DNA from: Deltaproteobacteria bacterium | GTDB taxonomy: Bacteria; Desulfobacterota; Binatia; UTPRO1 | Length of the DNA: 35,236 nt | Direction: 5' to 3' | NCBI GenBank assembly: GCA_029262315.1 | Contig: JAJCZP010000297.1 | Coordinates: 1-35,236 of the forward strand | Shown here: piece by piece, positions 1 to 35,236 of the stretch | How the letters are laid out: each line of letters opens with the position of its first letter | Position numbering within the stretch: the stretch's first letter is position 1 | The notes under the pieces: generated by a model | Databases searched by the model: none | What the model was told of the DNA's origin: nothing | What the model saw: only the letters and a program-made list of their open reading frames with translations | Program-made: the position numbers and the translations under genes

Positions 1-68
1 CGCTGGCGGCACTGCGGGCCCTGGGGCAGGCACGGGCACGGGTCGCCGCAGCATCCGACAACAGCTAG
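1..68 (+). CDS. C-terminal end of a truncated CDS
   Basis: An open frame enters from the left edge (first full codon at base 3) and stops at TAG 66-68. It encodes about 21 residues rich in Ala, Arg and Leu, ending in SDNS, which looks like the tail of an alpha-helical protein. Codon use has the GC-rich third positions of the neighbours. The product cannot be identified from this piece. Confidence 0.35.
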   Translation, partial: LAALRALGQARARVAAASDNS

Positions 69-122
69 GCTACTCCCTTCTCGTCTCACTGACCTCATGT
101 CGAGGCGTCAGGCAGCGCTCGG

Positions 123-797
123 ATGCTGGTAGGGCACTACGGCGCGAGCTTCGTTGCCAAAGCGGCCGAACCGCGGGTGCCGATCTGGGTGCTGCTGCTG
201 GCTGCGCAATTGGTCGACGTGTTCTGGGCTGTGTTCGTTCTCGTTGGAGTGGAACGCGTGCGTCTCGATCCGGCGTTGGCGTCCAACGCCATGGTTCTCG
301 AGTCCATTCCGTACACGCATAGTCTCCTCGGAGCCGTTCTCTGGGCCAGCGCGGCCGGTCTCATCGTCACCAGAGTTCCCGCACTAGGTGGCACGCGTCG
401 AGCCGGGGTCGTGGTTGCGTTGGTCGTGGTGTCGCACTGGGTACTCGACCTACTCGTACACCGTCCGGATCTCACGCTTTGGGGCGGTCTACCCAAGCTC
501 GGCATCGGACTCTGGGACGTTCCGTGGCTCGCGTATGGCGTCGAGCTCGTGCTGGTCGCAAGCGGCGCCGTATTCTGCGTCAGGTACTCGGGACTTTCGT
601 CGCGAGGTCGAACAGGCCTCGCCATCATAGCCGGTGGACTCCTGGTCATTCAGGTTGTGGAGGCGTTGACCCCCGGACCGGCTACCGTCACGGAGCTCGC
701 GCTTTCGGCTGCCGCTCTCTATGCGGGAGTTGCGTACGCGGGGTACTGGACGGAGCGCTGGGTGAGGCGTGCTGCCTACGAGCCCGATCGCGAGTGA
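123..797 (+). CDS. YdjM/DUF457-like membrane protein
   Basis: A 224-residue protein with about five or six hydrophobic segments. Polar residues sit where the membrane-bound metal-dependent hydrolase-like (YdjM/DUF457) family carries putative metal ligands: H5 in VGHYG, D32 in QLVDVFW, H66 in YTHSLLG, and the HWVLDLLVHRPD stretch (H105, D109, H113, D116). I recognise the overall pattern, including the C-terminal half with GLGLWD and WLAYGVEL, from proteins often annotated as permease or metal-dependent hydrolase. No enzymatic activity is established for this family as far as I know. The start is the first ATG of the frame, and the upstream ribosome site is weak. It lies upstream of another small membrane protein, and nothing around it fixes its role. 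Confidence 0.75.
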   Translation: MLVGHYGASFVAKAAEPRVPIWVLLLAAQLVDVFWAVFVLVGVERVRLDPALASNAMVLESIPYTHSLLGAVLWASAAGLIVTRVPALGGTRRAGVVVALVVVSHWVLDLLVHRPDLTLWGGLPKLGIGLWDVPWLAYGVELVLVASGAVFCVRYSGLSSRGRTGLAIIAGGLLVIQVVEALTPGPATVTELALSAAALYAGVAYAGYWTERWVRRAAYEPDRE

Positions 798-873
798 TGA
801 GCTGCCGCGGCGGAAGTAGTAGCCGAACCTGATCGATTGACCGATAGTCGGCCTCTCGACTACGGGAGGTCGG

Positions 874-1392
874 ATGCCCGAGTCCCTCGGAACGATTACC
901 GAGTTTGCGGTAGGTCTGGCTGGATTCTCCGGTATCGTGGTCGCGCTTGGCGACCGGCCAGGAATGCTCCATCCGATCGATCGTTTTCGGGTGATGGCGC
1001 TGCTTGCCTCTTCGCTCGGAGCAGCGTTGCTGTCGCTAATCCCGGTGGCATTGGCCGACCACGGATTGTCGGCGTCGCTCGCATGGCGGAGTGCCAGTGC
1101 GGTGTTCGCTGGCTATGCCGCGGTAGTGACTTTCTGGCTGGTTCGTCAGCGTTTCTCCCTTGAACCAGAGGAGCTGGTCAATCTACACCCGGGGATGTGG
1201 GCGCTCGGCACCGGGGGTTTCGTGGGGACGATCGTTCTGCAGTCCTGGAATGTCGGGTCCACGAATCCCTCTGCCGGCCCGTACCTCGGCAGTCTCATGT
1301 TCTTGTTGCTACTAGGTTCACTGCTCTTTGTTCGGCTCCTGTTGTCCCGACCCGCCGCTCCCGTGCCGACCGGGGAAGAAGACCGAGCGTGA
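874..1392 (+). CDS. Hypothetical membrane protein, four predicted helices
   Basis: A 172-residue protein with hydrophobic segments around residues 8-28, 38-62, 72-92 and 138-158, and a short Asp/Glu-rich tail (GEEDRA). The start ATG has a good ribosome site, GGGAGG at about 865-870. I do not recognise the family. The N-terminal pattern, ITEFAVGLAGFSGIVVAL, resembles small uncharacterised integral membrane proteins of proteobacteria. It ends 49 bases upstream of the symporter small subunit on the same strand and may be co-transcribed with it, but no functional link is visible. Confidence 0.7.
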   Translation: MPESLGTITEFAVGLAGFSGIVVALGDRPGMLHPIDRFRVMALLASSLGAALLSLIPVALADHGLSASLAWRSASAVFAGYAAVVTFWLVRQRFSLEPEELVNLHPGMWALGTGGFVGTIVLQSWNVGSTNPSAGPYLGSLMFLLLLGSLLFVRLLLSRPAAPVPTGEEDRA

Positions 1393-1441
1393 TACCCGCT
1401 TGGACGTCGGACCGGCCGTCCGATAGCGTGGCAGGCTAGGC

Positions 1442-1696
1442 ATGAGCACGAACAAGCGCACGTATTGGCAGGACAACCTGCGGCTGGTCAGGTTCTGCTT
1501 GACGATCTGGTTCGTCGTCTCGTTCGGCTTCGGAATTCTGCTCGTGGATGTTCTGAACCAGATACAGATCGGCGGGGTCCGGTTGGGGTTCTGGTTTGCG
1601 CAGCAGGGCAGCATCTACGCGTTCGTCGTTCTGATCTTCTACTACGCGTGGCGCATGAGTGTGGTCGACAAAGCACACGGCGTGACCGAGGACTGA
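1442..1696 (+). CDS. DUF4212 small subunit of a sodium/solute symporter
   Basis: An 84-residue protein with two transmembrane helices (about residues 17-38 and 55-75). It starts with the YWQDNLRL motif and has the central FGFWFAQQGS-like stretch (here LGFWFAQQGS) of the DUF4212 / putative solute:sodium symporter small subunit family. These proteins are regularly encoded just upstream of an SSS-family transporter, as here: the stop codon is two bases before the start of the large subunit. The ribosome site of the downstream gene, GAGGA at 1688-1692, lies inside this gene's last codons. The two genes are therefore probably co-translated and function as one transporter. The substrate is unknown; carboxylates such as acetate are typical of the family. 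Confidence 0.88.
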   Translation: MSTNKRTYWQDNLRLVRFCLTIWFVVSFGFGILLVDVLNQIQIGGVRLGFWFAQQGSIYAFVVLIFYYAWRMSVVDKAHGVTED

Positions 1697-1698
1697 AC

Positions 1699-3441
1699 GT
1701 GGATCTCCAGACGCTGACCTATCTCGTGGTCGGGGCTTCGTTCGTGCTCTACATCGGGATCGCCTTGGCTTCGAGGGCGCGCAGCACGGGCGAGTTCTAT
1801 GTTGCGGGCAAACATGTGCACCCGCTGGCCAACGGGATGGCGACGGCGGCGGATTGGATGTCGGCGGCGTCGTTCATCTCGATGGCCGGGCTCATCGCGT
1901 TCCTCGGCTACGATGGGGCGGTGTATCTCATGGGTTGGACAGGGGGGTACGTCTTGCTCGCCCTGCTTCTAGCTCCCTATCTCCGGAAGTTCGGCAAATT
2001 TACCGTGCCGGACTTCATCGGTGATCGCTACGACTCGCAGACGGCCCGTGTGGTCGCTGTCGTGTGCTTGATCCTCATTTCTTTCACGTACGTCGCTGGA
2101 CAGATGCGCGGTGTGGGCATCGTGTTTTCGCGTTTCCTGAATGTGGACATCTCCGTTGGTCTCTTCATCGGCATGGCGATCGTCTTCTTCTATGCCGTGC
2201 TCGGGGGGATGAAGGGCATCACCTACACTCAGGTCGCGCAGTATTGGGTGTTGATCCTTGCCTATCTCGTTCCCGCGGTGTTCATCTCGTTACAGGTAAC
2301 CGGGACGCCCGTTCCGCAGATCGCCTTCGCCAGTTCGGTGGTCGACGACGGTGGCTTCTTGCTGGAGAAGCTCGATCGGATCGTGACCGATCTTGGTTTC
2401 GGCGCCTACACCAGCGGCGCCAAGAGCCGCACCGATGTGTTTTTCATTACTCTGGCTCTCATGATCGGTACCGCCGGACTCCCGCACGTTATCGTGCGGT
2501 TTTTCACCGTGCCGCGTGTGCGCGATGCGCGCATGTCGGCCGGGTGGGCGCTGTTGTTCATCGCGATTCTGTACACGACGGCGCCCGCGGTCGGGGCGCT
2601 CGCGCGGCTGAATCTGACGGAAACGATTCAACACGGCCCCGTCGGTGCCGTGGACGGGAATCTCGCCTACGAGGAGCGGCCCCTCTGGTTCAGGACCTGG
2701 GAGGATACGGGCCTCTTGCGATTCGAAGACAAGAACGCAGATGGACGTATTCAGTACTACGACGATACGAATCCCGATTTCGCGGCGACCGCGCGTGAGT
2801 ATGGGTGGCGCGGCAACGAGCTCGGGGTCGATCGCGATATCATGGTGCTCGCCAATCCGGAGATCGCCGGTCTCCCCAATTGGGTGATCGCGTTGGTCGC
2901 GGCGGGTGGGATCGCAGCCGCACTCTCGACCGCGGCTGGCCTGCTCTTGGTCATCTCGGCCGCGGTGTCCCACGATCTCCTGAAGAGTGTGTTCGCACCG
3001 GAGATCAGTGAGCGGGGCGAGCTCCTGGCGGGCCGCGTCAGCGCGGCGGTCGCAATCCTCGTGGCGGGGTACCTCGGATACAATCCACCGGGATTCGTCG
3101 CTCAAGTTGTGGCGCTCGCGTTCGGGTTGGCTGCCGCCTCACTTTTTCCGGTCATCCTGCTCGGGATCTTCAGCCTGCGCGTGAACAAGTACGGGGCGAT
3201 CGCCGGCATGGTGAGCGGGCTGACCTTCACCCTGAGCTACATCATCTACTTCAAGGGCGTGTTCATGGCGCCGTTTGCGGAGAATGTTTCCGAGAACTGG
3301 TTGTTCGGAATCTCGCCGGAAGGGATCGGTGCTCTGGGCGCGGCATTGAATTTCGCGGTGGCGATAGCGGTCAGTGCGGTCACCCCTCCGCCGCCCGCCA
3401 CCGTCAGAGAGCTAGTGGAAAGAATAAGGGTGCCGTCTTGA
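1699..3441 (+). CDS. Sodium:solute symporter, VC_2705 subfamily (SSS)
   Basis: A 580-residue multi-pass transporter of the SSS family (relatives: ActP, PutP). I start it at GTG 1699 because GAGGA at 1688-1692 is six bases upstream, because it lies directly after the DUF4212 stop, and because the upstream extension of the frame overlaps that gene. Typical elements are the early TAADWMSAASFISMAGLI stretch, the GQMRGVGIVFSRFL segment, the GGMKGITYTQVAQY segment, and late helices with ALSTAAGLLLVISAAVSHDL. Between transmembrane segments lies a polar insertion of about 80 residues. It contains a textbook EF-hand-type loop (D344, N346, D348, G349, I351, D355, as DKNADGRIQYYD), suggesting a divalent-cation site. 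To my knowledge this insertion is a subfamily trait rather than a local oddity. Confidence 0.9.
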   Translation: MDLQTLTYLVVGASFVLYIGIALASRARSTGEFYVAGKHVHPLANGMATAADWMSAASFISMAGLIAFLGYDGAVYLMGWTGGYVLLALLLAPYLRKFGKFTVPDFIGDRYDSQTARVVAVVCLILISFTYVAGQMRGVGIVFSRFLNVDISVGLFIGMAIVFFYAVLGGMKGITYTQVAQYWVLILAYLVPAVFISLQVTGTPVPQIAFASSVVDDGGFLLEKLDRIVTDLGFGAYTSGAKSRTDVFFITLALMIGTAGLPHVIVRFFTVPRVRDARMSAGWALLFIAILYTTAPAVGALARLNLTETIQHGPVGAVDGNLAYEERPLWFRTWEDTGLLRFEDKNADGRIQYYDDTNPDFAATAREYGWRGNELGVDRDIMVLANPEIAGLPNWVIALVAAGGIAAALSTAAGLLLVISAAVSHDLLKSVFAPEISERGELLAGRVSAAVAILVAGYLGYNPPGFVAQVVALAFGLAAASLFPVILLGIFSLRVNKYGAIAGMVSGLTFTLSYIIYFKGVFMAPFAENVSENWLFGISPEGIGALGAALNFAVAIAVSAVTPPPPATVRELVERIRVPS

Positions 3442-3539
3442 GGTTGGCCGTCGGTTCGAGGTGTCTGGGTCAGCAGGGTTGGTGGTACCGCGCGCTACGC
3501 GGCGGTTTTCTACAAACTCCTCGAATGTTGGGAGTTCGT

Positions 3540-4280
3540 GTGAAACACGATTGGGCTGCCGCACAGGCGTTGCTGATACTGGCGTGCGTCGCAGTACCAG
3601 TCGCGGGGTGCGCGCTCGAGAACGAGGCCCCTCGTCGCGCCGAGTCCGTCGTTCTGCTCCATGGCTTGTCGCGTACGGATCGCGCGATGCGACCGCTGGC
3701 ACAGTACCTCACCGAGGCTGGATTCGACGTCCACAATCTTCGTTACGCTTCCACCGAGAAGTCCCCCGAGGGTCTCGTCGAGGATCTGAGTGAGCAGGTA
3801 GCGGCGTGTTGTGACGATGCCTCGGCACTGCACTTTGTCGGACATTCTCTCGGTGGCATCCTGATTCGCGCGTATCTCGCCGAACAGCCCCCGGCCAACA
3901 CGGGTCGTGTCGTCTTGATCGCTCCGCCGAACCAGGGCAGCGAGCTCGTCGACGTCCTCGGTGATTCGGCGCTGTTTCGGTGGGCGCTCGGCCCGACCGG
4001 TCAACAGCTCGGGACCGAGCCGGAGAGTCTTCCCAATCGCCTACCCCCGCCCGCGGTCGACGTCGGTGTCATCGCGGGTACGGGAACCGTCAGTCCGCTC
4101 GCGTCCGCCATGATCCCCGGGGAAGACGACGGGAAGGTTGCTGTAGCGAGAACGAAGCTCGAAGGGATGAAGGACTACCTCCTGGTGCCGAACTCCCATA
4201 CCTTCATCATGCGGTCCAAGAAGGTGGGCGCGCAGGTCGTCCATTTCCTTCGTACGGGCCGTTTCGTACACGCTCCGTAG
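3540..4280 (+). CDS. Lipase-like alpha/beta-hydrolase lipoprotein
   Basis: A 246-residue protein from GTG 3540, which has GGGAG at 3530-3534 upstream. Earlier in-frame starts (TTG 3438, ATG 3525) would only add a poor leader. The N-terminus is a lipoprotein signal ending in VAGC (lipobox Cys about residue 24), so the mature protein is probably membrane-anchored. The alpha/beta-hydrolase core shows the oxyanion-side LLHGLSR (about residue 41), the nucleophile elbow GHSLGG (Ser about 103) and a late VPNSHTFIM stretch carrying the likely catalytic His. The fold and the short lidless form resemble PGAP1-like or triacylglycerol-lipase-like esterases (Pfam Abhydrolase/lipase 2). The substrate cannot be told. 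It follows the symporter without a clear gap, so co-transcription is possible. Confidence 0.8.
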   Translation: MKHDWAAAQALLILACVAVPVAGCALENEAPRRAESVVLLHGLSRTDRAMRPLAQYLTEAGFDVHNLRYASTEKSPEGLVEDLSEQVAACCDDASALHFVGHSLGGILIRAYLAEQPPANTGRVVLIAPPNQGSELVDVLGDSALFRWALGPTGQQLGTEPESLPNRLPPPAVDVGVIAGTGTVSPLASAMIPGEDDGKVAVARTKLEGMKDYLLVPNSHTFIMRSKKVGAQVVHFLRTGRFVHAP

Positions 4281-4296
4281 CCGCCCTCTCTTTCCA

Positions 4297-5352
4297 CTAC
4301 GGTACCGCTACCACGTCTGCCACGATGCCCGTTGGGGCAAGTCCGATATCCACCAGGCGCCAGCCGCTCCCCGCACTATTCATGGCCACCACGAAAGAGT
4401 GAGGCGGCGAATCTATGCCCGTCAGCGGCGTTATCCCCGCGAGCACGCCGACCGTCGGTGACGCGAAGGCCAATCTGTTGAGCCCCGACTCAAGGCGAGG
4501 AAGAGCTTGCGCTTCCCAACTCGTCCCGCCGTTGGTCGTACGAAGGAGGGTCGGCTGAAGCGCGTCGTCGAGCAACGCAAGCCATCCGGTCGCAGCATCG
4601 AGGAATGTGATGGCCGAGATGCCTATGAGACCCGGCGGGATCGCCTCGGAGCGATCCTCCCAGGTCAGTCCTCCATCGAGCGAGCGGAAGAGCGACAACA
4701 GGCCGTTGTGTCCCCATACGGTCCGTCCCTCAACACAGGCAAAGTCAGCCGCCGGGGAGGGGATGGAGTCCCAGGTGGCACCGCCATCGGCAGAACGCAA
4801 AACGAGTCCAATGGAAGGACCAATGCCATGAGCCAGACCGATGCCGTCACCCGTGAAGCAGACGGAGCGTAAGCCGGCCTGCTCGGCGCCAGGCCGGCTT
4901 AGGTCAAGGGTCGCAGGATTCCACTGGGCGCCCCCGTTCGTTGTAAACAAGATGGTGGGCTCCCCGAACATCGGACCACCCAGGACCGGGTCTGCAGTGC
5001 CCGCCACGGCGCCTTCGGACGCGGAGAAGAACGCAACGTCATTATACGAGACGGCAACGTCATCTACCTGGACGGTCCATGAGTCACCACCGTCGCTGGT
5101 GTGAATGACTCCCCCTGCCCCGACGGCCCACCCGTGCGTGCGATCGACAAATTCGACATCACCGAGACCCGGCCGCGCGACCACGGGGGCCCACGTGACG
5201 CCGTCGTCTACCGAACGCAGCACAGTAGCTCCAGCCTCGGTGCCTCCGACGACGAAGAACCGTCCGCTGTTGCCGCCGCCCCCACTCCCGCAACCGACCG
5301 CGGTCAGCGCTACGAGCAGGAAAGCATGGGCAGAGTGAATGGCGTACCGCAC
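4297..5352 (-). CDS. BNR/Asp-box repeat lipoprotein, Ycf48-like
   Basis: A 351-residue protein. The open frame runs further upstream, but I start it at GTG 5352 because it opens directly into a lipoprotein signal (AHAFLLVALTAVGC) followed by a Gly/Ser-rich spacer. The rest is a beta-propeller with at least six Asp-box/BNR motifs of the S/T-x-D/N-G-G-x-x-W type: RSVDDGVTW, HTSDGGDSW, FTTNGGAQW, RSADGGATW, RSLDGGLTW and RTTNGGTSW. This resembles the photosystem II assembly factor Ycf48 and the WD40/YVTN/BNR-like exported proteins common in heterotrophs. There is no photosynthesis context, so the role here is unknown; exported protein binding or scaffolding is plausible. It is convergent with the lipase-like gene, with only 16 bases between stop codons. 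Confidence 0.78.
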   Translation of the reverse strand: MRYAIHSAHAFLLVALTAVGCGSGGGGNSGRFFVVGGTEAGATVLRSVDDGVTWAPVVARPGLGDVEFVDRTHGWAVGAGGVIHTSDGGDSWTVQVDDVAVSYNDVAFFSASEGAVAGTADPVLGGPMFGEPTILFTTNGGAQWNPATLDLSRPGAEQAGLRSVCFTGDGIGLAHGIGPSIGLVLRSADGGATWDSIPSPAADFACVEGRTVWGHNGLLSLFRSLDGGLTWEDRSEAIPPGLIGISAITFLDAATGWLALLDDALQPTLLRTTNGGTSWEAQALPRLESGLNRLAFASPTVGVLAGITPLTGIDSPPHSFVVAMNSAGSGWRLVDIGLAPTGIVADVVAVP

Positions 5353-5449
5353 GAGTCGGTTCGAGGCTACGGCGGTAGCTTCACGCGAGTCAATGACAGA
5401 CGCGAGCTCGAACAGAAGAAAGCGGCGATCTGTCGCGAACCGTGCCAGA

Positions 5450-6087
5450 ATGAGCCGTGATGCACATCCTGGTGAGATCGTGACTGCAACTGCAGAAGAC
5501 GTTCTCGAGTTTTGGTTCGGGGACGCGCGCGGCGATGCAGAGAGAGGGATGCAACGTCGTTCGTTCTGGTTCCAAGCCGACCCCGCTGTTGATGCGAGCA
5601 TCTCGAGGCGCTTCTCGGCGTCGGTTGAATCTGCCGCCCGCGGCGAGCTCGAAGCGTGGGAGCGAGAACCGCAGTCCAGCGTCGCGCTGATCATCCTACT
5701 GGACCAGTTTCCGAGGAACCTCTACCGGGGAAAGGCGGAAGCGTACGGTACGACTCCCGTGCTCTGGAGACTACCTTGCGCGCTGTCGCCGCTGGACACT
5801 GCGCAGAACTCTCCGTGGCCGAGCAATGCATGCTTGTCATGCCGTACGAACACACGGAGGACGTTTCCGTCCAGCGGGCAGGGATCGCACTTTTGCAGAA
5901 GCTTCTCGACGAAGTCGACCCGCTGTGGAAGCCGTTTGTACGAACCTCTCTCGACTTCGCGGTCCAGCACCTGGAGATCGTGGAGCGCTTCGGGAGGTTC
6001 CCGCATCGGAACGCAGTCCTCGGGCGGCCATCTGCCCCCGCCGAGCAAGCGTACCTGGACGGCGGGGGCGCGTCGTTCGGACAATGA
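5450..6087 (+). pseudogene. DUF924 family protein interrupted by a frameshift
   Basis: The gene is readable in two frames. From ATG 5450 (or GTG 5480, which has GGTGAG at 5471-5476) the frame gives the family opening AEDVLEFWFGD and continues through LLDQFPRNLYRGKAEAYGT to about 5750. The family sequence then continues one base back: DSRALETTLRAVAAGH, the PYEHTEDVSVQ motif and ERFGRFPHRNAVLGR, ending at TGA 6085-6087. The junction lies at about 5745-5757. A one-base deletion would explain it, either a real mutation or an assembly error. I see no slippery heptamer there, so programmed frameshifting is unlikely. Intact DUF924 proteins are about 190 residues, matching the sum of both parts. Their function is not established. 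Confidence 0.82.
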
Positions 6088-6102
6088 ACGAGGCCGCGGT
6101 GG

Positions 6103-7734
6103 TTACTCGAGCATCAGGATCTTGCGGTCGATCGTGTAGGGGTAGCCGACGCGACGGAGTTCGCGATTGAAGTTGTAGCCCTTGGTGGTCGTATTGCCGA
6201 CGCCTTTGATCTTGTAGAACTGGAGGGTCTCGGGCTCGTAGGGTGCTTCGTACAAGGTCAACCCCTTGTAGGTTTCTCCGACGCGCGCTTTCTTGCCGAC
6301 GAACTTGCCGGTGCACACTTCGTCGAAGGTGACTTGTCCGATTGGCCCGTAGTTCATCTCATCGCCGTAGAGCCACGCGTAGAAGTCATTGCGGTTGTTC
6401 TGGGACCAGATCTGGTTGGCAACGCGTGACTTCGTGTGCCGGAACGCGAAGTAGTACTGCACGCCCATGATTTCGTTCTTGCCGTCGCCGCGGCGATCGA
6501 AAACATCGTAGCATTGCGAGACGTTGCGGTAGTTGACGATGCCTTCCATGGCCGCGGAGGTCGACGGCAGCATCTCACGGAGCGTGCCGAGATGCCCGGT
6601 GTTGAGTCGCGTGCAGCCATGGGAGACCGGGCCGCGGCTGGTCAGGGCGACGCGGTTGTACGCCTTCCCGCTGCGGCTTCCCTCGTTGTAGGTGCGCCAC
6701 TCTTTCGGAACGAGCGGGTGTCCCTGAATCCAGTTGCTGATCCCGGTGTTGTGGATCGAGTTGTAGGCGATGCCCCCGCCGTATTCGTAGGGGAACATCG
6801 GCAGGATGCCGTAGTAGCCAGCCGATGAGACGTAGTCGACCATGCCGATCTGCCCACGTCCGTGCTTGCGGGGGATGAAGGTCCAGATGCCCGGTGTGGT
6901 GATCATCGGGATGGTACGTCCATCGACCGTGGTCGTCTTGTCGTAGGTGCCGGCTGCCCAGATGGCCGTGAACTCGTAGTAGTCGATCTTGCCGTCACGG
7001 ATCGCGTAGATGTTGTCGGTCACGCCATGGAAGAAGGCCTCGATCTTTGGGCCAAGTGCCGCGCCGTCGTCGGCTTTGGCGAGTGCGATGATCTCGGCGA
7101 GTGCGGTTTCCTGTTCAGGGGAAAGCTTGTAGGCGAAAATGCGGTTCTGGAAGAGCGCGTTCACGAGGTCGAGCTTTGCTCCCAGATCCGTCGGCTCCGG
7201 GCTGGTCTTCAGCAGGGCAGTCCAGCTCGCGGTCATCGCGCCGAAGTCTTTCTGGATGTGGTAAAGCCGCTCGGGGTTCAGCTTGTCGATCGTCTTCACA
7301 TTGAGGGCACGCCATTCGGGGGCGGACAGACTCGCTTTCTGGGCTGCCAGCGCGCGGAGGCCCTCCGCCTCGAACCGCTTCTGGAAGTCCTCCCACGCGG
7401 TATTGGAGGTGAGCGTGATGAGTTCCTTGTCGATCACCTCCTTGTACAGATCGTGCTTGGCGACGAGGTCGGTGAGGTAGTTGTCGAGCGTGGCCTCGGG
7501 CAGCACCATGCGCAGGCGCAACTGATTCCCGCGCGCGAGGTGTACCTTGATACGATCGCGCTCTTGCACCCGCGGCACGAAGCCCGTGTAGAAGTTCGGA
7601 TCGTAGTCGTTGAAAAAGATTCCGTACGGCGCCGGGTCGGTCCAGCGCTCACGGCTCAGCGCGTCAGCCTGAGGGACACCAAATGCGAGAACGAGTGCGG
7701 TGAGGCTCGCGGCAATGGCCAGCTTTCGTATCAT
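6103..7734 (-). CDS. Exported L,D-transpeptidase-like (YkuD) protein, paralogue 1
   Basis: A 543-residue protein starting at ATG 7734 with a strong AGGAGG-type site upstream. Residues 1-25 are a Sec signal peptide (cleavage after QADA). The N-terminal half (about 35-250) is an alpha-helical region I cannot name. The C-terminal half carries the YkuD catalytic signature SRGPVSHGCTRLN (H372, C374, R376) and an upstream H328 in SIHNTG, which would be the partner histidine. About 43 residues separate H328 from H372, against about 14-17 in classical enzymes, so the active-site lid holds an insertion. A Ca-binding-like loop (DRRGDGKNE, 413-421) follows. Family knowledge suggests peptidoglycan cross-linking or attachment of other molecules; the substrate is inferred only. 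It is co-linear along its whole length with the gene at 12172-13932. Confidence 0.8.
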   Translation of the reverse strand: MIRKLAIAASLTALVLAFGVPQADALSRERWTDPAPYGIFFNDYDPNFYTGFVPRVQERDRIKVHLARGNQLRLRMVLPEATLDNYLTDLVAKHDLYKEVIDKELITLTSNTAWEDFQKRFEAEGLRALAAQKASLSAPEWRALNVKTIDKLNPERLYHIQKDFGAMTASWTALLKTSPEPTDLGAKLDLVNALFQNRIFAYKLSPEQETALAEIIALAKADDGAALGPKIEAFFHGVTDNIYAIRDGKIDYYEFTAIWAAGTYDKTTTVDGRTIPMITTPGIWTFIPRKHGRGQIGMVDYVSSAGYYGILPMFPYEYGGGIAYNSIHNTGISNWIQGHPLVPKEWRTYNEGSRSGKAYNRVALTSRGPVSHGCTRLNTGHLGTLREMLPSTSAAMEGIVNYRNVSQCYDVFDRRGDGKNEIMGVQYYFAFRHTKSRVANQIWSQNNRNDFYAWLYGDEMNYGPIGQVTFDEVCTGKFVGKKARVGETYKGLTLYEAPYEPETLQFYKIKGVGNTTTKGYNFNRELRRVGYPYTIDRKILMLE

Positions 7735-7791
7735 TGGACTGCCCTCCTGTGTTGACGATGCCGAGACCCGGCGTTCACGGTGTAGGGCGGT

Positions 7792-7821
7792 ATTCTAGCC
7801 AGAGAGTTCCGAGATTCTCAA
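7792..7821 (-). promoter_or_regulatory. Sigma70-type promoter of the L,D-transpeptidase-like gene
   Basis: On the minus strand, TTGAGA (7821-7816) and TAGAAT (7797-7792) are separated by 18 bases. Each hexamer matches five of six consensus positions. Transcription would begin near 7785, about 50 bases before the ATG at 7734. This suggests the gene has its own promoter in addition to any read-through from the serine hydrolase upstream. The call rests on motif matching alone. Confidence 0.5.
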
Positions 7822-7855
7822 ATACGAGGGCCCGCGAGGGTTGTTGCCTACGGGC

Positions 7856-8902
7856 TTACTCTTCCTCGAGCGCGTGCCGGACGACACGATCCGTCAGCTC
7901 GGCGATGAAGGAGCCTCGATACCGGGGTGCGCCCTCGAGAAACACGGCGACGACGACCTGATGTCCGGAGTGATGTCGGACGATGCCGGCGTCTGCATGG
8001 ATGGGTCCCCATGTGCCGGTTTTCGAGTACACCTCGACGCCCGCGGTGCGCATGGCACCGCCCGCGATGCGGTGGCGGAGATATCCTTGCTTCCGTACAT
8101 CGCGTTGCATGCGACGCCGGACCTCCTCACAGCTGACGGGCGCGAGCGCCCGGTCGGTTGCTAGGAGCGCGAGCAGCCGTACGGAATCATCGGCAGTCAT
8201 CGCCTGACGGTTTCGGAGGTCACCGCTTCGCTTGGGGAGACACCCGGGTACGGTCGGGTCCTCGAGGAACTGCCGCTCCCGGGCCGAGATATCGCCGCCG
8301 TCGTAGGTCGGGTGCACGGTATGGAGGTCGGTGATGCCGAGATCAGCAAGCCAACGCTTCACCAGGTGGCGCTTGGTCCGAAAGGCTTCGTACTCTTCCT
8401 TGGAGAGCCGGGCTCCGGGCGTCGTGTCGGTGAGCTTTGCCACGACCCGTTGCGTGGCTTTGTTGCTACTGGAGTAGGTCATCGCCCGGAGGTGGCGATC
8501 CAGCTCGGGATCGATCTCGAGCATTCCCGCATCGCGCCACGCGAACGCCGCCATCAGGTAGACGAATTTGGGCACGCTGGCGGGATAAACGGGCGAGTCG
8601 CCTTTCCAGTGCGCGAGGCGGGCGGGTCCTTTCACAGGGATATCGATGACCGCGGTCCGAATCGTTTGCTGCCGCAGAGCCGCGTCGGTTTTGCGGAGGG
8701 CCTTGATGGTGTCATCGAAGAACGCCTGGAGTTTCGCGTCCTGTTCGACGGTGGCAAGCCAGGCGGTTGCCGCCTTTCCGCGCGCGCCGCCGATCGGCGG
8801 CCCGGTCTTTGGTTCGACCGCGCTCGCGAGTCCGGTGATCGCGCCGCTGATCGCGGTCAGCGCCACTACGAGCCCCACTCCCCTCCAAGCGCGTACACCC
8901 AC
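7856..8902 (-). CDS. SxxK serine hydrolase, beta-lactamase/PBP fold, exported
   Basis: About 348 residues from GTG 8902, chosen because it gives an Arg-containing n-region followed by the hydrophobic stretch GLVVALTAISGAITGLASA, a signal peptide or anchor. Other in-frame GTGs lie close by, so the start is uncertain. The three class A beta-lactamase/PBP motifs are in order: S109-V-P-K112 (SxxK), S145-S146-N147 (SxN, in YSSSNKAT) and K294-T-G (SKTGTWG). I find no clear ExxLN omega-loop motif, so it is more likely a DD-peptidase-like or other acyl-serine enzyme (Beta-lactamase2 group) than a true drug-hydrolysing beta-lactamase. It is encoded head-to-tail with one transpeptidase-like gene and divergently from the exported dikinase-like gene. 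Confidence 0.78.
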   Translation of the reverse strand: MGVRAWRGVGLVVALTAISGAITGLASAVEPKTGPPIGGARGKAATAWLATVEQDAKLQAFFDDTIKALRKTDAALRQQTIRTAVIDIPVKGPARLAHWKGDSPVYPASVPKFVYLMAAFAWRDAGMLEIDPELDRHLRAMTYSSSNKATQRVVAKLTDTTPGARLSKEEYEAFRTKRHLVKRWLADLGITDLHTVHPTYDGGDISARERQFLEDPTVPGCLPKRSGDLRNRQAMTADDSVRLLALLATDRALAPVSCEEVRRRMQRDVRKQGYLRHRIAGGAMRTAGVEVYSKTGTWGPIHADAGIVRHHSGHQVVVAVFLEGAPRYRGSFIAELTDRVVRHALEEE

Positions 8903-8975
8903 GGGCGGCAGAATAGGCTGCCCACATGCGAACGGCCACCCCCCCCAGGCCGGATGGGGAGCCGCGGCCTCCGCC

Positions 8976-8991
8976 CTCCGTTCAGACGGAG
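8976..8991. promoter_or_regulatory. Inverted repeat in the divergent intergenic region
   Basis: Within the 187-base gap 8903-9089 between two divergent genes lies CTCCGT-TCAG-ACGGAG, a perfect six-base inverted repeat with a four-base loop, flanked by CCG and CGG. It is the only clear symmetrical element in the gap and could be an operator shared by both genes or an RNA hairpin in the leader of the plus-strand gene. I could not identify confident -35 and -10 boxes. An eight-C run at 8939-8946 is also in the gap. Confidence 0.3.
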
Positions 8992-9089
8992 CGGTTTCCC
9001 TTCGCGGAGCGCCATGCCAAGATCCGCGGCCGGGTCTCTCATTGATGTCGCGCGGAGCGGTTCGGCCCGCGCGGGAAGGAGTCGAGACG

Positions 9090-12000
9090 GTGGATCGACG
9101 ACGAAGAATCCTTTGGATGGTTGGCGCGCTTCTCGTTGCCTCGGTGGGTAGTGCTGAGGCGGCGGCCACCGGTGGGCTGGGGCTCACGGCCGCGCAGACC
9201 AAGAAGCTCGACCAGGGCTGGAAGCTCACGCTCAGTAAGAAGAAGGGCCCGTACACGAAGAACTATTGCGTGTGCAAGAACGGTGAGAAGAAGCCGGTCA
9301 TGCTTCCCGACGGGCGGATCGTGAGCCCGTGCAGCGGCAATCCAGAGTTCTGTTCCGCGTTTCGCGAGCCGTGGGCCAAGGCGATCGCGGACGAGCGGAT
9401 GTACATTGCCAACCTGTTCTCCCGCGACCTTTGGCAGTGGGACGACTTCCCCGATCATCATGATCTCGTGCGTGGGTACATCCTCGAGAAGTTTTTCGTC
9501 GAGACCCATCCGAAGCACAAGCTGGCGGAGATGCGAGCCTACGGTGGCCTGGCCGGCGCCGAATACGAGGCTCGCGACGCACCCCTTTTCTTCGAGCGCT
9601 ATCTCGGCCTCGATGGCTTCTCGGAGTCGCGCCACTATCTCCTGGCCTACGATCTGCAGCGCCGCTTCTATGTGCGCGCCGGCCTGGGCGACATCGTCAA
9701 GGTCCGGAACCTGGCGTCCGCGATCCATCGCGAGCGCGAGAGCTTCAAGCCGCTCCGCGACGCCGTCCACAATCAGATCTCGGCGGCGTTGGTGCCTCGC
9801 ATCGAGGCCTATCGTGCCGGTGTTCCTGCCGGGGGGACGCGCGATCGGATCGACGAGTTGGTGCGTGAGATCGAAGCGCTCACCAAACTCGACGAATCAG
9901 CGATGAAGACGCAACTTTCAGAGATCGAGGACCCCGGGCTTCGCGACCAGATCACGTCGCGGCTGCCGGCCGCTGGGGCGAGTGATCTCGATGCGGTGCA
10001 AGCGCTGGCCGGCGTCATGGTTGGCGCGCGCCAGGCCGTTGAAGCCAAGATAGTGACGGTTGCGGATCGACGACGCGCCATCGATCTCGCCATCATGGCG
10101 TCGACGATTCTGCAGCAACGCAGTTCCACAGTCGTCGACTCCTCGAGCGCGACCGCTCGGGATCTCGTCGGCCTGCTGGCCGCCCTGGTGGATGCTGCCT
10201 ACGGAACCGGACTCCTGAGCGAACGTGAGCGCGCGGCGCTGGGCGACAATCTGAAGGAGCTGCACACATCATCTCGCCTGGCGCGGCATGAGCTCGAGCG
10301 CGCGATGGCGCGCGCGGCGCGTGCCATCGAGTGGGCGCAGGCGACGACCCTCTATGCCTTCGAGGAAGTGCGCGCACCGTGGAGCTATCTGCTGCCGGAT
10401 ACGGCGCTGATACCCGATGACGTGCTGCGCGGCTCGCCGTTGCTCGTCTATGGGCGTGCCCTCGGGCGGCTGCAGGACTGGGCCGTGGGTGGTGATCCGA
10501 TTCGCCACGATATCTTTGGTGCGTCACTCGACCAGGGCGTGCGTGCGCTCAACCCCGGTCTCGCATTCGGACCACTCAAGGTGGCACCCGTTGGCGGCGA
10601 TTATTCGCGCGATCATGTGGTGGCGCTTCCTGAGACTCCCGCCGACCTCGAGCCAGCCGCGGGTATCTTGACCCGCGGCGAAGGTAATGTGGTGTCGCAC
10701 GTGCAGCTCCTCGCACGTGCCCTCGGCATTCCCAACGTCGTGCTGTCGGCGAATGTCTACGAGAAGTTCGCGGCGCATGATGGAGGCGACGTCTTTTTCA
10801 TTTCGACTCCGGGTGGCCGCGTCGTCGTGAAAGACGCCGCGAGTATGACCGCTGACGACCAGGCGGTCATTGCCGAGTACACACGCAACGAAGAACGCGG
10901 TGCGGAGGGATCGCTCGAGGGCGGCGGTGCCAAGCTGCACATAGACAAAGAGCGACTGGATCTGACCGACACGCTTGCGATCGATCTTGCGAGCATGCGG
11001 CGGAAGCACTCGGGTATCCGTTGTGGTCCCAAGGCCGCCTTTCTCGGCGAGCTCAAGCATCTGTTTCCGGACAAGGTGGCACGTGGCGTCGTGGTTCCCT
11101 TTGGTGCCTACCATGCGCACTACAATGCAGCGCAGGTTGCCGTGCCGAGCGAGCTCCGGAGCGCGAGCATCGCGACGGTGGGCGAACCGCTCCCGACATT
11201 CGTCGAGCGGACATACGCCGAGTTTTTCGGGAAGATGATCCCGTCCGGGGCTGACGAGCGGACCCTGGCGACATGGATCCGTCCCCGGCTGTCCGTGATC
11301 CGGCATTCGCTCGAGCAGAAGCCCCTCGCCGATGATCTCCGGGCTTCGATTCAAAGCGGGTTGGCGCGCCACGGTCTTTTGAACGCATCCGACCCGACGC
11401 AGACGGTCGGCGTGTTCATCCGGAGCGATACGAACGTCGAGGATCTGGACAACTTCAATGGCGCCGGGCTCAACCTCACGCTCTTCAATCGCCGCTCGCT
11501 TGCAGATGTGTACGCGGGATTGAAGGAAGTGTGGGCATCTCCGTTCACCTATCGCTCGTTCTCCTGGCGGCAGACGCTCATCGACGAGCCGCTCTGGGTG
11601 CTACCGTCGGTGATCATTCTCGAGAGCGTGGCCACCGAGAAGTCCGGTGTGCTCGTTACGGCCGACGTCGACGGACACGACGAGAAGGGCATGCTGATCG
11701 CGACGTCGGAGGGAGTTGGTGGGGCGGTCGACGGCACGCCTGCCGAGACGATCGTCTGGTCGAAGGGTGACGTCGAGCTGGTGACGATGTTCAAGTCGCC
11801 CTACCGGCGCCTGCTCCAGGCGGGTGGAGGGACGGAGGTCGTGCCGTCGACCCGCAGCGAGTTCGTGCTCGACGACGCGGACGTCCGCGAGCTTACCTCG
11901 ACGGCCGATACAGTCCGCGCCAGGCTCGTCCCGTCGCGGGGCCCGCAGGGGAAGGCACGCCCGTGGGACATCGAGTTTGGATTCTCGAAGGGCAAGCTCT

Positions 12001-12125
12001 GGCTCTTCCAGGTCCGCCCGTTCGTCGGGAACGATTCATTGCAGAATGTCGCGGCGCTCAATGCATTCGAGGCGCCGCGCGCCGGCGCCGACGACGCGCT
12101 ACGTCTCGACGAGACGATACCGTAG
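9090..12125 (+). CDS. Exported dikinase-like protein: phosphohistidine swivel domain plus PPDK-type ATP-grasp
   Basis: A 1011-residue protein from GTG 9090, which has AAGGAG at 9076-9081 eight bases upstream. Residues 1-24 form a signal peptide with an RRRRIL n-region (a possible Tat motif) and cleavage after AEA. Then come a four-Cys segment (C60, C62, C81, C88), a long helical region (about 90-450), and a PEP-utiliser mobile domain with AGILTRGEGNVVSHVQLLAR (catalytic-type His537). After that is a PPDK_N-like ATP-grasp domain with PKAAFLGEL (K648), IRSDTNVED (R778), DIEFG (960-964) and FQVRP (Q974). The swivel-before-ATP-grasp order is that of glucan and phosphoglucan water dikinases, opposite to PEP synthase. 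No PEP TIM barrel follows. The ATP-binding residues look intact, so it is probably active. The acceptor is unknown, and an exported ATP-dependent enzyme is odd. Confidence 0.82.
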   Translation: MDRRRRILWMVGALLVASVGSAEAAATGGLGLTAAQTKKLDQGWKLTLSKKKGPYTKNYCVCKNGEKKPVMLPDGRIVSPCSGNPEFCSAFREPWAKAIADERMYIANLFSRDLWQWDDFPDHHDLVRGYILEKFFVETHPKHKLAEMRAYGGLAGAEYEARDAPLFFERYLGLDGFSESRHYLLAYDLQRRFYVRAGLGDIVKVRNLASAIHRERESFKPLRDAVHNQISAALVPRIEAYRAGVPAGGTRDRIDELVREIEALTKLDESAMKTQLSEIEDPGLRDQITSRLPAAGASDLDAVQALAGVMVGARQAVEAKIVTVADRRRAIDLAIMASTILQQRSSTVVDSSSATARDLVGLLAALVDAAYGTGLLSERERAALGDNLKELHTSSRLARHELERAMARAARAIEWAQATTLYAFEEVRAPWSYLLPDTALIPDDVLRGSPLLVYGRALGRLQDWAVGGDPIRHDIFGASLDQGVRALNPGLAFGPLKVAPVGGDYSRDHVVALPETPADLEPAAGILTRGEGNVVSHVQLLARALGIPNVVLSANVYEKFAAHDGGDVFFISTPGGRVVVKDAASMTADDQAVIAEYTRNEERGAEGSLEGGGAKLHIDKERLDLTDTLAIDLASMRRKHSGIRCGPKAAFLGELKHLFPDKVARGVVVPFGAYHAHYNAAQVAVPSELRSASIATVGEPLPTFVERTYAEFFGKMIPSGADERTLATWIRPRLSVIRHSLEQKPLADDLRASIQSGLARHGLLNASDPTQTVGVFIRSDTNVEDLDNFNGAGLNLTLFNRRSLADVYAGLKEVWASPFTYRSFSWRQTLIDEPLWVLPSVIILESVATEKSGVLVTADVDGHDEKGMLIATSEGVGGAVDGTPAETIVWSKGDVELVTMFKSPYRRLLQAGGGTEVVPSTRSEFVLDDADVRELTSTADTVRARLVPSRGPQGKARPWDIEFGFSKGKLWLFQVRPFVGNDSLQNVAALNAFEAPRAGADDALRLDETIP

Positions 12126-12171
12126 GGCCAGGATGGGATGTCGTCAGCCAGTACCGTTGCGAGGGGCGTTC

Positions 12172-13932
12172 ATGCACATGGTTTCTTCGTTTACTGCTGA
12201 GTCCGCTCGTCGCACGATGCGCTCGAGGCTCGGGCTCGCCGCACTCGTCGTGTGTACGGGTATCGTTCAAACAGCGAGCGTCGCGCGTGCCGTCGACATG
12301 CTCGAAGAACCACCGAACTACGGCTCGTTCTACGATCGGTACGAGCCGAGCTTCTACACCGGCTTCGCGCCTCGCGGCGTGGATCCTCGGCGGTTGCACC
12401 TGCACATCGGCCGCGGCAACCAGGTGCGTGCGACGGTCGTCCTCTCCGACGACGTACTGCGTGACTACGCGCGGGATCTTCAGGCACGCCAGCACACCTA
12501 TCGAACACTCGTCGATGAGGGTCGAATCGAGCTGACCCAGAACAGGGGGTTCGAGGCGTTCAATGCGCGTCTCGCGGAGATCGGGCTCGAGCGCCTGGTG
12601 CGAGAGGAGGGCGAGTTGGCTCCCGAGACGCTCCGCGCGCGCAACCTGGCGCTTCTCGAGCGCTTGAATCCCGGTCGTGTCTTTCGGATCGAGTTTTCCG
12701 AGGACGAGCTCATGCGTCGGTGGCTCGCCCGGCTGAAGCCCGCCGACACGGGCAGCATGGGCCGCGATCGTCGACTCGAGCTCGTGAACGCACTCCTTCC
12801 TACGCGACTCTGGCTCGCGGAACTCGACACCGGTACGGTGAAAGAACTGAAGGCGCTGGTCGGTCAAGGGATCGCTCTCACCGAGCGCGGGGCGCAGGCC
12901 GAAGACGTTGCTCTCGCCGACGATACTGCGGGCGTGCACCCCACGCTTCTCGCCGATGACGCTGCACCCACCACGGGCTCGACGGTCTCGGTGACCTTCC
13001 GAGCGGCCTACTTCGCCCTCCTCGAGCGGGTCAGCCACGATCTGTATCCGCGGCGCGACGGGCGGCTCGCATTCGTCGAGTTCACGGCGATCTATCCCAT
13101 CGGCTCGGTGAACGAGTATACGACCTACCGTGGTAGTCGGATTCCCCTGTATCCGACGCCGGGTCGCCGCGCGCTCACGACGCATCAGCGGACGAAGACG
13201 GTCGATCACATTCCCACGGTCGCTGTGTACAGCTACTCGCCGTGGATTCCGTACATGCATGTCGGCACCAAGCTCCACAACTCGTTTCATACCTTGTGGT
13301 GGCGCATGCAGCCTAAACAGACACGGTTCCTACCCGAGAGTTGGAAGAATGCCCCGCAGGCCTCCCGCGACGGCAAGTCCTACCAGTACCTCTGGCTGAT
13401 TTCGCGCGGGCCAATGTCGCATGGCTGTACGCATCTCACGACCGGTCACATCGCGGAGCTCCGCCAGCTCTTCCCGTCCGAGACCGAGAAGCTCTACGAC
13501 ATCGATACTTTCCTCAACAAGTCGTACCTCTACGACGTCTTCGACATCGATGGGGACTTTACGCCCGAAGTCATGGGCGTGCGCTACTTCATCGCGTATT
13601 CGTTGAAGAACAAGAAGCCGGACGTCCTACGTGTGCGGAACGAGCGCCGTGCCTACTACGAGTGGCTATATGGAGGGGAGCTGCGCCTCGACGAGGAAGG
13701 CCGGGGGAGCTTCGGCGAGATGCGTGACGGCCGCTTCGTCGAGCGAACCGCGAAAGACGGCGCGACCTACGAGGGCTTGGCGCTCTACGAGGCGGCGTAC
13801 GAGCCGGAGAAGTTTCAGATGTACAAGCTGGTCGACATTCCCTTCGCGCGGGCGCTGCGGAAGGTCGGTCTCCATCATCCCTTCAAGGGCGTCCCGCCCC
13901 CGCTAACGAGTGCCGCTGGAGGCAAGATATGA
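12172..13932 (+). CDS. Exported L,D-transpeptidase-like (YkuD) protein, paralogue 2
   Basis: A 586-residue protein from ATG 12172, with GAGGGG at 12161-12166 five bases upstream. The hydrophobic stretch LGLAALVVCTGIVQTASVARA is a signal peptide. The rest aligns from end to end with the protein encoded at 6103-7734: shared anchors are FYTGF near residue 61, RGNQ near 81, VEFTAIY near 302, LHNSFH (H369), SRGPMSHGCTHLTTGH (H417, C419), YDVFDIDGDFTPEVMGVRY and the C-terminal LYEAAYEPE. The Arg usually following SHGCx is His421 here, and the next Asn is Thr, so activity or specificity may differ from paralogue 1. DIDGDFTPE (458-466) resembles a Ca-binding loop. It lies 46 bases after the dikinase-like gene, probably in the same operon, and overlaps the RidA start. 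Confidence 0.8.
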   Translation: MHMVSSFTAESARRTMRSRLGLAALVVCTGIVQTASVARAVDMLEEPPNYGSFYDRYEPSFYTGFAPRGVDPRRLHLHIGRGNQVRATVVLSDDVLRDYARDLQARQHTYRTLVDEGRIELTQNRGFEAFNARLAEIGLERLVREEGELAPETLRARNLALLERLNPGRVFRIEFSEDELMRRWLARLKPADTGSMGRDRRLELVNALLPTRLWLAELDTGTVKELKALVGQGIALTERGAQAEDVALADDTAGVHPTLLADDAAPTTGSTVSVTFRAAYFALLERVSHDLYPRRDGRLAFVEFTAIYPIGSVNEYTTYRGSRIPLYPTPGRRALTTHQRTKTVDHIPTVAVYSYSPWIPYMHVGTKLHNSFHTLWWRMQPKQTRFLPESWKNAPQASRDGKSYQYLWLISRGPMSHGCTHLTTGHIAELRQLFPSETEKLYDIDTFLNKSYLYDVFDIDGDFTPEVMGVRYFIAYSLKNKKPDVLRVRNERRAYYEWLYGGELRLDEEGRGSFGEMRDGRFVERTAKDGATYEGLALYEAAYEPEKFQMYKLVDIPFARALRKVGLHHPFKGVPPPLTSAAGGKI

Positions 13933-14324
13933 TTCGCACCGCCGTCAATCCGTGCAGCTGGTCGTTGGGTTTTGGTTTCAATCAGGGCGAGCTAGTGAAG
14001 CAGCCGGAGCAGATCTTGTTCTGCGCCGGTCAGACTGCGATCGATGCCGACGGGCAGGTGCAGCACGAGGGCGACATCCGTGCGCAGATCGCGATGGCGG
14101 TCGACAACCTGAACGCCGTCTTGCGTGATGCCGGAATGACGTTGGCTAACGTCGCCCGGTTGACGGTCTACACCACGGATGTCGATGCGATGCTTGCCAA
14201 CTTCGATGCGCTGGTCGGGCCGCTCGATCAGGCCGGCGTCAAACCGGCGCAGACGCTTCTGGGCGTTGCTCGTTTGGGGATGCCCGAGTTGCTCGTCGAG
14301 ATCGAGGCAACGGCAGTCGCCTGA
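13929..14324 (+). CDS. RidA family (YjgF/YER057c/UK114) protein
   Basis: A 131-residue protein with the RidA fold signatures: an early KQPEQILFCAGQTAID strand, the LRDAGMTLANVARLTVYTTD segment and the C-terminal PELLVEIEATAVA stretch. RidA proteins hydrolyse reactive enamine/imine intermediates; this one is a divergent subfamily member rather than clear archetypal RidA, because the catalytic Arg motif (R in the P-x-R-x-x-V type stretch) is not obvious. The ATG at 13929 overlaps the stop codon of the transpeptidase-like gene (ATGA), implying translational coupling to that operon. Why an imine deaminase-type protein should be coupled to a wall enzyme is unclear. Confidence 0.82.
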   Translation: MIRTAVNPCSWSLGFGFNQGELVKQPEQILFCAGQTAIDADGQVQHEGDIRAQIAMAVDNLNAVLRDAGMTLANVARLTVYTTDVDAMLANFDALVGPLDQAGVKPAQTLLGVARLGMPELLVEIEATAVA

Positions 14325-14377
14325 TCGTTGTTGCAGCCGTCGCGTTTCGCGCGCTGCCCACACAAATGGAGGACAGC

Positions 14378-14863
14378 ATGTCCGAGTACACCGCAAGCGA
14401 GATCACGGAAGTCCACGCCCGCTACTTGGCGGTCCGGAAGCGAATCGAGCAGCGTGAACTCGGCTGGGATGCCCTCGCCCAGTTTTTCACGGACGATGCT
14501 AGCTTCGTCGATCCGGCATGGGGGCGTGTCGACGGAATCGCAAACATCAAAACGTTCCTTGTCGAGAGCATGGTCGGCCTCGAGGATTGGAGCTTCCCGC
14601 ACGAGTGGGAGGCCGTCGAGGGTAATCATCTCGTCACGGGATGGTTGAATCGCCTGCCGGGCCAACGCGCCGACGGAACATTCTACCAGGCCCCAGGGCT
14701 CTCGCGGCTGGTCTACGCCGGCAACGGCAAGTTCAACTTCGAGCAGGACATCTTGAACATGACGCACGTTCTCGAGTTGATCACCGAAAGCGGCTGGGCG
14801 CCCGATGGGCCGTTCAATCTGCCGCCGACGAATCCCGTTCGACTCTGCGCCTGGCAGCCCTAG
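14378..14863 (+). CDS. NTF2/SnoaL-like domain protein
   Basis: About 161 residues from ATG 14378, chosen over ATG 14366 because GGAGG at 14368-14372 sits five bases upstream and is swallowed by the earlier start. The order of elements is that of the SnoaL-like/NTF2 cone fold: an N-terminal helix (VHARYLAVRKRIE), FFTDDASFVDPAWGRVDGIANIKTFL, and then a curved sheet with WEAVEGNHLVTGWLNRLPG and KFNFEQDILNM. These proteins bind small hydrophobic ligands as isomerases, cyclases, dehydratases or epoxide hydrolases. No signal peptide is present. Its stop codon overlaps that of the convergent dehalogenase gene in a CTAG. The precise reaction is unknown. Confidence 0.75.
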   Translation: MSEYTASEITEVHARYLAVRKRIEQRELGWDALAQFFTDDASFVDPAWGRVDGIANIKTFLVESMVGLEDWSFPHEWEAVEGNHLVTGWLNRLPGQRADGTFYQAPGLSRLVYAGNGKFNFEQDILNMTHVLELITESGWAPDGPFNLPPTNPVRLCAWQP

Positions 14864-15822
14864 CGTGCGCGGCGCATCGCATCGATGATGCGGACGAGTT
14901 CGGGAGCCTTCTCCTCCTGAACGAAGTGGTTGGCGTCCGCGAAGGTGTGGTGTGTTTGCCCCTGCGCGCCCGGCACGAACTTCTGGAACACGGTATCGAA
15001 CCAGCCAAGGACCGGGTCTTTCTTTCCGTACGCCGTGACGAACGGTTTTCTCCACTGGTCGAGGACCGCCCACGCTGCGGTGAAGAGTTCGACGCCCTCG
15101 GCGCCGAGCCGCTCCGGATCGATCAGCGAGGGAAAGGCGAGCGCGCCCGCTTGGTAGGTCGCATCGGGGAAGGGTGCGTCGTAGGCGGCGCGCTCGCCAG
15201 CGGAGAGTAGGACTCCGGTGGAGGGCTGAACGCTGGCGAGACCTTCCGCCATGAGGGCACCGACGTCCATGCGGTCGGCCGCAGCGGCGAACTTCTGCCA
15301 CCGCCCGAAGGCTTCGGGGTCTGGAGAGTTCTGCTGCGCCTCGAGCAAACGTTCGATCCGCATGGGATCAGGAAGTGCCCCGTTGGCGAGTACGGCACCT
15401 GCGAAGCGGTCTTCGGCCTGTGTCACTACAGTAAGCCCGATCAGGCTTCCCCAGTCCTGGCCGAAGAAGATCGCGCCGCGTAGATCGACGGCGTCCATCC
15501 ATGATCGCATCCACGCAACGTGGCGCGCGAAGCTGTAGTCCGATTTCCGTGTTGGCTTGTCGCTTTTGCCAAAGCCGATCAGATCGGGCGCGAGCACGCG
15601 ATGGCCGGCGTCGATGAGCCCGGGGATCATCTTCCGATACAAGTACGACCATGTCGGCTCGCCGTGCATGAGCACGACGGGTGGGGCCGTTGACGGGCCC
15701 TCATCGAGATAGTGGAGGCGGAGTTTTCCGCCTTCGAGATCGGGAATGTCCAGGTAGTGCGGAGCGAAAGGGTAGGCGGGAAGATCGGCGAAGCGTGCGT
15801 CCGGTGTGCGTACGATATCCAT
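14860..15822 (-). CDS. Haloalkane dehalogenase, HLD-I type
   Basis: A 320-residue cytoplasmic alpha/beta-hydrolase that hydrolyses carbon-halogen bonds of haloalkanes to alcohol and halide. The nucleophile is D123 in GQDWGSLIGL, with the halide-binding W124 next to it. The HGEPTWSYLYR motif (H53, E55) is that of subfamily I enzymes such as DhlA and DhmA, where subfamily II has HGNP. The likely acid is D269 (KKDPVLG) and the base H299 (ANHFVQE), giving the Asp-Asp-His triad of HLD-I. The ATG at 15822 has a GAGGAG-type site upstream. Its neighbours (epoxide hydrolase-like, HCCA-isomerase-like, SnoaL-like) suggest small-molecule catabolism or detoxification. The natural substrate cannot be read from the sequence. 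Confidence 0.88.
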   Translation of the reverse strand: MDIVRTPDARFADLPAYPFAPHYLDIPDLEGGKLRLHYLDEGPSTAPPVVLMHGEPTWSYLYRKMIPGLIDAGHRVLAPDLIGFGKSDKPTRKSDYSFARHVAWMRSWMDAVDLRGAIFFGQDWGSLIGLTVVTQAEDRFAGAVLANGALPDPMRIERLLEAQQNSPDPEAFGRWQKFAAAADRMDVGALMAEGLASVQPSTGVLLSAGERAAYDAPFPDATYQAGALAFPSLIDPERLGAEGVELFTAAWAVLDQWRKPFVTAYGKKDPVLGWFDTVFQKFVPGAQGQTHHTFADANHFVQEEKAPELVRIIDAMRRAR

Positions 15823-15968
15823 GGGGTAGTACTCCTCGCGGGCTTTGAGCTAGCGCGGTCGGTACCTACAGCGCGATACAATCTGCTGCAACGCGGCAGG
15901 TGAGAAGGCCTGCGGCCGCGTGGTGCGAGCGGTTGCAAGAGCATCGTTCCCTCGGCAGCCTGGGGTCC

Positions 15969-16631
15969 ATGCGACGATTGCGCTTCTACGTCGATTACAT
16001 TTCATCGAATGCGTATCTGGCCTGGCTCGCGCTTCCCCGGCTGGCCGCCACGTACGATGTCGAGGTCGAACCGGTTCCCGTGTTGTTCGCTGGGTTGCTC
16101 GACGCGCACGGGCAACTTGGTCCCGCCGAAATGCCCGCCAAGGGGCTCTGGATGTGGAAGAACAATCTCCGCAAGGCGGCCCAGCTCGGCGCGCCCTTGA
16201 ACCGGCCCGCGTATCATCCCTTCAATCCGCTGCTCGCGCTTCGCGCGTCCTCATTGCCCATGAGCGACGAGCATCGCCGTGCGTTTGCCGAGGGGCTCTT
16301 GAAGGCTGTGTGGGTACGCGGGCTGCACGTGAGCGAGCCTGAAGTCGTCGCGGCGATCGCAGGCGAAGCCGGGCTCGATGGCGCGGCCATTGTCGCCGAG
16401 GCGACAACGCCGGAAGCGAAAGCGCGTCTCCGTGCGCAAACGGACGCGGCGATCGCGGCGGGCGTCTTCGGCGTTCCCTCGATGGAGTGCGACGGCGAAC
16501 TCTTTTGGGGGTACGACGACTTCCCGCAGCTCGAACTGCTGCTTGCCGGCAAGGACCCGCTCGACCCTGCGGAAGTTCGTCGGTGGAGCGGTCCTACGCG
16601 GGCGTCGTCGGTGCGCCGGCAGTTCCGCTAG
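15969..16631 (+). CDS. DsbA-fold 2-hydroxychromene-2-carboxylate isomerase-like protein
   Basis: A 220-residue protein from ATG 15969, where the family homology begins; the frame extends upstream without it. The N-terminus RLRFYVDYISSNAYLAW matches the family position of the active-site Ser (12/13) in HCCA isomerase and kappa-class GST. The C-terminal AAGVFGVPSMECDGELFWGYD is the cis-Pro loop that in this family binds glutathione. Family members isomerise hydroxychromene carboxylates in naphthalene degradation, or act as glutathione-dependent oxidoreductases. No ring-cleavage genes are nearby, so a general glutathione-linked role is as likely as aromatic catabolism. The gene is separated from the next, an epoxide-hydrolase-like gene, by only seven bases and is probably co-transcribed. 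Confidence 0.83.
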   Translation: MRRLRFYVDYISSNAYLAWLALPRLAATYDVEVEPVPVLFAGLLDAHGQLGPAEMPAKGLWMWKNNLRKAAQLGAPLNRPAYHPFNPLLALRASSLPMSDEHRRAFAEGLLKAVWVRGLHVSEPEVVAAIAGEAGLDGAAIVAEATTPEAKARLRAQTDAAIAAGVFGVPSMECDGELFWGYDDFPQLELLLAGKDPLDPAEVRRWSGPTRASSVRRQFR

Positions 16632-16638
16632 AAGATCG

Positions 16639-17505
16639 ATGCAAGAGCAGCGAATCGATCTCGGCGAGGTGAGCCTAAACGTCGTCTCGACAGGGCCGAG
16701 CGACGGGCCGCTCGTCCTCCTGTTGCACGGATTTCCCCAGCACGGCGCCTCATGGTGGCGCCAGATCGGCGCGTTTGCGGACGCGGGTTACCGGGTGTGG
16801 GCGCCCGATCAGCGTGGGTACAATACCAGCGCGAAGCCGACCGAGTTGACGGCGTACCATCTCGATCGGCTCGCGGCCGATGTCGTTGGACTGATCGATG
16901 CCGCGGGGTGCGCGCGGGCGCACGTCATCGGGCACGACTGGGGTGGAGGAGTCGCGTGGTGGACGGCGATCCGACACGCATCGCGTGTCGACAAGCTCGG
17001 CATCCTCAACATGCCGCACCCGCGCGTCCTGGTGGAGCGGCACATCCGCTTTCATCTGCATCGGTGCTGGTACTTCTATTTCTTCTTGTTGCCCCGGGTG
17101 CCCGAGATGCTGCTTGCGCGAGACGATGGGCGCGCCCTGGTCGAATCCATTCGCGGTACCGGCAACGCGGGGGCGTTCACGGCCGCCGACCTCGAGGGAA
17201 TGCGCCTGGCGGCGACTCAACCCGGTGCGCTCACCGGTATGATCAACTGGTATCGTGCCGTGATGCGGCTTCGCCTCGATCTTCGCGATTCGAGGGTGCA
17301 CGTGCCCACTCTGATAATTTGGGGCGCGCGCGATCGTTTCATCAGCCGCGCCATGGCCGACGCGAGTCTTGCCCTCTGTGACAACGGCCGGCTCGAGTTC
17401 CTCGAAGCGGCGACACATTGGGTCCATAGCGAGGAGCCGGAGCGGGTGAACGCGCTGCTTGGAGAGTTCCTCGGCGGCGATTCGGTGCCACGTCAGCCTA
17501 CGTGA
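16639..17505 (+). CDS. Epoxide-hydrolase-like alpha/beta-hydrolase
   Basis: A 288-residue protein from ATG 16639. Motifs in order are the oxyanion HGFPQ (H30-P33), the nucleophile elbow GHDWGG (D100), a cap region with NWYRAVMR, whose Tyr is a candidate epoxide-polarising residue, the acid in WGARDRF (D232) and the base in ATHWVHSEEPERV (H260). This is the layout of soluble epoxide hydrolases and of fluoroacetate-dehalogenase relatives; the GHDWGG elbow with an Asp nucleophile fits both. The Trp next to D100 and the Tyr in the cap favour epoxide hydrolase. It forms a two-gene unit with the HCCA-isomerase-like gene. An epoxide diol-forming step near a haloalkane dehalogenase is chemically sensible for halohydrin or alkene oxidation products, but this is inference. 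Confidence 0.8.
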   Translation: MQEQRIDLGEVSLNVVSTGPSDGPLVLLLHGFPQHGASWWRQIGAFADAGYRVWAPDQRGYNTSAKPTELTAYHLDRLAADVVGLIDAAGCARAHVIGHDWGGGVAWWTAIRHASRVDKLGILNMPHPRVLVERHIRFHLHRCWYFYFFLLPRVPEMLLARDDGRALVESIRGTGNAGAFTAADLEGMRLAATQPGALTGMINWYRAVMRLRLDLRDSRVHVPTLIIWGARDRFISRAMADASLALCDNGRLEFLEAATHWVHSEEPERVNALLGEFLGGDSVPRQPT

Positions 17506-17529
17506 CCCTGAGCGCCGGAACGTCTTCGT

Positions 17530-18447
17530 TCAGCCGCCGCTTGCGTGCGCGATCGGGTCCGGGAGACGCACCCGCACCACCTGACCCGATGCCCCGAGCG
17601 GGGGCAGCGTGCGGCCGTCGAAAGCGAGATCGACACCCCCTGCGTTGCCGACCTTCAGCGAGAAGCTGTCGTGGGCTCTCAGGGTGCGGGTGTCCCCGGG
17701 CTCGAGCCAGTACTCTTGGCCTGGGCCGTCGTCCCGTCCGATCTCGAGCCAGACCGTTTCGGTGGCGACGATGCGCAATTCCCGGGCGCCAGCCTGGGCT
17801 GGGTCGGGCTCTGTTTCGGAGGGAGCGATCTGGGTGGCGGTCTCGCCCGCGGGCGGATTCGCCGCCGCGGCGGCGGTCTCTGCCGAGACAGTAACGACGG
17901 GTGCTTCTGCTCGAGGAGCCTCAACGCGCCGCGCCAGTCGCGCAGGGTTCGCGTTCGCCGGAGCGGGAGCCGCTGCGTCGGGCGGAGCCTCGATCGTGTT
18001 ACTGCCGGTCGCAACGGTTGCCGACGCGGCATTGCCAGGATCGGCTGCAACGGCGACGGGTTCCGGGGAGTTGCGGACCAGGAGGAAGGTGGCGAGCGCT
18101 ACCGCTAGGACCACGGCACCTGGCCTCCAGAGACTATCGATCGAGAAGGCGAAGGGTCTTCCGGACGGGGTCAGCCCTGGACCCGCGGGACCGGCCCGCA
18201 CTTGTTGGACCTGCCCGAGAAACTCAGGAAGCAGCGCGTCCACTTCGAGCCCGACGAAGGCCGCGTACCTCCGGAAGAAGGGGATCAGGTAGAACTCGTC
18301 GGGAATACCGACCGCTGTGGATTCGCCTTCCAGGAGCTGCACGTAGCGAAGAGGAATACCGGACTCCGTCGCCGCGAGCTCGACGGACAGACCGCGTTCC
18401 TCGCGGGCCTCTTTCAGGACTTCGGCAATGTGAGAACGATCACTCAT
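17530..18447 (-). CDS. rodZ: RodZ-like cell-shape protein
   Basis: A 305-residue protein from ATG 18447; a TTG 39 bases upstream is an alternative. Residues 5-70 are a HTH_25-type helix-turn-helix (IAEVLKEAREERGLSVELAATESGIPLRYVQLLE... in two pieces of the family pattern). A single transmembrane helix is at about 108-124. A Pro/Ala-rich periplasmic linker runs to about 215, and the C-terminal beta domain (DUF4115: RELRIVATETVWLEIGRD and EYWLEPGDTRTLRAHDSFSLKVGNAGG) ends the protein. RodZ links MreB to the elongasome and controls rod shape. It diverges from the TetR gene, so the palindrome at 18536-18555 is also in its upstream region. It shares a wall-synthesis theme with the 6-14 kb cassette but is not adjacent to it. 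Confidence 0.85.
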   Translation of the reverse strand: MSDRSHIAEVLKEAREERGLSVELAATESGIPLRYVQLLEGESTAVGIPDEFYLIPFFRRYAAFVGLEVDALLPEFLGQVQQVRAGPAGPGLTPSGRPFAFSIDSLWRPGAVVLAVALATFLLVRNSPEPVAVAADPGNAASATVATGSNTIEAPPDAAAPAPANANPARLARRVEAPRAEAPVVTVSAETAAAAANPPAGETATQIAPSETEPDPAQAGARELRIVATETVWLEIGRDDGPGQEYWLEPGDTRTLRAHDSFSLKVGNAGGVDLAFDGRTLPPLGASGQVVRVRLPDPIAHASGG

Positions 18448-18517
18448 ACGGATACTTGCAGCATAATCAGGCACGGCGAGCTGCAATAGTACTGATATGC
18501 GTTCACCTTACCAGCCG

Positions 18518-18546
18518 TTGACACACCGCGGCAAACATACTAAACG
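18518..18546 (+). promoter_or_regulatory. Possible promoter of the TetR-acyl-CoA dehydrogenase operon
   Basis: A perfect -35 box TTGACA lies at 18518-18523. The best-placed -10, 17 bases on, is TAAACG at 18541-18546, with a weak match (three of six). Such spacing would put the transcription start at about 18553, the first base of the tetR ATG, so the mRNA would be leaderless. No ribosome site is visible upstream of that ATG, which agrees. The palindromic operator overlaps the -10 and start. Confidence 0.35.
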
Positions 18547-18555
18547 TTCAGTATG
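18536..18555. promoter_or_regulatory. TetR-type palindromic operator over the tetR start codon
   Basis: CATACTAAACGTTCAGTATG is a 20-base palindrome with one mismatched pair (A18542/C18549). It consists of arms CATACT and AGTATG around AACGTT, itself palindromic. The AACGTT core with flanking TACT/AGTA arms is like operators of lipid-responsive TetR regulators. It includes the tetR start codon (18553-18555) and the presumed -10 region, so autorepression is likely, and rodZ on the other strand might also be affected. Confidence 0.65.
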
Positions 18556-19245
18556 GTCGACGAGGAGCCAACGTCTCCCTTACCCGCTGAGCGGGAGCCG
18601 GCGCGCCAGCGTGAACCCAGCCGCGCTCGGAGCGAGCTCATGGCCACCGCGATCGACCAGTTCGCCCGCTACGGATACCAGGGCACCTCGATCGATCGGA
18701 TCGCGCACGCCGCTGGGGTGACGAAGGGCGCGCTCTACTACCACTTCCGCGACAAGGAAGAGCTGATGTTCGAGGCGGTGAAGGATCGGGTCGCCGCGTT
18801 CGAGCGAACGGTCCTTGGCACCGTCAGTCCGGAGACGGACCCGGCCGGTACCTTGGCGGAAATCGCCCGCGTCTCGGTCGACGTGGCGACACGCGACAAT
18901 TTGCGGCGCTTCATCCTCACCATCATGGTCGAGACGCTCGATACGAATCCGCAGCTGTCGGCGTCGTTCCGTGACATTCTGCGCCGCTTTCGCAGCTATC
19001 TCACCGGCGTGATTCGGCTCGGCCAGGAGAAGGGCGTCTTTCGCTCCGACGTCGATGCGAAGCTCGCGGCCCAGATGTTCGCCGGCGGTGTCATCGGGGC
19101 GGAACTCCAACACTATCAGGATGCCGAGCGTGTCGACCTCGGCGCCGTCATGCAGGGCGTCGTCGCTCAGCTGCTGGCCTGGCTCACCAAGGGCGAGGCC
19201 GAGCTACCGACACGCACGACCCGCAACACAGGGAGGTCTACATGA
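18553..19245 (+). CDS. TetR-family regulator of an acyl-CoA dehydrogenase operon
   Basis: A 230-residue protein. After a charged 25-residue leader, the TetR_N domain (about 26-75) shows RSELMATAIDQFARYGYQGT, then SIDRIAHAAGVTKGALYYHF with the recognition helix, and DKEELMFEAVKDR. The C-terminal ligand domain is of the TetR_C class found in fatty-acid regulators, but the ligand cannot be told. The stop overlaps the next start as ATGA (19242-19245). Operon logic with two acyl-CoA dehydrogenases suggests it responds to an acyl-CoA or similar. The start at 18553 is the only in-frame ATG before the HTH except one inside helix 1. The unusual placement of the operator over it is listed separately. 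Confidence 0.9.
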   Translation: MVDEEPTSPLPAEREPARQREPSRARSELMATAIDQFARYGYQGTSIDRIAHAAGVTKGALYYHFRDKEELMFEAVKDRVAAFERTVLGTVSPETDPAGTLAEIARVSVDVATRDNLRRFILTIMVETLDTNPQLSASFRDILRRFRSYLTGVIRLGQEKGVFRSDVDAKLAAQMFAGGVIGAELQHYQDAERVDLGAVMQGVVAQLLAWLTKGEAELPTRTTRNTGRST

Positions 19246-20354
19246 TCGACTTCGAGCTAGACGAGGAGCAGCAGCTCATTCGGGATACGGTCGTCAGTTT
19301 CGCGCGCGACGAGATTCGTCCACATGCGCGCGAGGCGGACGAGACCGGTGTCATTCCTCCAGCGCTCGTCAAGCAGGGCTGGGAGCTTGGTTTGGTGCAG
19401 AGCATCATTCCCGAGGAGTACGGCGGGTTCGGCAACCCGCATTCGGCGGTCACCGGTGCCGTCATCGATGAGGAACTCGCGTACGGAGATTTGTCCATCG
19501 CCATGCACCTTCTGGCGCCGCGGCTTATCACGGTGCCCGTCGTCGAGTTTGGATCGGACGAGCTCAAGAAAACGCTGCTGCCGGCGTTTTGCGGAGAGGA
19601 CTTCCAGGCGGGCTCGGCGGCGGTCATGGAGCCCCGGATCGATTTCGATGTTTCCGCGCCCGCAACGCGCCTGGTGCGCGAGGGCGACGACTACGTCGTC
19701 ACCGGCCAGAAGTGTTACGTGCCGCTGGGCGCCGAGGCGCAGCATTTTCTGGTGCTCGCCGGGACGCAAAATGGCAACGGCAGCGGCGCCGTCCATCCGC
19801 AAGCACTCGTCGTGGCCCGCGACACGCCCGGACTCACCGTAGGCGAGCGCGAGCGCAACATGGGCATCAAGGCGCTCGCCACCACCGGACTCGGGCTCGA
19901 CGGCTGCAAGGTACCGGGCGACCACGTGCTCTCTGGTGGCGACGAAGGATCAGCGCGCCTCGCCAATCTCTCACGCGTTGCGCTGTCCTCGATGGCCGTA
20001 GGTGTGGCGCGTGCCGCCTACGACTACGCGCGTGACTACGCCAAGGAACGCCACGCCTTCGGGCAGCCGATCGCACAGAAGCAGGCGATCGCCTTCATGC
20101 TCGCCGAGATGGCCATGGAGGTGGATGCTATGCGTCTCCTCACGTGGGAGGCTGCATGGAAGCTCGATCAGGGGGCCGACGCGACCCGCGAAGCGTACCT
20201 GGCGAAGCGGTACGCCGCCGACATGAGTCTCAAGATTGCCGACAACGCGGTGCAGGTGCTCGGAGGTCACGGGTACATCCGGGATCATCTGGTCGAGCTG
20301 TTCCTGCGTAACGCTCGCGGCTTTGCCACCTTCGAGGGACTCGCGATCGCCTGA
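19242..20354 (+). CDS. Acyl-CoA dehydrogenase, atypical subunit
   Basis: A 370-residue flavoprotein that would oxidise an acyl-CoA to an enoyl-CoA, passing electrons to ETF. Recognisable parts are EEYGGFG in the N-terminal domain, the middle beta-domain (VVTGQKCYVPLGAEAQHFLVL), KERHAFGQPIAQKQAIAFMLA and GGHGYIRDHLVE. Deviations are clear: the FAD-site TEPGxGSD motif is replaced by MEPRIDFDVS, and the catalytic-loop stretch ends FEGLAIA right at the C-terminus, so the last helix is missing. It may be one partner of a heteromeric dehydrogenase with the next gene, as known for mycobacterial FadE pairs. It is translationally coupled to tetR by an ATGA overlap. Confidence 0.87.
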   Translation: MIDFELDEEQQLIRDTVVSFARDEIRPHAREADETGVIPPALVKQGWELGLVQSIIPEEYGGFGNPHSAVTGAVIDEELAYGDLSIAMHLLAPRLITVPVVEFGSDELKKTLLPAFCGEDFQAGSAAVMEPRIDFDVSAPATRLVREGDDYVVTGQKCYVPLGAEAQHFLVLAGTQNGNGSGAVHPQALVVARDTPGLTVGERERNMGIKALATTGLGLDGCKVPGDHVLSGGDEGSARLANLSRVALSSMAVGVARAAYDYARDYAKERHAFGQPIAQKQAIAFMLAEMAMEVDAMRLLTWEAAWKLDQGADATREAYLAKRYAADMSLKIADNAVQVLGGHGYIRDHLVELFLRNARGFATFEGLAIA

Positions 20355-20402
20355 GCGGCGGATCCGAGCGACGCTACCTCTTTTGACTAGGGAGAAACGA
20401 CG

Positions 20403-21656
20403 ATGATCAATTTCGAGCTCTCCGATGCAATCAGCAAGACCCGCGAGCGGATGCATATGATGGCCGAGCACATGATGCGGCCGATCGCGCGCGAGTACGA
20501 TGAACGCGAACACGAGAAGCCATGGGACTTCCTGAACACGGCATGGTCGCTCTCGAAGAACGCGACCGTCGGTCCGAACGCCGAGACCAAGCAGCAGGGC
20601 GAGGATGCTCCGGCGAAGAAGAAAGAGCGGGGGCCTTCGGAGCTCAATCTTCGGACGTGCGTTGCGGTCGAGGAGCTTTCGTGGGGCGACGGTGGACTCT
20701 ATCTGTCGATTCCCGGTCCCGGGCTCGGTGGCGCCGCGGTACTCGCGGCGGGAACCCCCGAACAGAAGAAGCGCTTCCTCTCACGCTTCAAGGGCGACAA
20801 GCCGGTGTGGTCGGCGATGGCAATCACCGAGCCGAGCTGCGGATCCGACAGCGCGAAGATCCAAGCCACTGCCGTTCGTGATGGCGACCATTGGGTGCTG
20901 AACGGGACGAAGATCTTTTGTACGAGCGGGTTGATGGCGGGTGATCCAAAGAACTCGCAAGGGTTCATCGTCGTGTGGGCTACCGTCGATCGTTCGGCCG
21001 GTCGGGCCGGTATCAAGTCGTTCATCGTCGATGCAGGAACCCCGGGGATGACGGTCGCCAAGTGCGAGGACAAGCTCGGCATTCGCGCGTCTGATACTGC
21101 GACACTGATCTTCGAGGACTGTCGAATACCAGTCGATCACATTCTCGGCAGCCCGGAGGTGCCGAAGACGAGCGAGGGCTTCAAGGGCGTCATGGCGACG
21201 TTCGACGCGACGCGGCCGATCGTCGCGGCGAGTGCGATCGGTATCGGACGTGCCGCGGTCGACCTCATTCGCGAGGAGTTGGAGAAGCAGGGCATCCCTA
21301 TCCGGTACGGCGTGGCGCCCCACCAGCTGACCGCCATCGAGCGCGACTTCATGGACATGGAGACGCAGCTCCAGGCGGCGCGGCTGCTGACCTGGCGCGC
21401 GGCATGGATGATGGACCATGGCCAGGTGAACAGTCTCGAGGCCTCGATGGCGAAGGCGAAAGCCGGGATCGTCGTGACGCAAATCACCCAGAAGGCCGTC
21501 GAGATGCTCGGCCCGCTGGGCTATTCTCGCGAGATTCTCCTCGAGAAGTGGATGCGAGATGCGAAAATCAACGACATTTTCGAGGGCACGCAGCAGATCA
21601 ATTTGATGATCATCGCCCGCCGGATCCTCGGATACTCGAGCAAGGAGCTGTCCTAA
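20403..21656 (+). CDS. Acyl-CoA dehydrogenase
   Basis: A 417-residue acyl-CoA dehydrogenase with standard motifs: AITEPSCGSDSAKI (FAD/acyl site), NGTKIFCTSG, FKGVMATFDATRPIVAASAIGIG, and DAKINDIFEGTQQIN, whose Glu is at the catalytic position of short/medium-chain enzymes. Within the N-terminal domain is a lysine-rich, probably disordered insertion (about residues 60-80, GEDAPAKKKERGP) that ordinary members lack. The ribosome site AGGGAGA lies upstream of ATG 20403. It follows the first dehydrogenase by 48 bases and belongs to the same TetR-controlled unit. Substrate chain length or branching cannot be predicted. Confidence 0.92.
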   Translation: MINFELSDAISKTRERMHMMAEHMMRPIAREYDEREHEKPWDFLNTAWSLSKNATVGPNAETKQQGEDAPAKKKERGPSELNLRTCVAVEELSWGDGGLYLSIPGPGLGGAAVLAAGTPEQKKRFLSRFKGDKPVWSAMAITEPSCGSDSAKIQATAVRDGDHWVLNGTKIFCTSGLMAGDPKNSQGFIVVWATVDRSAGRAGIKSFIVDAGTPGMTVAKCEDKLGIRASDTATLIFEDCRIPVDHILGSPEVPKTSEGFKGVMATFDATRPIVAASAIGIGRAAVDLIREELEKQGIPIRYGVAPHQLTAIERDFMDMETQLQAARLLTWRAAWMMDHGQVNSLEASMAKAKAGIVVTQITQKAVEMLGPLGYSREILLEKWMRDAKINDIFEGTQQINLMIIARRILGYSSKELS

Positions 21657-21712
21657 GGTAGCCAGTCGCCAATTGCCAATTTGGCGGCGTGTGGTATTTG
21701 ACGCCCTGCGGC

Positions 21713-23068
21713 ATGGACATCTACCAGCTACTGGCGGACGTTCCAGCGTACACCGAGTTTCCGACCGTTGGTGAGCTGTCAGCGAGCTCCCGAGAGCTAG
21801 CCCGGCGGTTTCCGAAACTGGTGACGCTGCAGACGATCGGGCAATCGACCGAGGGTCGCCCGATCGAGATGCTGACGATCGGCGACGCCGAGCGAACGGC
21901 GCTGCTCGTCGGGACGCCCCATCCGAACGAGCCTATCGGCACGCTCACGCTCGAGTACCTGTCCCGTCGCTTGTGCGAGGACGACGATCTCCGGAAAGAG
22001 ATCGGCTACCGGTTCCTGATCATCAAGTGCGCCGACCCGGACGGCCTGACCTTGAACGAGGGGTGGCTCAAACAGCCGTTCTCCCCCCTGACCTACGCGC
22101 TCAACTTCTATAGGCCCCCCCATCGTGAGCAGGTCGAGTGGAGCTTCCCGGTTCACTACAAGACGCTCCATTTTACGGAGTCCTGTCCGGAGACTCGCGT
22201 CGTCATGGAGGTCATGGATTCCGAGCGGCCGACGTTTCTGTACTCGCTGCACAACGCCGGCCTGTGCGGTGTCTATTTCTACGTTTCGAGTCGGCTGCCA
22301 GGGCTCTTCCCGCGACTCCGCCGCGTGGTGACCTCGCAGGAACTTTCGATTCATAAGGCCGAGCCCGAGCAGCCCTACGTCGAGAAGCTCGACGAGGGCG
22401 TGTACCAACTCTTCGGGGTCAAAGAGATCTACGACTACATGGAGCGGAACCTCGCCGACGACCCTGCGCCCCACATCGAGGCGGGCACCAGCTCCGATGA
22501 TTTCTTGAAGACGCGCACGGGTGGCTACTCGTTTGTGTGCGAGGTCCCGTACTACTTCGACATTACATTGAACGATCTCTCCCCGGCCGGAATCACGCGA
22601 CGCGAAGCGATGCTGCAAGGCGTCTTTCGCGTCGACTCGATCTATCACGACATTCGCGAGTATTTCGGGATCGTGGGTGCCGGCGCACCGCGCGATCGGT
22701 TGTATCGCTCGGTGGACGATTATGTGCGGAAAGCTCCGCAGCGGCTCGCCGCGCTCAAGCAGGAGGCGGAGGCGCCGCAGTACGCACGCGAAGCCACCAA
22801 AGCCGAAGTTTTCGACGCGACCGTCTGCCGGGTATTCTACAGCATGCTGTACCTCGGGGAGGTGTATCGTCTCGCCGTCGCGCGCGGCAGCGAGGAAGTG
22901 GCACGTGTCGTGCGGCGCCGCCTCGAGGACATTTGTGGGCAAATCGACAGTCAAAGCACGCTTCAAACGCTTCCGCTCCAGCAGCTCGTGGCCACCCAGC
23001 TGGGTACGGGGCTGCATGCAATGGCGGCGTGGAAGGAGTTCGGCACGCCGACCGTTCCCGGGCGCTGA
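21713..23068 (+). CDS. M14-family zinc carboxypeptidase-like protein
   Basis: About 451 residues, started at ATG 21713 where the conserved N-terminus (FPTVGELSASSRELARRFP) follows; a GTG 24 bases upstream is possible. Zinc-ligand motif H70-P-N-E73 (TPHPNEPIG) is followed by a second ligand candidate in YSLHNAG and the catalytic-type Glu in SFVCEVPYYFD. The order fits peptidase family M14. No signal peptide is seen, so a cytoplasmic amidase or peptidase role is implied. The last 130 residues (from about RDRLYRS) are helical and not part of the catalytic fold. M14 relatives cut C-terminal residues of peptides or murein peptides; the substrate here is unknown. It stands between the dehydrogenase operon and a DUF255 gene. 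Confidence 0.82.
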   Translation: MDIYQLLADVPAYTEFPTVGELSASSRELARRFPKLVTLQTIGQSTEGRPIEMLTIGDAERTALLVGTPHPNEPIGTLTLEYLSRRLCEDDDLRKEIGYRFLIIKCADPDGLTLNEGWLKQPFSPLTYALNFYRPPHREQVEWSFPVHYKTLHFTESCPETRVVMEVMDSERPTFLYSLHNAGLCGVYFYVSSRLPGLFPRLRRVVTSQELSIHKAEPEQPYVEKLDEGVYQLFGVKEIYDYMERNLADDPAPHIEAGTSSDDFLKTRTGGYSFVCEVPYYFDITLNDLSPAGITRREAMLQGVFRVDSIYHDIREYFGIVGAGAPRDRLYRSVDDYVRKAPQRLAALKQEAEAPQYAREATKAEVFDATVCRVFYSMLYLGEVYRLAVARGSEEVARVVRRRLEDICGQIDSQSTLQTLPLQQLVATQLGTGLHAMAAWKEFGTPTVPGR

Positions 23069-23146
23069 GCCGCCTATCCCCGGCACCGCTTTCCGCTAGC
23101 TCCTTCCCGACAGCCCCTGTAGACTCAGCATCGGCCAACCCCACGT

Positions 23147-25207
23147 ATGTCGTCAGCGCGACACACCAATCGCCTCGTCAACGAGACCAGCCCCTACCTG
23201 CTGCAGCACGCGCACAATCCGGTGGATTGGTACGCGTGGGGCGATGAGGCACTCGCACGCGCCCAGCGTGAGGATAAACCGATCCTCGTCAGTATCGGCT
23301 ACTCGGCGTGCCACTGGTGTCATGTCATGGAGCGCGAGTCGTTCGAGGACGAGCAGATCGCCGGAATCATGAACGAGCTCTTCGTGTGCGTGAAGGTCGA
23401 TCGTGAAGAGCGTCCCGATCTCGACCACATCTACATGAACGCCGTGCAGATGCTGACCGGTCATGGTGGCTGGCCGCTGAACGTCTTCCTGACACCCGCC
23501 GGCGAGCCCTTCTACGGTGGGACCTACTTCCCGCCGGTGGATCGGCACAACGTCCCGGGGTTCCCGCGTGTGCTGCAGGGCGTCGCGCAGGCGTATCGCG
23601 AGAAACGTTCGGAGGTGGAGAAGAGCGTCACGCAGATGCTCGATGCGTTGGCGCAGATGGATGGTCGGGACGCGGTCGTGGGGGCGGTATCGCCCACCCT
23701 GCCGGTCGACGCGGCGCGTACGCTCACGCGCCACTACGATGGCGACCATGGCGGTCTCGGCAGCGCGCCGAAGTTTCCGAACACGATGGTGTTTTCGCTC
23801 TTCTTGCGGGCCTGGCACGCGACGGGCGAGCGTCGCTTTCTCGAAATGGTCGAGCAGACACTCGATCTGATGGCCGCTGGGGGCCTGTACGATCAACTCG
23901 GCGGCGGCTTCCACCGCTACTCGGTCGACGCGCATTGGCTCGTACCGCACTTCGAAAAGATGCTCTACGACAACGCGCTCCTGACGCGCCTCTACCTGGA
24001 AGGCTATCAAGCGACCGGGAACACGGCGTGGCGCACAATCGCAGAGGACACCCTGGCCTACGTGCTGCGTGAGATGACTGATCCGGATGGTGGGTTCTAT
24101 TCGGCGCAGGACGCGGACAGCGAGGGAGTCGAAGGCAAGTTTTTCGTGTGGACGCTCGATGAAGTGACCGCTGTCCTTGGCGAGGAGCGCGCTCGCGTAT
24201 TCTGTCGTGTGTACGACGTCACCGACGTGGGGAACTTCGAGAACCAGAACATCCTGCACCCGACGCTGACTCCCGAGCAGGCCGGCAAGTTGTTCGGCAA
24301 GTCTCCGGATGAGATCGAGACCATCCTCACGGAATCCCGCTCGGCACTGCTCGCGGTACGAGACGGGCGCGTCGCGCCGGGCCGGGACGACAAGATTCTC
24401 GCTAGCTGGAACGGCCTCATGATCGGCGCCTTCGCCGTCGCCTATCAGGTCCTCGGGGAGGATGCGTACCGCGTCGCGGCCGAGCGCGGAGTCGCGTTCG
24501 TGTACGAGCATTTGCATCGTGACGGCCGACTCCTCCGCACCTGCAAAGACGGCCAGGCCAAACTCAACGCCTATCTGGACGACTATGCGTTCATGCTGAA
24601 CGCGCTCCTCGACCTCTATGAAGGCACCTTCGATCTCACCTTGATCGATCGTGCGGCCGCCCTGGCCGACACGTTGCTGACCCACTTCGAAGATGGCGAA
24701 CGCGGTGGCTTCTACTTCACGAGCGAGGATCACGAGCGCCTGGTCGCGCGCCCCAAGCCGACCTTCGACGGTTCGATTCCCTCGGGGAACTCGGCAGCCG
24801 CAATGGGGCTCTTGCGCCTGTACTACCTCCGCGGCGAGCCACGCTTTCTGGCGGCGGTGGAGCGGACGCTCGGCCTGTTTGCCAAGTCGATGGGCGACAA
24901 TCCGTTCGGGTTTGCGAACATGCTCGGGGTTGCCGACTTCTATCTGCGCAAACCACGGGAGGTCGTCGTCGTTGGACGGTCCGACGATCCCGCAACGATC
25001 GAGCTCTTGAAGAGCTTGCATGGCGCGTACATTCCGAGTCGAACCCTCACGGTCGTCGATCCGGGGGAAAGCGCACGACTCCCGCTTGCGGAGGGCAAGA
25101 CCCAACAGAACGGCCTCGTCACGACATACGTTTGCCACAACTACACATGCTCGTCGCCGGTGACGAGCTGGGACGAGATCGCGGCGCTGCTCGAACTGAC
25201 GAGCTAG
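23147..25207 (+). CDS. DUF255 thioredoxin-fold protein (YyaL/SPATA20 family)
   Basis: A 686-residue protein of the YyaL/SPATA20 family. It has an N-terminal thioredoxin-like domain (about residues 5-165) with the family opening [19 protein letters not shown], the CxxC in [14 protein letters not shown] and [11 protein letters not shown]. It is followed by an (alpha/alpha)6-barrel, six-hairpin glycosidase-like region ([58 protein letters not shown]). The C-terminal part ends [12 protein letters not shown], with two further Cys. No signal peptide is seen. The family is widely conserved with no settled function; a redox or carbohydrate role has been suggested. The length equals that of the family, and all the blocks listed are present. 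Confidence 0.92.
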
Positions 25208-25225
25208 GCGCGGTTTCCATTTTAC

Positions 25226-27139
25226 GTGGCGAACGTCATCGAGAAGGCGCAGGAGAAGCAGGTAACTCCGTCGTCGGAGGGCAAGACTCCAACCAACGGG
25301 AACGGCCGCCGTGGTGGTCAGCTCCGCCAGCTGACCGCCACACTCGCCTGGGCGGTCGTCTTCTGCGACATCGGGACATCGGTTTACTACGTCCCGGGCA
25401 TTCTCTTTCACAGCGTCGGGAATCTCGCGCCGCTGTTCGTCACGCTCACCACCGCGGGGTTCATCCTCCTCAGCTTCAAGTATATCGAGATCACCTGGCG
25501 GAATCCCGAGGGCGGTGGCGTCGTCACGGTGGCGACCAAGGCGTTCAATCCTCGGTGGGGCTGCCTCGGCGGCATGCTCATCACCGTCGACTATTTTCTG
25601 ACGTCGGCCATCTCGACCGTCTCGGGCTTTTACTATTTGTCGAGTGTCTTTGGGGCGATGGAGCCCTACATTCCAGAGCTCGCCGCCATGGGCCTGGTGC
25701 TGCTCGCGCTCGTCAACATCGTCGGGATTCGCGAGAGCGCCACCCTGTCGCTCATCATGGCGACGACGGCGCTGATCGTGAATCTTGGCGTCATCACGGT
25801 CGTCATTTGGACGGTGGGTCCGAGCGGAGTCTACGATATCGTGGCCGCGCTTCCGTCGCCGGCCGAGCTGACGGCCCGACAGTGGCTCGTTGGTTTCGGT
25901 GCTGCGTGGCTCGCGTTCTCAGGGCTCGAGAGCATCAGTCAGCTGTCGCCGACGATGCTGGAGCCGCTCAAGCGGACGTCCACGCGCGCCATGATCGGCG
26001 TCGTGGTGGCGATCATGGTGACGTCGCCGTTGCTTACGTTGCTCTCGATCGGCATCCTGCCCGCCGCGGTCAAGGAGACCGGCTCCGAGCGATTCATCTC
26101 GGAGCTCGGTGGTCTTTACGGCGGCTGGCCGGCCACGATCGCCGTGGTCGCGACGGCCACGAGCCTCCTCATCTTCGCGGCCAACACGGCCATCATCGGC
26201 GGCTACCACGTGTTCATCGCGCTGGCCCGGAATGGATTTCTTCCGCAAGCCGTGACGCGACGGAACGCGCAGTTTGGGACGCCGCACGTCGCCATCATGA
26301 TCGCAACCGGAGTGCCGATACTGATCGTGCTCTGGACTCAGGGGCAGCTGATCATCCTTGGCGACATGTATGCGTTCGGACTTCTCGGCGCGTTCGTGCT
26401 CGACTCGGTCTCGCTCGACGTGATCCGCTGGCGTCTCGGCAGGCGTGGCCCCATGTTCTGGGTGGGCATTCTGACCACGGTGATGGTCGTGGTGGCGTGG
26501 GTCGTGAACTTGTTCGCGAAACCGCTCGCGACCTACTTCGGCGGCGGAGTCACCGCGTTCGGGATGGCGATTGCCGTGGGTATGCAGCAGGGGTTCTTCA
26601 CCGAGCTCTTCTACCGCATTCCGCTCGTGAATCGCTTGGCGTCACGCACGATCGAAGCGGCGGAGAAGATGGTCGAGGACGTCAAGGGCATTGTCACGCT
26701 CGGGCAGGCGGTAGAGGTGAAGACGTTGTATCCGAGCAGCACGCTCATCGCCGTTCGCGGGCGAAATCCGTGGCTCGTGCGTGAGGCGGTGACCCGTGCG
26801 AAAGGGCGCGGTGAGAGTACGGTCTACTGCATCTTCGTCGAGGAGCGTGCCGGCTTGTTCGCCGGCGATGCCCCGACTCAGCCGAACGACGAGGGCATCC
26901 AGAGTCTTGGCAGCGCGCTGAACGAAGCGAAGCGCCAGGGTATCGAGCTCGTGCCGATATGGACCGTGTCGCACAGCGCGGCCGACGCCATCGCGCGTGC
27001 GGCCGACGCCCTCGACGTGAACGGCGTGATGGTCGGTGTCAGTCGTCGAAGCGCGCTCTACCATTTGCTACGGGGCCACGTCGTGAAGGGCCTGTCGGCC
27101 AAGTTGCCCCGTGACTGTCATCTCATCCTCTGCAACTGA
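25226..27139 (+). CDS. APC-family permease with C-terminal USP-like domain
   Basis: A 637-residue protein from GTG 25226, 18 bases after the DUF255 gene. About 12 hydrophobic segments span residues 35-480, with the APC core visible as DIGTSVYYVPG (helix 1 unwound region) and the amphipathic FLSSAISTVSGFYYL-type helix. Residues about 505-637 form a soluble domain with an alternating beta/alpha pattern (TLIAVRGRNPWLVREAV, GVMVGVSRRSALYHLLRGHVV) like universal stress proteins. The adenine-binding GxxGxxG-type motif is not intact, so nucleotide binding is doubtful. Fusion of APC and USP domains is known in bacterial amino-acid or cation transporters, and the domain likely regulates transport. The substrate is unknown. 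Confidence 0.85.
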   Translation: MANVIEKAQEKQVTPSSEGKTPTNGNGRRGGQLRQLTATLAWAVVFCDIGTSVYYVPGILFHSVGNLAPLFVTLTTAGFILLSFKYIEITWRNPEGGGVVTVATKAFNPRWGCLGGMLITVDYFLTSAISTVSGFYYLSSVFGAMEPYIPELAAMGLVLLALVNIVGIRESATLSLIMATTALIVNLGVITVVIWTVGPSGVYDIVAALPSPAELTARQWLVGFGAAWLAFSGLESISQLSPTMLEPLKRTSTRAMIGVVVAIMVTSPLLTLLSIGILPAAVKETGSERFISELGGLYGGWPATIAVVATATSLLIFAANTAIIGGYHVFIALARNGFLPQAVTRRNAQFGTPHVAIMIATGVPILIVLWTQGQLIILGDMYAFGLLGAFVLDSVSLDVIRWRLGRRGPMFWVGILTTVMVVVAWVVNLFAKPLATYFGGGVTAFGMAIAVGMQQGFFTELFYRIPLVNRLASRTIEAAEKMVEDVKGIVTLGQAVEVKTLYPSSTLIAVRGRNPWLVREAVTRAKGRGESTVYCIFVEERAGLFAGDAPTQPNDEGIQSLGSALNEAKRQGIELVPIWTVSHSAADAIARAADALDVNGVMVGVSRRSALYHLLRGHVVKGLSAKLPRDCHLILCN

Positions 27140-27209
27140 GCCACAGGTCCACCGCGGATGCGACGCAAGTTGACGACGGCCCGCGGTTCTGGGACTGTAT
27201 GCCTCGCCG

Positions 27210-27842
27210 ATGCCCATTACGATTGACGACCGTGGCCACCGAAACGTCTGCGAGATCGACGGCGGGGAGGTCGAAGGAACCCCGACCCTCACGATCCTCG
27301 GCGACGACAACCGAATCTCGATCGGGCGGGACGTCAATTTGTACGAGTCGCGCATCGAGATCCTGGGCAATCACAATCAGGCGACGCTCGGCGACAGTTG
27401 CAAACTGCGTATCGTAACGCATTTCGTCACCGATCGTGGTGTGATCTCGATTGGTACCAAGACGACGATGATCGATGTGCTCATGCAGCTGCACGAGACC
27501 CGTACGATTCGCATTGGGGAAGACTGCGCGTTCTCGGGCGGCGTGTGGATAAGCGTGAGCGACATGCACTCCATCCTCGATCGCGACACCGACGAGCGCA
27601 TCAACTACGGGCAGGACGTCGTCGTCGGAGATCATTGCTGGCTCGGGGCGCGCGTGATGCTGCTGAAGGGTGCGATCGTGGGTGACGGCTCGGTCGTGGG
27701 TGCGGGCTCGGTCGTGACCGGTACCGTTCCCGAGTACTGCGTCTCGGCGGGAGTGCCGGCACGAGTGGTGCGACAGAACACGCGCTGGGAGCGTGACTTG
27801 ATTCCCGATCTCCCGCTCGAGCGCAGCGGCACATCGGGCTGA
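27210..27842 (+). CDS. Hexapeptide-repeat (LbH) acyltransferase
   Basis: A 210-residue left-handed beta-helix protein. Imperfect hexapeptide turns begin at about residue 28 (LTILGDDNRISIG, IEILGNHNQATLG) and continue to the C-terminal set (VVVGDHCWLGARVMLLKGAIVGDGSVVGAGSVVTG and VPARVVR), as in the CatB/maltose O-acetyltransferase group. The VSDMHSILDRDTDERIN loop supplies the His common in the active site of that group. It probably transfers an acetyl or other acyl group to a sugar or xenobiotic. It is convergent with the enoyl-CoA hydratase-like gene; no other sugar-processing gene is close. ATG 27210 is the likely start. Confidence 0.85.
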   Translation: MPITIDDRGHRNVCEIDGGEVEGTPTLTILGDDNRISIGRDVNLYESRIEILGNHNQATLGDSCKLRIVTHFVTDRGVISIGTKTTMIDVLMQLHETRTIRIGEDCAFSGGVWISVSDMHSILDRDTDERINYGQDVVVGDHCWLGARVMLLKGAIVGDGSVVGAGSVVTGTVPEYCVSAGVPARVVRQNTRWERDLIPDLPLERSGTSG

Positions 27843-27886
27843 CCATCTTCGGCGCCCATCCCCGCACTCGGACCGGGCTCGGGGCG

Positions 27887-28672
27887 CTACCGACCTTCGA
27901 ACTTCGCTCGTCGCTTTTCGAAGACCGCGCGGAGGCCTTCGCGCACATCGCTGCTCCGCGCCGCCGCTTTCGCGAGTTCGGCCGTTTCGCGTGAGGCGTC
28001 CCGTGAGCGAAAGCCGTTCGCTTCGATGATCGCGGCTTTCATGGCGCGGAGCGACAGCGGTGCGTTGAGGGCGATGTCGGCGGCGAGTTTGCGAGCCGTG
28101 TCGGCCAGATCGGCGTTCGGTACGACTTGCGTGACGAGCCCAAACTCGAGGGCTCGTGCGGCGTTGAGGATCTTGCCGGTGAAGAGCATGTGCTTGGTTT
28201 TCACGGTGCCGACCGTATCGAGAAGCTTCTGCGTCAGCGGATAGGGGACGACCAGCCCGAGACGCGCCAAAGGCATGCCCATGCGGGCATCCTCGCCAGC
28301 GACGCGAAGATCGCAGTGGAGCGCGAGCTCGAGCCCGCCGGCGATGGCGTCGCCCTGCATCATGGCGATCGTCGGGATGGGAAGCTCCTCCAGCGCATGC
28401 AGCGAGCCCTCGATCTCGGGAAGCTCGACCATGCCGTCTGCGCCGTTGGTAGTGCCGAGATCTTTGAGGTCGAGTCCCGCGCAGAACGCCTTGCCGGCCC
28501 CGGCGACGATGAGTGCGCGGATGGAGTCGTCGCGGGCGACCTCGTCGACCGCGCGTTGCAACTCCTCCAGCATGCGGAGCGTCATCGCGTTCCGCTTGTC
28601 GGGACGGTTCAAGGTGAGCGTGACGACCGCGCCGTCACGCGTCTGCAAAACCTGAGCGTCGGAGTCACTCAT
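27887..28672 (-). CDS. Enoyl-CoA hydratase/isomerase-like protein
   Basis: A 261-residue crotonase-fold protein. NRPDKRNAM, the first oxyanion segment (AGAGKAFCAGLDL) and IAGGLELALHCDLRV with the second are intact, so acyl-CoA binding is expected. The catalytic Glu of true hydratases is absent: in the MPLARLGLVVPY stretch the P-E-x-x-x-G position holds Leu, and the usual PG-x-GGTQRL becomes VPYPLTQKL. It is therefore more likely an isomerase, hydrolase or other crotonase-type enzyme than an enoyl-CoA hydratase. It starts three bases after the stop of the glyoxalase II gene, so the two form one transcriptional unit. Confidence 0.88.
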   Translation of the reverse strand: MSDSDAQVLQTRDGAVVTLTLNRPDKRNAMTLRMLEELQRAVDEVARDDSIRALIVAGAGKAFCAGLDLKDLGTTNGADGMVELPEIEGSLHALEELPIPTIAMMQGDAIAGGLELALHCDLRVAGEDARMGMPLARLGLVVPYPLTQKLLDTVGTVKTKHMLFTGKILNAARALEFGLVTQVVPNADLADTARKLAADIALNAPLSLRAMKAAIIEANGFRSRDASRETAELAKAAARSSDVREGLRAVFEKRRAKFEGR

Positions 28673-28675
28673 GGG

Positions 28676-29455
28676 CTAGAAGTTGTCCTTGAGCTCGCGG
28701 GTCTTCGCGAAGACGGCAATCGGGTCGTCGCCGAGATCGGGATACCGCGCCCGGACCGACGCCTGCAATTCGGTGCTCGATGCTCGCACAAACGGATTGG
28801 TGAGCTTCTCTTCGGCGATGGTCGAGGGAATGGAGGGTTGGTCGTCGGCGCGGAGAGCGCGCACACGCTCAATCTTGGCGTTGATGTCGCTGTTCGTGGG
28901 TTCGAGCGAGTGCGCGAACCGAAGGTTACCCTCCGTGTACTCGTGGCCACAATAGACGCGGGTCTCGTCGGGAAGCGCCATTAGCTTCGCGAGGGAGTGT
29001 GCCATCTGCTCGGCCGAGCCTTCGAAGAGTCGTCCGCAGCCCGCCGCGAATAGGGTGTCGCCGCTGAAGACACTGGGCGTTCCCTCCTGAAAGAAATAGG
29101 CGACATGGCCCTTGGTATGCGACGGGATGGCGATAGCGCGGCCGCGGACACCGACCACCTCGAATTCGTCACCGTCCGCAAGGGGCTCGGTCAACGCGGG
29201 GACGCGCCCCTCTTCTCCGGCCGAGCCGAGCACACGAATGCCGGGAACGGCGCGGGCAACCTCTTCGTTGCCGCCGACGTGGTCGAAATGCCAATGAGTG
29301 GCCAGAATCGCTTCCAGCTTCAGGTTGCGTCGCGCCACCTCGGCCAGAACCGGCGCCGCCTCGGAGCAGTCGACGATGGCGGCGCGGGTCCCGTCGGCGT
29401 GGATCAAGAGGTAGCCGTAGTTGTCGGAGAGCAGAGGGATGGGAACGATCTCCAC
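28676..29455 (-). CDS. gloB: Hydroxyacylglutathione hydrolase (glyoxalase II)
   Basis: A 259-residue metallo-beta-lactamase-fold enzyme that hydrolyses S-lactoylglutathione to lactate and glutathione in methylglyoxal detoxification. The metal-binding motifs are THWHFDHVGG (HxHxDH), SHTKGHVAYFF, SGDTLFAAGCGRLFEG and CGHEYTEGNLRFA, and the C-terminal glutathione-binding domain follows (IPSTIAEEKLTNPF). Start GTG 29455 has AAGGA about seven bases upstream. Residue order and length match GloB. It leads directly into the crotonase-fold gene, which is an unusual pairing of functions; no glyoxalase I gene is in view. Confidence 0.93.
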   Translation of the reverse strand: MEIVPIPLLSDNYGYLLIHADGTRAAIVDCSEAAPVLAEVARRNLKLEAILATHWHFDHVGGNEEVARAVPGIRVLGSAGEEGRVPALTEPLADGDEFEVVGVRGRAIAIPSHTKGHVAYFFQEGTPSVFSGDTLFAAGCGRLFEGSAEQMAHSLAKLMALPDETRVYCGHEYTEGNLRFAHSLEPTNSDINAKIERVRALRADDQPSIPSTIAEEKLTNPFVRASSTELQASVRARYPDLGDDPIAVFAKTRELKDNF

Positions 29456-29469
29456 GGGGCGGTCCTTTC

Positions 29470-29511
29470 GTGCCGGTCAGTGTCCTTCGGGTGCCGGTCA
29501 GTGTCCTTCGG
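29470..29511 (-). repeat. Tandem 21-bp duplication over the stop codon of the coiled-coil gene
   Basis: A 21-base unit beginning GTGCCGGTCAGTG occurs twice, at 29470-29490 and 29491-29511, in direct tandem. The second copy contains the stop codon (TCA on plus, 29498-29500) of the phasin-like gene. The first copy supplies an identical in-frame stop 21 bases downstream. It looks like a recent slippage duplication in the gap between that gene and glyoxalase II. Confidence 0.9.
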
Positions 29512-30973
29512 GTTGGCCGCGGAGACCGGGAGCGGTCGCCGGACGCGCAGCGGCGAGTTCCAGCTGGCTGATCCGGGCGGCAAGGCTGACAAGTTCTTCA
29601 CGGCCGGCGGTGTGTCGCTCGGTCAGATCGCCGAGGCGAAGGTCGCACTGGCGGAGCGTCCGCTCGACATCGCCGAGCCGGTGGGCGAGTTGGAAGAACT
29701 CGCCCCGGTCGGTGGTGCGTTCGTCTCGCAGCGTTTCGATGTGGGTGCCGAGCTCGCGCGTGGCGGCGATGGCCGCCGAGGCTTCCTTGGCCGCGCTCTC
29801 GAGCGTTCGCGCGGATTCTTCCAAGGTCTCGTTCACGCGTGCGAGGCGGGCCTGAATCTCCTCTTTCTCACTCGCTCGTGTGCTGTGGCCTTGTTCGACG
29901 CTACGGATCTGCGCTGCCTGCGCCGTCAGGGTATTCGTGACCTCCGCGAGTCGAGCGTGCATTCCGTGCTCGTCGTCGGCGCTGGCACGGCCGGTGGCCG
30001 CCTGAGCGTCTTGCAGGTCTCCGAGGCGACTCTCGTAGGTGGCCAGGGCTTCGTCGACCTGTGTCAGCCTGGTCTGCAGTGTCTCCTTGTCGGCGACACG
30101 TGCTGTCTGTTCTTTCAGTAACTCGCCCAGGCGTAGCTCCATACGCATGAGGCGATCTTCGACCTTGCCGGATTCGAGGTTGCGGCTCACCTGATCTCGA
30201 GAGAGCGAGTCGAGGTGCTCGCGGACATCGGCAATCGCCTGCGGCACTCCATCGCCGGGCGAGACGTCCAGGGGCGTTTCGCGCTCGCGGTTCAGGTTGC
30301 GCTCGAGCTCGGCCACGCGAGCGGTCTGGTCTTTCAGCAACTCGCCGAGCCGCATTTCGAGCCGCACCAGTCGGTCTTCGAGCTTGCCGGACTCGAGGTT
30401 TCGACTGACGTGGTCCCTCGACAGCGAGTCGAGGTGCTCGCGCACGTCCGCGATCGCCTGCAGCAGGCCGTCGCCCGTCGAGAGCGCCATGGTTGCCTCA
30501 CGCTCTCGCTCGCTTGCAACAGCCCGTGCCTCTTCGAGATTTCGCTCGAGTTCGAGAACGCGACTCGTAAGCGTTGCGCGATCGTCGAGGACCGTCGATA
30601 GGCGGCCTTCGAGATGTGCGATCCGGCTCTCGAGGGGCGCGACGTCGGCCCGGGAGAGGACGTTGGCCCGGGTAAATACGGGGCCGAGACGCCGTACGAC
30701 TTCGTGTTCGAACTCGCCGAGGGCCTGTTCCGCTCGTGCCTCGAGTTCGCGACCGGTTTCCTGTGCGCGACGACTGACCGTGTTCCGAACCTTGTCGATC
30801 TGTTCGAGCACCGTGTCGAGGCTCTGCTCCCCTTCCGGCAGCAGGGTCTTCCGAAGGTCGGAGAGCGAGCCGAGGAGTTGTTCGCCGCGTGCCTGCAGGC
30901 GGTGCAGCGGGTTCGTGTCGTCTTGCGACGCCTGTTTCTTCGCTCCGCTGCCCGGCCGTTCACGTGCGCTCAT
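29498..30973 (-). CDS. Phasin-like coiled-coil protein with internal duplication
   Basis: A 491-residue, Glu/Arg/Leu-rich protein from ATG 30973 with GGAGG just upstream; the open frame extends 38 codons further with no ribosome site. Residues about 20-140 resemble the phasin / polyhydroxyalkanoate granule-associated family: QIDKVRNTVSRRAQETGRELEAR-like helix, then a short LSRADVAPLESRIAHLEGRL that matches the C-terminal phasin motif. The rest (about 125-480) is a nearly continuous coiled coil with two tandem copies (about residues 167-221 and 240-294) of the segment IADVREHLDSLSRD...SRNLESG...RLGELLK. No signal peptide. It may coat granules or act as a structural scaffold; the phasin link rests on sequence pattern only. 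Transcription runs into glyoxalase II. Confidence 0.72.
   Translation of the reverse strand: MSARERPGSGAKKQASQDDTNPLHRLQARGEQLLGSLSDLRKTLLPEGEQSLDTVLEQIDKVRNTVSRRAQETGRELEARAEQALGEFEHEVVRRLGPVFTRANVLSRADVAPLESRIAHLEGRLSTVLDDRATLTSRVLELERNLEEARAVASEREREATMALSTGDGLLQAIADVREHLDSLSRDHVSRNLESGKLEDRLVRLEMRLGELLKDQTARVAELERNLNRERETPLDVSPGDGVPQAIADVREHLDSLSRDQVSRNLESGKVEDRLMRMELRLGELLKEQTARVADKETLQTRLTQVDEALATYESRLGDLQDAQAATGRASADDEHGMHARLAEVTNTLTAQAAQIRSVEQGHSTRASEKEEIQARLARVNETLEESARTLESAAKEASAAIAATRELGTHIETLRDERTTDRGEFFQLAHRLGDVERTLRQCDLRLGDLTERHTAGREELVSLAARISQLELAAARPATAPGLRGQPEGH
30092..30475 (-). repeat. Internal tandem duplication in the coiled-coil gene
   Basis: Two copies of a segment of about 165 bases lie roughly at 30310-30475 and 30092-30256, offset by 219 bases (73 codons). 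At the protein level they share GDG-x-x-QAIADVREHLDSLSRD and SRNLESGKxEDR. The DNA copies have begun to diverge, mainly at third codon positions, so the event is not recent. Confidence 0.82.
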
Positions 30974-31195
30974 AGTGTCCTCCGTGGTCAGGCGAGACCG
31001 CGAGGATGCTACTCTGGGGCCCTTGTTGGTTCTGCGCGTTCGTGGGGCCTGACTCCCACGTCCGCGGCCGTCCTTGCGGCTGCTCATCGCTTGCTGACTC
31101 CGGTAGAAGAGTTGAGACCCAATTGGTGAAACGACGCCGAGGCCATCATGCGTCTACCTCGGTACGTGTTGCAAGTCGTTGCGGTCACCCCGCCG

Positions 31196-31936
31196 TCACT
31201 CGATTCCATAGGTGACGTTGATGCGCGCCTCGGTCGTGACGACGCCGGGCGCGACCGAGGTGTCGGGCGCCGACTCTGCCATGGCCATCCGCGCATGCGC
31301 TGCGTAGACGGGTCGCCCACCTCGCTCTACGGAGGCCTCGAGGACGTTGGTGAGACGGACGCCGAGCGAGGAGGCTACCGCCTGGGCCTGGCGTGCGGCA
31401 TCGGCCCCCGCGAGTGCGAGCGCCTTGTCCTGGGCGCTGGCCGGATCTCGGAGGCTGAAGCTGAGACTGTGGATCCTGGCGGCCCCGGCCCGAATGGCCG
31501 CGTCTATCATGGCGCCGACCGCGTCTACCCGCCCGGATTCAGCCCGGATCTGGTGGATGGCCGTGTAGGCGATGATCTTCGGCGACTGTGGCTTCCTGGC
31601 GTGCCGAGGTTCCGGGTTGGGCTCGTACACCGGGTTCAGGGTGTATCCAATCGTTTTGACGCTGGCGCCGGGCCCCGCCGCCTTGGTCAAGGCCTCGAGG
31701 ACCTTGCTGCCGCTCGCCGCCGCGTCCTTACGCGCCTGCTCGGCGGTCTGCGCGGTGTGCTCGACGGCGAAGTTGAGCTCGACCATATCCGGCGGGGTCT
31801 CGATCCTGCCGCTGCCGAGGACGATGATCCGTGGCGGCGGTTGCTCGCCTGCGGCGGTCACGTCCGGCGTTGCCGCCCCGAGAATTCCTACCAATCCGAG
31901 TAGTGCCCCAACGAAACCAGTGACCCGTCGACCCAT
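31196..31936 (-). CDS. SIMPL (DUF541) domain exported protein
   Basis: A 246-residue protein with a signal peptide (residues 1-28, GRRVTGFVGALLGLVGILGA) and a single SIMPL/DUF541 domain. Conserved parts are IIVLGSGRIETPPDMVELNF, the EHTAQTAEQARKDAA helix, VKTIGYTLNPVYE, the GAARIHSLSFSLRDPASAQDKAL stretch and PVYAAHARMAMAES. These proteins occur in the periplasm or outer membrane and have been linked to oxidative or envelope stress; there is no set activity. It lies on the same strand after rlmE, with a 61-base gap, and a 222-base gap separates it from the coiled-coil gene. I saw no clear promoter in that gap (30974-31195). Confidence 0.85.
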   Translation of the reverse strand: MGRRVTGFVGALLGLVGILGAATPDVTAAGEQPPPRIIVLGSGRIETPPDMVELNFAVEHTAQTAEQARKDAAASGSKVLEALTKAAGPGASVKTIGYTLNPVYEPNPEPRHARKPQSPKIIAYTAIHQIRAESGRVDAVGAMIDAAIRAGAARIHSLSFSLRDPASAQDKALALAGADAARQAQAVASSLGVRLTNVLEASVERGGRPVYAAHARMAMAESAPDTSVAPGVVTTEARINVTYGIE

Positions 31937-31997
31937 GGCGACCCTCCCCCGCGCGCGATCCTACTGCTCGATGCGAGGCGAGACCAGCGTCGGGCGG

Positions 31998-32594
31998 TCA
32001 TTGTCCGCGAAAACCCGTGGCCACCAGATAGAGCTCGGACGAGCCCTTGCGTGTGGCCGTGAGCCCGATGCGGCGCACTTTCCGGTGGCTCGTTACCAGG
32101 GCGGCCCGCGTCTCCTCTGCCTCGTCGCCCCCGAACGTTTTCAGGACGATCGCGCCGCCGGTTTTCAGACAGGCTGCGGCAACGCGGAGGGTATGCGCCG
32201 CGAGCTCGGCGGCGGCGGCTTCGTCCCGCGGGGCAATCCCAGTGAGCTTCGGCGCGAGGTCCGACAATACGACGTCGGCCTGTCCCTCCAGCAGGGCCAG
32301 GATGCTCGCCGGAAGATTCGGATCGCTGACGTCCGCGTTCAGCAGCCGGATCGCGCGGTTCGGCAGCGGATCGATCGCCACGCGATCGACGCCGACGATG
32401 CGTCCTTTCGCGCCGACGTGCTCGGCGATGACCTGCAGCCATCCCCCTGGCCACGCCCCCAAGTCGACGACGCGCTGGCCACGGGCGAGCACGCGGGTGC
32501 GTTTCTGAATCTCCTCCAGCTTGAAGGCGGCGCGGGAGCGGTAGCCTTCGCGCTTGGCGCGTTCGTAGAACGAATCCTTGCGATCGTAGGCCAC
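31998..32594 (-). CDS. rlmE: 23S rRNA 2'-O-methyltransferase RlmE (FtsJ/RrmJ)
   Basis: A 198-residue SAM-dependent methyltransferase that modifies U2552 of 23S rRNA during 50S assembly. The catalytic K-D-K-E tetrad is complete: K25 (AAFKLEEI), D112 (SDLAPKLTG), K152 (VLKTFGG) and E187 (GSSELYLV). The SAM site is VVDLGAWPGGWLQV, followed by ADVSDP. Length and order match the family. It diverges from the helicase gene, 85 bases apart. Confidence 0.93.
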   Translation of the reverse strand: MAYDRKDSFYERAKREGYRSRAAFKLEEIQKRTRVLARGQRVVDLGAWPGGWLQVIAEHVGAKGRIVGVDRVAIDPLPNRAIRLLNADVSDPNLPASILALLEGQADVVLSDLAPKLTGIAPRDEAAAAELAAHTLRVAAACLKTGGAIVLKTFGGDEAEETRAALVTSHRKVRRIGLTATRKGSSELYLVATGFRGQ

Positions 32595-32618
32595 GGGCCC
32601 TTCTTACCGCAAAAGAAC

Positions 32619-32647
32619 TTTCCATGCCCGAGGTGCTCGTCTATACA
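32619..32647 (+). promoter_or_regulatory. Possible sigma70 promoter of the helicase gene
   Basis: TTTCCA (32619-32624) and TATACA (32642-32647) are spaced by 17 bases, each with four of six matches to the consensus. Transcription would start near 32654, giving a short leader with GAGG at 32669-32672 before ATG 32680. It lies in the 85-base gap between the divergent rlmE and helicase genes. Support is motif only. Confidence 0.35.
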
Positions 32648-32679
32648 GATGCGTTCCGTCGATGGAGTGAGGTGTGGTG

Positions 32680-34941
32680 ATGGACCTGAACGACCGCCAG
32701 CATGAGGCCGTAGCGCACGGAGACGGGCCCGTTCTCGTGCTCGCGGGTGCGGGAAGCGGCAAGACCCGTGTGATTACGGCGCGGATCGCTGCGCTCGTCG
32801 AGGCGGGCGAGCCGCCATGGTCGATCCTCGCACTCACCTTCACCAACAAGGCCGCGGCTGAGATGCGTCGGCGTCTCGAGGCGACGATGGACGGGCGCGC
32901 GTCCGACGTATGGATGAGCACGTTCCACAGCGCGTCGGCGCGTATTCTCCGCCGGCATGCAGCGGTGCTCGGCTACACGCCCGCGTTCACGATCTACGAT
33001 CAGCAGGATACGGCCAAGCTCATCCGACAGTGCATGGCCGATGAGAACATCAACGAGCAGACGATCACGCCAGCGAGCCTCGGTTGGTCGATCGACCGTG
33101 CCAAGAACGAAGCGCTCGAGCCGAAGGACATCAGCCGCCGGGGTGGGCCGTTCGCCGACACGATCGCGCGCGTTTACGCGCGCTACCAGCGCGAACTCGC
33201 GCGCCAGAACGCCGTCGATTTCGGTGATCTAATTCTCCTCGTCGTGCGTCTTTTCCGTGAGGCACCCGACGTGCTCGCGCAGTACACCGGACGGCTCCGT
33301 CACCTCCTTGTCGACGAGTACCAGGACACGAATCGCGCGCAGTATCTCCTGATGCGGGCACTCGTCGAGGGCGAGTCGCCGAATCTCTGCGTGGTTGGCG
33401 ACGACGACCAGGCGATCTACGGCTGGCGCGGTGCCGAGGTGCGGAACATTCTCGACTTCGAACGCGATTTTCCGACGACGCGCGTCATTCGCCTGGAGCA
33501 GAACTACCGCTCGACCAAGACCATCCTTGCCGCGGCGGGCGCCGTTGTCGCCAACAACGCCGATCGGAAGGGCAAGACGCTCTGGACGTCCAACGACGAA
33601 GGCAACGCCGTGACCGTGACGGTCGCGCCCGACGATCTCACCGAGGCGCGGCTAGCGATTGCGGAGGCCAGTCGCCAGTTCGAGCGTGGGCGCACTCTCG
33701 GCGATATCGTCATCTTCTACCGCACCAACGCGCAGTCCCGTGCGCTCGAAGAAGCAGCCATGCGCGCGACCGTGCCGTACACGATCGTCGGCGGTATTCG
33801 GTTCTACGACCGGAAGGAGGTCAAAGATCTGCTGGCCTACCTCCGGGTGCTCGCCAATCCCGCGGACGATCAGAGCCTCGAGCGCATCATCAACGTGCCG
33901 ACGCGTGGCATCGGTTCGCAGACGTTGGCAACGCTCCGTTTGAACGCCCGTGCCCGCGCCGTGTCGCTCGCGGCGCTGATCCTCGCCGGTGACGGCGACG
34001 ACGGGCTCGGCACTGGGCCGACAGGTCGGGTGCGCGCGTTCGGGAAACTTCTCGGTCAGCTGAATACCGCTGTCGACGAATGCTCGACCGCCGCGTTGCT
34101 CGAGATGATCGTCGAGGAGACGGCGTATCGCGATCGGATCGAGCCCGCGGCGGCCGAGAACGTGGACGAATTGATCGGCGTCGCCCGCGATCTCGATGCG
34201 AACGCGCCCGAGGAGGAGTCGAACCGCGATCGGCTTCTCCGGTTCCTGGAAGACGTCGCGCTGCTCTCCGACTGGGACCGCGAGGAAGAAACTCCGGATC
34301 GGTTGACGCTGATGACCCTCCACACATCGAAAGGTCTCGAGTTTCCGGTCGTCTGCATCGTCGGCATGGAAGAGGGCATCTTTCCGCATCAGCGTTCGCT
34401 CGACGATCCCGCCGGGCTCGAGGAAGAACGCCGCCTTTGCTACGTCGGTATGACGCGTGCGCGCGAGGAGCTCTTTCTCTTTCGCGCCGAGCGCCGCCTA
34501 CGTTTCGGCACCGTCAGCGAGCGACTGCCGTCGCAGTTCCTCGACGAGATCCCAGCACACCTCGTCCGTGAAGTCGGGGTCCGTCCCCGTCAGTCCTTCC
34601 GGTCGGGACAAGGAGCACGTCCTGGGTTCCGTCCCGGATCGCGTTCCACGTCGCGCTCATCCTCGCGTGCGCGCGACCAGGTCTCCGGCGACACCACGAT
34701 GGACTACAGCTACAGCCAGGAGGCCAATAGCAATTCCGACGTGGGATTCGGATCCGGCACCGCGACGGCGGGCGAGGGCGGGCTCAGAACCGGCACTCGC
34801 GTCCGACACCCCACATTCGGCGTCGGCATCGTCCGCCGGAGCGAAGGCCGTGGCGACGCCGAAAAGGTATCGGTACAGTTCTCCCGCGCCGGCCTAAAGA
34901 AACTGATCCGCCGCTTCGCCAGCCTAGAAATCGTAGGCTAA
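32680..34941 (+). CDS. UvrD/PcrA-type ATP-dependent DNA helicase
   Basis: A 753-residue superfamily 1 3'-5' helicase of DNA repair. Motifs in order: Q-motif LNDRQHEAV, Walker A AGAGSGKT, Ia TFTNKAAAEM, II VDEYQDT, III GDDDQAIYGWRGA, IV RLEQNYRST, V LMTLHTSKGLEFPVV and VI VGMTRARE. After residue about 620 comes an Arg/Ser-rich low-complexity linker. It ends in a PcrA-like Tudor domain (GTRVRHPTFGVGIV, KKLIRRFASLEIV), the RNA-polymerase-binding module in PcrA. I prefer ATG 32680 (GAGG seven bases upstream) to GTG 32674. UvrD and PcrA are hard to distinguish; the C-terminal domain favours PcrA. Confidence 0.94.
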   Translation: MDLNDRQHEAVAHGDGPVLVLAGAGSGKTRVITARIAALVEAGEPPWSILALTFTNKAAAEMRRRLEATMDGRASDVWMSTFHSASARILRRHAAVLGYTPAFTIYDQQDTAKLIRQCMADENINEQTITPASLGWSIDRAKNEALEPKDISRRGGPFADTIARVYARYQRELARQNAVDFGDLILLVVRLFREAPDVLAQYTGRLRHLLVDEYQDTNRAQYLLMRALVEGESPNLCVVGDDDQAIYGWRGAEVRNILDFERDFPTTRVIRLEQNYRSTKTILAAAGAVVANNADRKGKTLWTSNDEGNAVTVTVAPDDLTEARLAIAEASRQFERGRTLGDIVIFYRTNAQSRALEEAAMRATVPYTIVGGIRFYDRKEVKDLLAYLRVLANPADDQSLERIINVPTRGIGSQTLATLRLNARARAVSLAALILAGDGDDGLGTGPTGRVRAFGKLLGQLNTAVDECSTAALLEMIVEETAYRDRIEPAAAENVDELIGVARDLDANAPEEESNRDRLLRFLEDVALLSDWDREEETPDRLTLMTLHTSKGLEFPVVCIVGMEEGIFPHQRSLDDPAGLEEERRLCYVGMTRAREELFLFRAERRLRFGTVSERLPSQFLDEIPAHLVREVGVRPRQSFRSGQGARPGFRPGSRSTSRSSSRARDQVSGDTTMDYSYSQEANSNSDVGFGSGTATAGEGGLRTGTRVRHPTFGVGIVRRSEGRGDAEKVSVQFSRAGLKKLIRRFASLEIVG

Positions 34942-34978
34942 CCAAGGCCCCAAGCTTCCTAGACTCGCGGCCAACCCA

Positions 34979-35236
34979 GGGAGCAATCGCGGCTTTGCCG
35001 CGGTTCGCGACGCCCATCGGAGCACAGCCGCGGAGCGGCTGCGCGCACGGGGGCTTAAGTGTAGGGAGCAATCGCGGCTTTGCCGCGGTTCGCGACGCCC
35101 ATCGGAGCACAGCCGCGAAGCGGCTGGCGCACGGGGGCTTAAGTGTAGGGAGCAATCGCGGCTTTGCCGCGGTTCGCGACGCCCATCGGAGCACAGCCGC
35201 GAAGCGGCTGGCGCACGGGGGCTTAAGTGTAGGGAG
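34979..35236 (+). repeat. Tandem array of an 84/85-bp GC-rich unit with two hairpins
   Basis: The unit begins GGGAGCAATCGCGG and recurs at 34979, 35064 and 35148, with the first five bases of a fourth copy at 35232 to the window end. Copy 1 is 85 bases, the others 84. Each unit contains two perfect hairpins: CGCGGC-TTT-GCCGCG, and CAGCCGC-GAA-GCGGCTG (loop GGA in copy 1). The first unit differs from the others at a few bases near the second hairpin; units 2 and 3 appear identical. The array begins 38 bases after the helicase stop codon and continues beyond the window. It is non-coding in my reading; the long open frame across it on minus is only the repeat translated. Confidence 0.92.

Follow-up and report, generated by a model that had tools for sequence, protein, structure and literature searches.

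Plant glucan water dikinase carries a swivel domain ahead of a C-terminal ATP-grasp, and rifampin phosphotransferase, HpeHI, and PEP synthase are cytoplasmic enzymes in which the ATP-grasp comes first. L,D-transpeptidases (YkuD, PF03734) have their cysteine in an [S/T]HGC motif, with a histidine 14 to 17 residues upstream. ATP/ADP carriers of the NTT family are typical of plastids and intracellular parasites, and ATP is generally considered absent from the bacterial periplasm. In the eukaryotic secretory pathway, the Golgi kinase Fam20C is served by a carrier that delivers ATP to the lumen. Characterized NTTs are mostly nucleotide importers, Simkania NTT4 showed no nucleotide transport in a heterologous host, and the function of the NTTs of free-living bacteria, including NTT-HEAT-cNBD, is reported as unknown by Major et al. 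(2017, PMC5381601), who mention neither kinases, the periplasm, nor export for these carriers. In the literature searched, we found no described system combining an exported dikinase, a hydrolase, SHGC proteins, and an NTT, and no linkage of NTTs to exported phosphotransferases. Here, we analyzed such a locus in a window of 35,236 nucleotides (the whole stretch of DNA studied), in which a first-pass annotation had proposed a four-gene cassette of exported wall-type enzymes and a dikinase-like protein.

Four predicted exported proteins in the window

The four open reading frames (ORFs) lie where the first-pass annotation had placed them, i.e., at 6103-7734 and 7856-8902 on the minus strand and at 9045-12125 and 12172 (or 12217)-13932 on the plus strand, and all are intact and bear export signals. 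Signal-peptide-like N termini, which had been assigned to all four products, are indeed present and recur in homologues whose N termini are otherwise dissimilar. The ORF at 9045-12125 encodes a predicted exported dikinase-like phosphotransferase of 1,026 residues with a Sec-type signal peptide, for which a GTG start at 9090 is as possible as the ATG at 9045. The swivel and ATP-grasp read earlier in this protein were both recovered. A PF00391 match at residues 534 to 573 (10641-10760; 19.8 bits, slightly under the cutoff of 23.1) contains an invariant histidine at about 10698-10700 (S-H-x-Q-L-L-A-R) and is followed by a PPDK_N ATP-grasp domain (PF01326) at residues 662 to 999 (11025-12038; E = 1.9e-23). 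The swivel histidine and the RSDTN(V/M)ED motifs of the ATP-grasp are invariant in 14 dikinases, with identity down to 27 to 30%, and a structure model of the ATP-grasp matches the ATP domain of rifampin phosphotransferase (TM 0.83, E = 5.6e-10).

This domain order, in which the PPDK_N ATP-grasp is C-terminal to the swivel, is that of glucan water dikinase and phosphoglucan water dikinase. Unlike the plant enzyme, the window dikinase is bacterial, predicted to be exported, and has a helical N-terminal region with a Cys-rich start, and no starch- or other glycan-binding domain (such as CBM45 or CBM20) was detected in it by Pfam search. It has the ATP-grasp fold and phosphohistidine swivel in common with rifampin phosphotransferase, HpeHI, and PEP synthase but has no Pfam match to a PEP/pyruvate-binding barrel and scores far under the family cutoffs, with at best 72.5 bits against 883 for PEP synthase/PPDK and 50.4 against 999 for rifamycin phosphotransferase (NF041857). 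The proposed export of the dikinase gains support from the signal peptides predicted in its homologues: a crude rule for export signals was passed at 12 of the 14 dikinase loci with an available N terminus versus about 25% of the genes from the same loci, and the window dikinase itself fails this rule by one threshold only.

Across a divergent intergenic region (8903-9044), whose arrangement is also seen in G002, G004, G005, G029 (contig C86), G031, and G035 (contig C147), lies the exported SxxK hydrolase (7856-8902, minus strand). As the first reading had it, the protein carries the SxxK, SxN, and KTG motifs (SVPK, SSN, and KTG), and it matches Beta-lactamase2 (PF13354; E = 3.9e-16, 59.5 bits against a cutoff of 22), corresponding to a class A beta-lactamase fold. 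Its catalytic residues are conserved among homologues. It remains under the equivalog cutoff for true class A beta-lactamases (NF033103; 17.7 versus 200 bits), and a sequence search against the PDB returned no match for it.

The two remaining genes encode exported proteins with an SHGC motif, i.e., protein A (543 residues; 6103-7734, minus strand) and protein C (start at 12172 or 12217, end at 13932, plus strand), the latter encoded after the dikinase, where most relatives have it too. They are paralogous as proposed (34% identity over 566 columns, E = 2e-103). Protein A is 58 to 69% identical to its orthologues at loci L062 to L065, with invariant H328, R367, and S371-H372-G373-C374-T375, and protein C is 56 to 60% identical to the proteins in the same position at L051 to L056. 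Both H328 and the SHGC motif (residues 371 to 374 of protein A, 6613-6624, minus strand), in which C374 is the candidate nucleophile, are invariant in 19 aligned proteins. The first-pass label “transpeptidase-like” is weak. An SHGC motif with a conserved upstream histidine is reminiscent of YkuD enzymes, but the histidine and the motif are separated by 42 residues, a long insertion relative to YkuD, and none of the 19 proteins matches PF03734 above its cutoff, five giving sub-threshold matches that are centered on the motif (best 14.1 versus 23.4 bits). A profile-profile comparison with YkuD gave P = 1.4e-4 and a probability of 53%, compared to less than 1% for three unrelated controls. The structure model (pLDDT 85 overall, 50 to 64 at residues 290 to 330) has a fold without a match in the PDB. 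On this evidence, the SHGC proteins are not taken as proven YkuD enzymes and, since they are only weakly YkuD-like, the transpeptidase label is not established. They form a new, so far undescribed family of exported proteins.

Conservation of the gene set and its linkage to NTT carriers

A total of 15 loci with an exported dikinase were found, across many genera, all of them with one or more partner genes at a distance of no more than 10 kb, in agreement with the co-occurrence check named beforehand. Weak phylum-level dikinase matches (L097 to L102) span the ATP-grasp only and were left out of these counts, and a contig scan queried with a single protein instead of an alignment gave one relative, its coverage outside the sampled phylum being poor. 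The SxxK hydrolase is beside the dikinase at 13 of the 15 loci and, by motif alone, at a 14th. One or two SHGC proteins accompany all nine dikinases of the closer clade and none of the six divergent ones. The order hydrolase (minus), dikinase (plus), SHGC, SHGC is found in G002, G004, G005, G031, and G035, with a single SHGC gene in G029, while a Desulfobulbaceae metagenome-assembled genome (MAG; L067) has the order dikinase-SHGC-SHGC-hydrolase; at L052, L054, L055, L056, and L067, the first SHGC ORF shares 4 bp with that of the dikinase. The gene set of the proposed cassette is therefore conserved, but a fixed four-gene unit is ruled out because elsewhere in its family and class the orthologues of protein A are paralogues that occur on their own (L062 to L065 in G002, G004, G005, and G029). 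In G300, the protein A orthologue adjoins the cluster.

Genes found 3′ of the cassette at L051 to L053 (SBF transporter, dehydrogenase, and MFS) differ between loci and were considered chance neighbors. Exported phosphatases occur near cluster genes in G300 (a 5′-nucleotidase) and G023 (a metallophosphoesterase). A defense system was rejected, the sole PADLOC match falling in the NTT-HEAT protein, on its cyclic-nucleotide-binding domain.

The local arrangement had been read as a unit, yet the most informative partners, namely NTT genes and an exported kinase-like domain, lie outside that earlier reading. A member of the ATP/ADP carrier family (NTT, PF03219-like) is encoded within 10 kb of the dikinase at 10 of the 15 loci, in eight genera, versus about 0.13 expected (Poisson-binomial P ~ 1e-18, related loci being counted separately). 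Among 38 related genomes, an NTT is carried by 9/9 with the dikinase and 3/29 others (Fisher P = 1.3e-6). The NTTs of G000 (the genome of the window), G004, G005, G016, G023, and G035 match PF03219 above its cutoff, whereas only the A4 profile detected those of G029 and G031. In the PDB, the NTT profile finds the chloroplast ADP,ATP carrier 9j3j (E = 3.2e-5), and the carriers beside the dikinase belong to the same group as the NTTs of free-living bacteria (PMC5381601). At the other five loci, including the window, no NTT was found within 10 kb. In G002, the NTT is 12.8 kb from the dikinase with contig ends intervening; the G035 C147 contig, at only 14.6 kb, limits the search; the NTT of the window's genome is on a different contig; and none was detectable anywhere in the Desulfobulbaceae MAG. 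Exported dikinase, SxxK hydrolase, and NTT are thus genetically linked across many genera, with SHGC proteins in one of the two dikinase clades.

In three relatives (G002, G004, and G005), the SxxK hydrolase orthologue is fused to a kinase-like domain with catalytic residues of the PI3/PI4-kinase type; this domain also flanks the NTT gene in G023, and on another contig of G000 a lipoprotein with PI3/PI4-kinase-like catalytic residues adjoins NTT and NTT-HEAT-cNBD. This domain is patchy, being found only in these five genomes. Its K, E, HxDx4N, and DxG residues are invariant in six sequences, three of which match PF00454 weakly (best E = 0.024), and the proteins bear signal peptides or lipoboxes. 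A PDB profile search returned no kinase; its match to a tyrosyl-tRNA synthetase (50-residue stretch, E ~ 0.006) was taken as chance.

A possible ATP-fueled envelope phosphotransfer system

The repeated presence of NTT genes beside an exported ATP-using enzyme suggests that ATP is sent out to power envelope chemistry. The linkage and the conserved motifs are observed, whereas the export of ATP, the direction of transport, and the substrate are inferences; on this basis, we propose with a probability of about 0.45 that the window encodes the enzyme part of an ATP-fueled cell-envelope phosphotransfer system. The position of the kinase-like domain and the neighboring exported phosphatases also speak for it. 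More tentatively still, free-living bacteria may export ATP via NTT to fuel the phosphorylation of envelope polymers by secreted kinases and dikinases. The NTT would exchange cytoplasmic ATP for ADP or AMP, making ATP available in the periplasm, where the dikinase would phosphorylate its own histidine at the expense of ATP, with AMP and Pi set free. As with glucan water dikinase, whose outcome is a phosphorylated polymer with release of AMP and Pi, the phosphate would then pass to a polymer of the envelope, the likeliest acceptor being a hydroxyl of a glycan or of peptidoglycan, and the SxxK hydrolase and SHGC proteins could trim or rearrange that polymer. The earlier idea that the dikinase may phosphorylate a wall or surface polymer is plausible.

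Other explanations would account for part of these data. The genes could form a salvage module, in which the NTT imports nucleotides or other phosphorylated compounds, envelope and extracellular material is processed or scavenged by the exported enzymes, and the dikinase works toward ATP formation or on a small molecule, like rifampin phosphotransferase and HpeHI. The import activity of most characterized NTTs (PMC5381601) agrees with this, as do the neighboring 5′-nucleotidase and the fact that RPH and HpeI, the ATP-grasp domain's best relatives with solved structures, act on small molecules. Nevertheless, we consider salvage unlikely, as it explains neither the signal peptides and lipoboxes on the ATP-binding dikinase and kinase-like domain nor the fusion of the latter to a wall-type hydrolase. 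An ATP-dependent ligation in place of stable phosphorylation, in which an envelope component would transiently receive an acyl or hydroxyl phosphate from the dikinase and an SHGC or hydrolase-like protein would use it to form a cross-link, would resemble the PPDK-related PigC, which activates its substrate for condensation. The SHGC protein does keep a Cys/His pair and is encoded directly downstream in coupled ORFs, but the weak similarity of the dikinase to the condensing enzymes PigC and RedH is limited to the shared ATP-grasp domain and the SHGC partner is absent at the six divergent loci, which makes ligation rather improbable.

It is more improbable still that envelope-enzyme genes are merely clustered, with an exported dikinase that has degenerated and encounters no ATP in the periplasm, even though this compartment is generally held to lack ATP and the dikinase copy beside the G031 cluster is disrupted by an internal stop and a large gap. 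The invariance of the swivel histidine and RSDTN(V/M)ED over such divergent dikinases and a gene linkage that is deep and far over chance argue against this.

The proposed phosphotransfer system would parallel, by analogy only, eukaryotic secretory-pathway kinases such as Fam20C, likewise ATP-using in a carrier-supplied compartment, but in a bacterium and with another carrier family and dikinase chemistry. The link between NTTs and exported ATP-using phosphotransferases makes both periplasmic ATP and the role of NTTs in free-living bacteria testable, and it hints at a phosphorylated envelope polymer and a family of SHGC enzymes that have yet to be described. If true, this would represent a bacterial counterpart of the ATP-supplied kinases of the eukaryotic secretory pathway and give a role to the so far unexplained NTTs of free-living bacteria.

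The dikinase cluster and its conservation

The four genes named by the first-pass annotation are all present and intact in the window: SHGC protein A (positions 6103-7734, minus strand), an SxxK hydrolase (7856-8902, minus strand), a dikinase-like protein (9045-12125, plus strand, with an alternative GTG start at 9090) and SHGC protein C (12172/12217-13932, plus strand, with two candidate starts). The two SHGC proteins, named for a shared motif, are paralogous as proposed (34% identity). Domain searches assigned a Beta-lactamase2 domain to the hydrolase (E=3.9e-16) and placed a swivel region at dikinase residues 534-573 (19.8 bits, slightly under the cut-off), with PPDK_N C-terminal to it at residues 662-999 (E=1.9e-23). 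Since the window is a complete contig (C297, 35,236 bases) of a fragmented assembly (5.92 Mb, 298 contigs), more genes may lie past its ends. The same contig encodes a VC_2705-family sodium/solute symporter (1465-3441, plus strand; 850.8 bits against a cut-off of 320.75), a RodZ-like cell-shape factor with HTH_25 and RodZ_C domains (17530-18486, minus strand), 3.6 kb downstream of the cluster, and a UvrD/PcrA-type helicase (32674-34941, plus strand; TIGR01073, 794 bits, under the 911 cut-off).

Homologues were sought in 38 relatives, in 395 evenly sampled genomes of the phylum and in one narrow contig scan beyond it, the assemblies being fragmented. The dikinase was found in 9 of the 38 relatives, with two loci each in genomes G029 and G035; the even sample added loci in G300, G381 and G251, and the contig scan one in a Desulfobulbaceae MAG (locus L067), giving 15 loci. 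Clade I, which includes the window's own protein, shows 43 to 64% identity between genera, and clade II (G016, G023, G029-C1, G035-C130, G381 and G251) is about 30% identical to it. The co-occurrence check bore out the proposed association: the hydrolase adjoins the dikinase at 13 of 15 loci by profile and at a 14th (G251) by motif only, and one or two SHGC genes accompany all nine clade I dikinases, with none found at the six clade II loci. The commonest gene order is hydrolase (minus strand), then dikinase, SHGC-B and SHGC-C (all plus strand). Five loci (L052, L054, L055, L056 and L067) show a 4-bp overlap between the dikinase ORF and that of the first SHGC protein, which suggests translational coupling. 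The window is without SHGC-B, and its gene at 6103-7734 is the SHGC-A paralogue, which lies off the cluster in G002, G004, G005 and G029 (L062-L065) and near the dikinase in G300 (L104). One dikinase copy in G031 (C163; L056:9988-11688, minus strand) has an internal stop and a large central gap, and further dikinase fragments occur terminally on contigs C173 and C115 of that genome; this may be a broken gene or an assembly collapse or fault.

Predicted export and catalytic motifs

The N-termini of the dikinase homologues are dissimilar in sequence, yet nearly all complete ones have a positively charged start, then a hydrophobic core and a cleavage site with small residues. By a crude signal-peptide rule, 12 of the 14 dikinase loci having an N-terminus pass, versus 35 of 141 genes of the same loci. 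The window protein has all of these features and misses the rule on one threshold only; starting at the GTG at 9090 gives an N-terminus of textbook signal-peptide form, MDRRRRILWMVGALLVASVGSAEAA. Such recurrent features, as read from sequence, are hard to explain otherwise than by export, in agreement with the initial prediction. Directly after the predicted signal peptide, clade I dikinases, including that at 9045-12125, carry a Cys-rich start (CxC...PC...FC) in the N-terminal part of the protein (about 60-110 aa), a possible metal or disulfide site, of which clade II retains just part.

All 14 dikinases compared, down to 27 to 30% identity, keep two motifs without change, S-H-x-Q-L-L-A-R in the swivel and R-S-D-T-N-(V/M)-E-D in the ATP-grasp, and the ATP-grasp of the predicted model matches rifampin phosphotransferase (TM 0.83, E=5.6e-10). 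In plant glucan water dikinase the swivel precedes the ATP-grasp, as in the window protein, whereas in PEP synthase and rifampin phosphotransferase the order is reversed. A domain search of the window dikinase for a starch-binding domain found none.

The transpeptidase-like label given to the SHGC proteins is weakly supported. Residues H328, R367 and S371-H372-G373-C374-T375 are invariant in the alignment of 19 members, and sub-threshold YkuD matches occur in 5 of them, those detailed covering the SHGC motif, but Pfam and NCBIfam searches returned no accepted match for the two window proteins. The predicted structure (mean pLDDT 85), a low-confidence model across residues 290-330 (pLDDT 50-64), matched nothing in the PDB. 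In profile-profile comparison, the family reached 53% probability against YkuD proteins of the same class (P=1.4e-4), and three unrelated controls stayed below 1%. It is likely, if not established, that the family derives distantly from YkuD, and the proteins may act as transpeptidases.

ATP/ADP-carrier-type genes and a second putative ATP user

The main partner, overlooked in the first-pass annotation, is a set of genes of the ATP/ADP-carrier family (NTTs). A conserved membrane protein adjoining many dikinases gave weak matches to PF03219 (TLC ATP/ADP transporter) and TIGR00769 (NTP/NDP exchange), and a profile built from six such proteins matched a PDB entry for the chloroplast ADP,ATP carrier (E=3.2e-5). 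Of the 15 dikinase loci, 10 have an NTT gene no more than 10 kb away, in eight genera (G004, G005, G031, G016, G023, G029-C1, G035-C130, G300, G381 and G251), versus 0.13 loci expected from NTT gene counts and genome sizes (P ~1e-18, which overstates the linkage because related loci are not independent). Kinship aside, there are still eight genera, three of them more distant members of the phylum. By the same profile, NTTs occur in 9/9 dikinase genomes and 3/29 others among the 38 relatives (P=1.3e-6). In G002 the NTT is 12.8 kb from the dikinase, outside the limit; none was found in the window, in the whole Desulfobulbaceae MAG or near the clade I dikinases of G029 and G035, genomes that have one beside their clade II copy. 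An NTT fused to HEAT repeats and a cyclic-nucleotide-binding domain (NTT-HEAT-cNBD) is also adjacent in G004, G005 and G031, its position being taken by a HEAT-cNBD protein in G300. A second NTT paralogue, some 10 kb downstream from the cassette, is conserved in three genomes of one genus (G002:C72:18952-20259, G004:C59:85462-86787 and G005:C41:59224-60522).

In G002, G004 and G005, three related genomes, the hydrolase is about 300 residues longer, as a fusion with a PI3/PI4-kinase-like domain (L053:1084-3030, L054:5738-7681 and L055:4744-6666, all (-)). The added residues share an invariant pattern (K..K, E, HxDxxxxN, DNG), and matches to PF00454 (PI3_PI4_kinase) are weak (3/6 kinase-like members, best E 0.024). 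Judged by these motifs, the domain would be a second exported, kinase-like ATP user. In the window's genome it forms a lipoprotein-like gene on contig C282 (L079, C282:8000-22000; 8162-9454, minus strand), directly adjoining genes for an NTT (6726-8114, minus strand) and an NTT-HEAT-cNBD protein (3333-6623, plus strand). In G023 (L084, C91:62000-76000), two exported kinase-like lipoproteins flank the NTT gene, alongside an exported metallophosphoesterase, a separate cNBD protein, an NTT-HEAT protein and a PBP1-like protein. A single locus in both G004 and G005 unites NTT, NTT-HEAT-cNBD, kinase-hydrolase fusion, dikinase and two SHGC proteins.

Possible functions

Linkage, export signals, conserved catalytic residues and domain order are observed, and the most likely reading, at a probability of about 0.45, is ATP-fuelled phosphotransfer in the envelope. 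The NTT would bring ATP to the periplasm in exchange for ADP/AMP, the dikinase would phosphorylate its own histidine and then a group on an envelope glycan or peptidoglycan, and the hydrolase and SHGC proteins would act on the same polymer. Exported phosphatases also occur as neighbours, namely the G023 metallophosphoesterase and, next to SHGC-A in G300, a 5'-nucleotidase identified by Pfam match (L104:6683-8413, (-)), which would clear AMP released by the dikinase; a partial gene resembling it adjoins SHGC-A in G394 (L167:8972-10276, (-)). Nucleotide or phosphate salvage is an unlikely alternative purpose for such a gene set, ATP-dependent ligation through a transient phosphate is somewhat less probable still, and the absence of any functional system appears the most doubtful.

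The individual parts of the cluster fall in known superfamilies. NTTs and NTT-HEAT-cNBD fusions have been reported from free-living bacteria with their function left open, in a text that does not mention kinases, periplasm or export (Major et al. 2017, PMC5381601). The open-access literature searched contained nothing on these elements combined; within it, no described kind of system pairs an exported dikinase with dedicated ATP/ADP-carrier-type genes.

Follow-up and report, generated by a model that had tools for sequence, protein, structure and literature searches.

How is an enzyme that consumes ATP supplied with energy once it has left the cytoplasm for surroundings that normally contain no ATP? 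The question is raised by a gene at positions 9090-12125 (+) of the window, the whole 35,236-nucleotide stretch of DNA analysed here, which encodes an exported protein of 1011 residues, DIK1. The protein was recognised as a dikinase from its PPDK_N match, its homologues and its invariant catalytic residues. Beyond the gene itself, the main interest of the locus is that the exported dikinase sits in a wall-type module travelling with predicted ATP/ADP exchangers. The best explanation of the locus as a whole, at a probability of about 0.5, is that DIK1, with its GWD-like domain order, is a water dikinase from the PPDK/PEPS/RPH/GWD superfamily exported via Sec, and is part of a conserved cell-envelope gene module with ATP supplied by NTT transporters. 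Export signals, intact catalytic residues, synteny and co-occurrence are the observations on which this module reading is built.

The DIK1 open reading frame runs from a GTG codon at 9090 to a stop at 12123-12125, with GGAAGGAG located about 8 nucleotides 5′ of the start. The frame is open from 8646, and a start upstream of 9090 was therefore considered. It was rejected because the residues encoded there are unconserved and overlap the divergent hydrolase gene, and because complete homologues begin near 9090. A homologue search in 58 related genomes identified two subfamilies, the DIK1 orthologues, 50-60% identical, and DIK2, ~31% identical. Since the orthologues at 50-60% identity occur in other genera and families, a chance origin of the open reading frame is excluded. 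A search of named genomes returned a single relative, a Desulfobulbaceae MAG, and a search of a plasmid collection with the dikinase returned distant PEPS/RPH-type ATP-grasp matches only. Two irregular copies were noted. DIK2 of G399 (L052:6900-9805) is split over two frames, by a genuine frameshift or through an error in sequencing. A dikinase copy in G031 (L044:7536-9188, contig C163) forms a single 570-aa frame in which residues ~1-483 and 931-996 are kept and the His domain is missing along with the greater part of the ATP-grasp, by natural deletion or assembly error. LDTa, LDTb and NTT genes still adjoin this shortened copy, and dikinase fragments also occur on contigs C173 and C115 of the same genome.

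We then considered the export of DIK1. A Sec-type signal peptide is predicted at residues ~1-25 (RRRRILWMVGALLVASVGSAEAAA; 9090-9164, +), with a positive n-region, a hydrophobic core and A-x-A sites. In every dikinase homologue with a complete N-terminus, an n-region of positive charge is followed by a hydrophobic core and by small-residue cleavage sites that immediately precede the conserved part. In 12 of these N-termini, the 12-residue hydropathy maximum ranged from 2.1 to 3.2, as compared to 0.3 and 0.8 for two cytosolic control proteins encoded in the window. Homologues lacking a signal peptide and starting further downstream were looked for; those found share the start position and have signal-peptide-like N-termini. 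These results agree with the preliminary description, which had proposed that the dikinase is exported. The same description had suggested that DIK1 could follow the Tat route, folded and perhaps already phosphorylated, in which case it would deliver one phosphate per molecule. The RRRRIL motif of DIK1 and one homologue (G005), the only one of the 12 N-termini to fit a loose RR-x Tat pattern, are compatible with this idea, but none of the 12 has a strict Tat motif, several orthologues have no RR at all, and a single-turnover delivery of phosphate would be very costly. We consider Tat export of a phosphorylated protein extremely improbable, and export via Sec a reasonable call from the N-terminal sequences.

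Catalytic competence was examined using Pfam, an alignment of 16 homologues and structure prediction. A match to PEP-utilizers, the swivel His domain, at residues 518-557 precedes the PPDK_N match at 646-983 (E 1.9e-23), so that the His domain comes before the ATP-grasp as previously described. The PEP-utilizers score of DIK1 is 19.8 bits, under the curated cut-off of 23.1; each of the 16 homologues matches this domain at E<=5, with a best value of 1.6e-7, and all of them match PPDK_N as well. The absence of a PEP TIM barrel was also confirmed: no PEP/TIM-barrel match was found and the protein ends soon past the ATP-grasp. Residues H537, K648, R778, E962 and Q974, already reported as intact, are all in place and, together with D960 and R976, are invariant in the alignment. 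The invariance of these seven catalytic residues across two subfamilies ~31% identical indicates that dikinase activity is under selection. Judged on its residues, DIK1 probably functions in the manner of the water dikinases in the PPDK/PEPS/RPH/GWD superfamily.

An AlphaFold2 model of DIK1, built from 16 sequences, had a mean pLDDT of 81. The ATP-grasp domain (residues ~624-982; 10959-12035, +) matched, over model residues 624-980, that of rifampin phosphotransferase (RPH) (5hv1; Z 33.7, rmsd 2.2, 306 aligned), PEP synthase (2ols; Z 31.3) and HpeI (9goj; Z 25.0). The phospho-His swivel domain carrying H537 (residues ~480-602; 10527-10895, +) matched, over model residues 474-602, the phosphotransfer domain at the N-terminus of Enzyme I (5woy; Z 10.0, rmsd 2.8, 115 aligned). 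Upstream, residues ~96-470 (9375-10499, +) are predicted to be helical, with pLDDT mostly between 75 and 96, and belong to no Pfam family; an acceptor-binding or scaffold role is presumed for this region of the model. The structural matches listed for the model, which one domain took up, included no solved counterpart of the helical region. Just past the signal peptide, a four-Cys segment (C60, C62, C81, C88; 9249-9374, +) is invariant in 8 full-length DIK1 homologues, and C62 alone of these cysteines is aligned in the DIK2 subfamily. The four cysteines could bind metal or form disulfides, the two options raised in the preliminary description.

In GWD, a phospho-His domain is followed by a C-terminal PPDK_N ATP-grasp, and the enzyme acts within plastids. 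DIK1 resembles the GWD and PWD enzymes of plants and algae in having this order without a PEP barrel; its motif RSDTNVEDLxxFxGAGLN presumably resembles that of plant GWD, which we treat as a lead. DIK1 differs from them in being bacterial, in carrying a signal peptide and in adjoining wall-type genes. GWD1_pHisD (PF22973) had no match in the genome of the window at E<=1, and no carbohydrate-binding Pfam domain (the starch-binding CBM45 and CBM20 were sought) was found in the 16 dikinase members at E<=5. A structural comparison with GWD, PpsA and RPH had been proposed in the preliminary description; it could be made with RPH and PEP synthase, as given above, no GWD structure being available (PMC12892837). 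PEP synthase and PPDK share with DIK1 the ATP-grasp, the His swivel domain and the catalytic residues. However, the domain order of DIK1 is reversed, it has no pyruvate/PEP TIM barrel, and it is exported. Homology in order and length to cytoplasmic PEP synthases was checked for, and an assignment of DIK1 as a PEPS was discarded, the NCBIfam equivalog cut-offs being missed by far. The same genome encodes a cytosolic PPDK; an origin of DIK1 by domain shuffling of this protein was also discarded, as the PPDK is separate and has the standard domain order. Finally, RPH and its relatives such as HpeI share the ATP-grasp fold and a dikinase chemistry giving AMP and Pi, whereas RPH has its ATP-grasp first, a rifampin-binding domain and a cytosolic location. 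DIK1 was not retained as an RPH, since it scores 50.7 bits against a cut-off of 999 with NF041857 and the ATP-grasp alone matches.

The genes flanking DIK1 encode exported proteins of wall type. A divergent gene on the other strand, located 187 bp upstream of the dikinase gene, encodes an exported serine hydrolase of beta-lactamase fold (7856-8902, -; PF13354, 58 bits against a cut-off of 22). Its SVPK, SSN and KTG sequences match the SxxK, SxN and KTG motifs of Beta-lactamase2. Beyond it, LDTa (6103-7734, -) encodes an exported 543-aa protein, and its exported paralogue LDTb (12172-13932, +; 34% identical to LDTa, blastp 2e-103) starts 46 nt past the dikinase stop. Position H328 and the SHGC sequence at 371-374 of LDTa are invariant in 17 aligned sequences of the LDTa/LDTb family. 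LDTa and LDTb have no Pfam match above cut-off. YkuD (PF03734) is the Pfam model touched by most members of the family, at 5 of 17 with a best E of 0.027, under the cut-off. A profile comparison (hhalign) of the family with three YkuD proteins encoded in the genome of the window aligned the SHGC region, with an E of 4.6e-4 for a single comparison and a probability of 33%. A model of an LDT-like protein matched 4lpq (Z 3.8, rmsd 6.2, 104 aligned) and 7o21 (Z 3.5), with active-site loops at pLDDT <50. These data weakly suggest that LDTa and LDTb are L,D-transpeptidase-like, with YkuD as a candidate fold. A gene for a Ycf48-like BNR-repeat protein (4297-5694, -; PF14870, 54 bits) lies outside the conserved module.

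With such neighbours, an exported dikinase might modify or inactivate a small molecule, for instance an antibiotic, as rifampin phosphotransferase does, beside a beta-lactamase and a beta-lactam-insensitive transpeptidase. RPH indeed provides the closest solved ATP-grasp and the adjacent hydrolase belongs to the beta-lactamase family, but the RPH family cut-off is missed as described above, the domain order differs and the rifampin-binding domain is unmatched. Moreover, the natural source of ATP for such an enzyme would be the cytosol, which leaves both export and an NTT partner unexplained. This alternative appears very unlikely.

Gene order was compared between loci. Most DIK1 loci have the order hydrolase (-), dikinase, LDTa and/or LDTb, with LDTb after the dikinase or after LDTa, and the dikinase stop and the LDTa start overlap in at least 5 loci. 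The hydrolase adjoins the dikinase in both subfamilies. Among 148 genomes of the class, 19 with and 129 without a dikinase, DIK1 and the LDT-like family each occur in 13, and the two sets of genomes coincide exactly (Fisher 7e-19, a value that ignores shared ancestry). Genomes with DIK2 only have no LDT-like family and keep beta-lactamase-fold hydrolases beside the dikinase. Outside the class, G320 carries the dikinase and both LDT-like genes. In its congener G411, an LDT-like gene is located on a short contig and the dikinase was not found in the genome. The Desulfobulbaceae MAG (G437) has two dikinase copies (L029, L121) with LDT-like genes after each. As a side observation, in one DIK2 locus a further exported protein of beta-lactamase fold (PF13354, GSVGK motif; L042:6066-7457) is encoded directly 3′ of DIK2 on the same strand, in addition to the convergent hydrolase gene, and equivalents occur in L040, L043, L052, L053, L125, L126 and L128.

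The neighbourhood comparison also revealed a membrane protein gene beside the dikinase in 10 of the 12 DIK2 loci. Pfam identifies most of the tested products as TLC ATP/ADP transporters, with PF03219 scores reaching 59.7 bits against a cut-off of 21. Seven DIK1 loci (L033, L034, L035, L037, L038, L044 and L051) have an NTT gene beside the dikinase, followed in six of them by a larger gene encoding a transporter-like region, a cyclic-nucleotide-binding domain (cNBD) and, in some, HEAT repeats. PF03219 scores were 82.4 bits in L051, 59.7 in L052, 38.4 in L039, 35.7 in L041 and 22.0 in the genome of the window, and the NTTs of L033 and L034 lie just under the cut-off. TIGR00769, the NTP/NDP exchange transporter superfamily, was the best NCBIfam family for 6 of 7 scanned single NTT-domain proteins, with scores of at most 48.8 bits that leave its 387-bit cut-off unmet. 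These transporters resemble the NTT (TLC/AAA) family in their PF03219 match or in an NTT-like-HEAT-cNBD architecture (Major et al. 2017, PMC5381601), and differ from described NTTs in being tied to an exported ATP-using enzyme and in occurring in non-reduced genomes.

A common NTT clade (A4 profile, >480 bits) is present in 13 of the 19 dikinase genomes and in 0 of the 129 others (Fisher 2e-14, again ignoring shared ancestry). The corresponding counts for PF03219 by Pfam alone are 12/19 and 13/129. Of the six dikinase genomes without this clade, G016, G042, G495 and G482 carry another type of NTT gene next to the dikinase (L039, L041, L127 and L128), G496 has a PF03219 match elsewhere in the genome, and G485 has, at the end of a contig, a partial gene of the NTT-HEAT-cNBD type (L124). 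The NTT stop and the start of the hydrolase gene overlap in L040 and L127. That the type of NTT adjoining the dikinase varies between lineages speaks for selection on the pairing. In genus g22 the NTT gene adjoins the DIK2 paralogue, not DIK1, which weighs against the proposed ATP supply of DIK1. From these gene contexts, the NTT genes are a candidate answer to how the exported dikinase gets its energy.

Overall, an exported dikinase and a conserved wall-type cluster with a predicted ATP/ADP transporter suggest that chemistry in the cell envelope is powered by ATP delivered to it. More specifically, it is plausible, at somewhat less than even odds, that free-living Gram-negatives stock their own periplasm with ATP via an ATP/ADP exchanger, thereby powering an exported water dikinase that phosphorylates a wall or envelope polymer. 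For this mechanism, we infer the direction of transport, the dikinase activity and the acceptor. NTTs are counter-exchangers, and therefore the same protein could move ATP outward where the cell has an ATP supply of its own. An inner-membrane exchanger of NTT/TLC type would carry cytosolic ATP to the periplasm, where the ATP-grasp domain of DIK1 would split it; H537 would accept the beta-phosphate, with release of AMP and Pi. Phospho-H537 would then pass the phosphate to a periplasmic acceptor bound at the helical N-terminal region. The acceptor would most likely be an envelope polymer, plausibly peptidoglycan or another wall glycan; a wall glycan is favoured only on account of the constant partners, exported enzymes whose active sites are L,D-transpeptidase-like or of beta-lactamase fold. 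Characterised NTTs swap ATP for ADP, with ADP preferred. Because the dikinase would yield AMP, an extra step or a different NTT specificity would be needed. The dikinase chemistry is drawn from the characterised relatives GWD (PMC7569903) and RPH (PMC4844700).

The direction of transport could also be the opposite. NTTs characterised in intracellular bacteria import host ATP (PMC5381601), and the module NTTs might likewise import outside ATP, from lysed neighbours or prey, the exported enzymes attacking the wall of another cell with the ATP that it leaks. The fact that every module partner is exported would fit, as would the weak presence of Bdellovibrio Bd1075 among the LDT-like fold matches (Z 3.5). 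However, the dikinase-bearing genomes are mostly of 3-8 Mb and not reduced, the presence of the module is sporadic even within genera, and no predation genes were identified, which makes ATP import unlikely. It is only somewhat less unlikely that the envelope module is real and that its NTT/TLC-like proteins transport some other solute or serve as sensors, with the dikinase using trace periplasmic ATP or another phosphoryl donor. NTT-HEAT-cNBD fusions of no known function in free-living bacteria (PMC5381601) and the divergent NTT of the window's genome are in line with this possibility. Against it, several distinct TLC/AAA NTT types lie beside the dikinase in most loci and in two subfamilies, which is hard to explain unless nucleotides matter, and the ATP-grasp residues are fully kept.

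Delivery of ATP to the periplasm would bear on two questions. According to a review, the passage of ATP from the cytosol to the periplasm is unclear, and no homologue of an ATP/ADP translocase was known from Gram-negatives (PMC7432876). Free-living bacteria widely carry NTT genes, HEAT and cNBD fusions among them, that have no known role (PMC5381601); the text of the latter paper mentions neither gene neighbourhood nor the periplasm. A text search, outside subscription journals, found no literature linking NTT transporters with a dikinase in this manner. Because an NTT and an exported ATP-dependent enzyme are paired in a conserved way, both questions can be tested directly. If the proposed mechanism is true, it would give a function to the NTT and NTT-HEAT-cNBD proteins of free-living bacteria, and would constitute a bacterial envelope counterpart of GWD-type polymer phosphorylation.

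In the genome of the window (G000), the NTT gene and a cNBD-containing transporter-like gene form a pair on contig C282, away from the dikinase contig (L160:5333-8623, +, for the cNBD-containing gene and 8726-10114, -, for the NTT), adjoining an MMPL transporter gene; no dikinase gene is present in the 19 kb of L160. This NTT is divergent, with a TIGR00769 score far under the cut-off in addition to its low PF03219 score. Its divergence and its separate location weigh against the proposed mechanism. In three genomes of the window's family, a second NTT-family gene lies on the same contig, ~10-16 kb downstream of the dikinase (G002:C72:18952, G004:C59:85462 and G005:C41:59224).
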